Shown: positions 1 through 64,000 of the stretch, in pieces
Position numbering within the stretch: position 1 is the first letter of the stretch
How the letters are laid out: each line of letters opens with the position of its first letter
NCBI RefSeq assembly: GCF_020509005.1
Contig: NC_063013.1
Location: 5,642,001-5,706,000, forward strand
DNA length: 64,000 nucleotides
Direction of reading: 5' to 3'
Origin: Fulvia fulva
Lineage: Eukaryota; Ascomycota; Dothideomycetes; Mycosphaerellales; Mycosphaerellaceae
Notes under the pieces: model-generated
Database searches by the model: none
What the model was told of the DNA's origin: nothing
Seen by the model: the letters and a program-made list of their open reading frames with translations, nothing else
Made by a program: the position numbers and the translations under genes

Positions 1-438
1 CTACTGTCGCCACTATACTACGTCCGGAAGACCTTGAGTAGGGCTGGTAGCTCGTGGAGACACGAGCTTGGGACTGCGCCTATATGGCGCTTAATTACAT
101 TGACATTCTCGCTGAGACGTCGATCCACTGCAATGAGATGGGAAGCTCCCACGCTTTCGCTTGCAACGTCACCCCAGATGTCTCCTTGAACGCCCTCGAC
201 GCGTGCCCATGAACTAAAACCTGACATTACGAGTAGTATCGGTGACAGCACTGCAGCAGCTTTTCTGGCTTTTCGATACTGATAATGAGGACGTTGTGAC
301 CTTTCAAAAGCAAGTGTACATGTAACTGCTCAGTTCCACGGAAACCACTTGTCTCGCAATGCAGAATCGGCCGTGCTCTTCGTTGTGATCTATACAGTAT
401 TGCTGCCCAACAGAGAACTCCATCATGGTCTCCGCACA
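1..438. other. Intergenic, nothing recognised
   Basis: Sequence downstream of the minus-strand permease up to the window edge. Short open frames exist on both strands, but none has a recognisable domain, a convincing start or splice sites. I see no RNA gene or repeat here. Confidence 0.5.
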
Positions 439-2245
439 TCACAAGGTATATCTAAAATGCGGATTCTGGAAAAGACGTCAGTAAGCCTCCGCCGATGTAA
501 GCGCAGCACAATCAGTACTCACCTCGAGGTCCGTCATATTCGCCTCTCCCATCCCCTGTCCAACCCTCTCCTGTTCCTCCTTGCTCAATCCACTCGCAGC
601 AGCAGCCTTATCTCGCTTCCAGTTCTGCCACATGTAATAACCTCTCCACGCACAAATCAACAGTCCCTCGAGTCCCAAGCAGACACAAGCTCCAACCGTG
701 CCCGGAACATACCTTGGCGCATCCGCCTCCTTGAAGATCTGCGCGCCCACCATGTTCCCGACACAATAGCCCACGAACGTCGCGGAGCTGATGATTGTCT
801 TCTTCGTCCTGCCGGCGACGTTCGAAGGGATAAGAGTCCAAGCCAAGAACATCGCCAGCACAAAGGGCACGGTGATGAGGTACATGCCCCATTTCGTCCA
901 TTTGTACTGCTGTGTGTTGGGTAGCATGGACATTGCCAGGAGCCCGACGAAGGGTGGGACGCAGGCAGCAGCCATGACGAACATTCTGCGATTGGGGACG
1001 TTGCGAGTATAGAAGCCGACGGCCACGAAGATGAGGACTGAGATCACGGAGCGGGGAATTTCGACGAGGAGGACCTGGAGTTCGGTGAAGCCGAAGGACT
1101 TGTTGATGATGCTGCCGAATGTTGTGAGGCAGCTGAGGGGTGTTAGTGATAGGGTATGCGCTGGAGATTGAGGAGAACCTACCCGTTCGGAACTGAAGAG
1201 AGGAAGGCGTTGACCATGCAGAACCAGAGCTGGGGGTCTCTGAATGCTTCGCCGACTTGGTACCATGCCCACTTCACGCCAGTGACGTCTCGTCCGGCTT
1301 TGTTCTGGACAACACGAGATTGCCTTCAAACCCTGTCAGCATATGGACCTGACGATCAATGGCACCGGAAAGCACTGACGCAATCATCCTCTCCTCACTC
1401 GACAACCAGAATACTTCCTTCGGACTTCCAAGCAGCCCAAAACAAATCAGTGACAGCACAACAGTGCATGCCCCGAGAAAGAGACTGATGCACCTCCATG
1501 CCGCAAGGCCGCCGTACTCTTCCGCATGGCTCCCAATTCCATACATACTCAGATTGCCGATAATTCCGAAGCCAGCGTTGGCACTTTGGAAGAACAACGC
1601 CCTAGAGCTATGCTCCTCGGTCCTATACCAACTCCCAATAACCAACACAAATCCCGGAGAGATAGTACACTCAAAGAATCCCTGCAGCGCTCTCAGCGCC
1701 ATGAGATGGGACCAGTTCTGGGCAGCGCCGATGCAGGTGACCACAACTCCCCAGCAGAACATGTAGATACTAAGAGACTTGCCAAGGGACCAGCGCTGGA
1801 GCAGAAAGTTTGAAGGAAATTCTCCGCAGAGGTACGCGATATAGAAGATTGTGGTAAGCCAGGAGTATTGCTGTCCAACAAGGCCGGTGTCCTCGCGAAG
1901 ACCGAAGATGGCCTGGGTGCCGAGGGCGGTTTTGTCGGTTTGCTGGATGCCATAGCAGAACCACATCAGGGGGAGGAGGAATCGATCTAGCCGGGAGTTA
2001 GCACGTGGCAGGGGGATATGTCGGCCGTTCGCTGGAAACATGCCTATCTTCCTGAGAACTTTCTTGTACTGTTCTGGAGTGTAACCACAGTGCGATGAAA
2101 CTTCGACCTCGCCATCTTTTTCCGAAGGAACAAGCTCAAGGTCGGTAGCGATAGGTGTTTTCTTCTCATCGATCGAGGTATCCTTGGAAGTATCAAAGAC
2201 TTTGTTGACCTCGATGGGTACCACGACTTCCGGAGTAGATGCCAT
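439..2245 (-). CDS. MFS permease, Dal5/Tna1 (anion:cation symporter) family
   Basis: Predicted 12-helix plasma-membrane transporter of the fungal Dal5/Tna1 branch, whose members import allantoate, nicotinate, vitamins or related organic anions; the substrate cannot be read here. Proposed exons, in transcription order, are 2245-2044, 1986-1380, 1323-1183, 1132-523 and 465-439, giving 528 residues, normal for the family. Family hallmarks include YGIQQTDKTALGTQAIFGLR near the first helices, GQQYSWLTTIFYIAYL, RALQGFFECTISPGF and, late, VGYCVGNMVGAQIF. The start is the ATG at 2245; an in-frame GTG lies 30 nt upstream. Introns 466-522 and 1133-1182 are ordinary GT-AG; 1324-1379 uses GTCAGT and removes a frame break; 1987-2043 is GC-AG, donor GCATGT, with a CTAAC branch site. 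Removing the last joins RKI to DRFLLPLM, the expected family sequence. No neighbouring pathway genes point to a substrate. Confidence 0.85.
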
Positions 2246-3797
2246 CTCGTCTGGGTGTCGTGGAGTATTAACCACTTCGAAACACCTTGATGGCGATTCA
2301 GGTCAATGGATATATCTACCAGGTCACCTTCGAGAACTGCATGATAGGCACTCAAAGTCGTGCTTGGCAACTCCCGGCAGAAGCTCCGCCTATCTTGCGA
2401 CATTCGCCACGAAAGAGGCGAGCGACATGTGCGAATCGCTGCAGGATATCTCGCCATTGAGGCCCAGTAGCAAGGGACGTACGCATCTTGTCGAGATTGT
2501 TCGTTAGCTGGCGTACGTTCTTGCTCTACTCAGGTGGAAATGATCGGCCAGCCTTAGCAACTCAACAGTTCTTCTCGCTTCTCGTACAGTATTTGATTCG
2601 TGCAACATTGCGATGTGTTGGCTAGAGATATCCGTGTACATGGCCTCTCGACATGATAGTCAGACTGCAGCTAGACCTGTCGTGCTCGGCCACGGAATTG
2701 TGCCGTGCTCGACGAGTGCTATCAGCAACTCGACAGTACTACAAACAACAGGATAATCAATCATGCAGATTGTATGTGTCTGCCGGGACAATACCCGTGC
2801 GATCATCGCTATGATCGGATATCAACATGGTTGTGATGGGCTTATCAGTCCAGGCCACAGAGCTCTGATACTGCCGTACGTACCCTCGATCTGGGCACGC
2901 AACCTTGAACTTGGCATGCAGTCTCCATTCTAGTTGCAGGCATGGATGATTGCTATTTGAGCCTTGCCTGATATGGGGTGTTCGGTAGAGTGGAGAGAGC
3001 CCATGCAAACGGAGAGGTGGCGGGAGAAGGGACTTCCGCTAGTGGATGGTGTAGCTGATTGGTTGTCGCAAGTAATTGCGGTATCTGCTGCTGTGCTGCA
3101 TCACCTGTCAGTCTGAAGCTTGTCTCTGTCGCAAAGTGTATGCGACTGCAGGCCGCGCACAAAGAGAACGGGTCAGATGCTGTAGGCCAATGGAATGTGC
3201 GACGAGAATGGCGTAAGAGGCAGAGGCATGCCAGATTAGAAAGAGATTCAATGAGAAAAGCAGGCTTGACCAGACGTGACCTGACGATTTCCTAGCAGTG
3301 TCTTACGGAGATTGCTGTCATACAGCGGTGGTGGTCTCCGCGTTGGCGATATGGAAACAGCCACGGAAAGGCCCTTACCGGGCGTCTCCCACTAGCGACG
3401 GGAAGAATTGACTGGCGCAGGCAGGCCAGCTGGAACAATCCTGACGAGAACAGCTCACAATGGTAACTTTGCTCCTACTTATGCTGGTGTGATGCTCCAG
3501 TGATGTGCAAGTCACTTGCCCGGGAGTATCGTCGTCATAAATCTGGGAGAGCATCTACGCTCCGCATAGGATCTGTTGTATGCTTATGTGTCAGCTCGCT
3601 TTGAGCCGCAGAGACTTGGCTACAGCTGTGGAACTTCTATAGCCAGTCTCAGTGGCTGGGGCTGAGCATGGCACATCCATTCAATCCTAGGAACGAAGGA
3701 GCCCTATAAAGCTGAGGTTGAGGAACGGCATATATGATGGCCGTCTCGTACTTGCGATGGATCGGACTTTATACTCGCGATTCATCCTTACCTCGCA
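2246..3797. other. Intergenic between permease and oxidoreductase remnant
   Basis: A 1.55-kb divergent intergenic region. The only element I can point to is a TATA box near its right end (3705-3710). No supported coding sequence or RNA gene is visible. Confidence 0.5.
3705..3710 (+). promoter_or_regulatory. TATA box upstream of the oxidoreductase remnant
   Basis: TATAAA on the plus strand 88-93 nt upstream of the ATG at 3798, a plausible spacing for a fungal core promoter. This is motif plus position only. Confidence 0.4.
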
Positions 3798-4836
3798 ATG
3801 GCTCGGAGCATGGGCGTGGCCATCATTGGCAGCGGCATATTAGTGGTCGATGAACACCTTCCAGCTGTCCAGGCATGTGATGAGCTCAGCCTCAAAGCCA
3901 TCTACTCTCGGACTTTGAAGTCGGCCCAGGAAGCCTCCAAGGACCTCTCCGGCGTGGACCTTTATTCCGAAGACTCCGAAATGTCGTACAGGGAACTAAC
4001 TCCTCGAACGGGAAGATGTCGAGGGGGTCATCATTGCCCTCGCGATACCAGCAGCCCCGACCTTCATCCGCAAGCTCTGGCAGCAGGGAACCACGTCCTC
4101 GCGGAGAAGCCTCTTGCCAAAGATCTCGCAACGGCGCTTGAGCTCTTGGACTGGTGCAAAAATAACACAGATCCTAGCAAAGTCTTGTTCGCCGTTGCAG
4201 AGAACTTCCGTTTCACTGGCGTTTTCGCCAAGGCAGCAGAGCAAGTGCAGGCTCTCGGCAAGATCCAGGTCCTCAATGCAAAGGTACATTTTCACATCGC
4301 AGACGGGTGGAAGTACACCAACACTGCATGGCGCCAGAAGCCGGAGTATCAAGGAGGATATCTGCTGGACTTTGGCGTGCACATGATGGCCGTCATTCGT
4401 CGACCAGTGGGCAAAGAAGCAAGGGTCAAGCAGATATCAGCTTTCACAAGTGCGATTGCGGCACCCCCTTCCCTCGGCCGATACCATGACTGCTATCCTG
4501 CAGCTTGAAAATGGCTCAATTGGAGCTGTGTCCATCTCGTGGGGAAGTACCTTCATGGACGGTGATTTCAGCGTGGCTTGTGAAGGCGGTGCCGTGAGCA
4601 CCAACATCTTCACGTCAAAAGTGACTGTGAAGCCTGCTGGCGGAGAGGAAAGCATTACGAGTGCTGCAGACGCCACCAGCAATGTTCAGCAGGAGGTCGT
4701 AGCCTGGGCTAAAGGTCTGCTGAGTGGCTCGCAGGACAAGAGGTTGAGCCCTGAGGAGGCACTGGCTGATCTCGAGATGGTTGAGGCGATGTTGACAAGC
4801 AAAGGCGCTCCTGTCGATCTGAAGTACCAGTTGTAG
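3798..4836 (+). pseudogene. Gfo/Idh/MocA-family NAD(P)-dependent oxidoreductase, frame broken three times
   Basis: The family consists of soluble NAD(P)-dependent sugar or diol dehydrogenases. The N-terminus has the dinucleotide-binding start VAIIGSG (about residues 7-13). The diagnostic EKP motif follows in LAEKPLAKDL, and the C-terminal half ends DGDFSVACEGG...VDLKYQL. The frame is not continuous. About four extra bases near 3995-4003 shift it, and in the shifted frame the expected EDVEGVIIALAIPAAP appears. One base is missing near 4071, restoring the first frame. A third indel near 4456-4470 moves the reading to the frame that ends at 4836. No GT-AG introns explain these shifts. Either the gene is decaying or the assembly has indel errors; the otherwise conserved protein suggests recent loss or error. 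Intact length would be about 345 residues. Confidence 0.7.
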
Positions 4837-4859
4837 AGCAGCATTGACGGGAATCATTT

Positions 4860-6458
4860 TCAAGCAGCAGTGGCAGTGCCTTTCTCTATGCTCTCGTAGA
4901 CCCCATTCAAGCTGAGCTTCTCCACGTCCACGGCCAGTGGATCACTCTCCATGCTGGCTTCTTTCGGTCCTTCGTAGCCTGGTGGCGGTAATGCCCACTC
5001 TGGTAGGGGTGTCTCGTAGCTCCAGGCTCCATCTGCGTCTGCATACTTGCGAGCGTGAAGGTAGATGCCCAGCTCGTGCGCACCTGGATCGCTGTAGAGG
5101 GGCGTGTCGCAGATCTCGCATAGCTCTCCAGTCATCTTTTCTGCCTTCTTGCGGTTGTACTCGTCCACCATCTCATCGTGGTAAGCAACGGCTTCTGCAA
5201 CATCTTCTTTGCCCATTCGCGACAGCCTGCTGATAATGTCTTCATCATCATCTCCTGTACTCGACGCCTTACCCAGATTGGTGCCCCAGACACGTTGGTT
5301 GCTATATATCGGATCGTTCGAGATTGGGTGTCCCAGGAACTGAAGATGAACGCGCAGCTGATGTGTTCGTCCCGTCAAAGGTCGGCAGCGGACAATGCTA
5401 TAGCCGATGCCATGGCCATTGAGAGGAGGATAGTACGCCAGCTTCTTGAACACAGTCCTCGCCTCTTTACCATTGGCTCGCACTCTGTTCAGGCCGAGCT
5501 TTGGAGAGATCTGAAGAATCGGTTGTTCACAGACGACATCACCATCTGGGAACTCTCCGATAACTCTCGCGACATACTCTTTGCGCACTGTCCTTCCCAT
5601 GAGCTGCTCGGTGATCCTCTCAGCTGCTTTCTTGTGCTTGCCGATGAACATGACACCGCTCGTCAATCGATCCAGTCTGTTGCACGGCAAAGGTTTGAAC
5701 TGGTGTCCTCGCTCTGCGCGCATGATCTCGATGACGGAGTTGTAGTTGTATCGCCCTGCTGGATGCACTGGCACACCCGCAGGCTTGTTGATGATGATCA
5801 CGTCTTCGTCTTCGTGCACAACACCGATTGGTTGTGCAGTGACTGGAGGCTCGTGTCGGTGGAGGGTGTGGCTGATGATGTCGCCGTTCTTGACCTTGGT
5901 CGCGGTCGAAGGCACAGGCTTGCCGTTCAAGTGGATGGCGCCGCTCTCGATCGCACCTTGCTGCACGTGTCAGTCAGGCAAATGTCCAGAGTATGCTCCA
6001 CCTCTTCAACATACATAGTACTCGACCGGCCGATCTCGAAACTCATCCTGGAAGATCTCCAGGATTTCGCGGCCTCGCCATCTTTCTTTGCAGAACGTAT
6101 TATAGGTAAAGTGATAAGGAGCAACTCTCCGCAGCCCTCCGTCGAGAATGTATGGTCGTGGCCAGGGATCGCAGGGCGTGACGGCGGTTTTGGGAGGAGG
6201 CGCGAGAATTTCCGGTTCCTCCTTCTTCTCTTCCACCGCAACGACGGCCATGCTCGAAGCAGGAATGCGCCCTTTGCGAAGGAGGTATTCGAGCACTCGC
6301 GGCGATGGTCGCAACAGCACTGCACACCTTCTCATCAGCTTGTCAGGTGGGCAAGAAGTCGAGTCGGATTTGAAAGGAATCATGATGTTAACTCTCGGAA
6401 GCTTGAAGTGAGGCTTGACCCTGACCTTGTCTGCACCTGCATCCCGTTCCACCAACAT
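4860..6458 (-). CDS. RluA-family tRNA pseudouridine synthase (Pus9/Rib2-like)
   Basis: Converts uridine to pseudouridine in RNA. Pus9 and Rib2/Pus8 of yeast act on position 32 of mitochondrial and cytoplasmic tRNAs, and this protein has that architecture. Exons are 6458-6015 and 5960-4860, giving 514 residues from the first ATG. The intron 5961-6014 (GTATGT...CAG) joins PVEYY to QGAIESGAIHLNGKPV, restoring a continuous S4-like RNA-binding segment. The catalytic motif NRLDRLTSGVMF follows HPAGRYNYNSVIEIM, with RCRPLTGRTHQLRVHLQFLG downstream. The C-terminus carries CEICDTPLYSDPG and LGIYLHARKY, as in the fungal proteins. The start is uncertain: ATGs at 6384 (MIPFKS) and 6252 (MAVVAV) are alternatives. 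Its stop lies only 23 nt from the end of the convergent oxidoreductase remnant. Confidence 0.85.
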
Positions 6459-6583
6459 CTTAGGTAATGAGGCTGCACGGCACGATAGGCGTGCATGCCA
6501 TGCCCATGCGACATTCCCAAATCATGCCTTTGACAGTGAGCGAGCCGTTCGACATACTCACGTCTTCACGTCTTCACGCTGCC

Positions 6584-7280
6584 ATGCCGATCAAGGTCAT
6601 CCAGCTTGAAGAAAAAGACATCCCAGGCGCAATACAATGCATCCAGGTCGCCTTCGCTGAGGATCCATACAACAACTGGATCGTTAAAGACTAACAATCG
6701 GAACACATTCTCGCTCACGCGCAATTCAGTCAGTCTCGGTATTCGATGTCGCTGGGGTATGAAGTATGCACTTTTCCACGTGGCGAAAGACAGAGAGGAT
6801 CCCTCAGCAAAGGTTCTAGGGGTCGCATGCTGGCTTGCTCCCACCAACCCATTTGCACCGCAGACATGGAGTGACTACTTTGGAAGCTGGTGGCTCTGGC
6901 TTGAGCAGGTCAAGATGAACCTCTGGTATGGACGTGGTGGTCTCAATACCAAGCGATACTACATCTGGAAGACGGCTCAAGCAGAAGCTCAAAAGACACT
7001 CTGGACCGATGAAAAAGGATACTACTTCTGCAACATAGTCACTGTGCTGCCGGAGACGCAAGGTCAGGGGGTCGGTAAGATTTTGTTCAAGCATGTCACG
7101 GATCAGGCAGATGTAGAGGCCCTAGAGGGCCGAAAGTGCCATCTGGAGAGCAGCAGAGCTGAACCGAACATGGCCATTTATGAACGCATGGGGTTCAAGC
7201 TGGCGAAGGAGATGACCTGCGATGATCATGGAGATACCATCAAGCTCTACTGCATGGTGAGAGATCCAAATCCTGGTTGA
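6584..7280 (+). CDS. GNAT-family N-acetyltransferase, one frame break
   Basis: A Gcn5-related acetyltransferase that moves acetyl from acetyl-CoA to an amine; the substrate is unknown. The reading begins at the ATG at 6584 (MPIKVIQLEEKDIPGAI), which is preferred over the in-frame ATG at 6467. It runs through AFAEDPYNNWIVKD to a TAA at about 6692. The homologous frame continues one frame over with RNSVSLGIRCRWGMKYALFH and stays open to 7280. The acetyl-CoA-binding motif is LPETQGQGVGKILF (Q-x-x-G-x-G), followed by MAIYERMGFKLAKEM, typical of the GNAT C-terminus. No GT-AG intron gives the required phase, so a single indel around 6688-6710 is the simplest reading. Intact length would be about 230 residues. 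It could be a young pseudogene or a sequencing error. Confidence 0.7.
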
Positions 7281-7629
7281 AATGGAGGCTACGAAGTCCT
7301 TGTGAATCTCAAGTTCACGCGCGCTGAAAGTCAGAGCCGGCATGCCCACACAACGAGACACAAACCTTCGCTCTGTGGGTTAGGCACGACGTTTTTGTCT
7401 GTCGGCGACTTTAGCGGCGTCTTTACCATGGACCACCGGGAGATGTGAGGGCCATAACTTAGCAGCTGTACTTCCAGTAGTAGTTGGACAGCTTATTTCC
7501 GGATCCCTCAGCCAAATGCTGTGATATTTGTGATTCGACTCCCCACAGTACCGCTAGCACTGAGCTTGAAATTCCTTGCAAAGGACATCATTGGCTGCTG
7601 TAACCTATGCTTATTCATCGCCCGGCTTT
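7281..7629. other. Convergent 3' intergenic spacer
   Basis: About 350 bp between the 3' ends of the acetyltransferase and the small gene at 7630-7961. It contains one copy (about 7456-7513) of an imperfect repeat whose partner lies near 8084-8141. Nothing else is recognised. Confidence 0.4.
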
Positions 7630-7961
7630 CTACTCGGCGTGCATGCTGCGTCCGTCCTTGTCGTACTGGAGGTTCATCTGTTGCTTTGTATCCTCCTTGG
7701 CCTCACCAAACATGCCAGAGCGCTTGCGTAGGTCGGCGATGCTGACCCTCGGCTGCAGACCACGCAGCTTCAGGCTACCCTCAAACTTCGAAGGCTTGCG
7801 CTATATTCGCCCACATTAGCTCCTTCATAGACGGTGATACTGGGTCAAAAACGTACACGAAGTGTGGTGGCTGCGTCGATGAAGTCTTGGAGCTTGTCTT
7901 CTTCGTAGTATTGGTATGTGGTCGCAAGAGATGGGCTGGTCATGTCGCCGATGTCACCCAT
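7630..7961 (-). CDS. Small hypothetical protein (91 residues), one intron
   Basis: I do not recognise the family. The ATG at 7961 opens MGDIGDMTSPSLATTYQYYE, followed by EDKLQDFIDAATTLR. A GTACGT donor and TAG acceptor define a 56-nt intron (7801-7856). Exon 2 then reads KPSKFEGSLKLRGLQPRV, SIADLRKRSGMFGEAKEDTK and ends QYDKDGRSMHAE at a TAG (7630-7632). The predicted protein is hydrophilic, lacks a signal peptide or membrane segment, and has a basic second half. Clean splice sites, an open frame on both sides and a non-repetitive sequence support a real gene. It is divergent from the vWA gene at 8405, with which it shares 443 bp of upstream sequence. Confidence 0.65.
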
Positions 7962-8404
7962 GGTTGCTGGAATGGACGTTTGTTTCGCAGACGGATTTTG
8001 TGAGCACTGCGCGCATCACTTCGCAGCAACAAATGTGCACATGCAGCGGGGTCGCGTCTTCACGCATTGTTATCGACATCTGAGCAACTGCACTTCCAAT
8101 GGCAGTTGGTACAGCGCATTTCCGGCTTCCCTCAGCCTCTTGCGAGAGAAGTGACAGGAGTGTCACACGTGGCACCGGCTAGTGTTACCTTGACGATGGC
8201 GAGTGGGGCTGGCTGTTGGTCCCTGCGCATGAGCATCTTGTAACCTTCAAGTTCAGGCCAACATCAGCTGAAACTAATCCCTCGCCATTGAAGCAAACAA
8301 ACACCTCATAAGGCACGACATCTCCCTTGCCGCCTTCTCTTGGTTCACACTATACTACTTCATTCCGACACACCTTTCCGCGACAGTCGCCAGCAAAGAA
8401 CAGA
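7962..8404. other. Divergent promoter region
   Basis: A 443-bp spacer between the start of the small minus-strand gene and the start of the plus-strand vWA gene, so it should hold both promoters. It contains one copy (about 8084-8141) of the imperfect repeat also seen near 7456-7513. I see no clear TATA box. Confidence 0.4.
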
Positions 8405-10582
8405 ATGGGTGTAAGTGATACCCCGCCGCGGGGATTCCGCTGACATCACCGAGAAACATGTCTCTCAGACTGGGGAGAAGCAGCATGGGATACATGTATT
8501 GGAAGAAGACATACTGACAGTGAATGTAGCTCGCCAGTAAACTAGCAGTACAGTACAGCCTCGGAGGCAAAGCGATACAAGTTCTAATCCTCGCTTCAGG
8601 CTGCGCAAGGAGGCGCTGCCGCAGTCGCAAACTATGGCGCTGCACCTGGAGCTGGCCAGCACGGCGGCTACGTAAGTGACTAAACGAACATGTGACGCGT
8701 TCACAAAGCTTTGCTAATATCTGCACAGCCCGGCCAACAGAACCAGCAGTACCAAGCTTACCCTGGCGGACAACAGCAGGTGAGTTGCGCCACTACTCTT
8801 TCATCCTTCCCTCCTACACTTGCGACAACCTGCGTCGTCTTTGCTCTTTCTGCCACCGACACACCCACACGAACTACTCCGCATGCCTCTCGCATCGAGA
8901 CTCGCTGGGCAGGGTCCGCCTTCCGCCGTTCCAGCACCTCTCCAACCAGGCGGGGGATATCAACAACAGCAACAGCCTATGCAAGGATATGGCGCCCCTC
9001 AGCAAGGCTATGGATCGCCAGCTCCAGGCTACGGTTCCCCCGCAGGCCAAGCTTACCAGAGACCTCCTCCGCCTCCGCCGCGACCACAAGGAGGAACAAG
9101 CCCATATCCAGGACAACCTAGCCCCCACGGTCAACCGCCGCAGCCATATAGCCCTTCGCCTTATCAGTCACAGCCGTACCAGCAACAGCAGCCGCAGGGT
9201 GGCTATGGAGGATATGTTCGTGACAACTATGACGTCGCGCAAACAATGTATGATCACAGCTGACAAGTAGGGTGATCTAGGGCGGCCCACCACCTCAGCA
9301 AGGCCAGGGCCAATATGGCGCACCTCCCCCAAGCGGCGCTCCCGGCTACGGACAGCAACCACCCCCAGGCCAGCAGCAGTATGGCGCCCCACCTCAGGGA
9401 GGCATGAGCGGCCCGGCCGATGTCCAGGGCTACCAGCGTGAGCTCGAGCGCGCCGTTCAAGAGAAGCAGTTGCAGGCATTCTACGGTCCAGGTACACCAG
9501 GCGCGCAGATGCTGCCTCAGATCGCAGCTCGGGCTGCGCAGTCGGTCGATCGACTTTGCCAGGCGTGGCGCATTCAGAAAGAGATTGCCAACGATATCGT
9601 GCGACTGGCGCTATACGATGTCATCATCTACGTTGACGACAGTGGATCAATGTCGTTCGAGGAGAATGGAGAGCGTATCAAGGACCTGCAGCTTATCTTG
9701 CAGCGAGGCGTCTTCGCTGCCACTCTGTTCGACGATGATGGTATCGACCTCCGCTTCATGAACGAGGATCTGCCACCACACGAAGTTTCTGGCATTCGCA
9801 GTGAGCAGCAGGTTGAGCAGATTCTGTCGCGCAAGCGCTACAAGGGTCTCACTCCATTCGGTACTGAGCTGCGCAAGAAGGTCATCGACCCAATCTTGGT
9901 TTCGAAGCTCAACGGCCAGATGCGCAAGCCGCTCCTGATTCTTAGTATCACAGACGGCCAGCCAGCCGGCGAGAACCAGAACACCTTGGTGGAGACAGTA
10001 CAGTATGCTGTTCAAGCCGCTCAGCGCTCGCGCTATGGCACGGGAGCTGTCGCGTTCCAGTTCGCGCAGGTGGGCAACGACCAGAAGGCCACCGAGTTCC
10101 TCGCTAAGCTCGATAATGACCCCATGGTTGGCCGTATGGTGGATTGCACTTCTAACTATGAGAATGAGTCGGCCGAGATGGCCAGGGCTCAGCCACCAGT
10201 CGACTTGACTCCAGACCTCTGGATGATAAAACTCATCCTCGGCGCGATTGATCCAAGCTATGACACCAAGGACGAGAAGACACATATGGCGCCAGGCAGT
10301 GGTGCACCAGGTGGTTATGGAGGACCAGCTCCTCCAGGCCAATATGGTCAACCACCTCAGCAAGGCTACGGTGCTCCACCACCAGGTCAGCCTCCATATG
10401 GTCAGCAAGGCGGCTATGGTCAGCAACCTCCGCCAGGCCAGTATGGTGGACAGCCACAATACGGACAGCAACAGGGCCAGCAACAGTACGGTCGCCCACC
10501 TCCACCTCCAGGTCAGCAACCCGGTGGCTATCCCGGACAGCAGCAGTACGGTGGCGGTGCTCCACCACCGCCTCGATACTAG
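8405..10582 (+). CDS. vWA-domain protein with P/Q/G/Y-rich ends
   Basis: A cytosolic-type von Willebrand factor A protein; the partner is unknown. Proposed exons are 8405-8410, 8600-8671, 8729-8779, 8913-9215 and 9281-10582, all in phase, giving 577 residues. Exon 1 codes only Met-Gly before a GTAAGT donor. Roughly residues 1-190 are low complexity (GYGAPQQGYGSPAPGYGSP, PPPPPPRPQGG). The folded part begins near GYQRELERAVQEKQLQAFYG. The vWA domain carries the metal-ion (MIDAS) motif DDSGS within YVDDSGSMSFEENGERI, then GTELRKKVIDPIL and LILSITDGQPAGENQ. From about residue 485 to the end it is again a QYGQPPQQGYG-type tail. The donor GTTCGT of the last intron is weak, so that boundary could shift slightly. 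The repetitive ends resemble prion-like or scaffold sequences, which is inference. Confidence 0.75.
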
Positions 10583-10880
10583 ACGTATTGAGCGCAAGTA
10601 ACGGCTGTCTCATGAGAGAATCGACCTGGATGAGCACATGAGGTGAGCCGGACTACAGAACCTCAATGTTAGGATGGTAAAGGGACCTACGTAGTCGCTA
10701 GGCAGGTTTCACTGCAAGTACAGCAGCTCTGACAGCAGGATTCCGAAGGCAAAGCAGAGAGCACTCGCCTAGAAAATGGGAAGAAGTGCCCACGAGATTT
10801 GACACTCACATTATCAACCTGTGAGACGTGGTGAGTTGTTTCCTTGCACCAGTGAGTGGTACCATGCCTCACACATGGGC
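10583..10880. other. Convergent 3' spacer
   Basis: About 300 bp between the stop of the vWA gene and the stop of the minus-strand thioesterase. No gene or repeat is recognised. Confidence 0.4.
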
Positions 10881-11995
10881 TCACAATCGTCCTTTCGTCT
10901 TCCTTTGCGCCTCTATCTCTTCCTCCTCCAATCCCTCCCATCCTTTCCGAATCTCCCCGACCTGCTCCCCAGCGTCCTCCGGCAACTTGACCATCCCATC
11001 CTGCGTGATCGTCATAACATGCTTCCCCCCAGGACTCCACACCCTGCTATAAAACAACCCCCTCGAGCCGCTGTACCGCGTACACCAATCCTCCTTGGCA
11101 AACCACTTACTCCCTTCAGGCCCCTTGTCCTCCCCAAAATCCATATCCTCAGCATTAGTATGGAAAATGACCTGATGCACCAAACTTCCCATGGCGGTGT
11201 AGAGATAGCCGATATCCATAGCATTCGCAACGATGAAGAGGCTATTGCGATCCGAAGCGTAGAGCTGTGCGCAGAGGTGTATGTTAGGATTCCCGTTGGG
11301 GATTGTGCCGATGGAGCGGTAGAAGACGAGCTGGCGGCGGTCGAGGGGGTGTTTGGTCTTGTTGTAGGTTGACATGTCCACGGTCGAGTTGTTCTTGCCT
11401 GTACCAGGGTACGTCGTAGCCGGGGCATGGGTGGAAGTCTGCTGGGTTCTTGCCTGCTAGAGCGAGGTGGTATTTGTCCCATAGGTCGATGCTGGATTGA
11501 ACGTCCAGGAGGGTGTCGTCGGGATTCTTGAAGACGCATGTGCAGGTGAACATGTAGCCTTTGCCTTCTCTATGCGAGACGTTGACGATGCGAGTGCAGT
11601 AGGACCGGCCATCGCGGATGTTTTGAACGTGGTGTGAACGGGATGGTGGGGATGCCGGGTGCAATGAAGTTTCCTGAGACGTTCTATGTGACATTAGAGA
11701 TCAGCACATGAAGCATTTCAGTGGTGAGCAACGACAGTGCCATTGGGTTCGAACAAGTCTATTGACTGCCAGCGGACTTACATACACTCAAGCGGAAACC
11801 TTCGGCGACCGTCAAGCAAGCGGCCCATGCGGCTTGCATGTAGACATGTCCTCCGTACGCAAGACCAGGCTTGCTTCCAGGAGCACGTGGCGCAAATGGA
11901 AGAGCTATTGATCTAAAGGTCTCTTTGGAAAGTCGCTCCAGCTGTATGAGCTGCTCGAATGGAATTGGCTCGTTACCATCATGTGGTGGAGGCAT
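10881..11995 (-). CDS. Acyl-CoA thioesterase (TesB/Tes1-like), two frame breaks
   Basis: Double-hotdog acyl-CoA thioesterase that hydrolyses acyl-CoA to fatty acid and CoA; fungal members are usually peroxisomal. The start is the ATG at 11995 (MPPPHDGNEPIPFEQLIQLE). Exon 1 contains GLAYGGHVYMQAAWAA, the N-terminal hotdog signature. The intron 11684-11785 (GTATGT...TAG) leads to NVSGNFIAPGIPTIPF. The frame then shifts near 11630-11642, into VQNIRDGRSYCTRIVNVSH and CPGYDVPWYRQEQ. It shifts again near 11391-11415, into MSTYNKTKHPLDRRQL, IPNGNPNIHLCAQLYASDRN and the end at 10881. Neither shift fits an intron. The C-terminus QRKTKGRL is not a standard PTS1 signal. The gene is either a recent pseudogene or carries assembly indels. 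Confidence 0.65.
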
Positions 11996-12378
11996 TCTCA
12001 CTCGGCTGTGCCCGTTACCAGATCTAGAGACAGATGTTGTCACGAGCTAGTGTGCAACATGAGGTTGCAAAACAATCGTGAAGCTGCTCCAGGTTGACCT
12101 CGGCCTCAAGCTCCACATTAGCGCGAGCTTGAGCAGCCGGTAATAACATGACACTCATGCTTACTCTTCACAAGCCCGTGAGCTAAGCACTACACGACAC
12201 AGGGTGTTGTTCGGATGAATACCATCGTTGCCGATATTGATCGTGCAGTCGTACGACCTCTGGCTGCCAGCCCTGATTTCGTGACATTGCAATTTGACTG
12301 ATCGTGCGCAGCAGCCCTGACTGGAGAGGTGAGACAACGTCGAAATGCTGTTTCCAAACAAGAGCGTTTGATCCAGAA
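11996..12378. other. Promoter side of thioesterase
   Basis: A 383-bp spacer upstream of the thioesterase and downstream of the isopentenyltransferase, both on the minus strand. Nothing specific is recognised. Confidence 0.4.
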
Positions 12379-13816
12379 TCAGTCATTCTGGCGCCCTGGT
12401 TGATGTTCAGCTTGTCGGAGCTTTGCGGTCAACTTCTTATGCGCTTTGCTCTTGGTATGCATTTGCCATTGCTCGGGTGTGACACAAGTAACATCGCAGG
12501 CGAGACAATACTGCTTTGCCCACTTCTCCGGCTTCGGAGCAAGATCGTAATCGCGAGTAGGCTGAAGCAACTCCTTAGCTGCTGCCGACATCGATGCAGG
12601 TTGGGGCAGTTCTTCGCCTCTCAGAAACTGCCCAGCCAGTTTGACCGCAGGCTCGATAACATCGTCGTCGAAGCGGCTGACATCGGTACCGTCCAGAAGA
12701 TACAGGCTCTCGCTCGACCTAGATTCCGCGAGGGCATTGACAAGCTTGATGCGGATCCATCGGACCTGTCGCTTGGCATACTGGCGTGTGGCAATTTGTG
12801 TTCTTTCGACACCTTCGGCTTTCATCTTCTCGAGCTTTGCTGCGTCAACAGAAGGATCTGCCTGTGCACGACTGAAGTCTTTGAACTCTTTGTAGCCGAT
12901 GCTGACCCAGATGCCACGCGATTCGTCGATAGGGATGTCAGCCGCAGCATGTTCAGCGGCGCCTTTGCTCAATGTCGCGACCTCGTGCAATAGTCCTCGC
13001 TCGAGCATCTTATCTACACGCTTGTTAAGCCGCGAGCGTAAGGTGTCTGTTTCGGCATGCACCCATAGTACCAGTGTCGGGAAGCGCATGCCACTCCCTT
13101 GTGCTGTACTACTGTCTTGGACCTCTTTGGCGGCACGTTGATCAGCGTAAATGCCCGATGCCGGTCTTCCTGTCTGCAGATATATCTCGAGGCTCCTCTG
13201 GATCTTACGCCTATCATTCGGATGCCATCGATCTGCCATGACCGGGTCAACTTTCTTCAGCTCCTGAAGCAGGACATCGGTCGACTCCTGCAAGATGGGC
13301 CACTTCTCTGACGTATTGGCTACGAATTCAGCCTTCTCCTCAGTGTCTCCTTCCGCTAACCGATCGTGGAACAGCAGACTCTGGGTGTAATAGTGCGTGC
13401 CTCCAACTAGAATGGGCAATCGGCCTCTTGACCTGATCTCCTCGATAGTCTTCAGTGCTTCACGTACGAATGTGCTCACAACCCATGTCTGCTCTTGAAG
13501 TCCTATCCGTCCGAGTAGGTGGTGTGCTATGCCTTGCTGTTCCTCCGGTGTGATCTTGTTCGTGATGATGGGCAGACCTGCATAGAGCTGCATCGCGTCT
13601 CCGTTGATGATCTCGCCATTGTATCGTTTCGCAATCTCAACCGCCAGCTGCCTGCTGTGGTCAGCATCTCGTGCGTCGCGTGTTATGTTGAAGATGTCGT
13701 ACTTCAGACTTGCCAGTGCCCGTTGCGCCAATGACGGCGACCAGGGGATTGCGTGGAGGTGTCCGGGTCATCGTCGCGAACGTCCTCCTCAGACGCAACA
13801 CGCGCAACTTGAACAT
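12379..13816 (-). CDS. tRNA dimethylallyl (isopentenyl) transferase, Mod5/MiaA family
   Basis: Adds an isopentenyl group from dimethylallyl diphosphate to A37 of tRNAs that read UNN codons. Exons are 13816-13703 and 13647-12379, giving 460 residues. The P-loop VAVIGATGTGKSE ends exon 1, and the intron 13648-13702 (GTACGA...CAG) joins it to LAVEIAKRYNGEIINGDAM. Then follow QLYAGLPIITNKI and LPILVGGTHYYTQSLLFHDR. The C-terminus has a U1/matrin-type zinc finger, CLACDVTCVTPEQWQMHTKS with the second His in KAHK, typical of eukaryotic enzymes. Two Mets are in phase: 13816, giving an Arg-rich MFKLRVLRLRRTFAT leader, and 13771, starting at MTRTPPRN. This parallels yeast Mod5, which makes mitochondrial and cytosolic forms from two starts. 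The gene is divergent from the CAF16-like gene. Confidence 0.88.
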
Positions 13817-14132
13817 GGAGCAGTCATGATCTTGTGACACCAGGGCACATTTTCGTCGTGTGCAGACGCGAGATGGTTGCGAAGAGCTTACAAGGCACAC
13901 TTCGACTAGTGGCTATGTACAATCGAACCAAGATAAAGGGCCGATCTTCGGTGGATAACGAGCTCGTCATTACTCAGAGAATATATCAAGCGAGTCCGTC
14001 TCACGCCTTACAAAACCGGACCAGCGCCCTGCAAGAATTCTGTCACTTCCGCAAGGGATAGATCTAGACAATCGTTAGACCTTTCAGGTTCAGCAACAAC
14101 AAAATCCTTCTTCCTTCCTCGTCTACACCGCC
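13817..14132. other. Divergent promoter (isopentenyltransferase / CAF16)
   Basis: A 316-bp spacer between two divergent starts, so it should carry both promoters. The stretch just before 14133 is pyrimidine-rich with CAACAAC, common in fungal 5' leaders. No clear TATA box is seen. Confidence 0.45.
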
Positions 14133-15034
14133 ATGGCTCCAGTCGCACCCAAAGGGCCACCTTCAATCAAAACCAAAGACCTCTCTTATGCCTTTCCCGA
14201 CGGCAGCAGTGGTCTCACGGACATCAGCCTCGACCTCCCCGGCGGCGCTCGTTGCCTCCTCATAGGCGGTAAGAATCACCCTGCCCCCTTGCCACATACA
14301 CGGAATGCTAAATCCTCAGAGCAAATGGCGCGGGCAAGACAACCCTTCTCCGCCTCGTCTCCGGCAAACGTATGGCACCAGCTGGCACCGTGAGCGTCGC
14401 CGATATCGACCCCTTCAGCACGGGCCTCGAAGGCGTCACCTACCTTGGTCTGGAATGGGTCCTGAACCCCATCGTCCGCAGTGACATTGGAGTCCCAGAA
14501 CTACTCAAGTCAGTCGGCGGAGACCACTATCCCGAGCGCCGCGACGAGCTGGTCCGAATTCTGGATGTGGACCTCTCGTGGCATCTACACGCCGTCTCTG
14601 ACGGCGAGAGGCGCAGAGTCCAGCTTTGCATGGGACTGTTGAGGCCATGGACCGTGTTGCTTCTGGATGAGATTACGGTCGACTTAGATCTGCTTTCTCG
14701 CCATAATTTCTTGCAGTTCCTCAAGAAGGAGACTGAGACGAGGGATTGCACGATTGTGTATGCTACGCACATTCTGGACAATCTGGCGCAGTGGCCCAGC
14801 CACCTGGTGCACATGTCGCTGGGTAAAGTGAAGAAGTGGGGACCTATCGATACGTTTGAGGTCCCAAGGACGGACGGTGGGGAAGAAGGAAACAGTAGAC
14901 TGGGTCAGCTAGTTATGAGTTGGTTGAGAGAGGATTTGGCAGAGCGAGGACCTAGGAACGCGCGCAAGGCAGAAGGGATGAGTTATCAGAATCTTGAGGG
15001 CAAGGGAGGGTATGGCGCAGAGAGCAAGAAGTGA
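14133..15034 (+). CDS. CAF16-type ABC ATPase (soluble, no membrane domain)
   Basis: A single-nucleotide-binding-domain ABC protein of the Caf16 type. In yeast Caf16 associates with the Ccr4-Not regulatory complex. Exons are 14133-14268 and 14322-15034, giving 282 residues. The intron 14269-14321 (GTAAGA...CAGAG) restores Walker A, which reads IGANGAGKTTLLRLVSGKR across the junction. The Q-loop region has DPFSTGLEGVTYLGLEW, the signature is VSDGERRRVQLCMGLL in place of canonical LSGGQ, Walker B is WTVLLLDEITVDLDLL, and the switch His is in YATHILDNLAQWP. There are no transmembrane helices, consistent with a cytosolic or nuclear role. The length is normal for the family (about 280-290). Confidence 0.85.
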
Positions 15035-15419
15035 TTGGGAAAGTCTGTGATCGAAGGAGACCAAGTTGCGCTCAACAGCAGCTGGAGACTATGGCAGATG
15101 TATCATCACCGCAGTATTAGCGAGGCGTTCAACAAGTAGACGTAGAAATGGCTATCATGGCATCCGCGTATATCTGCATTGGTACGTAAAGTACCATCAT
15201 GGAAGCTGTGATCTGTGTCGAGAACAGCGGAAATGACATTGAACGGCATAAAAGTAGCTCGTACTAACAAATATCTAGGACTTCATAACTCATGATGTGA
15301 TACTATCATGCACCCAAACGCCCGCTAACCAAGCAACGCACCACCCATACCAAACGCAATAAGGTGCTTCTAGACCTGGAATAGTCGTGACATGTACACA
15401 ATTGCAGCAGCCGATCTCC
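15035..15419. other. Convergent 3' spacer
   Basis: A 385-bp spacer between the stops of the CAF16-like gene and the glycine-zipper gene. No gene or repeat is recognised. Confidence 0.4.
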
Positions 15420-16043
15420 TTACCACTTCCCACCGTGCGAACTGCCACCGTTTGGCTTGTTATGTCGGTCCTTCAGCTTGTCCTCACCCTTCGAGCCGAG
15501 GAAGGCACCTGCGAGAGCGCCAATGATACCATGGCCAGCCTTGTGACCAAGGAGACCGCCTCCAATGCCGCCGGCCATCGCGCCCATGAAACCTCTCTCG
15601 CCTTCTTGTGGGTTGTTTGGATCGGCTGGATCTCTTGTGTAGCCGTACGGGTTCGATGGGTCTGAGCCGTTGTGTGGTTGTTGCTGTTGGCCGTAGTGCT
15701 GCTGTGGCTGTTGCTGGTCGTAGCCGCCGTAGCCCTGTTGCTGGCCGTATTGAGGTTGACCTCCGTGCTGGAAGCCACCTTGTTGTGGCGGGTATCCGCC
15801 GCCGACCTGTTGCTGACCTCCGGTGTAGTCCGGTGCCGGGGGAGCACCGTAGCCTTGGTATGGCTGCTGTCCGTACCCGCCTTGTTGCTGATAGCCGCCT
15901 CCGTAGCCTTGGCCTTGTGGAGGGTAGTTGGGGTCGTAGTTGCCGTATTGCTGCTGCTGCTGGCCGTAGTTTTGCTGGCCATAGTTCTGCTGACCATAGC
16001 CTTGCTGGCCGTAGCCGCTTTGATTGTCGTAAGGGCCTGACAT
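15420..16043 (-). CDS. GYGQQ-rich glycine-zipper protein
   Basis: A single-exon protein of 207 residues. The N-terminal two thirds is built of GYGQQ/NYGQQ/PQYGQQ-like repeats (for example SGYGQQGYGQQNYGQQ and QQPQQHYGQQQQPHNG). The C-terminal part holds a glycine zipper, MGAMAGGIGGGLLGHKAG followed by IIGALAGAFLGSKGEDK, a pattern that can pack against or insert in membranes. It ends in a hydrophilic tail (LKDRHNKPNGGSSHGG). Small proteins of this design occur widely in filamentous ascomycetes and have no firmly assigned function that I know of. The low-complexity part resembles prion-like domains, which is inference. Its upstream region is the last host sequence before the transposon island. 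Confidence 0.8.
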   Translation of the reverse strand: MSGPYDNQSGYGQQGYGQQNYGQQNYGQQQQQYGNYDPNYPPQGQGYGGGYQQQGGYGQQPYQGYGAPPAPDYTGGQQQVGGGYPPQQGGFQHGGQPQYGQQQGYGGYDQQQPQQHYGQQQQPHNGSDPSNPYGYTRDPADPNNPQEGERGFMGAMAGGIGGGLLGHKAGHGIIGALAGAFLGSKGEDKLKDRHNKPNGGSSHGGKW

Positions 16044-16497
16044 GATTGCTGCTCTGGGTCTGTGTGTTGTGTGTGAGTGGGCTTGCGCTTCGATGTTTGT
16101 GAGGCGTAGGATGAAGTGAGGTGGTGAAGAAGAAAGGTACGACAGTGAAGAAGATATACCTCGTAGTTCAGGCGATCATATGAGGTGGTCAGTCGGGTCT
16201 GACAAAGGCAGCGCCCTCGGCCAGCTGAAGCCTCTACTCAGCCTCCCAAGCAGTACCCGCATCAACGTCACTCTTCCGATCAAAACCGCGCAAGTACCAA
16301 GACAGGCGACTCTTCGCTCACCACTGCACCACTGTTGACCTCCTGCCCTACCTGTTTGTTTTCAGATACTTCTGTTAGACTGGGACTGGTGGTTGTTGAG
16401 GTTGGATGATCGTATGGCAGCCAACGAGCTTGGTCGTGGTAGCACTGGTGGTGGGTGGAGAGAGGAGGGGAATACCACCAAAGTAGTTCTGACACAG
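16044..16497. other. Promoter of glycine-zipper gene; edge of transposon island
   Basis: 454 bp of host-like DNA upstream of the minus-strand glycine-zipper gene, ending at the terminal inverted repeat of the island. No further gene is recognised. Confidence 0.45.
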
Positions 16498-16545
16498 TAA
16501 CCGTGTCGCTCCCCCACCCGCGAAGCGGGTGTCGGCCACCTTAAT
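16498..16545 (+). repeat. Left terminal inverted repeat with hairpin
   Basis: 48 bp identical to the reverse complement of 45468-45515. It contains the palindrome CACCCGCGAAGCGGGTG (16515-16531), a 7-bp stem with a GAA loop. Immediately inside, the two ends diverge. Confidence 0.85.
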
Positions 16546-17190
16546 GAAAATTAATACCTTAACGATAATTACGACCTATATAGTCTGTTGGGTCGACGAC
16601 GAGAATCACCTGTACGTGGTGTCGGCTACGAACCTCTCGTCTTGCTACGAGAGAGCCAAGTATTCTCACGCTAGAGCGTCGTGGGCGCGACGGGCGCGTA
16701 ACGTAGGCGAAGCCGTGGCGAACAGAGGACTACTAGCAAAACGGGTATAAAAACCATCCGACGAGCGTATACTCGTGTCGGGAGCGAGTCCCTCTTCTTT
16801 CTACGTATAAGAAGGGCGTGGAACCGTGGCCTATACGCTCGACAGGACACCTCTAGTATAAGTACAGAATTTTCACCTCCGGAGACCGCAAACCGAGCGG
16901 GCTGAGCGACGAACATTGGACGAGCGGACTACAGAACAACAACTGAGCGGACGGCGTCGAGCGGACTACGAAACAATCTAGTGTTTGCTAGCGGGCAATA
17001 CGGTAGGTAGGTAGACACGCGACGAAGGCCATAAGGGCCTATTGAACACCCGGTATAGGAACGAGGGTTTTACCTAAGGCACTGCCTGTCCCGCTATATA
17101 ACGCACCTAGTCTGATATAGTAGATTACGACGAGGAAAAGACGATAGCCTAAGCAAGGAAAAGACGGCTATTAGGACGGGGAAAAGACGT
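16546..17190. other. Eroded unrecognised sequence at left edge of island
   Basis: AT/CG-rich relic DNA with no open frame of note. It contains short repeats: GAGCGGAC-type units around 16921-16965 and three GGAAAAGACG units at about 17134, 17156 and 17179, roughly 23 bp apart. It is not homologous to the tail of Ty3 element B, so the neighbouring relic is truncated here. Confidence 0.5.
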
Positions 17191-20100
17191 ATAGACGGTG
17201 TCGTTCTGCTGAGTGACCCTGATCGTGTTGAGCCCAAGCACCTCAGTGGCTGGTGGAGACCAGTCGGATGGAGCTGCGAAACCTGCAGGCGTGGACAACT
17301 CCGGCCGGTTATGGTGAAAGTCTGCAACAGCGGCGGCTGCGTATTCAAACATGTCCTCAGCCGGTTGCCAGGTCTCACCATCCTGCTCATTCTGATATCC
17401 TAGCCATTTCACCTTGTACTAAGTGTCCACCTTGCGCTTCTGTCCCTTCTTCACCTTGCCTGCTCGCTTACGAGTGTACATGTCTAGAATCTTCTCTACT
17501 TCGTACATCGGGGAAGCAGGTATGGCTACTACGTCGGCGATCGCATCAGCTTCGGTCGTGTCGGGCTCGATAACTACCGGCGGCGGCGGTGCGAGGTGCT
17601 GGTCTTCGAGTAGAGGTAAGTTTGGGTCGTCGGCTTTTTGCAGAAGGGAGGTGTGGAAGCAGTTGTCGAGCCCTGCTATCGCATCTAACAAGTCTAGCTT
17701 GTACGAGAGTCTAGCAGGCATCACCTCAGTGATTCTGTAGGGACCAGCGTATCGTCTGTCGAGCTTCTTAGACGGCCGTGTCGTGCGGATGTTCTTTGTG
17801 CTGAGGTACACCATGTCGCCCACTTTGTAATCTGGTGGGATGCTTCGATGGCGATTCGCGGCCTTAGCTTGTAGCGCTTGCGACATTCTCATATTCTCTT
17901 ATAGATTCTTATGTAGGCTGCACAGTCGCTTGACAAACGTCTCGGCAGATTTGCTGTCTAATCGCTGTAGTGTCGTCATCTGTCGGTCTTTGCCTGCCTA
18001 CACGTCGATGCGCTCCGTGAATTCTAGATTGTAGCCAAGCGTGGCATAGAGAGGAGATACGCCGGTGGTCTCTGAGATGTGGTTGTTGATTGCGAATTGC
18101 GCTAGACAAAGCCAGTCTGCCTAATCACTTTGTGCCTCGTTAACGAACATACGCAGGTACTGTTCTATAGCCTAGTTCGTACGCTTAGACTGTCCGTCAG
18201 TCTTAGGGTGGTAGGAAGAACTTAGCTTACGATTGATGCGCAACATCTTGTAGAGCTTCTTCTAGAAAGTCGCGATCCACTACCGCCCTCTGTCCGAGGT
18301 GATGGTGTCAGGTAGGCCTCGACGGCAAAAGACGTGTTTAAGGAAAAGTCTTGCCGCGTTCTATGCTGTCATAGCTCCGATAGGAATCAACTCGACTTCT
18401 TTAGTCAGTCGGTCCGTGACGGTCATGATGTTGTTATAAGTCATGCCGTTAACGGTGCTGTCTAGAAGTTCGACGACGAAGTCGACTACGATATGTCTCT
18501 AAGGTCGGTCCGGAACAGAAAGTGGGTGCAATAATCCTAGTGGCTAGGTGTGCAGAGATTTCGATGTGCGGTAGGTACGGCAATTCGCGGTGTATCTACT
18601 ACGTACGGATCTTGCTAGCCCAGGCCAGTAGAATTCACGTACTACGAGTTCGTATATACGTGCCCGCCCTAGATGTCCTACTACTAGAGCATCGTAGTTC
18701 ATCTTGATCAATCGAGTCTATAGAGCTTGGTTATTTAGTACCTATAGGCTCTAACCTTCGTACTGATTACGGACATATAATATGTCGCTATCCACCTTGT
18801 AATACGTAGGGTGTATCTTCGCCTTCTATAACAAAGGAGGAATAGTGCTACTATCCTTCTATAGTAGCTTGATAGCTGTTTTGAGCTCGCTATCCAAAGC
18901 GTAAGCGGTCGTTATACGGTATTCGAGTTCGGCTTTAATCTAGACTTTATACGTAGGCTATACTAACTACGGTGCTAGCTCAGGTTCTGGAATGAACTCT
19001 ACGGCTTTAGGGTTCAGTAGAGTCGTGTCTTCCTCCTCGGGCGTATCTTCGACGGTAGCTTATATAGAGTCGATCTTAAGGAATCGCTCCGGCGGAAGTA
19101 ATGTCTAATACTAGTGCTGATTTCTCGGATCGTCCACCCCCTACGGAAGGTCCTAGCTACGTCTCGTTAGGCTATCTGGCTTAGTTCCTTATACCCCGGG
19201 GCGATATATAATCTAGAAGTTGAATTGCGATAGGAACTCTACCTACCGTACTTACCGGCGATTTAGCTACTTCGTCGTTATAAAGTATTCTAAGTTCTTA
19301 TAGTCCGTAAATACCTTGACTAGCTCGCTACTATTATCTGCTTTATAGGCTAGCTCCGGTTGCTATTCCTCGAAGGCCTTAGTAATTACGAGGAGCTCCT
19401 TATCGTAAATCTCGTAATTACACTCCTACGGACTAAGCTTCTTTAAATAGAAGGCCCCCGGGTGCAAAACGCCTTCGTTATTATACTATAATAACACTCC
19501 TACGTTTATAAAGTCTAAGGAATCCGTCTCTACTACGGTCTGTCTAGCCGGAACGTAATACGCGAGTATACCCGCTTTACTAAACGTAGCTTTCAATACG
19601 TCGAAGGCGCGCTAACAATCTACTATCTAGTCGATTCTCCGATTCTTGTGATTGCTAGGTCCTTCGCTTCTTATCAGATTGGTCAAAGGTACGGCTAGTC
19701 GTAAGAAGGCCTTAATAAAGCGGCGGTAGAAGTTAGCGAAGCCTAGGAAGGCCTATACATCTTTTAGGTTTATTAGTGCTTCCTATATCTATATATATTC
19801 GAGCTTCTCTAGATCTATCTCAATTCCGTTAGGCGTAATAATTAGTCCTAGGTACTTGACTCGCTACTAATAGAATTCGTACTTATCGATGTCTACCGTT
19901 AGCCCTACGTCTCTAAGCTTAATAAGGACTTTACGCATATACTCGATATATTCTTCTAGTATATCGCTAAAGATTAGTACGTTATCTAGGTATACGGAGA
20001 CGAAGTCATCTAAATGTTCCTATAACACCTTGTTAATATAAGACTAGAACAAGGCTAGGCCGTTATATAGTCTAAAGGGTAATACGAGGCATTCGTATAT

Positions 20101-20716
20101 ACCGTACCGTGTCGTAAACGCCGTTAACTATTTATACCCCTCTATAATACGTAACTTATTAAAGGCTACTATAATGTCTAGCTTCGTAAAGTACTTCTTA
20201 CCGTGTATACGGTTAAGCGTCTCCTATATTAGGGGAATCGGATATCTGTTCTTAATCGTAATAGCGTTAAGGCCGCGGTAGTCGATATATACTCGTAGCC
20301 CTCTACCTAGTTTCCTTATAACTAGGACCGGCGTAGGCGATTGACTTGTCTTTTGGCCTACTTTACGTATTTTGTCTTCTTCGGATTGCTCTAGTATCTA
20401 CTTCTTTACAGCTTTATTTTCCTTCTTAGCCAAGCCGTAGGGTTTGCGATATAGTGGCTCCTAGGGCCCGTCCGGTTTAATATAAATCTCGTGATCTATC
20501 CCGGGTCGATAAGGTAGGAGTCCCTTATAATCTTTCGCCGAGAAGGCGTCCGCGATGTTATAATATATCTATAGGAGCTTCTCCTTCGGATTATGGTTGA
20601 ATTACTTGTTTAGGAACTGATCTAGGTCATTAGCCGCTATAGTACTTAGCTTTAGGTCGCCGCCCTCGTCCTTACGTCTCGTAGGTAAGATATAGAAGCA
20701 CTTAGCTCTAGGCCGG

Positions 20717-21141
20717 TGTTACGGATCGAGTCGTCTGGACCCTACGAGCCAACCGATTTCGGATCACGTGGTGCCGAGCCAACTAGTGGGCACTCCCGCT
20801 GCAGCTCGCTCGCAGCGATTTCTACGCTCGGTACGCCTTCTAGAGAAAGCACAGAAATGATGGAAAGCAAAGAAAGCAATACCCCTGGGCATAAGGGGAT
20901 CTCCTTTGTATTTAGGAACGCTGAGAATCCCTTATGGCTTCGAGGCGTTCAACTCACTGTTTAATATCACTGTTTGGAATACACCACAACACAACCTCTG
21001 CCTCACTGCTACTTGATCTCTGCGAGACAAGACAGCTACTGCTTCATCACCCTCCCTCAACTTCCCATCGGCCCGAGAACAAACCCGATTGAGCTTGGTC
21101 TTCTGATCTTGTGATATCATTAGGTTATACCAAACCTAACA
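20717..21141 (+). repeat. 5' LTR of element A
   Basis: 425 bp, TGTTACGGATCG...CCAAACCTAACA, matching 27254-27678 by eye with no difference seen. Confidence 0.92.
20908..20914 (+). promoter_or_regulatory. TATA-like box in LTR of element A
   Basis: GTATTTA in the 5' LTR, about 35 nt upstream of the GGCGTTCAA (20944-20952) that complements the primer-binding region. The spacing fits transcription starting just before that 9-mer. The transcription start is inferred. Confidence 0.45.
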
Positions 21142-21144
21142 GCT

Positions 21145-21153
21145 TTGAACGCC
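21145..21153 (+). promoter_or_regulatory. Putative self-priming primer-binding site of element A
   Basis: TTGAACGCC, starting 3 nt after the LTR end, is the exact reverse complement of LTR positions 20944-20952. There is no TGG that would pair with a tRNA CCA end in the 19-nt leader (21142-21160). This layout matches Tf1-like self-priming, where the 5' end of the mRNA folds back as primer. Confidence 0.6.
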
Positions 21154-21160
21154 CTCTACG

Positions 21161-23158
21161 ATGGGAGACCGACAGAGTGACCGGGGAACACCCGCCCCCA
21201 GTGAAGCAAGCAGAGCCCGACGACCTCAGACCGCGAACGATGCTATCAATGCCTTGGCTACTCATACAGGCAACGACACCCTCAAGATTGGCAAGCCAGA
21301 TTTCTACTATGGCGACCGAGACAAGTTCGACACTTGGGTTGCTCAGATGGACATGTACTTCTTGTTCAACTCCATGGCTGAGAACCTCAAGCCTGTCTTT
21401 GCCACTACCTTTCTTCGAGGACGAGCACAGCATTGGGTCAAACCATTCCTTAGGAAGTACCTGGACAGCAATGGAGAAGATAATGCCGACGGAGTCTTCA
21501 AGTCTTACAATCATCTCAAGCATGCTATGAAGAGCGTCTTTGGGGTCTCCAACGAGATTGCCACTGCCGTTCGTGTAATTCAGCACTTGACTCAGAAGAC
21601 ATCCACCGCCGAATACGCTGCCAAATTCCAGGAGTACGCACAACTTACCGATTGGGACGACGAAGCACTTCAGGTCATGTACCGACGAGGACTGAAGGAG
21701 CATGTCAAGGATGAGTTAATGAGGGACGGTCGGAGGATCGATGGCTTAGGCGACCTAGTCCAAGTCACGATTGATCTTGACGACAAGCTCTACGAAAGAG
21801 CTATGGAACGACGATACGACTCCAAGGTATCCGGAAAGGCCGGATACACACCAGGCTACGACAACCATAACAAAGGCTTCAACGACAACTACAACCACAA
21901 GCCTAACAACAAACCATATTACGGACCTCAACCAATGGAGCTCGACGTTACCGAAAAAGGTCGCAAGATCAGGAACAGCAAGGGGAAAGGAAGACCCCCG
22001 AGTTCAGGAAGAGAAACACGAACCTGCTATGGATGTGGCAAACCTGGCCACCTAGCAAGGGACTGCCGCGGTAAGAATATGGTGCGCCGCGAACAGTTCA
22101 ACATGATGCAACCCCGAACTAGTAAATCTGAGAGCAGTGTTGGATCTCCGGGAGATACCGACTATACTCAGAGAGTGGAGGAGAGAGCTAGCAACAGAAG
22201 CACGAAGCCTCTCCTGGACCCCTCACAAGGACGAGGAGGATACCATGGGCAGCGAATGGAGGTCATTCCATTCGGACTGCAGAACCGACCACAACAGTTC
22301 AACATGATGGCACGAAGAGTCGATTACGAGATCGAATCCGAATCTCGAAATGGTCATGGAAGCCTTCATTGGCGATTCTGTTACCAAGACTCGTGTCAAG
22401 TTCACTACTCCGCAAAGGCTGGAGCAGGGTATTGGCCTCAGCAACCGCGAGGAACCCTGGGAGCGACGCATAGGCAAGACGCTACGCTCCGAGAAGTGGA
22501 CATCGACGAATCCTGCTTCGACGACGACGACAAGGAAAACCAGGACCCAGGATGGAATGGATCGTGGTCACCGGAACCACAAGAACGTCAAGAAACCACC
22601 GGGCTGGATACGATCGAAGAAGACCAGGATCCGGAAGAATCAAGCCAAGAAGATTCCTCCGAAGGAGAAGAGAGCGACACTGACGACGACAACGAACAGT
22701 TGACCTTCACGATTGATGCACCTAAGAAGCTATTCGACATGATCGTACATCTACAGAGAAGGCATGAAGAATTCCTACCGAAAATATCGGGACGGCGAAT
22801 GCTACACCCAATTGAGTTCGACAAGACCCTCGACACGCTACGGGCAGTGGTATGGACATACCCAGCTGTGAGCGTCACCGAGAACCTAGCAACAGCTGTC
22901 ATCGAGAGACCACCGATAGGAAGCCATATGATAGGACCAGGATACCTTACACCGTCAGGAACATTCGTATCGAACGAATTACGACACGCCGTACAACACG
23001 TACGATCTCTCTACTCAGAAACGCAGAAGATCCAGGAACGTCACCGACTACAGGTGTGGACACAGAAAGGCTCGCGCCAGGTTCAAGCGGAGGCCTCGAG
23101 ACACGAAGCACGACGTTCCACATACGAACAGGGAAAAGGATCGACTCCTCAGGAATGA
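21161..23158 (+). CDS. gag: Gag of chromovirus A
   Basis: Structural protein of the retrotransposon particle, 665 residues. The N-terminal part carries a Ty3-type capsid-like region ([29 protein letters not shown]). A CCHC zinc knuckle, [14 protein letters not shown], lies near residue 290. The C-terminal third is acidic and charged ([19 protein letters not shown]). Translation starts only 20 nt after the LTR. Near the stop, positions 23131-23137 read G-GGA-AAA in phase, a -1 slippery heptamer leading into pol. Confidence 0.88.
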
Positions 23159-26100
23159 GCGACCGAAAGGAGTTATGCAACACAGAAAAGGCTCAAGCAT
23201 CGACTACAGTGTTTCGAACGAAGATTATCGTCAATGGGCATCGGACATATGCCATGATAGATTCCGGAGCGAGCGGGAACTTCGCCTCCGAATCATTTGT
23301 CAAACGACACGGGCTAGCTACCCGCAGAAAGAAAGAGGGTTATGAATTGATCGCGGTAGACGGATCATCCTTACCCAGTGTGGAGCGCGAGACGATACCG
23401 CTACCACTTGCAATCCAACAGCACCACGAGGAAATTACCCTGGATGTCACTGACATGGCCAGTCATGACATTGTACTCGGTACACCTTGGTTGAGAAAGC
23501 ACAACCCAGTAATCGACTGGAGAACAGGAGTACTCAGATTTGAACAATGCGATTGCGTTATCGCTATTGAACCTACGCAGCGGCAGCGTTCGCTGGTGGA
23601 TGAGGTAAGACAGCTAAACAGGATACAGCTTGCACCGACCAGAAGGACAGAAGAACCACCTTCGACTGGGATAGACACCGACTTGGGGCAGTTGGGTCAC
23701 GAGATCACCAGAACGGATGGAAGTAACGCACCATCGAAGATGACTGGAAAATCGGAGCCAGACATCCCTCAGGAATATCGCAGATGGTCACGACTATTCC
23801 GAGAAGAGGAAGGCAAGAACGCCTTACCTAAACACGCACCATGGGATCACAAGATAAACATTCAGCCAGGAAAAGAGCCTCCATGGGGACCCCTATACCA
23901 AATGTCCGAGAAAGAGCTCCAAACCTTACGAGAATGGCTGAAGGAGAAGCTGGCCAAAGGATGGATACGACGATCCACCTCGAGCGCAGGAACTCCATGC
24001 ATGTTCGTTCCAAAACCGAACGGGAAACTACGACTCGTACAAGACTACCGAAAGTTGAACGAGATCACAATCAAGAACCGATATCCGCTACCCAACATCG
24101 AAGAAGCACAAGACAGATTAACCGGATCGGACTGGTACACGAAGATTGACCTACGAGATGCCTTCTACGCGATACGAATGGCAGCTGGAGAAGAATGGAA
24201 AACCGCCTTCAGAACAAGATATGGACTCTACGAGTTCTTGGTCATGCCTATGGGACTGACCAACGCACCCGCATCCTGCCAGGACCTTGTCAACGAAACG
24301 CTTAGAGACCTGCTCGACGTGTGCGTCATTGCGTACATGGACGATATACTGGTCTACACAAAAGGATCCCTCCAGGAGCACACCAAGCAAGTTCAGGACG
24401 TCTTCGAACGACTCACCAGAGCCGGGTTCAAGACGGCACCCGAGAAATGCGAGTTCCACAAGAAGCAAGTCAAGTTTTTAGGCTTCATCATCAGCACAAC
24501 AGGAATCACCATCGATCCTGCGAAAACACAGTCAATCAGAGAATGGCCAGAACCAAAGACAGTCAAGGAAGTACAATCGTTCCTTGGACTCGCCAACTAC
24601 AACCGGAAATTCATCAAGGACTACTCAAAGACAGCAACACCAATGACGATGCTTACAAGAAAAGACGTCAGCTGGAAATGGGGAAAGGAACAACATGAAG
24701 CGTTCACGAAACTCAAGGAACAATGCGCTTCAGCCCCAACGCTTCGACTATTCGATGGTAGTAAGGAAGTCCACATCGAGACCGACGCGTCCGATATGGC
24801 AATAGGCGCATGTCTTACACAGACACACGAGGGGAAACGACACCCAGTGGCCTATTATTCCCGAAAAATGACCACAGCGGAACAGAACTACGACATCCAT
24901 GACAAAGAGCTTCTAGCCATTGTTGCTGCCATGCAACATTGGAGAGTGTACGTCGAGGGCCCACCGAAGTTAACGATTCTTTCAGACCACAAGAATCTTA
25001 CGTACTTCACGACGACGAAAGAACTTACCCGAAGACAAGCCCGCTGGTCGGAGCTGCTAGGACAGTACAAGTTTGAAATCAAATACACTCCAGGAACAGA
25101 GAATGGCCGCGCAGACGCGTTGAGCCGACGAAGCGACTACATGGAAGGAAAAGAACCAGTGCAACACAAGATACTTAAGACGAACCCCGATGGAAGTCTT
25201 AGTGCCAACACGAAAGAGTTCAACAACATCGTACAGATCCTAGGCGACAAGGAAGAACAGTTCCCTATATCGCAAGGAAAATACCAAGTACCGAAGGACC
25301 GAGAAGAAGAGTGTATACAACAACATCACGACGAGCCAACTTATGGACACCCTGGAACTACGAAGACGGTTGACCTTATACAACGTAGCTTCTCATTCCC
25401 ACAAATGAGACAAAAAGTATTACGCTACATTAAGCAATGCGTACACTGCCAACAAAACAAAGCTGCGAGACACGCCAAGTACGGTCACCTACAGTTCAGG
25501 ACACCACCGACGAAACCATGGGACGAAGTTACAATGGACTTTATTACAAAGCTCCCATTGTCGAAAGACCAAGTCACGAAACAAACGTACGACATGATAC
25601 TGGTCATGGTCGACAGACTCACAAAATATGCACACTTCATTCCTGCATCGGAGACATATACAGCAGAGCAGCTCGGATACCTCGTACTAGACAGATTGAT
25701 CCGATACCACGGATTCCCGGAAACATTCATCACGGACAGAGATAAGCTCTTCACGTCCAACTACTGGAAAACACTTATGGGAACGATCGGGATCAAGCAC
25801 AAGTTGTCAACAGCATATCATCCAGAGACCGATGGACAAACAGAAAGAACGAACCAAACGCTGGAACAATACCTAAGACACTACATTAACTACGCACAAG
25901 ACAACTGGGTTTCACTACTGCCAGTGGCGCAGATTGCACTAAACAACCACAAATCAGAGACAACTTCAACGACGCCATTCTATGCGAACTTTGGCAAAGA
26001 TCCTAACCTGTTCGGAACACCTGGATCTCACCCACAAGCCGAGAGAGCAATCGTGACGACGGAGACTCTCAAGGAGGTGCACAAAGAAGCACGCAAAGCG

Positions 26101-26643
26101 ATCGAAGATGCACAACAAAAATTGTCTCAGCAACGGCAAAACCAAAGAAAAATGGCACCTCTACTAAAAAAGGGGGATAAGGTCTATCTCCTCACAAAAA
26201 ACCTGAGAACGAGAAGACAGACCAAGAAGCTGGATCATGTTAAGGTCGGACCATTTTTCATCGATAAAGTCGTAGGACCAGTCAACTACCGGTTACGACT
26301 ACCACCTGACGCCAAAATCCATCCAGTCTTCCACATCTCCAAGCTGGAACCCGCAGACGCCAAAACACCTTGCCAAGAAAGCTTCCATTTCGAGCCGGAA
26401 GCAGAAGACGAATTCGAAGTCGAAAGAATCCTAGACAAGAAGGGTCAGAAATACCTTGTCAAATGGAAAGGATACGACGAATCAGAAAATACCTGGGAGC
26501 CAGAAGAAAACCTCACGAACTGCTGCCAGCTCCTGCGACACTTCCGCCAGGATCAACAAATAAAGAAGGATCGAACCGGAGGGTCCCAGAGACGCCAGCA
26601 AAGAAATCTGAGGAATCCAGGGACGGGTCGTTTGCCCAAGTAA
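22852..26643 (+). CDS. pol: Pol of chromovirus A (protease, RT, RNase H, integrase, chromodomain)
   Basis: A polyprotein in the -1 frame relative to Gag. The open frame overlaps gag by about 300 nt and is probably entered by frameshift at 23131-23137 rather than at the ATG at 22852. In order it shows: protease with active site DSGAS ([11 protein letters not shown]); reverse transcriptase with [19 protein letters not shown] and the catalytic YMDD in [12 protein letters not shown]; RNase H ([15 protein letters not shown]); integrase with an HHCC zinc finger ([11 protein letters not shown]...CVHCQ) and a DDE core ending [15 protein letters not shown]. The C-terminal chromodomain, [20 protein letters not shown] followed by [10 protein letters not shown], places it in the chromovirus group. 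No frameshift or stop is visible, so it could be active. Confidence 0.92.
23131..23137 (+). promoter_or_regulatory. -1 ribosomal frameshift heptamer (element A)
   Basis: GGGAAAA lies in gag phase as G-GGA-AAA, the X-XXY-YYZ form, 18 nt before the gag stop codon. A -1 slip continues directly in the pol frame. Downstream structure was not evaluated. Confidence 0.6.
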
Positions 26644-27157
26644 ATGGAGACAAAGCAAGCTCGGGACCCAGGGAAGCTACCCCCTCCGGAAGAGATGATA
26701 ACGAGCGCTCCTCAGCCTCCGCCTCCAGAGCGTTGGCCTCCGCAACCGACACTGCATTATCCGCACGACGATCCAACAGCTCCAGCTGTTTCGCCAGCCG
26801 CTCCTCCTTCGCTAAAGCCGTTGATGTGGCCTCGCGAGCCCGCGCGACGATCTCGCGCTCCCGATCCATCGCAGCGGCAGAAGCCAGACGCGCATCTTGA
26901 ATTTGGGACAGCAGCTTTGCGCGCTCCTTGCTCAACCTCTCCCATTCCGACGCAGTGATCTTAATGTCACAACCCTTCAACCCGTGGATGTTGCACTCGC
27001 TGCAGCGACCTGATCTTACGTGCACCTTGCACACCCGACCTAGACGACGACAATTCGAGCATGCCCGAGGCATGATTTCGCCGTTCGCGCGAATAAAAAT
27101 TCCAAGACGCTTGCGATCGTCGGAGGAAGAGCGTTTTGAAGAGGACGCCTTTGGCAT
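26513..27157 (-). CDS. Antisense Zn(II)2Cys6 / coiled-coil ORF carried by element A
   Basis: A 214-residue open frame on the strand opposite to gag-pol, between pol and the 3' LTR, overlapping the pol end by 131 nt. After a basic N-terminus ([17 protein letters not shown]), the stretch [11 protein letters not shown]...[13 protein letters not shown] has spacing C-x2-C-x6-C-x8-C-x2-C-x7-C. This fits the fungal zinc-cluster DNA-binding domain. A long charged heptad-like helix follows ([20 protein letters not shown] and onward), as in the dimerisation coiled coils of Gal4-type factors. It ends with a hydrophobic/acidic tail ([17 protein letters not shown]). The frame can extend upstream to 27319, but the ATG at 27157 is the natural start. 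A DNA-binding or regulatory role is inferred from family features only. A captured host fragment is an alternative. Confidence 0.65.
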
Positions 27158-27253
27158 GGCGAAGGAGAAGAAACGGTCATAACGACCTACGAATAGAAGG
27201 GACCCCGCAAGCTTATGATTAGCTCGGGACGAGCTAGACTGGAAGGGGGATGG

Positions 27254-27678
27254 TGTTACGGATCGAGTCGTCTGGACCCTACGAGCCAACCGATTTCGGA
27301 TCACGTGGTGCCGAGCCAACTAGTGGGCACTCCCGCTGCAGCTCGCTCGCAGCGATTTCTACGCTCGGTACGCCTTCTAGAGAAAGCACAGAAATGATGG
27401 AAAGCAAAGAAAGCAATACCCCTGGGCATAAGGGGATCTCCTTTGTATTTAGGAACGCTGAGAATCCCTTATGGCTTCGAGGCGTTCAACTCACTGTTTA
27501 ATATCACTGTTTGGAATACACCACAACACAACCTCTGCCTCACTGCTACTTGATCTCTGCGAGACAAGACAGCTACTGCTTCATCACCCTCCCTCAACTT
27601 CCCATCGGCCCGAGAACAAACCCGATTGAGCTTGGTCTTCTGATCTTGTGATATCATTAGGTTATACCAAACCTAACA
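27254..27678 (+). repeat. 3' LTR of element A
   Basis: 425 bp matching the 5' LTR. It is followed by the GCCGG duplication and then by resumption of the interrupted relic. Confidence 0.92.
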
Positions 27679-30646
27679 GCCGGTACGCGTACATCTCCTA
27701 TACGCGTTAAGAAACGCCCTAGTAGTCCACCTCTTCTTCGTCGCCTATACTAAACGATAAGACATTCAACTCCGCCCCTCCTACTATAAACCTACCGGAG
27801 GTTCTAGTAAAGGGCTCTAGTCCGTATCGTACTTATGCCTACCTTCTAAGGTAGTTTAGGGACTGTACTATTATCGATGTCCGGTTAGGTAGATAATGAC
27901 TAAAGTAGTAGTCGGATCTAAAAGCTACCTCACCTATAGCCTAGAAGATGTCGGGGTTGTGCTAGCTTAACTATAGTAGTCTAAGGACGATGTCGTACTC
28001 GAGGTCGGTTACGTAGTATATTATTTGCTCCTAATAACTACCGATAACTACGTCGATTAAGGCTACGTAGGTAATGCGCCGTATACTTACCTTTCTATCT
28101 CCTAGCGTAAGCCTCTTGCTTTTTACTAGCTCGAAGAGGGGTAATATATGTTTACGTATGAATTTCTAGTTAAGAAAGAGAGATATACTCGTAGAATCTA
28201 ATAGGCCTCGAGCCTTTTTATGTTATATTATTACTAGTAGTACTATATAAGGATGTATATCTAGTTATTGTCCTTTTAGTACGTAAGCTAATAATCTTAG
28301 CTCGCCCTTACTATAGTCCGCCTCTTATATTCTGTGTCTCTTAATCTTATGCTCTTTCTAACCTAGGAAGTTCGGTTGACCGCTATCTACTACGCTTAGG
28401 TAGCGGTCGTACTATTTCCCTATTACTATAGGTCTATAGTAAGGGAGCTAAGGTTCGGGTTAGCGTTCGCGTTGTTTCGTAGTCGCGGTAGGCGATAGTC
28501 GCTATCGTAACCGTATATCGGGCACTCGGGGTTAGTCGATATATACGAGCCTATACGGTAGCGGTAGTACTTACCTTACTTCTTAAGTTCTTCGCGCTAC
28601 TTACGGTTAAGCTATAGTAGATTCTATAATAAAACGGGTAGATCTTCCTTCTTCTTAGTACCGGCGTATTACGGAGGACGCTAGACTACGGTACCTACTA
28701 TGCCTATAGCGGTACTAGTAGCTACTAAGCTATTCTAGTTATTCTAGCCGCCGTTACCGTTACTACGAGGACGCTCCTTCTACGGGTATAGGCGGTCTGT
28801 TTCGTAGAAGCTCTTGTCTAGGGTAGTATACTCTTCGATGACGTCCTATATATTATATAGTCGACGGTCGACTTCGCGGTCACTAAAGGTCTTAATAAAG
28901 TACTTACGGTTTAGTCGGTTACGGAATAGTATAAGCTCGGTCTTATCGCTCTATTCTATCTAGGTACGTAGCTTCGAATAGCGAGCGTAGAAGGCTACGA
29001 AGGTCTCGCCCTACTCTTACTTATAGGTAGCGATATTAACTATAGCCTTAGTTCCTTCGTTACGGGTACTATACTAGCGTATTATCTAATCTAATAGTTC
29101 TTCGCCCGTCTTGAACTTATTAAAGGACTATTGCCCTAGTATAGGGATCCTCGGCTTAATGCTTTGCTAGGGATCTCCTTAGGTCTATCCGTACACGAAG
29201 CGTAGACTATCTACTTCTATACGGAAAGTAGCTATAGTTAACTTTAGGAGCACGCTACTATACTAGCTATCGAAATTCGGATCGTTATCGTTCTTAAAGT
29301 ATCTAGGATCTAGTACGCCTTTCCTAATCTCTTTACCGCGAGTTAGGGTACGGTCGATAGTAAATAGGCGTTTAGAGAGGTCTATAAGTAGTGTCTATAT
29401 ACGACTAGAACGTAGTCTCGAGTCGCGGTTATCTAGGCGTAGGCGATCATCGCGGCGGTTATTACGTCTTCCGCTATTACTATTATTATCGTCATCTCTA
29501 CTACCACTACCCCCGTCTCTACTAGTAGCTTCGCGGTACTTACGTATTAGCTGCTCGAGTAAAGTCTTACGTAGGCGGGAACGAGAGGGTCGACGACTAG
29601 ATCGGCCTCGATTGCCTCCTTCGTTCTATATAGTACCTATAGCTTCGAGTCGAGCCTTTAAGTTATCGATCTCCTTCTATAGGGCTAGGTTTTTTACTTT
29701 AGCGTCCTACTTCTTTGCCTCGGCATCCTATGCCTTCTTCTTCTCTTTCTCGTAGATCTTACTAAACTACTTATACAAGTTATTAGCTTCCTTATACTTC
29801 TTCTCTACCTCTTATAACTTGGCTAGGTCGTAATCCTTCTTGCTCTTAAGGTCCGCGGCTATTCTCTACGTTATAGCCTCTTCGCTTTATAGCATCTTAT
29901 AGATACGGTCGTACTCGGTATATAGCGTAGTATACTAGTCGTTCTAGACGGTATTAGCTCGCTCTATTATATCGAGTTACTAGCCTTTAGTAATTGTAGT
30001 ATTAACTACCTATAGTACTAAATCGTAGGTAGTCTTTAGGTGTTAGGAAGCGAGGTTCGCGAGTTTGTCTAGATCGACATTCTAGTATTCGGATACGAGG
30101 ATATACTCTGCCTCGTCGAGTGATAGATACACCTCGTCTAGTTTGTCGGGGTCGTTAGGGTTCTCTTCGAGCTTAAACTCGAATAGTTCTATAAAGTTAA
30201 TCTCGCTAGCTACTACTCGGTCGATAGCCTTCTAGTATACTTTATCAATCTCTTACTATAACGCGACACCGGTGTTAACTATAACACGCTAGTTATCGTC
30301 CTATATCTAACTCTAAGGAAAAGAGGAGAGGTCGGGGAAAAGAGAGGTACGTTACTACTTACCTTTACCCTTCTAATTAGGCTTCTAGGGTAGCGGTATA
30401 CCGCTATCTATCTATAAGGGTATATTGTCTAGATTGTTTAGGGGAGGCGTAACGATACCTATATCCTGACTGTTTACTAACGCGCGACTACCTACTAATA
30501 ATGTCGCCGCGTTACGCTCTCTAGGCATCTACGCGTAATACGCCTTACCGTGTTCTAGGGTATCGCGCTCTCGCGATTCGAGTTCTATCCTATTATTACG
30601 CGTCCCTTACCTAAATCCGTGATCTAGGTAGGGTAGTAGAACAAAC

Positions 30647-30830
30647 TATAAGGGCGCGCGTACTATAGAGTCTAATTGAGATAGTTATTGTTCTACGAAG
30701 CTACGAAAGAGGAGCGCGAGGCGCGGCGGGCTTATAAGGAAGCGCTAAGCCGCGCTAACCCGATACGGAAGGTCCGCGGTTTAGCCGGGCCGACGCTTCG
30801 GTAGTAAAGTAGCGCGGGTCGCCCGTAATA
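30647..30830 (-). repeat. Degenerate LTR of the relic Ty3 element
   Basis: 184 bp alignable over its length to the reverse complement of the element B LTR, with many C-to-T and G-to-A differences. It marks the 5' end of the minus-strand relic. Confidence 0.8.
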
Positions 30831-31830
30831 GGATTAGTTCTATAATCGGGGAGGATCGAGGGTAGGGTAATAAGGAACTTTATATTAGTTAGTAGGTAGA
30901 AACGTAAGGAGTACGCTACCCGGTATAGTATATACCCCGAGTAAACCTACGAGGTATAGACGGCCGCTTTCTAGAGATAGGCTACGGTAACGCGAAGGGC
31001 GTTAAAACCTAGGGCGTAGTATATACTAGTAGCGACGGCTAATACTGTCTATATAGCCCGAGAGGACGGATACGTATATCGGTTAATAGAGAGTACTAAA
31101 GGGCTTAGGCCTATAGAGGTAGATATTAGCTTAAGGAGCAAATAGGTAGGGAGGGCGTAGATAAAAGCTTTTACTCCGGGCTAACCTCTCGAAACGAGGC
31201 TATACGGTAGTACTAGATAAGTAGGAAAGCGCGGTTAAGACTTGTTACCTTATCTCGTAGCTAGCTTACTAAATACGATTCCTTCCTTACCCTCGACATC
31301 GTAGGAGCCTTTAATAACGTCTTATACTAAAGGCTAATATATATCCTATAATAGAAAGTTATCCCCTAGTAAGTAACGAAGTTCGTCTACTCCTTTCTCT
31401 AGGAACGGACGACATACCTAGTCCTAGGGAGGTATACGTCCGACCCGGTAAAGGTAGAGGCTAGAATACCTTAGGGATCTACTCTCTCTCCTATCCTATT
31501 TCTAATATTTATGTCTAATCTAATCCCCCTACTTACCTCTCCGTAAACCTTAGTATTGGAATTCGTAGACGATATAAACATTCTAGCCTAGTTAGACTCG
31601 ATAGAGGAGAACTGTCGCCTCCTTAAAGATAGGTACAAGAAATGCGAGGAGTAGGCAAAGAAGTATAGTGCCCGGTTCGCCCCTCAAAAGTACTAACTTA
31701 TATACTTTAGTAAAGCGAGAACATACTATAATATAAAGGCGGCGGTAAGAATCTAAGGCTACGAGACTAAGCTATTAGCGGAGCTACGAGTACTAGGGAT
31801 CTAGCTCGACCCGAAGCTAAGCTAGAATAT

Positions 31831-32014
31831 TGTCACGGGCAGCCCGCGACCCCTCACTGTAGCTGCGTCGGCCCGGCTGAACCGCGGACCTTCTGCATCG
31901 GGTTAGCGCGGCTTGGCTTTACTTTATAACTTCGCCGCGCCTCGCGCTCCTCTTTCGTAGCTTCGTAGAACAACAACTATCTCATTCGGACCCTATGGTA
32001 CGCGCGCCCTTACA
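31831..32014 (+). repeat. 5' LTR of element B
   Basis: 184 bp identical by eye to 38869-39052. It contains TTTATAA (31923-31929), a TATA-like box, and GTAGAACAA (31965-31973), which complements the priming site after the LTR. Confidence 0.92.
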
Positions 32015-32016
32015 GT

Positions 32017-32025
32017 TTGTTCTAC
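32017..32025 (+). promoter_or_regulatory. Putative self-priming primer-binding site of element B
   Basis: TTGTTCTAC, 2 nt after the LTR end, is the exact reverse complement of LTR positions 31965-31973, which lie about 40 nt downstream of the TATA box. No tRNA-type TGG start is present. This is the same layout as in element A, with an unrelated sequence. Confidence 0.6.
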
Positions 32026-32150
32026 CTTACTACCCAGATCGCGGATCTAGGTAAGGGACGCGTAACAACAGGAACAGACAGAACCGCAGAACTCGAGAAC
32101 GCGCAGAGCCGCATCAGAACACAGAACACGGTAAGGCGCACAGCGCGCAG

Positions 32151-34277
32151 ATGCCTAGAGAACGCAACGCGGCGACACCATCAGCAGGTGGTCGCGCGCT
32201 CGTAGACAGTCAGGATACAGGCACCGTCACGCCTCCCCCGAACCCAGACAACATGACTTCACAAACAGCGAACGGCGGCATGCGACCGCCACCTAAGCCT
32301 AAGGGCAAAAGCAAGCAGCGCACATCTCTTTTCCCCGACCTCTCCTCTTTTCCTCAGAGTCAGACACAGGACGACAACCGGCGGGTCACAGTAGACACCG
32401 GTGTCGCGCTACAACAAGAGATTGATAAAGCTTACCAGAAGGCCTTCGAGCGAGAAGAAGGTGGTGAGATTGACTTTACAGAACTGTTCGAGTTCAAGCT
32501 CGAAGAGAACCCAGGCGGCGACCCAGACGAGGTGTATCTATCACTCGACGAGGCAGAACACATTCTCGCATCCGAATACCAGAATGTCACCCCAGACAAC
32601 CTCACGACCCTTGCATCCCAACACCCGAAGACCACCCACGACTTCGTGCTACAAGCAGTCAACACGGCAATTACTAAGGGCAGACAACTCGATGTAATGG
32701 AGCGAGCCAACGACCTCCAGAACACCCAGTACACCACGCTGTACACCGAATACGACCGCATCTACAAGATGCTGCGAAGTGAAGAGCTTGTCACACAGAA
32801 AATGGCAGCAGATCTCAAGAGCAAGAAGGATTGCGACCCAGCTAAGTTGCAAGAGCTGGGGAAGAAATACAAGGAAGCCAACAACCTGTGCAAGCAGTTC
32901 AGCGAGATCTGCGAGAAGGAGAAGAAGAAGGCACAAGATGCTGAGGCGAAGAACCAGGCCCTACAACAAGAAGTCGATGACCTGAAGGCTCGGCTTGAGG
33001 CAGGAGACACCACACAGAACGGAGGTAGGGGCCGCTCAGGCCGCCGACCCTCTCGTTCCCGCCCACGCGAGACCTCACTCGAGCAGCTATTGCGTAGGTA
33101 TCGCGAAGCTGCTGGTGGAGGGGGCGGTGGCGGTGGTGGTGATAACGATAACGATGGAGACGACGATGACCGTGGCGACAATGGCCGAGGACGTGACAAC
33201 GACCGTCCGCGACCAGGACCCAACAACAGTCGTGACTCGAGAATGCGCAACACCCGCACCCAGACACCACTGGTTGACCTTCCAGAACGTCTCTTCACCA
33301 TTGACCGCACCCTCACTCGCGGCATGGAGATCGGCAAGGGTGTGCCCGACCCTAAGCACTTCAAGAACGATGACGACCCCAATTTCGACAGCTGGTACAG
33401 CAGTGTTCTCCTAAAGCTGACTGTAGCAACCTTCCGCACTGAGGCAGATGGTCTGCGCTTCGTGTATGGGTGGACACAAGGTGATCCTCAGCGAAGCATC
33501 AAGCCGAGGATCCCTGTGCCTGGACAGCAGTCCTTCAACGAGTTCAAGACTGGAGAAGAGTTATTAGACTGGATGACACGCCAATATGGCACACGCAATG
33601 AGGGAACCAAGGCTATGGTTGACATTGCTACCTGCAAGCAAGAACAAGGCGAAACCTTTGTAGCCTTCCATGCCCGCTACTCGAAGTTGCGCGCCTGGAT
33701 GTCATGGACCGATGAGACCGAGCTCATGCTGTTCCGTAACCGACTGAACCGCAAGTACTTCATCAAGACCTTCGGCGACCGCGAAGTCGACCGCCGCCTA
33801 GACAGCATGCAAGACGTTATCGAGGAGTGCACCGCACTGGACGAGAGTTTCTACGAGACAGATCGACTATACCCGCAGAAGGAGCGCCCCCGGGGCAATG
33901 GCAACTCGAACAGCAATGGCGGCCAGAACAACCAGAACAACGGCAACGCAGTTGCTAGTGCCGCTGCCGGTGTAGCAGGTGCCTTGGTACAGCGCCCACT
34001 ACAGTACGCTGGTACCAAGAAGAAGGAGGATCTGCCGACACATCTACAGAACCTGCCTACGCTCAACCGTGAGCAGCGCGAAGACCTTAAGAAGCAGGGT
34101 AAGTGCTACCGCTGCCGTACAGGTTCTCACGTGTCGACCAACCCTGAATGCCCAATGTATGGGTACGATGGCGACTATCGCCCACCGCGTCCACGCAATA
34201 CCACGCCGAATCCGAACGCGAACCTCAGTTCCCTAGCCGCCGATCCGCGGCAGGGAAATGGCACGACCGCTGCCTAA
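32151..34277 (+). CDS. gag: Gag of chromovirus B
   Basis: A 708-residue structural protein. A long charged helical region (about residues 170-290, for example LGKKYKEANNLCKQFSEICE) is likely coiled coil. It is followed by an Arg/Gly/Asp low-complexity stretch (GGGGGGGGGDNDNDGDDDDR). The capsid-like core has FDSWYSSVLLKLTVATFRTE and TFVAFHARYSKLRAWMSW. One CCHC-like knuckle, CYRCRTGSHVSTNPEC, lies near the C-terminus. The in-phase heptamer GGGAAAT (34253-34259) lies 15 nt before the stop codon. Confidence 0.85.
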   Translation: MPRERNAATPSAGGRALVDSQDTGTVTPPPNPDNMTSQTANGGMRPPPKPKGKSKQRTSLFPDLSSFPQSQTQDDNRRVTVDTGVALQQEIDKAYQKAFEREEGGEIDFTELFEFKLEENPGGDPDEVYLSLDEAEHILASEYQNVTPDNLTTLASQHPKTTHDFVLQAVNTAITKGRQLDVMERANDLQNTQYTTLYTEYDRIYKMLRSEELVTQKMAADLKSKKDCDPAKLQELGKKYKEANNLCKQFSEICEKEKKKAQDAEAKNQALQQEVDDLKARLEAGDTTQNGGRGRSGRRPSRSRPRETSLEQLLRRYREAAGGGGGGGGGDNDNDGDDDDRGDNGRGRDNDRPRPGPNNSRDSRMRNTRTQTPLVDLPERLFTIDRTLTRGMEIGKGVPDPKHFKNDDDPNFDSWYSSVLLKLTVATFRTEADGLRFVYGWTQGDPQRSIKPRIPVPGQQSFNEFKTGEELLDWMTRQYGTRNEGTKAMVDIATCKQEQGETFVAFHARYSKLRAWMSWTDETELMLFRNRLNRKYFIKTFGDREVDRRLDSMQDVIEECTALDESFYETDRLYPQKERPRGNGNSNSNGGQNNQNNGNAVASAAAGVAGALVQRPLQYAGTKKKEDLPTHLQNLPTLNREQREDLKKQGKCYRCRTGSHVSTNPECPMYGYDGDYRPPRPRNTTPNPNANLSSLAADPRQGNGTTAA

Positions 34278-37200
34278 GCGTGGTAGACAGCGGTCACCCG
34301 AACTTCCTAGGACAGAAAGAGCATGAGATTGAGAGACACGGAACGCAAGAGACGGTAACAGACTATAGTGAGGAGCTTAAGATATCGGCATGCGCACTGG
34401 ATAAGCAACAGCCAGCTGTGTACCCTCACATAGTGTTACCCGTAATGATACAACAGAGAAAGGCTCGAGGCCTTGTAGATTCTGCTTCCACCTCTCTCTT
34501 TCTTGACTGGAAATTCACACGCAAATACACAATACCCCTGATCCCTTTGACGCAAAGCCGACGACTAACACTGGGAGATGGAACGGCCACTGCGCGGCAG
34601 ATTACACACGCGGCCCCTGTAGACGTAGTCATAGGCGATCATCACGAGCAAATGTTATGCTACGTCACCGACCTCGAATACGACATCGTCTTTGGCCTGC
34701 CGTGGCTTACAGCGCACAACCCAAACATCTTCTGGGAGACAGGCGAGGTGGCATTCAGGTCGGATTACTGCTTTGGTCACTGTCTACAGAATAAGACACC
34801 GACAACAGTGCAATCCCTGAACCACCGCGAGAAGAAGAAGCAGGCACCAGTACGGTACGGACCAGAGCCCTTCACTGGAGATGTAGCGAGCTTCACAGCA
34901 GGAGGAGCAGAGCTGAATGCCTCATCATATGACCTGGAAGACATAGACGATGAAGAAGTGGACTGCCAGGGCGTTTCTCAACGCGCGTGGGGGATGTACG
35001 CGCACCGGCCTGGGGCTGAGTGCTTCTACATCATGCCCACTAGGCGTGAGAGCGACGGCGGAGAGCTTAAGCTGAGTGCAATGGCTGCTGATGATCTGGA
35101 CCAATTCTTGAACAAGCAGTTCAATCACAACCCGAAGGAGAAGTTGCCGCCAATGTACCACGATATTGCGGACGCTTTCTCAGCTAAGGATCATGAAGGA
35201 CTCCCACCTCACCGACTAGGCGTAGATCATGAGATTCACATTAAGCCTGATGGTCCACAAGAGCCACCATACCGCAAGCCCTACGGCCTAGCTGAGAAGG
35301 AGAACGAGGCAGTTAAAAAATGGCTAGACGAGCAAACATCTGAAGGGAAGGTGCGGAAAGCAGGGCAAAAGACGAACCAGTCTCCTGCACCAGTGCTAGT
35401 GGTACGTAAGCCTGGAGGTGGGCTGCGTGTTTGTATCGACTACAGAGGATTGAATGCGATCACTATCAAGAACCGGTATCCGATTCCCTTGATACAAGAG
35501 ACGCTCAACCGCATGCACGGCAAGAAGTACTTCACAAAGCTGGACATTGTAGCAGCCTTCAACAAGTTACGGATAGCTGAAGGGCACGAGTGGTTGACAG
35601 CGTTTGCGACACGATACGGCATCTACGAGTGTCTAGTGTTGCCATTCGGCTTGTGCAACGGACCAGCATCGTTCCAATCATACATCAACAAGGTCTTGCA
35701 AGAACACCTAGACGACTTTGTGTCGGCCTACCTGGATGACGTACTTATCTTCAGTGACACCTTGGAGGAGCACATTGAACACGTGCGGAAGGTTCTCACC
35801 AAGCTACGCGATGCAGGACTTACAGTGGACATCGACAAAAGCGAATTCCACCAACAGAAGGTGAAGTATCTTGGGCTAATCATAACCCCTGACGGCATCG
35901 AGATGGACCCCGAGAAACTCGAATGTATTCAGACATGGGAAGCTCCTGAGAACCTGAAGGATGTCCAGGCCTTCCTTGGATTTGCCAACTTCTACAGGCG
36001 ATTCATCGAAGCATTTTCGCGCATAGCTGCTCCTCTCACAAACCTGACCAAGTCGGACGGACCAAGCAATCACAAGAACAGAAGGATTCAATGGTCACTA
36101 GATTGCCAACGAGCCTTTGACAATTTGAAAGCTGCGTTCAGCAAAGCCGGCATGCTCGCACATTACGTGCCAGGCAGGGAAACAGTAATAGAGACAGATT
36201 CTTCAGATTTTGTGAACGCCGGCGTGCTTTCGCAGTATGACGAGAATGGTGTGCTACATCCTGTGGCCTTCTACTCGAAGAAGTTGAGTCCACAGGAGTG
36301 CAATTATGAAATCTATGATAAGGAACTGTTAGCCATCATCAAGGCTTTTGAGGAATGGAGACCCGAGCTCGCCTGCGAGGCAGATGATGAGGACTCACAG
36401 CCAGTCAAGATTTACACCGACCACAAGAACCTGGAATACTTCATGACGACAAAGCAGCTAAATCGGCGACAAGCGCGTTGGGCTGAGTTCTTGTCACAGT
36501 TCAACTTCAAGATAATATACCGTCCAGGACTTCAAGGTACAAAGCCAGACAGCCTGACGAGACGCAGCCAGGACCTTCCGCAGGGGGTGGACGACCCTCG
36601 GAACCAGCATCAGCATCAGACATTGCTGCCTCCTAAGCGATTCCTTAAGATCGCCTCACTACAGGCAACAGTAGAAGATGCGCCGGAAGAAGAGGAACCA
36701 GTACCGCTAAACCCTGAAGCTGAAGAGTTTATGCCTACAGAACGAGATGCGCCTACTGAACAACCGGCGACGCGTGAAAGTCAGCGGGAAGCCGAACTCG
36801 AGTATCGAATGTCGACGGCGTACGTAACCGATAACGAGCTCAAGACCGCGATTAAGGACCTGCAGAAAGACCGCACTCCTACACTGCTACAGAGAGCGAA
36901 GATTCACCCAGCACACTGCAAAGTGGATGGCGACCTGCTATATGTTCGAAACCAATACGACGGCTGGAGCTTATGGGTACCAAATGACCAAGCTTTACAG
37001 ACCAGGATAATCAAGATAAACCATGACGCTCCAGCAGCAGGCCATCCAGGACGAGCTCGCACTTATGAACTCGTAGCACGTGAATTCTACTGGCCTGGAT
37101 TAGCGAGATCCGTGCGCAGATACACCGCGAATTGCCGCACCTGCCGTACAACAAAATCTCTGCACTCCCAGCCACTAGGATTACTACAGCCACTTCCTGT

Positions 37201-38944
37201 TCCAGATCGGCCTTGGAAACACATTGCAGTCGACTTCGTTGTCGGACTCCCAGACAGCACTCTTGACGGCATGGTCTACAACAACATTATGACCGTCACT
37301 GACAGGCTCACTAAGGAAGTCGAGCTGATCCCTATTGGCGCAATGACAGCACAGAATACGGCAAGGCTTTTCCTCAAACATGTGTTCTGTCGGCGCGGGT
37401 TTCCTGACACCATTACATCAGACCGTGGCAAGCAGTGGGTTGCTACCTTCTGGAAGAAACTCTGCAAGATGCTCCGCACAAATCGCAAGCTGAGTTCTTC
37501 GTATCACCCAGAAACTGATGGACAGTCAGAACGCACTAACCAGGCGATGGAACAGTATCTCCGCATGTTCACCAACGAGGCACAGGATGACTGGGCAGAA
37601 TGGCTGTGCCTTGCTCAGTTCGCGATCAACAATCACCTGTCTGAGACTACTGGTGTGTCGCCGTTCTACGCCACCTTAGGATACAACCCTGAGTTCATAG
37701 AGCGAGTTGACCTGAACGCTGGAAAGGAGGGAGGACTGACCACTCTCCAGCGACTGGACGCGCGATCAGCAGAAACCTTTGTGCGTCGAATTTGCGAGCT
37801 TCACAAACACCTTCAAGAGAATATGCGAATGTCACAAGCTCTCCAAGCAGAGGCAGCAAACCGCCACCGAAGCATTCCTCCAGACTACAAGGTGGGTGAT
37901 TGGGTGTATCTTAGCACCAAGAACATCCGCACGACTCGACCATCTAAGAAGCTGGACAGGAGATATGCCGGCCCTTACCAGATCACGGAAGTTATGCCGG
38001 CCAGACTCTCTTATCGACTGAAACTATCAGACGCTCTAGTAGGACTTGATAACTGCTTCCACACCTCACTACTACAACGAGCCGACCACCCCGATTTCCC
38101 ACCACTTGAAGGGCAGCATCTGGCGCCGCCACCACCGATAACTATCGAACCTGACACCACCGAGGCTGATGCAGCAGCCGATGTAGTGGCAGCACCTACG
38201 CACATGTACGAGGTGGAAAAGATCCTTGACATGTACACCCGTAAGCGGGCAGGCAAGGTGAAGAAGGGGCACAAGCGCAAAGTAGATACATGGTACAAGG
38301 TGAAATGGGCTGGATATCAGAACGAAGAGGATGGTGAGACCTGGCAACCTGCAGAGGACATGCTTGAACACGCAGCCGCCGCTGTTGCAGACTTTCACCA
38401 TAACCGGCCGGAGTTGTCTACGCCTGTAGGCTTCGCAGCTCCATCTGACTGGTCCCTACCAGCCACTGAGATACTCGGGCTCAACTCGATCAGGGTCATT
38501 CCGAAAGACACCGTCACGAATGAGTCGCCTCGAGCCTTGCCTCTAATAGAATCTGCTCCGCACATATTCGATACTCGAGTGGAGCCTACAGAGCCTGCAA
38601 TGATACCCAACTTTGGTCATAAGGATCATACGCGAGTGCGAGCCGAAGACAGACTTAGATCTGGGGCAAGCCAGCTAACTAGGCAACATGTTTCTCGAAG
38701 GAAGCCGGTCGAGGATAGTCTTGATAGAGCGAATGCGATGTTATCGGATGACGACAGGGCACTAGAGGATGATTCGGCGTTCGCGCGATTATGGAGCTCG
38801 ACAGGCAAGTGGCCTCACAAGGTGAATAACGCTCAGAGGACTGAGGCGTGTTTTGGGAGGGGGGGTACTGTCACGGGCAGCCCGCGACCCCTCACTGTAG
38901 CTGCGTCGGCCCGGCTGAACCGCGGACCTTCTGCATCGGGTTAG
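34148..38944 (+). CDS. pol: Pol of chromovirus B (protease, RT, RNase H, integrase, chromodomain)
   Basis: An uninterrupted frame of 1598 codons, -1 relative to gag and overlapping it by 130 nt. The protease-like site reads DSAST (GLVDSASTSLFLDW) rather than the usual D-S/T-G. Reverse transcriptase shows [20 protein letters not shown] and YLDD in SAYLDDVLIFSD. RNase H follows (VIETDSSDFVNAGVLSQYD), then integrase (GHPGRARTYELVAREFYWPG, CRTCR, ETDGQSERTNQAMEQ). A chromodomain-like segment, YEVEKILDMYTRKRAGKVKK followed by WYKVKWAGYQNEEDGETWQP, has a long insertion between its first two strands. A further tail of about 170 residues runs into the 3' LTR; the stop at 38942-38944 lies 76 bp inside it. 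Confidence 0.92.
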   Translation: MPNVWVRWRLSPTASTQYHAESEREPQFPSRRSAAGKWHDRCLSVVDSGHPNFLGQKEHEIERHGTQETVTDYSEELKISACALDKQQPAVYPHIVLPVMIQQRKARGLVDSASTSLFLDWKFTRKYTIPLIPLTQSRRLTLGDGTATARQITHAAPVDVVIGDHHEQMLCYVTDLEYDIVFGLPWLTAHNPNIFWETGEVAFRSDYCFGHCLQNKTPTTVQSLNHREKKKQAPVRYGPEPFTGDVASFTAGGAELNASSYDLEDIDDEEVDCQGVSQRAWGMYAHRPGAECFYIMPTRRESDGGELKLSAMAADDLDQFLNKQFNHNPKEKLPPMYHDIADAFSAKDHEGLPPHRLGVDHEIHIKPDGPQEPPYRKPYGLAEKENEAVKKWLDEQTSEGKVRKAGQKTNQSPAPVLVVRKPGGGLRVCIDYRGLNAITIKNRYPIPLIQETLNRMHGKKYFTKLDIVAAFNKLRIAEGHEWLTAFATRYGIYECLVLPFGLCNGPASFQSYINKVLQEHLDDFVSAYLDDVLIFSDTLEEHIEHVRKVLTKLRDAGLTVDIDKSEFHQQKVKYLGLIITPDGIEMDPEKLECIQTWEAPENLKDVQAFLGFANFYRRFIEAFSRIAAPLTNLTKSDGPSNHKNRRIQWSLDCQRAFDNLKAAFSKAGMLAHYVPGRETVIETDSSDFVNAGVLSQYDENGVLHPVAFYSKKLSPQECNYEIYDKELLAIIKAFEEWRPELACEADDEDSQPVKIYTDHKNLEYFMTTKQLNRRQARWAEFLSQFNFKIIYRPGLQGTKPDSLTRRSQDLPQGVDDPRNQHQHQTLLPPKRFLKIASLQATVEDAPEEEEPVPLNPEAEEFMPTERDAPTEQPATRESQREAELEYRMSTAYVTDNELKTAIKDLQKDRTPTLLQRAKIHPAHCKVDGDLLYVRNQYDGWSLWVPNDQALQTRIIKINHDAPAAGHPGRARTYELVAREFYWPGLARSVRRYTANCRTCRTTKSLHSQPLGLLQPLPVPDRPWKHIAVDFVVGLPDSTLDGMVYNNIMTVTDRLTKEVELIPIGAMTAQNTARLFLKHVFCRRGFPDTITSDRGKQWVATFWKKLCKMLRTNRKLSSSYHPETDGQSERTNQAMEQYLRMFTNEAQDDWAEWLCLAQFAINNHLSETTGVSPFYATLGYNPEFIERVDLNAGKEGGLTTLQRLDARSAETFVRRICELHKHLQENMRMSQALQAEAANRHRSIPPDYKVGDWVYLSTKNIRTTRPSKKLDRRYAGPYQITEVMPARLSYRLKLSDALVGLDNCFHTSLLQRADHPDFPPLEGQHLAPPPPITIEPDTTEADAAADVVAAPTHMYEVEKILDMYTRKRAGKVKKGHKRKVDTWYKVKWAGYQNEEDGETWQPAEDMLEHAAAAVADFHHNRPELSTPVGFAAPSDWSLPATEILGLNSIRVIPKDTVTNESPRALPLIESAPHIFDTRVEPTEPAMIPNFGHKDHTRVRAEDRLRSGASQLTRQHVSRRKPVEDSLDRANAMLSDDDRALEDDSAFARLWSSTGKWPHKVNNAQRTEACFGRGGTVTGSPRPLTVAASARLNRGPSASG
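34253..34259 (+). promoter_or_regulatory. -1 ribosomal frameshift heptamer (element B)
   Basis: GGGAAAT in gag phase as G-GGA-AAT, shortly before the gag stop. A -1 slip enters pol. It is the counterpart of GGGAAAA in element A. Confidence 0.55.
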
Positions 38945-39052
38945 CGCGGCTTGGCTTTACTTTATAACTTCGCCGCGCCTCGCGCTCCTCTTTCGTAGCT
39001 TCGTAGAACAACAACTATCTCATTCGGACCCTATGGTACGCGCGCCCTTACA
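38869..39052 (+). repeat. 3' LTR of element B
   Basis: 184 bp matching the 5' LTR. The last residues of Pol are coded inside it. It is followed by the AATAT duplication. Confidence 0.92.
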
Positions 39053-39401
39053 AATATATAGATTAAGAAAGCCTAGAGTTAAGCGTAAGTTAACGAAGCC
39101 TCGATAAAGAGGCTTATAACGTCTATATAGAGAGCAACATTTAATAAGGCAAGAGTAATATATAAGGCGATCGTTAGACTAGCTATATTATACGGGGCAT
39201 AGATTTAGGGAATAGGAGGCGTAGGTAAGCCGATCCCGAAACGGATAGAGTAACCCCTAAATAGGATATAGGTAGGTAACCTACGTAGGATACTAGGCGT
39301 ATATAAGATAACGTTAATAAGTACGGTAACTCTTTAGGTCTACGGCCATCTTCTATATTATAGCCTCATCTATATTACGTTCCAAGGTTCAGAGAGACAC
39401 G

Positions 39402-40661
39402 ATGATAGCGATCGCAGGAAACGACCAGGAGCAGGAGAGTAACGAGTGGAAGGAGGTCTGCAGGAAGGCAGAAACAATGGCAATGGCAGGAGATGGCGAG
39501 CACCCAGAAAGAGCACTTAAGGGGATGATTTTGGAGCTCCTTGGAGGGCTAAAGGCACTAAGGAGCCAAACAGGACAGATCATTAACAGGACAGTAGCAG
39601 CAGCAGCAAAGAAGAGGACACAGGAAGGCCAGAAACTAAGCCAACCAACCTGGGCAGCAGTTGCATCCCAAAACCCTCCCCCCCAGAAAACAGCTATCAA
39701 GGTCTACATTTCCGACCAGCAAGAGCAGAAAGAGATTGAGGGCCTGTCAGGCAAGGAGATCATACAGAAGATTGGGATACAAGGCATCATTGGAGCCAGG
39801 AAAGAGAAGGGAGGTGTCCTTAAGCTGTTCACAGCACAGGAGCAAGACAGGAAGAGGCTAGAGACACAGAAGGAGTGGACAGTCAAACTAGGCAAGACGG
39901 CTAAGGTCTCACACCAACAAAATATGGTTATTGCCCATGGGATGACCACAAAGTTTGACATTGAAGGAGACCTTAAGAGGCTGCAGGACCAGAACCAGGC
40001 TGTATGCCCAGGGCTACAGATCACAAAAGCAGCATGGGTCAACAGAAAGACAAAGGACACAAAGAGAGAGTCTTCTCTAGTGCTCTGGATAGGCACTGTA
40101 GAACAGGCAAACACCGTGCTTGACAAGGGCATCTTCTGGGAATGCGAAAGAATGGACACAGAAATCCATAGAAGCACCCACAGACTACTGCAATGCTTCA
40201 AGTGCCAACAGTATGGTCATATCTCTACTAGATGCCCAAGCCAAAAGGACACTTGTTCCCACTGTGCTGGTAGCCACAAAGTACAGAATTGCACAGCCCC
40301 AAAGAGTGAAGCCAGATGTGCATGCTGTGGAAAGAAACACCCTTCCTGGTCCCAAGACTGCACAGCTAGGATTGAGGCAAAGAGGAGGGCAAGAGAAGCC
40401 AGGATCAACACCCCTATCAGATTCCAGACAGGGACAATCACCCAAGAACCCCTAAGGACTGTCTACAACCCTCTGAAAAGAGGCAGAACAGAAGAGACCA
40501 CACAGGCCCAAGGCCACCCTGCTATGGGTAGACCAAAATCAATTGTGGTTGCAGGAAGAGACCCGTCACAAAGCAGGCTCAACCTTACCACAATCCCAAA
40601 TAGCAGCCAGCAGCAGGAAGCACGAGAAGACCAGCAGGAGAACAGCATGGATGAGTCATGA
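39402..40661 (+). CDS. LINE ORF1 protein (zinc-knuckle, RNA-binding)
   Basis: A 419-residue nucleic-acid-binding protein of a Tad/I-type LINE, expected to coat the element RNA. The central region resembles the ORF1 RNA-binding fold (VYISDQQEQKEIEGLSGKEI, then SLVLWIGTVEQANTVLDKGI). Three cysteine knuckles follow: CFKCQQYGHISTRC, CSHCAGSHKVQNC and CACCGKKHPSWSQDC. The C-terminus is basic and disordered. The stop overlaps the ORF2 start as ATGA (40658-40661). Confidence 0.82.
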   Translation: MIAIAGNDQEQESNEWKEVCRKAETMAMAGDGEHPERALKGMILELLGGLKALRSQTGQIINRTVAAAAKKRTQEGQKLSQPTWAAVASQNPPPQKTAIKVYISDQQEQKEIEGLSGKEIIQKIGIQGIIGARKEKGGVLKLFTAQEQDRKRLETQKEWTVKLGKTAKVSHQQNMVIAHGMTTKFDIEGDLKRLQDQNQAVCPGLQITKAAWVNRKTKDTKRESSLVLWIGTVEQANTVLDKGIFWECERMDTEIHRSTHRLLQCFKCQQYGHISTRCPSQKDTCSHCAGSHKVQNCTAPKSEARCACCGKKHPSWSQDCTARIEAKRRAREARINTPIRFQTGTITQEPLRTVYNPLKRGRTEETTQAQGHPAMGRPKSIVVAGRDPSQSRLNLTTIPNSSQQQEAREDQQENSMDES

Positions 40662-43600
40662 TTGAGACACCTAATCTTACCACTATCCAGTACAACGTCA
40701 ACAAAAGCCAGCACAAGGTCCAGAGAAGCTTTCTCCAAGCACTGGACCCAAAGAAACACCTAGTTATTGCAGTCCAGGAACCTTGGATCAACAGCAAATC
40801 TAACAGACCATCTACTGCTAACGACCCAAGGTATCACACACTCCTAGCCAAACAAGGCACCCCTAGAACATGCATGTACATCAGCAAAGAGATGGCAACA
40901 GACAGCTGGGAACAAATCCAACAGGAAGGGGGAGACATCACCTCAGTCAGACTCAACACTAACCAAGGCAGCATCCACATCCACAGTGTATACAACCCAC
41001 CCCCCAGCTCCAGAAGCAGCACCCAGCTGGGCACACTACAACAGCTGCCAGACATCCTGCAGAGTGACTCCCAACACATCGTGCTGGGAGACTTCAACTT
41101 GCACCATCCTACATGGGGATCAGACTTTGCACCTGCCCATCACTTCCTAGCTAACAGACTCCTCTCCACTACCCAAAGCAACAACATGCACCTAGTTACC
41201 CCAAAGGGCCTAACTACCTGGTCACAGAGAGCAAGCTCAAGCACCATTGACCTGTGCTTTGCATCACATGACCTGCAGCAGAAGGTCACCAGATGCTGGG
41301 TTAACCAGGACTTGGAGTCCTCATCAGATCACCTCCCAATTCAGGTGGAGTTTGAAACACAGACACAGCAGGAAGGAGACCTAGAACCTCAGCTGGCCTG
41401 GAAGGCAGCCAACTGGGAACAGATCAGACAAGACCTGGAACAGAAGCTAGCTGGACTAGAGACCAGGAGACTGGAAACAGCCTTAGACATAGACCAAGCA
41501 GTGGCAGAACTGGTTAGAACAATGCAGGAAACTGCGGCAGCCCACACCAGAGAAAAGAAACAGTCACTGTACCAGAAGCCATTCTGGACAAAGGAATGCT
41601 CAGAGAAGGTCAAGGCAGCCAGGCAGGCCAGGAGAGCCCTTACCCAGAGCCACTCCCAGGAAGCATGGGACAGATACAACCAGGCAACCAGAGACAAGAA
41701 GGCCCAGATCAAGAGGGACAAGATGCTGGAGTGGAGGTCAACAGTTGGATCCATTACCCAGAATCCTGAGAAGATGTGGAAACTAGCAAAGTGGGCAAGA
41801 CAACCCACACAGGACAGAAACATGCTGCCCCAGTTTCCAAACATTGAAGACCAGGAAGGAGTAATCCAACACACTCTCCCAGGAAAGGCACAGGCATTGG
41901 GGAAACATTTCTTTGGCACACAGGTAGAAGCTGACCTGCAGGATCTGGAGGGCAGTGTGTATCCAACACCACTAGAGCAATCCTGCACAGTGGGAGAGGG
42001 AGAGATCAAGAGCATCATTAAGACACTCTCAGGAAACAAGGCCCCAGGACCAGATGGGATTCCAAACTTGTTCATTAAGACATGCAAGGACCAGATCTCC
42101 CCTGCACTGTCAAACATCTTTTCACAGTGCATGGCCCAAGGACACTGCCCTAAACACTTCAAGGAGTCACTGACTGTGGTCTTGAGAAAACCACAGAAAG
42201 AGGACTACACAAAGCTAAAGGCATACAGACCTATTGCCTTGCTCAACACACTAGGCAAACTCCTGGAAAAGATCATAGCAGAAAGGCTGACAAACCTAGC
42301 TGAAGAACATGGAATCCTCCCTGAAGAACAGATGGGAGGCAGGAAACAAAGATCAACACTAACAGCTGTGGAACTTATCACAGAGCAGATCAAGACCCTA
42401 TGGCACTTTGGGAACAACAAAGCAGCCACACTCCTCTCACTAGACATATCAGGAGCCTTTGACAATGTCTCACACCAGAGGCTGATCCACATCCTAAAAC
42501 AGAAGGCTATCCCTAACTGGACAGTCCAGTTCATCCAGTCCTTCCTTAGAGGCAGAACCACAAGACTAAGACTGGGCAGATACAAATCTGACAGCATGCC
42601 TACAGAGACAGGAATCCCACAGGGATCAACAATGTCTCCAATCCTGTTTCTCCTCTTTATGGCAGACCTGCCAGCAAAGCTAAACTCCAGAAACACATCA
42701 GCCTCAGGGTTTGTAGATGACACAAACATCCTAGCCTGGTCAGACAGCACAGAAGAGAACTGCAGAATCTTGCAGAAGAAACACAAGGAATGTGAGGAAT
42801 GGGCCAGGAAACATGGAGCCAGATTTGCCCCAGAGAAGTATCAACTCGTCCACTTCAGTAGAGCCAGAAACAGACACAATATGCAAGCCCCAATCACTAT
42901 TCAGGGACACACAACAGAACCCTCAAGTGAATTAAGGGTGCTAGGAATATGGATGGATCCAAAGCTCAGCTGGGGACCACAGGTCAAGAAAGCACAGGCA
43001 AGAGCAGACAACAACAGGCAATCAATTGACAGGCTTACAGCCTCCACATGGGGAGCCACATTTGCGAAAGCAAAGGTTATGTACAAGGCCATTGTGAAGC
43101 CAGCCATGCTATATGGAGCCCAGATCTGGTCAGCCCAAGACAAGATCCCAAAGAGAATTGCAGATCCCATCAGCAGAGCCCAAGCCTCCTGTCTGAAAAA
43201 GGTGCTTGGAGCATACAAGTCAACTCCAACAAGGGTGGTCGAAATGGAGTCTGGCTCCCCACCAGCCAAGCTCTACCTTCAAGGGTTGAGATACCAGTAT
43301 GCAGGAAAGACGTCTGCATACCCAGCCCAGCTAGTAATCCAGAAGGCAGTCAACAAAATCAGGAGCCAGTGCACAAGAAGGCACAGACAAGCAAGACCCA
43401 ATCCAGCCCCACAGAAGCAGCAGGACCTGCAGAAGTTCAAAGAACTAACAGAACAGCTGCACCTAGCCCAGCAGGAACAGGACAGAAGGGCTCAAGGGAG
43501 AGGATCAGCAGCCAGCCAAGGGAAGAAGCAACAGTCTCTAGCTGAAAGGATGGCAGGACTCCTCTGGAAGACTGAATGGACAAGAACCCCACAGAGGCCA

Positions 43601-44044
43601 GGAACCCCAAAGGCACTCCAACAGTTTGGTAGCCACAACTACCTACTGTACTCAGACCTGACCAGGTCAGAAGCAAGCATAGCAATACAAATCCGCTCTG
43701 AACACATCGGAGTCAGGGCATACCTGCATCAGAGAAAAGTCCCAGGTATCGAAGACAAGAGTTGCCCATGCGGCTACCTGTCCCAGAATGTCGAACATAG
43801 ACTTCTGGTTTGCAAAGAATGGAGTACAGGGAGAGGTGAATGGAGGGCAAGGGCAAGGAACAGAAACTTCCAAGCCATGATCAGCAATAAGGGAGACCTC
43901 CAGAGAATTACAAGGTGGATCATCCACCAAGGATTTTTGGAGCAGTTCTCTCTTACTAGGGAAACAGAGAGATGGATTGAGGAGAGAAAGAAGGAGGAGG
44001 AGAGCAGGAAGAGGGGGACAACTCTAGGGTTGCAGACAAGGTAG
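40658..44044 (+). CDS. LINE ORF2 protein (APE endonuclease + reverse transcriptase)
   Basis: 1128 residues. The N-terminal apurinic-type endonuclease shows VQEPWINS, VLGDFNLHHPTWGSD and SSDHLPI. Reverse transcriptase shows GNKAPGPDGIPNLFIKTC, AYRPIALLNTLGKLLEKII, LSLDISGAFDNVSH, TGIPQGSTMSPILFLLFMAD and the catalytic FVDD in SGFVDDTNILAWS. I see no RNase H domain after it. A C-terminal cysteine motif, CPCGYLSQNVEHRLLVC, closes the protein. This order is that of Tad-like fungal LINEs. No stop or frameshift is visible, so it could be functional. Confidence 0.9.
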   Translation: MIETPNLTTIQYNVNKSQHKVQRSFLQALDPKKHLVIAVQEPWINSKSNRPSTANDPRYHTLLAKQGTPRTCMYISKEMATDSWEQIQQEGGDITSVRLNTNQGSIHIHSVYNPPPSSRSSTQLGTLQQLPDILQSDSQHIVLGDFNLHHPTWGSDFAPAHHFLANRLLSTTQSNNMHLVTPKGLTTWSQRASSSTIDLCFASHDLQQKVTRCWVNQDLESSSDHLPIQVEFETQTQQEGDLEPQLAWKAANWEQIRQDLEQKLAGLETRRLETALDIDQAVAELVRTMQETAAAHTREKKQSLYQKPFWTKECSEKVKAARQARRALTQSHSQEAWDRYNQATRDKKAQIKRDKMLEWRSTVGSITQNPEKMWKLAKWARQPTQDRNMLPQFPNIEDQEGVIQHTLPGKAQALGKHFFGTQVEADLQDLEGSVYPTPLEQSCTVGEGEIKSIIKTLSGNKAPGPDGIPNLFIKTCKDQISPALSNIFSQCMAQGHCPKHFKESLTVVLRKPQKEDYTKLKAYRPIALLNTLGKLLEKIIAERLTNLAEEHGILPEEQMGGRKQRSTLTAVELITEQIKTLWHFGNNKAATLLSLDISGAFDNVSHQRLIHILKQKAIPNWTVQFIQSFLRGRTTRLRLGRYKSDSMPTETGIPQGSTMSPILFLLFMADLPAKLNSRNTSASGFVDDTNILAWSDSTEENCRILQKKHKECEEWARKHGARFAPEKYQLVHFSRARNRHNMQAPITIQGHTTEPSSELRVLGIWMDPKLSWGPQVKKAQARADNNRQSIDRLTASTWGATFAKAKVMYKAIVKPAMLYGAQIWSAQDKIPKRIADPISRAQASCLKKVLGAYKSTPTRVVEMESGSPPAKLYLQGLRYQYAGKTSAYPAQLVIQKAVNKIRSQCTRRHRQARPNPAPQKQQDLQKFKELTEQLHLAQQEQDRRAQGRGSAASQGKKQQSLAERMAGLLWKTEWTRTPQRPGTPKALQQFGSHNYLLYSDLTRSEASIAIQIRSEHIGVRAYLHQRKVPGIEDKSCPCGYLSQNVEHRLLVCKEWSTGRGEWRARARNRNFQAMISNKGDLQRITRWIIHQGFLEQFSLTRETERWIEERKKEEESRKRGTTLGLQTR

Positions 44045-44228
44045 TCAGAGGCTAACCACCATGACACTAGTGCACCCTAATGGAAGGAAAACTGAGAACT
44101 CATGGCAAGGAAGCTATTAGAGAAGGAGAGGAGGTTTTTACCTAGGAATAGGTTTCCTACCTTATGCAGTAACATATATAGACATAAACCCGCATGGGCC
44201 GGAGGGCACCACAACGGGTAAATGAATC

Positions 44229-44247
44229 ATCTATCTATCTATCTATT
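44229..44247 (+). repeat. (ATCT)n tail of the LINE
   Basis: Four ATCT units plus a partial one at the 3' end of the LINE. Simple-repeat tails instead of poly(A) are common in this LINE class. Confidence 0.7.
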
Positions 44248-44250
44248 TAT

Positions 44251-45467
44251 AAGTGACCTATCTACCTACTATATAAAGGCTTTAAAGAAGATCACTAGGT
44301 ACCTAAGATTATACCCTAATCTAGGACTTTAGTTCTTAATGTCACGGCTACGTAAGCGGCCCGCTTAGACCCGCGCTACCGGCTTACCTAAATAGGTAAA
44401 AGACGAGGTCGTAAAGCTCGTAAGCTTTATACTAGCGGAGCCTTATCTAGGCTCACTTCGGATAATAGACTACTCTAAGTGCCGCCGTGACACCTTCTCT
44501 CCCCTTTAGCTTAGATAGACATCTAACATAATTAATATATTAGTTCCTGATATATTGCTATATACTTGTACTATTAGTTAGTTAAAGATTGATCTCTTAC
44601 TCTACTCCGCTACTATCAATCCGTACCTATTTAATAGTAGAGACGATATAGATGTTAATAAATAGGAACGTAAGAATAAGAGCTATAGTAATGAGGGTTA
44701 ATTATAGAAGAGATTACGAGATTACGAGATTACGAGATTACGAGATTATAAGATTAAGATTAAGATTAAGATTAAGATAGCGATACTAAGTAAGCGACTT
44801 TGCTTATATATAAATAGAATAACTCTTCTATAATACTATTTATAAACAATATCGGTTAGTAGTATAACGCTTAGCGGCGGGGTCTTCGCTCGTATTTAAG
44901 GTAGGTCTCTACCTCTCTTTAATATTTTTAAACTACTACTAGATATCTTCTATATCGTATACCGCTACTCTTGCTATATCTAGTAGTTACTACTTTATCT
45001 TCTTCTACTAAGGGTTTCGCTTAAGCTATCTTAAGGCCTAGTAATAGCTAATACGTAGTAGAGGGCCTAGTCTATTATAGTATCGAGTAAGGATTAAATT
45101 AGTACTAATTATAGTCGTCCGGACGCGTACTAATACCCCTATTAGATTATATTGCTTAAGGTACGTAATAAGTACTACTTCTTATTTATTAGATAGGCGT
45201 CTATTAGTCCTACTACGTATACTCCTCAAAGGAAGGCCTTAAATACGCCTAGTAAGGCGTTAATAGGGGACCTCCTACTTACGAGCTACTACAGTAACTA
45301 GGGGTCGATTCTACTACTCCTAGTACTACTCGTAGGCTTTAGTAATAAGGTCTTCCTCCTTATAGTAGATAGGAGCAACTATAATAATAACTTTATTACG
45401 GTATAATACGAAAGAACGCGTATATCAAGGTGTAGGAGTAGGGATTATTATCGAAGTAGTAGTTATT
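44251..45467. other. Eroded unrecognised sequence at right edge of island
   Basis: RIP-like DNA (TA- and CG-rich, few CA/TG) with stops in all frames. Its first part may be the remainder of the LINE relic. It contains the short repeats at 44711-44778. No transposase could be recognised. Confidence 0.5.
44711..44778. repeat. Microsatellite (AGATTACG)n to (AGATTA)n
   Basis: Four perfect 8-mers AGATTACG, one variant AGATTATA, then repeated AGATTA units, within eroded DNA. Confidence 0.8.
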
Positions 45468-45515
45468 ATTAAGGTGGCCGACACCCGCTTCGCGGGTGGG
45501 GGAGCGACACGGTTA
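45468..45515 (-). repeat. Right terminal inverted repeat with hairpin
   Basis: Exact reverse complement of 16498-16545, including the GC-rich 7-bp stem hairpin. Host-like sequence follows immediately. Confidence 0.85.
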
Positions 45516-46537
45516 GCTGAGGAAAGTCGTGGAAACCTTGGAAGTCACATGGTCCCGACTCCCGACTCCCGACTCCTGACTCCTGACTCCCGACCAGGCG
45601 AAAGATGGCTGGGCTGGTGATGTACCTGCGCGATGCATACATGTACACTCCTGACAGATGACCTCGCACTTTCTGCATTGCTTCATTGCTTCTCGTCGCC
45701 GACGCTTGCAGCGCATGTGGCAGGTGCGATCTCGTGCTGCATCATCATGTAGCATTCTCGTCTCGTGGCCCGTCCTCGCCGCCATGCAGATGGGCAATAT
45801 GCATGTAGGATACATGTAGGTACTCGGCAACGTGTCTGTGGTGTCGCAGCCTCGCAGGGCTCGCAGATCATCTGGGGCGCAAAGCACCAACGTGAAACGC
45901 ATCCGACTTCTTCTCAGTTCTCACCTCTTCACCTTCGCCTGTTCTGGCCACAGGCGGCTCACAACCTAGGAACACCTGGCCTGGCGTTTCAGCAAGAGTG
46001 ACACCGGCGGGCCGTAGCAAGCCCTGGAGCAATTCTACGCATGCGGCATCCACCACGCTTCATCCTTGCGCCAACTCCAATGATACCTCCTACCTCATCG
46101 TGTCCTTGGCTGATGCCGTAGCTGCCTTCTTGCACGTTTGGAGGTAAGGATCATGCCCGCAACAAGCTCATTCAGATGGCCTTGCACGGTAGGTACACCA
46201 ACGGCTTAAAACACTTCCTTGACCTCGTCCGCTGTGACGCTCCCGCAAACGTCTGGCCCTCTCTGGATACCGCGGTCTGACACACTGCTGGGACACACTG
46301 CCCTGCCCTTTACCATCGCTGGACCGCAACGAGTGCGAGACTGAAAGACCTCCCATCGGCAGAGCGTAGAGCGTTCTCCATCCACTTCCACTTTCTTTCC
46401 ACCTCGTAGCTGGAATCTAGCAGTATTACTTGATCACGCGTTCAGGCCTCCCAACGATTGTGACATACCAACCTTCACCTCACGTCTCGCCAACAAGATT
46501 CGCTCTCAACGCCGAACTGCTCGATACGACGTAGCTG
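45516..46537. other. Intergenic, promoter of membrane-protein gene
   Basis: About 1 kb of host DNA between the island and the gene at 46538. It starts with a short 7-bp tandem repeat (45554-45595). No supported coding sequence is visible; the right end should contain the downstream gene's promoter. Confidence 0.45.
45554..45595. repeat. 7-bp tandem repeat (CCCGACT)6
   Basis: Six near-perfect units CCCGACT/CCTGACT, 38 bp outside the right inverted repeat. Confidence 0.85.
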
Positions 46538-47638
46538 ATGGCTGCTAACGACAGTGAACCATCGTCAGGCTTTTTCACGTACACATCATCTTACGCGCCG
46601 CTGTCTACGGTATCAGCGGCCACGCCCACGTCGAGCATCCCAACGACGAGCACGATTCCAGCATCTGGCACAGCATTTACTGGGCAACAACCCAACGATG
46701 ACTACTCATCCGGGCTATCGAGTAGTGCAAAGAAGGTAGTCATTTGCACTACAACTATCGGTATGTTCTTGCTTGTTCTAGATGACGGCCGCTGACATCC
46801 TGTAGGAGGCACTCTCATCCTGGCACTCCTTATGTTTGCCATGTGGCGCAAACGTAGAGGTGCATCATACTCTGAGATAGTTCGCTTCCGACCACAATCG
46901 AATCCTGACATGACTGGGCCCTGCTCACTAAGTGAAAGCCTGACAGCGTTGCCCATTTACCGCTCAGAGCGCTTTTCGGTGAGATCTTCGAGACATTTAT
47001 TGGCCGGTGCTCCCAAGCCTCCGAGAAAGAGAGCTTCGAACGGGTCATCACTGGCGAAGGATCTCTGTCCACAAACACCAGAACCTCTCGTACCTTCCAG
47101 GCCACATACATCAAGATCGGGCAAAGCTCTCCGCCCCAAAGGCTCGCGAACATTCCTGAACGCTACGCCACCACGGCCGTCCTTGAATGAGCCAGAAAAA
47201 GCGCTCACAGCTCATCGCCCGAGCGAAGAACTGCCCGTCATGGGCCACTTCATACACTCCAAGACGTCTTATCACAACATGAAGCAGGAGCGTCCGTCAA
47301 CCGCGCCCAACCAACACCCTAACCTCCACCTTGAAGCACCCGACGCAGCTGATCGCTGGAGCTGGACCAATTCGCAAGCACCTCCGACACCTCGAATCAT
47401 TCCACCAGGCCGGCTCTCATTCTCAGCGCGGAGCATTCGCTCCATCTCATCATGGGTCACAGCCGGCAGCAAGAAGAAGGACGACGAGCCGAAAACGCCT
47501 TCACCACTACGACCAAAATCCAAACGACAAAGATCGCGGCAGGAACTGCTCAAGAATCATGCAGTGCAGCCAATTCTAGCGCCGCCGCTAGCTAGGAACA
47601 GGCTGTCGAAACATCAAGGTGGAGGTATACATCGATGA
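46538..47638 (+). CDS. Single-pass membrane protein, Ser/Thr-rich outside, Pro/Ser-rich inside
   Basis: A family I cannot name. Exons are 46538-46760 and 46806-47638 (intron GTATGT...TAG, 45 nt), giving 351 residues. Residues 1-65 are Ser/Thr/Pro-rich (AATPTSSIPTTSTIPASGTA) without a clear signal peptide. A transmembrane helix spans the splice junction (VVICTTTIGGTLILALLMFA) and is followed by WRKRRG, so the long C-terminal part should be cytoplasmic. That part is rich in Ser, Pro, Arg and Lys (LRPKSKRQRSRQELLKNH), as in phospho-regulated scaffold proteins. The layout resembles Axl2/Skg6-type fungal membrane proteins. The TGA at 47636 is followed in the same frame by 41 more codons of similar composition, ending at 47764. 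Confidence 0.65.
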
Positions 47639-48360
47639 ATGGGAAGTTTGTCTTCGATCTTCAAGCCGAATCCGGACTCTTTGATTCCTGCGCCGTTGAG
47701 TCCGAGGGTGGAGGAGGCGGGGCCGGGGACGCCTGCGAGTATCGAGATGAGGCAAAATGCTTGAAGGAAGATGTCTTGGTGATGAAAAATGGAGGGGTCA
47801 TGCTTCTGTGTCCACGAACTTTTGGGGACAATGGCTTCAAATCAGACGCAGGAAGTCTGATGTGCTGGAAAGCTCCAGTACACGCGCGAGCGCGATACAC
47901 CACTCTTTGGACTTTGTAGATGTTGAGATACCCATGGTTGAGCGTACTGTAGTGTTTGATGGCGAGAGGAGACTCTTTGTAGCACATAGATGTACGAGAC
48001 ATGACGTTGACCTTTCAGTCAGCTTTGACACAATACTAACAGCTCACTTTCCATATTCGTGAAAGCATGTGCGGACTTGACAGATCAAATAACCATAAAG
48101 CAAAGTATGTACAAACCCACGAAGCTGTAAAAGCGACAAGATCTAGAACTCTGTGGCCGTCCCATCATACACCTGGACTCAATTTACACTCATAGTGAGT
48201 GCCAATGCCTCCGTGTCTCCCTGATAACCGTCCTGTAGTCCCATCCTGTTCGAGAAATAAAAGCAGCCAGAGGGTATCACAAAGCTCTTCTATGCCGCTG
48301 CCCGCCTCCCTCATACCATGCGATGCAACGAAGAAACAACCAAAGGAAATGCTTTCCCCC
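47639..48360. other. 3' region between convergent genes
   Basis: Contains the in-frame continuation of the membrane-protein reading frame (47639-47764). The remaining about 600 bp, up to the stop of the Fmp27-like gene, holds nothing recognised. Confidence 0.45.
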
Positions 48361-51300
48361 CTAGTCCCGAAAACGACCCAAGAGCTTCTGTGGCCCCAAG
48401 AGAAGTTTGCTCTTGCGTTTCGTCTCCTCATTGTCCTCCACCGCCGAGCTCTCTGCCCCATGGTTCCCATTCGTGGCCTGCCGTTGACGCAGTCTCTCGC
48501 TGAAGCCGGATAAGTGCCTGGTAATGCTAGTTGCCCGGGGACGACTACCCTCAGCATCGCTGTTGGCTGCATTGTGCAGGGCACGAGGAAGTGGGCGTGG
48601 TGTTGGATGAGGACTGTTCTGCTCGCTGATACTGCTGCCATGCATGACCTGATCAGGTGCTGTGTCGCCTGAGAATCTGGGCTCGCTGACAGAGCGCGAA
48701 GGCGACGAGGTAGTGAAGCTCACGCTACTAGCCAGGTTGCTACTAGGTGGCCTGGCGCTCGCAGGCCGACCGGAAGTGTCGTCGAAGCTATCTTTTTGAA
48801 TACTACTCGTCTCCGAGCCATTTGGGCCGGCAGTGCGGAATTGCCAGTCTGGCGGGCCTGGAAGGAGTTTCGTTTCGCTGGCGCTCGGGCTCATGAATGT
48901 GCTCCTATTCGCAAGCTCCCTAAGCCGGGACTGCTGTTGTCGACTTGGCTTGTGATGGCTGAACTTGTTGCCAATGATAGCGCCTGTGTGGCTGATCAAA
49001 GATCGTATGAAATCCTTCTTGATCTGCAAGGCCAGGTCCAGATTCGACCAAGTCTTGTTGCGATACTCTAGCGTGGGCAGTTTGAAGACCAGACCGTGCA
49101 CGTCTTCTATGTTTCGTTTGCCTTGTCCCTTGTACGATAGACACAACACGATGCCAGGTATCTTGACGTAAGCCAAAGTCATGTAATTCGACGCTCTGGT
49201 CATCATTTGCGTCAGATCATCTGACGTCCCTTCCTTGGACTTGTCCTTGTCTTTCTTCTTCTTATCGTGGCTGGTTGCGCGCCCAGACACACGCTTGTCA
49301 CCATCGACGCTACCGGCGGTGCTACGCATTGTGCTTAGAGAGCGCTCACTAGGCGACCTTGCCATGGGAGATAGACTGGTCTGCGACAGAGTCTGTCGTG
49401 AAGCCAGTGCTCGCTTGCTTCCTTCTTGCGACTTGTTCGAGTGCTGCCAGATTGCGAAGCCATGGAGACCAGTTTGATTCCCGTTGGGAATCCCGAGTCC
49501 GCGCTGATAATTCTTGCCCTTCTTCTGCTTACCAAGCGTAAGTGTTGGCCTCATGCGCTGCTCAAAGGAACCTGGTCCGTTGCGCTCGCCAGCGTAGTTG
49601 TTCGGGTCCGGCGACTCAACTCCAAGTACAGATTGCGAATCCTGCGGCCCTGCTTCACCAGACTCGTCTTCTTCCTCTTGTGTCGGTAACATGTTCTTGA
49701 CCATGAAAGGCGAAAACCCGCCGCCGTCAAAAGCATTGCCACCAACACCTGGAAAGATGTACTCGAACAGTTTCTTGGCGACTTCACGCTCGACTTGAAC
49801 CTTCAAAGGCACCAAGTCGACTTCAAAGTAGTCCATGACGGGGATTCCGGCAATGGCCTCAAGCATCAGCCAGTGGACGCGTAGCATCTTGGTATTCCCC
49901 AACCGGCGACCACCTTTGCTCTCATCCGTAAACGGAGTCAAGATCTCCGGGTAAAGGGCATTGGGCAGTAGATTGTATCCATTGATCAAGCCAATCTCCA
50001 TACTGTTGTAGTTGGACCCGTCGTAGTTGTCAGTACGATCGAACGTGGCGTTCTTGAGCTGAAGCTCCATAAGCGACTCGTTCTTGTCTCTGATGAGATG
50101 CCACGCAATCTCCTTCGATGCAATATGCAAATGAAGCATGCCCGCAGAGTCGTCGGCGCCTCGAGGGTTCTCTTCATGCTGCTGGGATGTGGTGATTGCT
50201 TTCATCATGAAGAAAAGCTCGTCCTCACAGCTTGCAAGATCTTGGTCCATGGCAATGCGATCCTTCCAGCCTTGACGATCAAGGTATTTCTCGTTGACCT
50301 GGAAGTGCATCTTAATTTCCTCGAGTTGACGGATTCGCTCCTGCAACATCTGTACCATTTCGGGCGTACCAGACAAGTCGCTGAAATCGGATGCTAGCAT
50401 GATCTTCTCGAGCCGCTCGCTACGCGTTTTCTCGAGGGGCTCATTGTATAGCAGCAGATCCATCACTATGATATACAATGCGAAGTACTGCGTAGAATCG
50501 CATATCGCTCGGAGATGCGGAAATTCCAGCCAGACATGATCCATTCGACTTTCTGCTTCTTCTGCACTTTCTGCGGTCTTTGGCTCACCGCCAGAGATGT
50601 CGTCGTTGTACTTGAGACGCAAAGTGTTGTACTTATCGAACCTCAAACTGGCAGAAGTTCGATGGACCACACGATTGAAACCATAAGGATTGGTCTTGAA
50701 CTCGAACATGATCTCCATAGGCACCCAGGGAGGCCAGTACGTGCCAGCTTTGACACCATATCTGTTAGCAGAGTAGAAGTGGAGGTACTCAGTCGTGAAC
50801 GTCTTCGCGCTGGTGACAAACATTTGCAGACTGTCTGCAGCTGCATTGAAGCGCCGTTGAACCAGTCCACTGACGTCGTCGTCGACTTTGTCCTTCTCCA
50901 TGATCTGGACAACTTTAAGTTGCATGCCCTTGGCAGTGACCAAGACTGCAGATTTGGGGTTCTTCTCGCTCTGCAGCTGTACTTGGGGCGCGATCAGGCG
51001 GAAGTGGTAGGTGTTCAGCGGCGTGAACTCAACCGAGATGTCATCATGGCCGCCACCACTTTGTCCTGAATCCCATTTCTCCGCGAAAGGCTCGTCCGCG
51101 TTGACAAAGTTGCGGCCATCGCGAAGTAGTTGGTCGATACGACCCTGGACGGTGGCTTCATCGTCAACGTTTGGTGACATAGCACTGTACGTCGTAGCGT
51201 GCGATTTCTGGCGAGTTGGCGTCGAGGACTTCTCTGCCTTCTCTCGCTCCTCCAGGATCTCGAGTATAAACTTGACCGCGCGCCGTGACATGTAGTAGAC

Positions 51301-54300
51301 GAAGCCACGACGCTGGCCGTTCTGATGGATGTAACGCAAGATGATGTTTCGAAGGGAGTTGTTCCACTTGATCTGCGCGTTATGGACAATGAAACGATTG
51401 TTGAAGTCGCTAGTGTAATCGGCGAGGGGCGCTGAGTCCATGTTGGACATGCCGGGATCTTGTCGGCGGGTATTCTCGTGTGCCTCAAAGAACTCTTCGC
51501 TGGTCTCAAGATCGGGCACAGCGGATGGGTCGTTCTCGTCAAGTCTCTGCAGCAAGTCATTCAGCATTCTTTCAAGAAAGTCGTGCTTGCCTTGCAAGTG
51601 ATCCGTATGGCTCTTCAGCGTGTTCAGTTTGTCTTGAAGCGCCTGTTTCTCCGCCCTGTCGGCTTGTGGCTCCTGGACGAATTTGAGCTCAGCTTCCCCT
51701 ACAGCGCGGACATTCTGCGCCTGTTTCTCTTTGATCGACGCCAAACGCCTCTCAATGAGTTCGGTCTGCACTCGTCGCGGATCGTTCTTTGCCGACATCA
51801 CGCAATAATGGGTAGGCTCGTCGCCGAAAGGACTGGTCCGAGACGGATCAGCTGCGATGGTGCCGTTGTGGTCAGTCTGGCGGAAGTACGTGAACCTTGG
51901 GGCGTAGCCCAGCGGCAGAATCTTGGTCTCTGGATCAGCTTCTGCAGGTAGTATCCAGTCAAGCTCCACAAAGTCGTCCATGTCGATCCACGTGAAGTCG
52001 TTGTCGGGTATGTCAAACTTGGACATGTCCACCAATGGTGCTTGACCTTGCAGCGAGGCGAGCGTATCATCATTGGCTTTTTCGATGTCTTCTGCACTGG
52101 TACCTTCTATGTTCGCAGACAGAGCACGTAGATCGGCGGAAATGAAGTCTAGCTGAGCTTGGTTGATGCGCATACCGCTTGTCTGCTTGCCTCGCGCGCC
52201 CTCGCGATCTTTGAGGTCAAAGTGCTCTCGTCGTTGGTGCACATCGAGCATGAAGCTGTCGAGTCTCATCTTCAGCCCAGTGGCCGAGACAGTCTGTGCT
52301 TGGTAGTCCTCGGCATCCTTGTGCTTGTAGACGTGGCTGATGAATAGCGGCGAGAGCAGCAAGTTGTATTTGAGCGTGGCAAGATGACGGCCGAACTTCT
52401 TGCTCTTCTTCTCGGTCACACCCCATAGTGGTCCTTGCCGAATTGGCAGAGACATCACGCCCGAGAACATCGACCACCAGTTGAAGAAGTGTGAGAAGAA
52501 TCGTGGTGTCAAGTGCACCGAGTTGTAATTGTTTGACGGCTTGATGTTAGACACAGACCAGTCACGGTCATGCGGCGCTGCGACAGCGATGGACATGTGG
52601 ATGTGGTGACTTCTGAACCCGCGGTAGGCATCATATTCTTGGCCCTCGACACCTTTCGCACAGTCAGGATGCTTAAGGACCACGTCGTAGTGAGATTTGA
52701 AGTCGAAAGTGCGCTTCCCGTCTGCCAGATCTCGCTCGAACATCAGACCTGCGAGCCAAGTGACCTTACCAGAAAGCTTCATGACCACCTTCTTGAATAC
52801 TGCATCTCGACGACCAGTGCTGGAGCCACTTCCAACGCTTGCATCGTCACCCTCCTGTAGCTCTTGCGAGCGCCGAGCATAGCTGTTAAAATCCGGTATT
52901 GCAAGGAGGTATTCTCCGCTGTCGACCTTCAAGAATCGACGAGGATCATCGTGCTGGGCAATGCTCCAGTTCACGTCGTTACGCCACACCATCACCAGAC
53001 CAGCACCAGTCCCTGTAACGACATATGGATCTCGAGAGCCTTTCAAGATTAGGTGGACATCCCCATCGCCTTTCCATGCAACATTGACGCGGGAATGGAA
53101 GGTCAGACGGATCTTGTCCCAAAACCCGACCCTGTCAGAGGGATCGATAGGTGGCTTGGTGAAGCTCTCCAACACCTGCATGGTGTCTTGAATCGCCGGT
53201 TGGTACGATGTTGACCAAGCGATCTTCGTTGGGTTACTGGTATTGATCTCGAACTTGATGTCCGAGTAGGTTTTGACCGCAGAAATCGTTCGTCTGACGT
53301 CGATGAAAAAGCCGCTCGACCCATGGGCCATCTTCTCCCGTGGTACAACCTCTACATTGACGCTTCGTTGCGACTCGATGTCTCTGAACTCTTCAGCTAT
53401 CACAAAATCGGTCTTCATCGATGCTGCTGGCATCCTCGGGGACTGCCCACTACCCAGAGCAGGAATGTGTAAAATTGGCAGTGGATAGTCGCGAAGCTGT
53501 ATCCTGGCCTCGCCCATGGTGATGTGCAAACTCATCGGCAGTAGTAGACCATACTTCATGTCCCTCGGCATACCTTTGCCGACAGTGTGCAGAAAATTCG
53601 GATAGTCCTCTATCGGGAAAGAAGGTTTGTCGACAGTGATACTCAAGTCACTGATGGCGATAACCATCAGTCCTGGTCTTCTGCTCCAGGCCAATATCGG
53701 CTCATGCTGTTCTACGTCGTCGTCAAGCTCGTCATTGACGCCGAAGACTTTCCTCATCTCGCGGATGGCGTGGCTTTGAAAGCACTTTATGCGATCAATG
53801 CGATGCTTCCACGACTGCGCGTTCAGATGATCCAGTCTCTCTCTTGCTTTTTTGAGAGACACTGTCGAGCCTTCACTGATGCCACATTTCCCTTCTGTGT
53901 CATAGCGCATCTTACGCCGCGACTGCCGCTGACTGTTCTTTGGACTGGGAGAGTTCCCGCCATGACTTCGACTCCGACGATGGGTGACGTGTGGCTGCCG
54001 TGAGTCAGAGCTGGATTCCTCGCCAAGCTGAGCAGACTGCGCACGTAGCCTCGAGCTACCACGAACGGCAGAGCGCGCCATCCTTTTCTCCTTGAGCCTG
54101 AAAGCATCTTCCCGGGCTAGTCTTTGTTTCTGCTCCATCAATCCGGCTCGGTAGATTGCGCCAAGCTTCCATTCGAACAAATTGTCTTCGATATCAAACA
54201 AGAAGATCTGGGTACGAAGCGTAATGCGAGGTACGTGCTTCGTACCTTCTGGCTCCTTGGTAAGGATGTATTCATTCGTTCCAGTGATGAAGTGATGTTG

Positions 54301-57210
54301 CAATTGCTTGGTTGTCTTCACCACGTTCGTGATGTTATCGAAGATCGAGTGCACAACGAGAGAATTCGGTATCGAGATGCGGATGGACTCCGTGACCACA
54401 TCGACGGACTTTTCGTGCACACTCTGCTTCCCAACCTTCCGCTTCACCTCGCGGAGGTCAAATCTGAAGGTTTTGATGCTGATAACTCTGCTCCAGGCTG
54501 ATTTCGTTGCCGGTGCCCGGACATACATGCGAGCCAGTTTGCTCCGTAAGAACGGTGTTGACCAGCGATGCCTTCCGCACTCGAGAGAAAATATCTGCAA
54601 CATCATGGGTGGATCCGCAGGCATGCGGCCCTTGATCTGCACCAGGCTCGCTTTGAAGTCCATTGCGGTAATTTCGCGACTTGCGATCTCTTCTAGAGTT
54701 GGATCTGCCACGGATAGGCCAAAACTTGTCGATCTTGCGATCTTCGGCTGAGCGTGCTCGTCCTCCTTCTCCCGGTCGAGGAAGGTTTTCTTGATGATCA
54801 TGGCGGCCACACCTACTGCAAAGTGGTTGTACAACGAGTATTGCACCATGATGCTCTTAGCGAAAGAGTTGACGTGAAATATGGGACCGTGAGGATCGGT
54901 CGTTGTTGAAAATGCAACTTCGAAGCGTGGCAGTGAAAGAAAGGTCTCGGGTTCAGAATCTTCGATGGAATCCGCGATCAGTCCTTCCAGGTTTTGGAGA
55001 TGGAATGTCAGCCGCCGACCATCAGCGAAAGTGTGGTATCTCTTTTTGGGCGAAGAGTGTTCTGTAGGCTTGTTCTTCTCCTTGCCTGGTGACTTGAGGG
55101 TGATGGATTTTCGACGGGCGGTCATATCTTCTTGGTCACGGGGGTCGTCACGTTGAGCTTTGTATTCGGTCGTCCAGGACTCAAGTTGCAGTCCAAACCC
55201 CCGGGTGTCTTTGGAGACCTGCTCGTCAATGCCTGCAAGCTCGAGCCCGAAGTCTGAGCCTTCAAGCTTCAGGTGCTGGAGCCATGCCGGCATTTGGCGC
55301 AGAAAGCTGGCTTGTTTCTTCTTGCTGCCATCGTGATGTGCTAGCACGTTGCGTCGCAACTGTTTCACGATTTGACGCACACCTTCGCAGATATCAGGCC
55401 GCACGAGGAAGATTGTGAAAGTCTGCGCTCTGCCGGTCGCGATCACAGCAACATCGGGAAGAGCGTTGACATCGACTTGTACTTCCACGAAGTCGCTGTG
55501 CAGTAGATCGTGTCTATCACCAGTGGCAGTCTGATAGCACAATCGATGTCTGGAGAGGCGATAATATGAATTGAGGGTATAGTGGTTCTGGCCATCTGTA
55601 GCATGAGAAGATTCACACTCCAGTGCGACTGAAGACACCGAAGATATGAGAAGGTCGAAATCATCGTCTTCCGTATTCTTCTTGTCCATGGGCGGTAATG
55701 ATATTCGAATGACCGGCTCTTGGATAGAAATCTTCAGATGTGCCTTGGGCAGGAGCTGCGAGATCAGCTGATGGTGACTCAACTTGGCGTGACCTTGTCG
55801 ACCGCCTGAACGCTTCTTAAGGAGTTCTCGCACCAGGGGCAAATGTTTCGGATCCAAGTCGACAGAAGGCGATGTACAGACCAGATTTGCGTACAGGATA
55901 TTGGTGTTCTTGTCGTTCGGACCATCTGCCCGAGAGTAATGGACAGTCCGAGAAGGCAATGTCGTCTTCACTGTAGCAGTGATCATTGGAATGTACAGCA
56001 TGCGTTCCGGATGTTCATGACCATCATCGATGCCAGCAGCGATAGCGATGCCAGTAAGCAGAGCCTGGTGCGCCACATCTTTGGGCGAGAAGTACATCCG
56101 GTGTGCTGGGCTTTTCGGATCAAGACGCAGGAGATCCAGGCCAAGTTCTTTCATAGCGAAGTTGAAGTAGACATCCCTGTCTGCGTAACCCTTGACCGCA
56201 AGCTTCCTCGACAAGCCCACAAATCCGATCGCGAACTGTACCTCCTGAATACCGCGCAAGATTGAAGCAACGAAAGCTCGAGAATCAGAAACGGTTTGTG
56301 CTATATGTTCGTTGGCGGGGCCTGGCATTTTGATCTCATCCGCCACGTCAACGAAGGACATGTCTGGCGGTGGCTTCTCTGATTGAGGCTGCGCATACCT
56401 ACCACGCAGGAGATCGGCGCAGCGTTTCGCATACTCGAGATCATCGAACGGTATGTTGAGGCGACCTAATTTCCAGGCGATCGATGCATCACGAAGCCCC
56501 TCACGTTCTTGCTCGAGCATTCCATGGATGTTGAATGTGCAGTAGTCCAGCACTTCGGTCGACTCCCGGCCCTCGGGCGTAAACAGCACACTCCTGACGA
56601 TGGACTTCCATTCGGCGGGAGATTGCGTTTGCGGCTTGTGCTTGTGATGTTGGAACAGCCTGCTTCTGTCGACCGTCTGTTTCCTCGTGTCGACCGAAAG
56701 CGTCACACGCTCCAACCTGATCCGGCCCACGCCCACGATGTCCAGCGTGAGAGCCGTTGCGATCAAGTCCACCAAGCGTAGCCACCGTATCTGCCTGTGC
56801 AGCCGCTTGATCTTCTCTTTCGTCTCGGTGAGCCTGCGCCACAGTTGGCCATGCCCATCTTCATCCTTGTGTTCTGCAGGCGTTTCCGGACGAGCCTCCG
56901 GAGCTCCACTGGCCTTTTCTCTCCTGCTCTCGTCCAGCGCCTCAAGGTCGACCGTCACGACCAGTTCAGTTATGACCAAGCTGCACCACGTTGGCAGAGC
57001 AAAGGTGGGCCGGTGCGGCGAGATGCCTACGCCACGAAGGTTGATCTTGATACCATGGGTGGGGCTGAAGGCGATTCGTCTGAGGCCGCTGTAGCCCACG
57101 CGCTGGATCGAGACCCCAGTGACTATGCGCAAGACGGCGAACAGGACAAACGTGCCCAAGTATGCGGTGACCAGCAGCCCGAAGACGAATGACAAGGTGG
57201 GTATAGCCAT
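48361..57210 (-). CDS. FMP27: Fmp27/BLTP2 (Hobbit-type) bridge-like lipid transfer protein
   Basis: A giant protein of 2949 residues in one uninterrupted exon. Family members are rod-shaped lipid channels of repeating beta-groove units, anchored in the ER by an N-terminal helix and working at ER-plasma membrane contacts. The ATG at 57210 begins MAIPTLSFVFGLLVTAYLG, the membrane anchor; an in-frame GTG lies 9 nt upstream. The GFWDK domain appears near residue 1365 (RVGFWDKIRLTFHSRVNVAW). The WPPW motif lies near residue 2155 (GTYWPPWVPMEIMFEFKTNP). Coiled-coil segments occur around 1810-1900 (LIERRLASIKEKQAQNVRAV). The last about 400 residues are Ser/Pro-rich and disordered, including KRVSGRATSHDKKKKDKDKS. 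Length and domain order match fungal homologues. Confidence 0.92.
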   Translation of the reverse strand: MAIPTLSFVFGLLVTAYLGTFVLFAVLRIVTGVSIQRVGYSGLRRIAFSPTHGIKINLRGVGISPHRPTFALPTWCSLVITELVVTVDLEALDESRREKASGAPEARPETPAEHKDEDGHGQLWRRLTETKEKIKRLHRQIRWLRLVDLIATALTLDIVGVGRIRLERVTLSVDTRKQTVDRSRLFQHHKHKPQTQSPAEWKSIVRSVLFTPEGRESTEVLDYCTFNIHGMLEQEREGLRDASIAWKLGRLNIPFDDLEYAKRCADLLRGRYAQPQSEKPPPDMSFVDVADEIKMPGPANEHIAQTVSDSRAFVASILRGIQEVQFAIGFVGLSRKLAVKGYADRDVYFNFAMKELGLDLLRLDPKSPAHRMYFSPKDVAHQALLTGIAIAAGIDDGHEHPERMLYIPMITATVKTTLPSRTVHYSRADGPNDKNTNILYANLVCTSPSVDLDPKHLPLVRELLKKRSGGRQGHAKLSHHQLISQLLPKAHLKISIQEPVIRISLPPMDKKNTEDDDFDLLISSVSSVALECESSHATDGQNHYTLNSYYRLSRHRLCYQTATGDRHDLLHSDFVEVQVDVNALPDVAVIATGRAQTFTIFLVRPDICEGVRQIVKQLRRNVLAHHDGSKKKQASFLRQMPAWLQHLKLEGSDFGLELAGIDEQVSKDTRGFGLQLESWTTEYKAQRDDPRDQEDMTARRKSITLKSPGKEKNKPTEHSSPKKRYHTFADGRRLTFHLQNLEGLIADSIEDSEPETFLSLPRFEVAFSTTTDPHGPIFHVNSFAKSIMVQYSLYNHFAVGVAAMIIKKTFLDREKEDEHAQPKIARSTSFGLSVADPTLEEIASREITAMDFKASLVQIKGRMPADPPMMLQIFSLECGRHRWSTPFLRSKLARMYVRAPATKSAWSRVISIKTFRFDLREVKRKVGKQSVHEKSVDVVTESIRISIPNSLVVHSIFDNITNVVKTTKQLQHHFITGTNEYILTKEPEGTKHVPRITLRTQIFLFDIEDNLFEWKLGAIYRAGLMEQKQRLAREDAFRLKEKRMARSAVRGSSRLRAQSAQLGEESSSDSRQPHVTHRRSRSHGGNSPSPKNSQRQSRRKMRYDTEGKCGISEGSTVSLKKARERLDHLNAQSWKHRIDRIKCFQSHAIREMRKVFGVNDELDDDVEQHEPILAWSRRPGLMVIAISDLSITVDKPSFPIEDYPNFLHTVGKGMPRDMKYGLLLPMSLHITMGEARIQLRDYPLPILHIPALGSGQSPRMPAASMKTDFVIAEEFRDIESQRSVNVEVVPREKMAHGSSGFFIDVRRTISAVKTYSDIKFEINTSNPTKIAWSTSYQPAIQDTMQVLESFTKPPIDPSDRVGFWDKIRLTFHSRVNVAWKGDGDVHLILKGSRDPYVVTGTGAGLVMVWRNDVNWSIAQHDDPRRFLKVDSGEYLLAIPDFNSYARRSQELQEGDDASVGSGSSTGRRDAVFKKVVMKLSGKVTWLAGLMFERDLADGKRTFDFKSHYDVVLKHPDCAKGVEGQEYDAYRGFRSHHIHMSIAVAAPHDRDWSVSNIKPSNNYNSVHLTPRFFSHFFNWWSMFSGVMSLPIRQGPLWGVTEKKSKKFGRHLATLKYNLLLSPLFISHVYKHKDAEDYQAQTVSATGLKMRLDSFMLDVHQRREHFDLKDREGARGKQTSGMRINQAQLDFISADLRALSANIEGTSAEDIEKANDDTLASLQGQAPLVDMSKFDIPDNDFTWIDMDDFVELDWILPAEADPETKILPLGYAPRFTYFRQTDHNGTIAADPSRTSPFGDEPTHYCVMSAKNDPRRVQTELIERRLASIKEKQAQNVRAVGEAELKFVQEPQADRAEKQALQDKLNTLKSHTDHLQGKHDFLERMLNDLLQRLDENDPSAVPDLETSEEFFEAHENTRRQDPGMSNMDSAPLADYTSDFNNRFIVHNAQIKWNNSLRNIILRYIHQNGQRRGFVYYMSRRAVKFILEILEEREKAEKSSTPTRQKSHATTYSAMSPNVDDEATVQGRIDQLLRDGRNFVNADEPFAEKWDSGQSGGGHDDISVEFTPLNTYHFRLIAPQVQLQSEKNPKSAVLVTAKGMQLKVVQIMEKDKVDDDVSGLVQRRFNAAADSLQMFVTSAKTFTTEYLHFYSANRYGVKAGTYWPPWVPMEIMFEFKTNPYGFNRVVHRTSASLRFDKYNTLRLKYNDDISGGEPKTAESAEEAESRMDHVWLEFPHLRAICDSTQYFALYIIVMDLLLYNEPLEKTRSERLEKIMLASDFSDLSGTPEMVQMLQERIRQLEEIKMHFQVNEKYLDRQGWKDRIAMDQDLASCEDELFFMMKAITTSQQHEENPRGADDSAGMLHLHIASKEIAWHLIRDKNESLMELQLKNATFDRTDNYDGSNYNSMEIGLINGYNLLPNALYPEILTPFTDESKGGRRLGNTKMLRVHWLMLEAIAGIPVMDYFEVDLVPLKVQVEREVAKKLFEYIFPGVGGNAFDGGGFSPFMVKNMLPTQEEEDESGEAGPQDSQSVLGVESPDPNNYAGERNGPGSFEQRMRPTLTLGKQKKGKNYQRGLGIPNGNQTGLHGFAIWQHSNKSQEGSKRALASRQTLSQTSLSPMARSPSERSLSTMRSTAGSVDGDKRVSGRATSHDKKKKDKDKSKEGTSDDLTQMMTRASNYMTLAYVKIPGIVLCLSYKGQGKRNIEDVHGLVFKLPTLEYRNKTWSNLDLALQIKKDFIRSLISHTGAIIGNKFSHHKPSRQQQSRLRELANRSTFMSPSASETKLLPGPPDWQFRTAGPNGSETSSIQKDSFDDTSGRPASARPPSSNLASSVSFTTSSPSRSVSEPRFSGDTAPDQVMHGSSISEQNSPHPTPRPLPRALHNAANSDAEGSRPRATSITRHLSGFSERLRQRQATNGNHGAESSAVEDNEETKRKSKLLLGPQKLLGRFRD

Positions 57211-57856
57211 TGCGAACACTCCATTGCGCCCAAACGGGCTGACGACTGTATCTCAGACCCCCACAATTGCTCTGCGTATCATTCTGTTGTCCTTGCGATG
57301 CTCATGACGCCGTGAGTGCTAAAGATGGGTGTTTGCGATAGCTGTTGGTAGAATGCCGGCTGCTTGTTCTTGGCCGAGTGAGGTAGAGGGAGAGAGAGGG
57401 AGCTTCGCGGAGGGATGAATCGTCAAGACGCACGTGGATGCAAGCAAGAGCGAGAGTGTCCCGTAATCCTCGTCACAAGCCGCTGCCTCTGCTGCTGCGC
57501 ATTATCAGGGCCGCGCAGAGCATTTGGGGAGAAGGATCTATTGACCACTAAGCGGCACAATGATGCTTTGCGCGGGATTGCGGAGCCAGTCGGACATTAT
57601 TTAACCTCTGTTGGCGTTGACGATCATTGCACAACATCAACACGCAGTTCAGTAGACTCGAGAGGAAGCTGTATCATCCTGTACAGACATTGTGCGATTC
57701 ATGGGACTTCTATGGCTCATCTACGCACTACGAAGTGCTCCAATGGCATTGAATGACGCAGACGACCACGCCTTGTCGCGTGTGCTCGAGCCTCGTTCGT
57801 CCCATGGAGCTCCGCTCACCGAACGCCACTTAAATCTTTGACCGCGAAAGCCTCCT
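57211..57856. other. Promoter region of the Fmp27 gene
   Basis: 646 bp between the start of the Fmp27-like gene and the stop of CSN5, both on the minus strand. It includes a purine-rich tract near 57380-57402 (CT-rich on the coding strand). No gene is recognised. Confidence 0.45.
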
Positions 57857-58968
57857 TCATGCCTCCTTCATCTGAGTGTCGGCACCATTCTCAACCGTGT
57901 TCGCGGCCTCTGCTACCTGGGCAGCGCCATCGGCAAACACCTTCTCCTTCACCATGGCTGCCATAAGGCCAATCTTCTCCTCGCTTGCAATCTTTTCTGC
58001 CGCCTTGACGACCTTCGCCATCTGCTCCTCACCAGCCTTGCCCTTTCGCGGTGGTGCAAGCGGCATACCGGCCGATCGCTGCTTCACGCCTTCCTGCACC
58101 AGCTTCGTCTTGGCTGCTAGATCCTCGATTTGCTTGGTCACGTAGTCGTGGTTGGTGTCGAGCGGCGATGATGAGAGTGTCTGGACCCAGTACTTGTTCC
58201 ACAATGCCTCAAGCAACTTGCTGTCTAGGGTGGACTTGAAGTGCGATACCTCGAGAGAGTAGTACCGGTTGGCGTGTGCTCCAAAGTCCTGCGCCTTGGC
58301 CATGGGTACTGCGGCCATGCCTTCTCCTGCTGACTCCTGGCCTTCCGGCTTGTAGCCTTCTGGGTATGTCCTGAACGCGCCAATCTCCACTTTGCCAGAG
58401 CTTACAGTCCGGTGCGGGTCGATCACGACGGCCAGGAAAGGGTCCGAGAAGGATTGCTGTGTGTGTTGTGTTGTCACATCGATGCCAGAGAGCCAGCAGC
58501 CGTATCCAGGATGACTGTGGTACCAACCCACCGCGTTCTCCAATTGACCTGCCGCTCTTGACTTTTCCAAGAACTGCACCACGTACTCGTTTGCCTCGTC
58601 CTGTGCGTTGACTCGGGTTTCTGTGCCTTCGACTGGTAGCCGAAGCGCATCTGTGACGATGAATGTCTCGTGCTCGACGTAGCCCACCATCAAGCCCATG
58701 ACCTCGATGTCGCCTCCAGACCGCGCGTGCATGACCATCTTCACCAGAGCGACTGCTGATATGCGCACATACTTGAAGTAGTGTGGATCTGATCGCCACG
58801 GCTTCGCGGCGTTGATCTTCTTCTGCGACTCGGCATCGTATTTGTAGAGGGCATCGCGTTGCGAGTCGACTAGCTTAGCAGCGCCATCTGTTTCTGAGGA
58901 ACATATCAGCGACAGTCTTGACAGTTGATGCCTGGGGACGACTTACCTGATGCGTGCTGTGGAGCCAT
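57857..58968 (-). CDS. CSN5: COP9 signalosome subunit 5 (JAMM metalloprotease)
   Basis: Catalytic subunit of the COP9 signalosome, which removes Nedd8 from cullins and so resets SCF-type ubiquitin ligases. Exons are 58968-58947 and 58893-57857 (intron 58894-58946, GTAAGT...CAG), giving 352 residues. The ATG at 58968 begins MAPQHASE, joined to [19 protein letters not shown]. The JAMM zinc site is intact: the upstream Glu in [13 protein letters not shown], then [14 protein letters not shown] near residue 133. The C-terminal helices include [20 protein letters not shown]. Usual length is about 340-360. Its start is 208 bp from the divergent DNA polymerase delta gene, with which it shares a promoter region. 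Confidence 0.92.
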
Positions 58969-59176
58969 GTTGGCGGTGGTAGTGGGAATGAAGTGAGTTG
59001 GGTGATGAGAGAAACAGCTACCGACCAGTGGGTGTCATACTTGGCCTGTCGGTTGTATCTGGAAAGAGTACTACGTTGTGTTTGTGTCGAAGCTCTCGGA
59101 TGTTTGGCCAGTTCTAGCGCGAAGCTCGTTTACGCGTGTAGTTCTATCGTCGCGTCTCCGGCTTTGAACTGTCGAC
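58969..59176. promoter_or_regulatory. Shared divergent promoter CSN5 / POL3
   Basis: 208 bp between two divergent starts, so both promoters must lie here or extend into the genes. No TATA box is evident, as is common for housekeeping genes. Confidence 0.5.
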
Positions 59177-62100
59177 ATGCACCAGATACATACACCCAAC
59201 ACAATGCCTGGAGTGCTAACACAATCGCCTGCAAAGGTGCCCAGCAAACGCGTGCTGCAGGATACCACACGTTCCAGGCAACACCAACAGGCCTCGCCAC
59301 AGAAGAAACGCAAGCTCGAGGACTCGAAACCAGCCTTCAGACAACCAGGCAAGAGAGGCCCGAATGGCATTGGGTCTAGTCAGCCCAAGAGCCAGTTCGA
59401 AGAGGAGGTCCTAGAGAAGCTCACCCAGAATCTCGGGTCGTTGAAGGAGAACAATGCAGAGAAAGATCAGCAGTGGTCACGGCCGAGTCTCGACGGCTTC
59501 AATGAGAAGACAGACACCGTCTCCTTCCAAGCAATCGATGCTGAAGAAGGCACATTACATGGTGGCAAGGCGACTGTCAAACTGTTTGGTGTGACGGAAG
59601 CTGGGCAGTCGGTACTGCTGCACGTTACAGACTTTCTACACTATCTTTACGTCGCGGCACCCATTGCATTCACCAAGAATGATTGCGAACCATACAAGCT
59701 CTTCCTGGAATCCAGCATGGCACAACACTCCGCAGCCATTCAGTCTGTCCAGATGGTCCCTCGCGAGAACCTCTTCGGCTTTCAGGGCAATCAAAAGAGT
59801 CCGTACTTGAAGATCACCGTGACAGATCCAAAGTTCATCAACAAGTTGCGGACCACCATACAAAGCGGCAACGCCAACTACAAGGGGATGTGGAAGGTCG
59901 CCGAGGGCGGGATCCTGACCTTCGACAACATTCAGTATGTGCTCAGGTTCATGATCGATACGGGTGTGGCGGGCATGTCCTGGGTGTCAACTCACGGTGG
60001 CAAGTATCATATGATCCCCGATCGCGATCGTCAGTCAACTTGCCAGATTGAAGCGCACTGTCACTACCGAGACCTCATTGCACATCCTGTTGACGGCGAA
60101 TGGCAGAAGATGGCCCCTCTGCGTGTGCTCAGCTTCGACATCGAATGTGCTGGCCGCAAAGGTGTATTCCCAGAAGCAAATGTCGATCCAGTCATCCAGA
60201 TCGCGAACGTCGTCACTAGATATGGTGAAGAAAAGCCTTTCGTGAGGAACGTCTTCTGCATGGATACGTGCAGTCTGATCGTCAACACACAAATTTTCGA
60301 GTTTGGCGCAGAAGAGAAGATGCTCATGGCATGGCGAGACTTTGTCGAAGAGGTGGATCCTGATGTGATCATCGGATACAACATCTCGAACTTCGACTTC
60401 CCGTATCTCCTGGATCGTGCTGCGTTTCTCAAAGTCGGCAGATTCCCATTTTTGACTCGCCTCAGAAACATGAAGTCGATGGCCAGAGACACCAACTTTT
60501 CCAGCAAGCAGATGGGCAACCGCGACACGAAAGCCACCAACACGAATGGACGACTACAACTGGATCTTCTCCAGCTGATTCAGCGAGACTACCAGCTGCG
60601 AAGTTATACTCTTAATTCTGTATCTGCACACTTCTTGAACGAGCAGAAGGAAGACGTACATCACACCATGATTACGGAGCTGTACAACGGCACACCCGAA
60701 TCCCGTCGAAGACTGGCCGTGTACTGTCTAAAGGACGCGTATCTGCCTCAACGTCTAATGGACAAGCTCATGTGTCTGATCAATTACACTGAGATGGCAA
60801 GGGTCACGGGCGTGCCATTCAACTTTTTGCTTTCGAAAGGTCAGCAAATCAAGTTCATCAGCCAACTTTTCAGAAAAGCGCTCGAACAGCAATTGGTGGT
60901 CCCTGACCTGAAGAGTGAAGGCAGCGACGAGCAGTATGAAGGTGCTACAGTCATTGAGCCTACCAGAGGATATTACGATGTCCCAGTCGCGACCCTGGAT
61001 TTCGCATCGCTGTATCCCAGTATCATCCAGGCCCACAACCTTTGCTATACTACTCTGCTCAACAAAAACGCGGTCGAGAAAATGCAGCTCAAGAAGGATG
61101 ATGATTACATTGTCACTCCCAATGGAGACCTCTTTGCGACGACCAAAGTTCGGAAGGGGCTGCTATCTCAAATTCTCGAGGAACTCCTGGGCGCGCGAAA
61201 ACGTGCCAAAAAGGAGCTCGCTGTTGAGACTGATCCCTTCAAGAAGGCCGTGCTGAACGGTCGTCAACTGGCATTAAAGATAAGCGCAAACTCTGTTTAC
61301 GGTCTGACAGGTGCGACGGTCGGTAAATTGCCCTGTCTGGCCATTGCCAGTAGCACTACATCCTATGGCCGTCAAATGATCGAAAAGACCAAGGAAGAAG
61401 TCGAGGGCAAGTACACAATAGCAAACGGCTACAGCCATGATGCCCAAGTCATCTATGGTGACACTGACTCCGTCATGGTCAAGTTCGGGCCCAACGACCT
61501 GGCAAAGGCTATGGAGCTCGGGCAAGAAGCCGCTGACTACGTCTCGAGCAAGTTCATCAAGCCCATCAAGCTCGAGTTCGAGAAGGTGTACTTTCCGTAC
61601 TTGCTGATCAACAAGAAGCGATATGCCGGGCTGTACTGGACCAAGCCCGACAATTATGATAAGATGGATACCAAGGGTATCGAGACTGTGCGCCGAGACA
61701 ACTGCCGGCTTGTGCAGAATGTCATCGAGACAAGCCTCAAGATGCTGCTCATTGACCAGGACGTACAAGGAGCTCAAGAGTAAGTCCTTCCGCGCGAGTG
61801 CTGTCGCCTGATCATTCCTCGGGATGTGCTAACTCGATCACAGCTATGTCAAGGAAACCATTGCAGAGCTGCTCCAAAATAGAGTCGACATGTCCAACCT
61901 CGTGATCACGAAAGCCCTGACCAAGTCGGATTACGCCAACAAACAGGCACATACTGAACTTGCCGAGCGTATGCGCAAGCGTGATGCGGGATCTGCGCCG
62001 GCACTCGGCGATCGCGTGGCCTATGTGATGGTGAAGGGTGCAGCAGGGTCCAAGGGCTATGAGAAGTCCGAAGATCCCATGTTCGTGCTCGAACACAACC

Positions 62101-62582
62101 TTCCCATTGACACCAAGTACTATCTGGACAACCAGCTGGCCAAACCACTGGGCCGGATCTTTGAGCCGATCCTTGGCGAGAAGAAAGCCGGACAATTATT
62201 GACGGGCGAACACACGCGTGCTATATCTGTCGCGGCGCCCACGATGGGTGGGCTGATGAAGTTCGCCAAGAAGACAGAAACCTGTCTCGGCTGCAAAAAG
62301 CCACTTGCCTCGAAAGAGGAACAGGGCGGCGCGGTCGGTGAAGAGTGCAGACCCAGGTTTGCTGAGCTTTATCAGAGATCGCTGAGCAAAGTGGCTGAGC
62401 TGGAGGTCCGCTTCAACCGACTATGGACTCAGTGTCAACGCTGCCAAGGCAGCATGCACAACGAAGTGATCTGTTCCAGCAGGGACTGTCCAATCTTCTA
62501 CATGAGGATGAAGGCGAAGAAGGACGTCGAAGACGCAGGCAAAGAGATTGACCGCTTTGATCGGGACGCCACATTATGGTAG
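59177..62582 (+). CDS. POL3: DNA polymerase delta catalytic subunit
   Basis: The replicative family-B polymerase for the lagging strand and repair. Exons are 59177-61779 and 61844-62582 (intron GTAAGT...CAG), giving 1113 residues, normal length. The proofreading exonuclease has LSFDIECAG (about residue 316) and [15 protein letters not shown]. Polymerase motif A is [20 protein letters not shown] (about 608), motif [13 protein letters not shown] (about 702) and motif [10 protein letters not shown] (about 759). The C-terminal cysteine modules are [20 protein letters not shown] with its closing Cys, and [19 protein letters not shown]; the second binds an Fe-S cluster in characterised enzymes. The N-terminus holds basic stretches suited to nuclear import ([10 protein letters not shown]). 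All catalytic residues look intact. Confidence 0.95.
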
Positions 62583-64000
62583 GTGAGGCGCATGCTGTTT
62601 TGGTGGGCGTCAGCTGGGATTGATAGGGTCACACGGCCACCGTTGAGTTTAGGAAAGTAGAAGCCTCCGCGGATTATAAGCATCGCAGTACGAAGGAGTT
62701 CCTTGTTGAAAGACAGCAGGAGGGCTCTGCTTGTGTTGCCATCCTTGCTCACACGACTCGCACCCTCGCTCGTGCACGGCGTGAAACGTCTGCAGGCGGA
62801 TCCCTGGACCGATCAACAATAGAATGTTCCTTATACACGCGTGGCGTGTCTCCACATGATGTCAACCGTCGCATTGCGCGTTTGCAACACCTCTTAACGG
62901 CCACCATGCCGCGATATGCGCAATTCTGCTGCCTTTGGAGTGCAGTGAACATCGATTCATGTGCGTCGGCGCAGTCAGCATCTGCAGGTACAATCGCACC
63001 GCGCTCACGTGAGGCACTACTGTCTCACCTTGGACCAGCAGCGAAGCTTAATACACCAAGTTGCGGCGACACGGAGAGCACGGCTGTTCCTGGCGCTAGG
63101 AATCCTGTCGATCCTCCGGCATTCGGCTGACCACTGAGGTGCTGTCCTGCAACCTGCAACATAGCTCTTGCTGCTGTGCGCTTGGCTGAACCACACGGCC
63201 AACAGATCGGTGGAGGCGTGCGCTCACCTGGCGTCAGCTCGCTCGCTTTGACGCGTATAAGACGTGCTCTGCAACGAGACGCGCTAGAAACAGCCTCGCA
63301 AACATGATCTGCTGTGACTGGTGGTGTGGCTTTAGACTCTCGATGTTGTGTTCGTACTTGCCTATCGTGGCCAAGTCTTCTTCAGGCTGAGGGTGAGGGC
63401 AGTCGCCGTTAGGCCTGTCTCACGGGCTCAAACGGCGGACGGCGGCGCTTGTTTTCAGCAGACGAGGGGCTGCTGTTTTTCGCTGGGCCTTTGTACCCTG
63501 TCTGCGATCGGGTGATGTAGCGTGGTCCGCTGCCCGCGACAGACACTCGGGACAGTCCGCATCGCACAGCAGCAACACAGTTGCAGCTTAGGCTTTAACG
63601 AATAGGAGCAACCCTGGCGTGCCTGGCAGCCATCGTCGAGACGTCTTCCTGCCGGCTCTAGGAGTCGAAACTCTGTCCCAAAGTCTTGTGCGTTTAGTGC
63701 AGCTGGTGGACTGGACGTACCTCTAGACCACGACATTCCGGACGGCTGTCTTTCGTGGCGCTGCGGGCTCTGACTTGTGGCCCCTCCCAAGCTTTTGCAA
63801 CGCGCGCAGACGCGATGCGACGATCGGTGCTGTGTGCCGGCCGACTGCGTGCTCAAAACGCTGTCAGCGCAGGGCCAGCGCCGCGGACGCGATGCCTCCG
63901 TGGTGCAGAGCAGACCCGAGCATGATGCTCGTTTAAGGAGGCTGCCGGGCCAGCATCAACAACACAACACAGCACGGCGACCCCCGTCCGCGGACCAGGA
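62583..64000. other. Intergenic to window edge, nothing recognised
   Basis: 1.4 kb after the polymerase gene. Several short frames exist on both strands, none with a domain, splice structure or composition I would defend. The far end may be the promoter of a gene beyond the window. Confidence 0.45.

Follow-up and report, generated by a model that had tools for sequence, protein, structure and literature searches.

A described gene close to the one reported here is brtn of the Boty-like Ty3 retrotransposons of Botrytis cinerea, an extra gene antisense to gag-pol and situated between pol and the 3′ LTR (PMC8365987, PMC7264820, PMC4227169, PMC5987419). As far as the accessible parts of those accounts go, the two genes are alike in belonging to a fungal chromodomain Ty3 element and in lying antisense between pol and the 3′ LTR; the same parts mention no zinc cluster, gag-only carriers or U3 exchange, all three of which are found in the present gene family. 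The source study of brtn is reportedly that of Zhao et al. 2011 (Virology 417:248). None of the protein database matches to the present gene was named BRTN, most of the matches being nameless. In plants, antisense accessory ORFs occur in the Ty3 elements Grande (gene23), RIRE2 and Retand (TRP28/PF04195), and the available sections of the sources describe the Grande protein as nuclear and transcribed from its own promoter and Retand as having some non-autonomous elements and family-specific tandem repeats (PMC7264820, PMC11963269), the Retand proteins being predicted to bind DNA (PMC11963269). Place and orientation of these plant ORFs are those of the fungal gene, but the protein domain differs, and the sections at hand hold no cassette exchange of the kind proposed below for the fungal gene and U3. 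TRP28 (PF04195) was absent for the fungal protein in a full Pfam table, and absent for the other members of its family among the 25 of 98 Pfam families given in that table; three further Pfam tables did not list it either.

HBZ of HTLV-1 is an antisense gene named alongside such systems in the accessible part of one source (PMC11963269). It resembles the fungal gene in being antisense, in adjoining the 3′ LTR and in encoding a coiled-coil regulator, as is proposed here for the fungal product, but it is a bZIP and not a zinc-cluster protein and belongs to a retrovirus, and homology is not claimed. HBZ is expressed from a promoter in the 3′ LTR and acts as a nuclear coiled-coil regulator. Antisense accessory genes of LTR retrotransposons have, in the portion of the source available, been described without a determined function (PMC7264820). 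A survey by titles and beginnings of abstracts, with most subscription papers outside its reach, yielded no zinc-cluster antisense gene in an LTR element. New are the zinc-cluster-type protein, the gag-only carriers, the U3 arrays and the linked difference of gene and U3, read as their joint exchange, while antisense genes in this place were already known from brtn, Grande, Retand and HBZ, so that the preliminary description went too far in announcing a new kind of retroelement accessory gene.

The window, meaning the whole stretch of 64,000 nucleotides that was analysed, contains at 20717-27678 a complete Ty3 chromovirus of 6962 bp, element A, which has the order PR-RT-RNase H-IN, a C-terminal chromodomain, LTRs and a target-site duplication (GCCGG at 20712-20716 and 27679-27683). 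By its size and LTR length (6962 bp, LTR 425 bp), the element is probably CfT-I of Cladosporium fulvum, which is said to go back to McHale 1992. On the plus strand, the 425-bp 5′ LTR (20717..21141, TGTTAC...CTAACA) contains a U3 array of short AGAAAGCAC-like units with a 9-bp period (20844..20879) and is followed by a putative primer-binding site read from the sequence (21142..21154). The TTGAACGCC of this putative primer-binding site has a complementary counterpart in R, GGCGTTCAA around LTR position 227, presumably as in self-priming elements. The gag ORF (21161..23158, plus) encodes 665 aa with Retrotrans_gag and a zinc knuckle, and the pol ORF (22852..26643, plus) protease, RT, RNase H, integrase and the C-terminal chromodomain. 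The antisense zinc-cluster gene occupies 26513..27157 on the minus strand and shares 131 nt with the end of pol; a leader of 96 nt (27158..27253, minus) separates its ATG from the 3′ LTR.

Within the leader a short inverted repeat, AGCTCG-GGA-CGAGCT, was read by eye at 27221..27235 (plus). It lies with its GGGAC centre just 5′ of the polypurine tract (27241..27253, plus), which adjoins the 3′ LTR, and has equivalents at five other loci (L033, L034, L035, L036 and L046). Its arms vary in families B, D, E and F with complementarity retained, again by eye, and this variation suggests a hairpin at the RNA level or, in DNA, a two-fold site. The 3′ LTR (27254..27678, plus, 425 bp) has its U3 at 27254..27477, the end being estimated from the R-start motif, with TATTTA at 27446. 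Its copy of the short-repeat array (27381..27416, plus) is subject to the same statistical limits as the 5′ copy and is flanked by the sense TATA-like box on one side and by the antisense gene on the other.

The antisense frame runs from ATG to stop (27157..26513) and encodes 214 aa, as the preliminary description had reported for a frame just inside the 3′ LTR, and the cysteine spacing given there was likewise found, C33-x2-C36-x6-C43-x8-C52-x2-C55-x7-C63. A helix, the six-cysteine head (residues 33-63), a long helix (69-154) and a tail with an LALSPFTW motif follow one another. AlphaFold models the head confidently and residues 69-154 as a single long helix with high confidence, which may be read as the coiled coil proposed earlier; the tail has low confidence (48-55). 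Zn2Cys6 proteins follow the spacing C-x2-C-x6-C-x5-12-C-x2-C-x6-8-C, and the window protein and families B, C, G and H agree with it; families D and E, with an x13 loop, do not. The cysteine motif could be parsed in 88 of 101 proteins, the window protein included (29 with an x6 loop, 58 with x12-14 and one with x10), and 13 were left unparsed. Against Pfam Zn_clus (PF00172) the window protein scored 10.6 bits, under the gathering cut-off of 21 bits, and the top score among those displayed, 12.9 bits (P0092), was also below that cut-off. Zn_clus was nevertheless the commonest Pfam match among members (14/33, best E 0.011), although the family H matches listed at E up to 1 did not include it. 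Four of the 33 members matched DUF3716 weakly (best E 0.005). Because the Zn_clus score is below the cut-off wherever it is given, the protein is termed Zn2Cys6-like and not a member of PF00172; of the Zn(II)2Cys6 assignment made earlier the spacing and the zinc-cluster-like character of the head stand. Structural look-alikes listed were Zn2Cys6 domains at low Z, mostly solved on DNA, plus one long-helix match, a list whose lack of other folds does not speak against them. The protein shares with fungal Zn2Cys6 (Gal4-type) factors the six-cysteine spacing and a head followed by a long helix, its fold look-alikes among them being at low Z, and differs from them in the sub-threshold Pfam scores of its family, in having no long regulatory domain and in the x13 first loop of one large subgroup.

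The genome searched comprises 67.17 Mb in 14 contigs, and a protein search of it gave 66 matches. When the 3′ part of pol was used for a DNA search, with 40 of 65 candidates scored, 40 places were listed. An open antisense frame lies beside all 28 found places with a pol identity of at least 89% (15 of family A, 7 of C and 6 of G), so that copies lacking the frame, which the preliminary description held would speak against the gene, were not seen among them. At the 12 more diverged pol places a remnant with stop codons was present at 11, and one such place, C2:2583064, gave no antisense-gene match in the genome searches. In family A the frame is present at 15/15 places found and the identical protein is encoded by 14 of them. 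There are 82 stop-free places (15 A, 5 B, 7 C, 9 D, 23 E, 6 G and 17 H), and each of the seven families concerned has open copies in the same antisense position in this genome.

Among six families, with F entered as a segment selected for being open, the frame is conserved at the protein level in 15/15 pairs (E 1.8e-15 to 3e-50); in all 15 the differences are most frequent at third codon positions. The remaining five frames are each interrupted by one or more stops in every family, and their similarity is weaker; the best of them is the complementary in-register frame, with E down to 1.4e-30 where the true frame of that pair reaches 3e-50, as expected of a shadow of the true frame. By Nei-Gojobori counts, which were used in place of an IQ-TREE codon model whose branch lengths were saturated, pN is below pS in 10/10 family pairs of the antisense gene; dS is infinite in six and above 3 in three of these ten, so that dN/dS is qualitative only. 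The cysteines are invariant across the family comparison, and three family E copies are without one of them, the sixth. A chance antisense frame was rejected, as had been supposed from the order of domains, because the frame is kept open at all 15 same-family places and conserved at the protein level in all 15 family pairs. A host gene captured once by one family was also rejected, since diverged versions occupy the same place in eight families. It is scarcely credible that the frame is a passenger without function: the copies with RIP-like damage bear stops and three E copies have lost a cysteine, as a passenger might, but the 82 stop-free places in seven families, pN below pS in all ten pairs, albeit with dS infinite or above 3 in nine, and the existence of homologues in other fungi speak against it. 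By its sequence conservation, the antisense frame is a genuine accessory gene of a fungal chromovirus lineage.

With an E limit of 0.01, at least 136 more protein clusters turned up in public data, part of the protein database searching having scored only the 8000 candidates that share most words. Among the homologues, P0003 to P0005 are 68-69% identical. The few named homologues are from Cladosporium, Cryoendolithus, Rachicladosporium and the lichen Xanthoria, and none of the database homologues has a precomputed Pfam domain. The genomic context of homologues elsewhere is not visible, so the antisense position is established for one genome only. A scan of viral contigs gave 33 stretches that fit a pattern and no relatives among them. 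Relic copies in this genome (L031, L032, L046 and other places) have many TAG/TAA stops, a pattern that repeat-induced point mutation would leave. All three types of the gene (I, II and III) are found among the relics, and the types are therefore probably older than the live families.

Families D, E and H are LTR elements with just gag (346-349 aa) and the antisense gene and without pol, a structure read at full or near-full length in 3 D, 11 E and 10 H loci. TR-GAG elements are non-autonomous gag-only LTR elements; families D, E and H resemble them in this and differ by the presence of an antisense second gene. The family D element is 2367 bp long (target-site duplication ACTAG), that of family E 2516 bp, and the one copy of family H measured 2434 bp. 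Family E also occurs as a tandem array with a 2161-bp period, and at C1:11152769-11159698 (G000, part of it in L033) four matches 2161 bp apart form head-to-tail E units sharing LTRs. A gag search gave 10 D, 23 E and 19 H places that are 77-100% identical to D gag, to which the autonomous gags are 35-43% identical. One family D copy (L030) has a cluster of mixed substitutions in the gag region, at element positions 328-877, which has the look of a gene conversion with a related element as donor.

Pol could be supplied to the gag-only elements by others and yet they carry the antisense gene, which argues for a function bound to the element's own DNA or RNA. This would also suit a real accessory factor other than a transcription factor, one that binds nucleic acid for packaging, nuclear import or targeting of the pre-integration complex, the U3 repeats being sites of host factors, and the retention of exactly gag and the antisense gene looks as if both serve the particle or RNA. 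Such a factor is an unlikely alternative all the same, since the listed structural look-alikes, bar one long-helix match, are Zn2Cys6 domains mostly solved on DNA and since antisense expression would separate the protein from the particle-making gag-pol RNA; the U3 repeats described below bear on it in both directions.

Families A and C are mostly 83-97% identical across gag and pol, with two dips to 71-76%, and about 90% identical in R-U5, but only 44-54% over a stretch that sets in at the end of pol and takes in the antisense gene and the first part of U3. Correspondingly, dS between A and C is 0.32 for gag, 0.39 for pol and 1.49 for the antisense gene, and between D and E it is 0.11 for gag and saturated for the antisense gene. 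The window gene is more similar to P0003 (69%) than to the gene of C (about 43%), the pol of which is about 90% identical to that of A. R-U5 identity within lineages is 91% for A/C, 93% for G with A and C, 92% for B/F, 98% for D/E and 99% for H with D and E. U3 identity of the same pairs is 53-64%, hardly above the 43-60% between lineages, so that common sequence in U3 is nearly lost in both; the baseline of this comparison is a single shuffled control at 43% (maximum 52%). Gene and U3 thus have a history that differs from that of the rest of the element and move together, a pattern that may be read as a regulator-plus-target cassette, and the linked difference suggests, indirectly, action of the protein on its own LTR. 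As gene and U3 adjoin, joint movement is by itself no proof of a working partnership.

Template switching near R and near the pol end would account for exchange within the A/C/G and B/F lineages, which have a common R-start motif; the D/E/H lineage has a different one, so that exchange with it needs a route other than template switching near R. First-strand transfer at the U3/R junction is an established retroviral mechanism. The linked difference could accordingly be a mere by-product of reverse-transcriptase switch sites, with a gene function unrelated to U3, which would fit the R-start motif common to A/C/G and B/F and the position of the block borders, one close to where pol (or gag) ends and one close to the U3/R junction. 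This is rather improbable, for it leaves unexplained why old variants are kept in gene and U3 alone while gag, pol and R-U5 are homogenised, and the sharing of types by D/E/H with G and F needs another route.

Short repeats in U3 exceed shuffles in 8/8 families in a lag test, in which the U3 score was reached by 0/200 shuffles for C, D, E, F, G and H, by 3/200 for A and by 4/200 for B. The same test on R-U5 showed an excess in none of the eight families, and the single control LTR without an antisense gene (window 31828-32014) had no excess repeats. The U3 arrays of A and B are the two weakest: the lag-9 match of family A was equalled by 1/300 dinucleotide shuffles and, with a wider lag range, by 3/200, and its array score also by 2/82 internal 225-nt segments. 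A 6-mer count was reached by 0/300 shuffles in B, C and E and, over the whole LTR, by 1-2/300 in F, and was not significant in A (77/300) or D (56/300). The repeat unit is AGAAAGCAC in family A, GTGCCTGGA and inverted AGGCAC in C, AGAGAGCA in D, TGATCAG/TGCTCAG in B, E and F, and GGTCACTCG in G and H. The arrays have the sense TATA-like box to one side and the antisense gene to the other, a placement that would allow one array to serve both directions of transcription.

G and H belong to separate lineages and have mutually closest antisense genes and a common repeat, and E and F, both of type II, form another such cross-lineage pair; this motif sharing across lineages argues against the accessory factor considered above. 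Counter-examples are B and E, with the same repeat (TGATCA arrays) and unlike proteins, and A/B and D/F, with like proteins and almost no motif in common. The correlation of U3 motif with protein similarity was not significant over 21 cross-lineage pairs, and this failure to track overall, like the TGATCA arrays of B and E, speaks for such an accessory factor. The notion that the U3 motif tracks protein similarity was dropped, the suggestive pairs G/H and E/F standing against B/E, A/B and D/F.

An element-encoded regulator acting on its own U3 is the best explanation and is, on balance, probable. It builds on coding conservation, position, presence in gag-only elements, the linked gene/U3 difference and the U3 repeats, to which it would add the identity of the fold, dimerisation, transcription, DNA binding, the direction of the effect and the exchange route. 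The product would be a small coiled-coil protein, probably dimeric, with a Zn2Cys6-like head. U3 of the 3′ LTR would serve as a two-way promoter giving the antisense mRNA, and the protein would enter the nucleus, bind the short motif that is repeated in its own family's U3 and determine how fast gag-pol is transcribed from the 5′ LTR. As the 3′ U3 carries identical repeats, the protein would also control its own gene. Many homologues terminate in an acidic/aromatic motif (LSPxTW, DDFW), for which reason activation is favoured. Gene and U3 would form one cassette exchanged between element lineages, probably via template switching during reverse transcription.

Lambdoid phages exchange repressor and operators in a comparable way. 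A more far-reaching and tentative version, which may well not hold, is that fungal chromoviruses possess an exchangeable 'immunity-like' cassette of an antisense Gal4-like regulator and a repeated U3 operator, swapped between autonomous and gag-only elements, the latter keeping gag for packaging and the regulator for their own promoter and borrowing the general enzymes. Elements would in that case fall into groups, set by their cassettes, that do not regulate one another within a nucleus. The regulator, if real, would also provide a mechanism by which cross-regulation between related elements of a single genome is avoided. The protein has a recognisable head of the DNA-binding type, candidate target repeats adjoin its gene, close relatives differ naturally and there are minimal carriers of 2.4 kb, so that the idea that a retrotransposon encodes its own transcriptional regulator is now directly testable with small constructs in yeast or mould.

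Ten copies of family E, L047-L053 among them, were compared with a reference, and within the gene, at element positions 1529-1881, 13/13 distinct variant sites are sense-strand A>G, with 3 further A>G sites elsewhere. The sites are often clustered (7 in 55 bp in L049), and the sixth cysteine is thereby lost in three copies. A-to-I editing, acting on RNA duplexed with an antisense transcript, would give a similar picture. The sample is 10 of 23 copies, 7 of them picked for a differing match score in the gene, so that the concentration in the gene is biased and the finding that all changes there are A>G is not. Such sites are as expected from deaminated dsRNA and would fit a frame that is translated but works mainly as antisense RNA, pairing with genomic RNA and limiting copy number by dsRNA silencing or editing. 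That reading is very unlikely, because protein-level conservation, invariant cysteines and the third-position excess need a protein and because the A>G pattern is absent in the 10 compared of about 19-20 family H copies and not evident in A-D. As evidence of antisense transcription, A>G clustering was left out of the main argument.

Elsewhere in the window, two related stretches at 28137-34539 face each other as long inverted repeats that are 70-86% complementary. Direct repeats of 187 bp lie 7038 bp apart at 31828-39052, where a 1598-aa frame extends into the downstream repeat; this is probably another LTR element and leaves no space for an antisense gene. On the minus strand, 48361-57219 contains a single open frame of 2952 aa.
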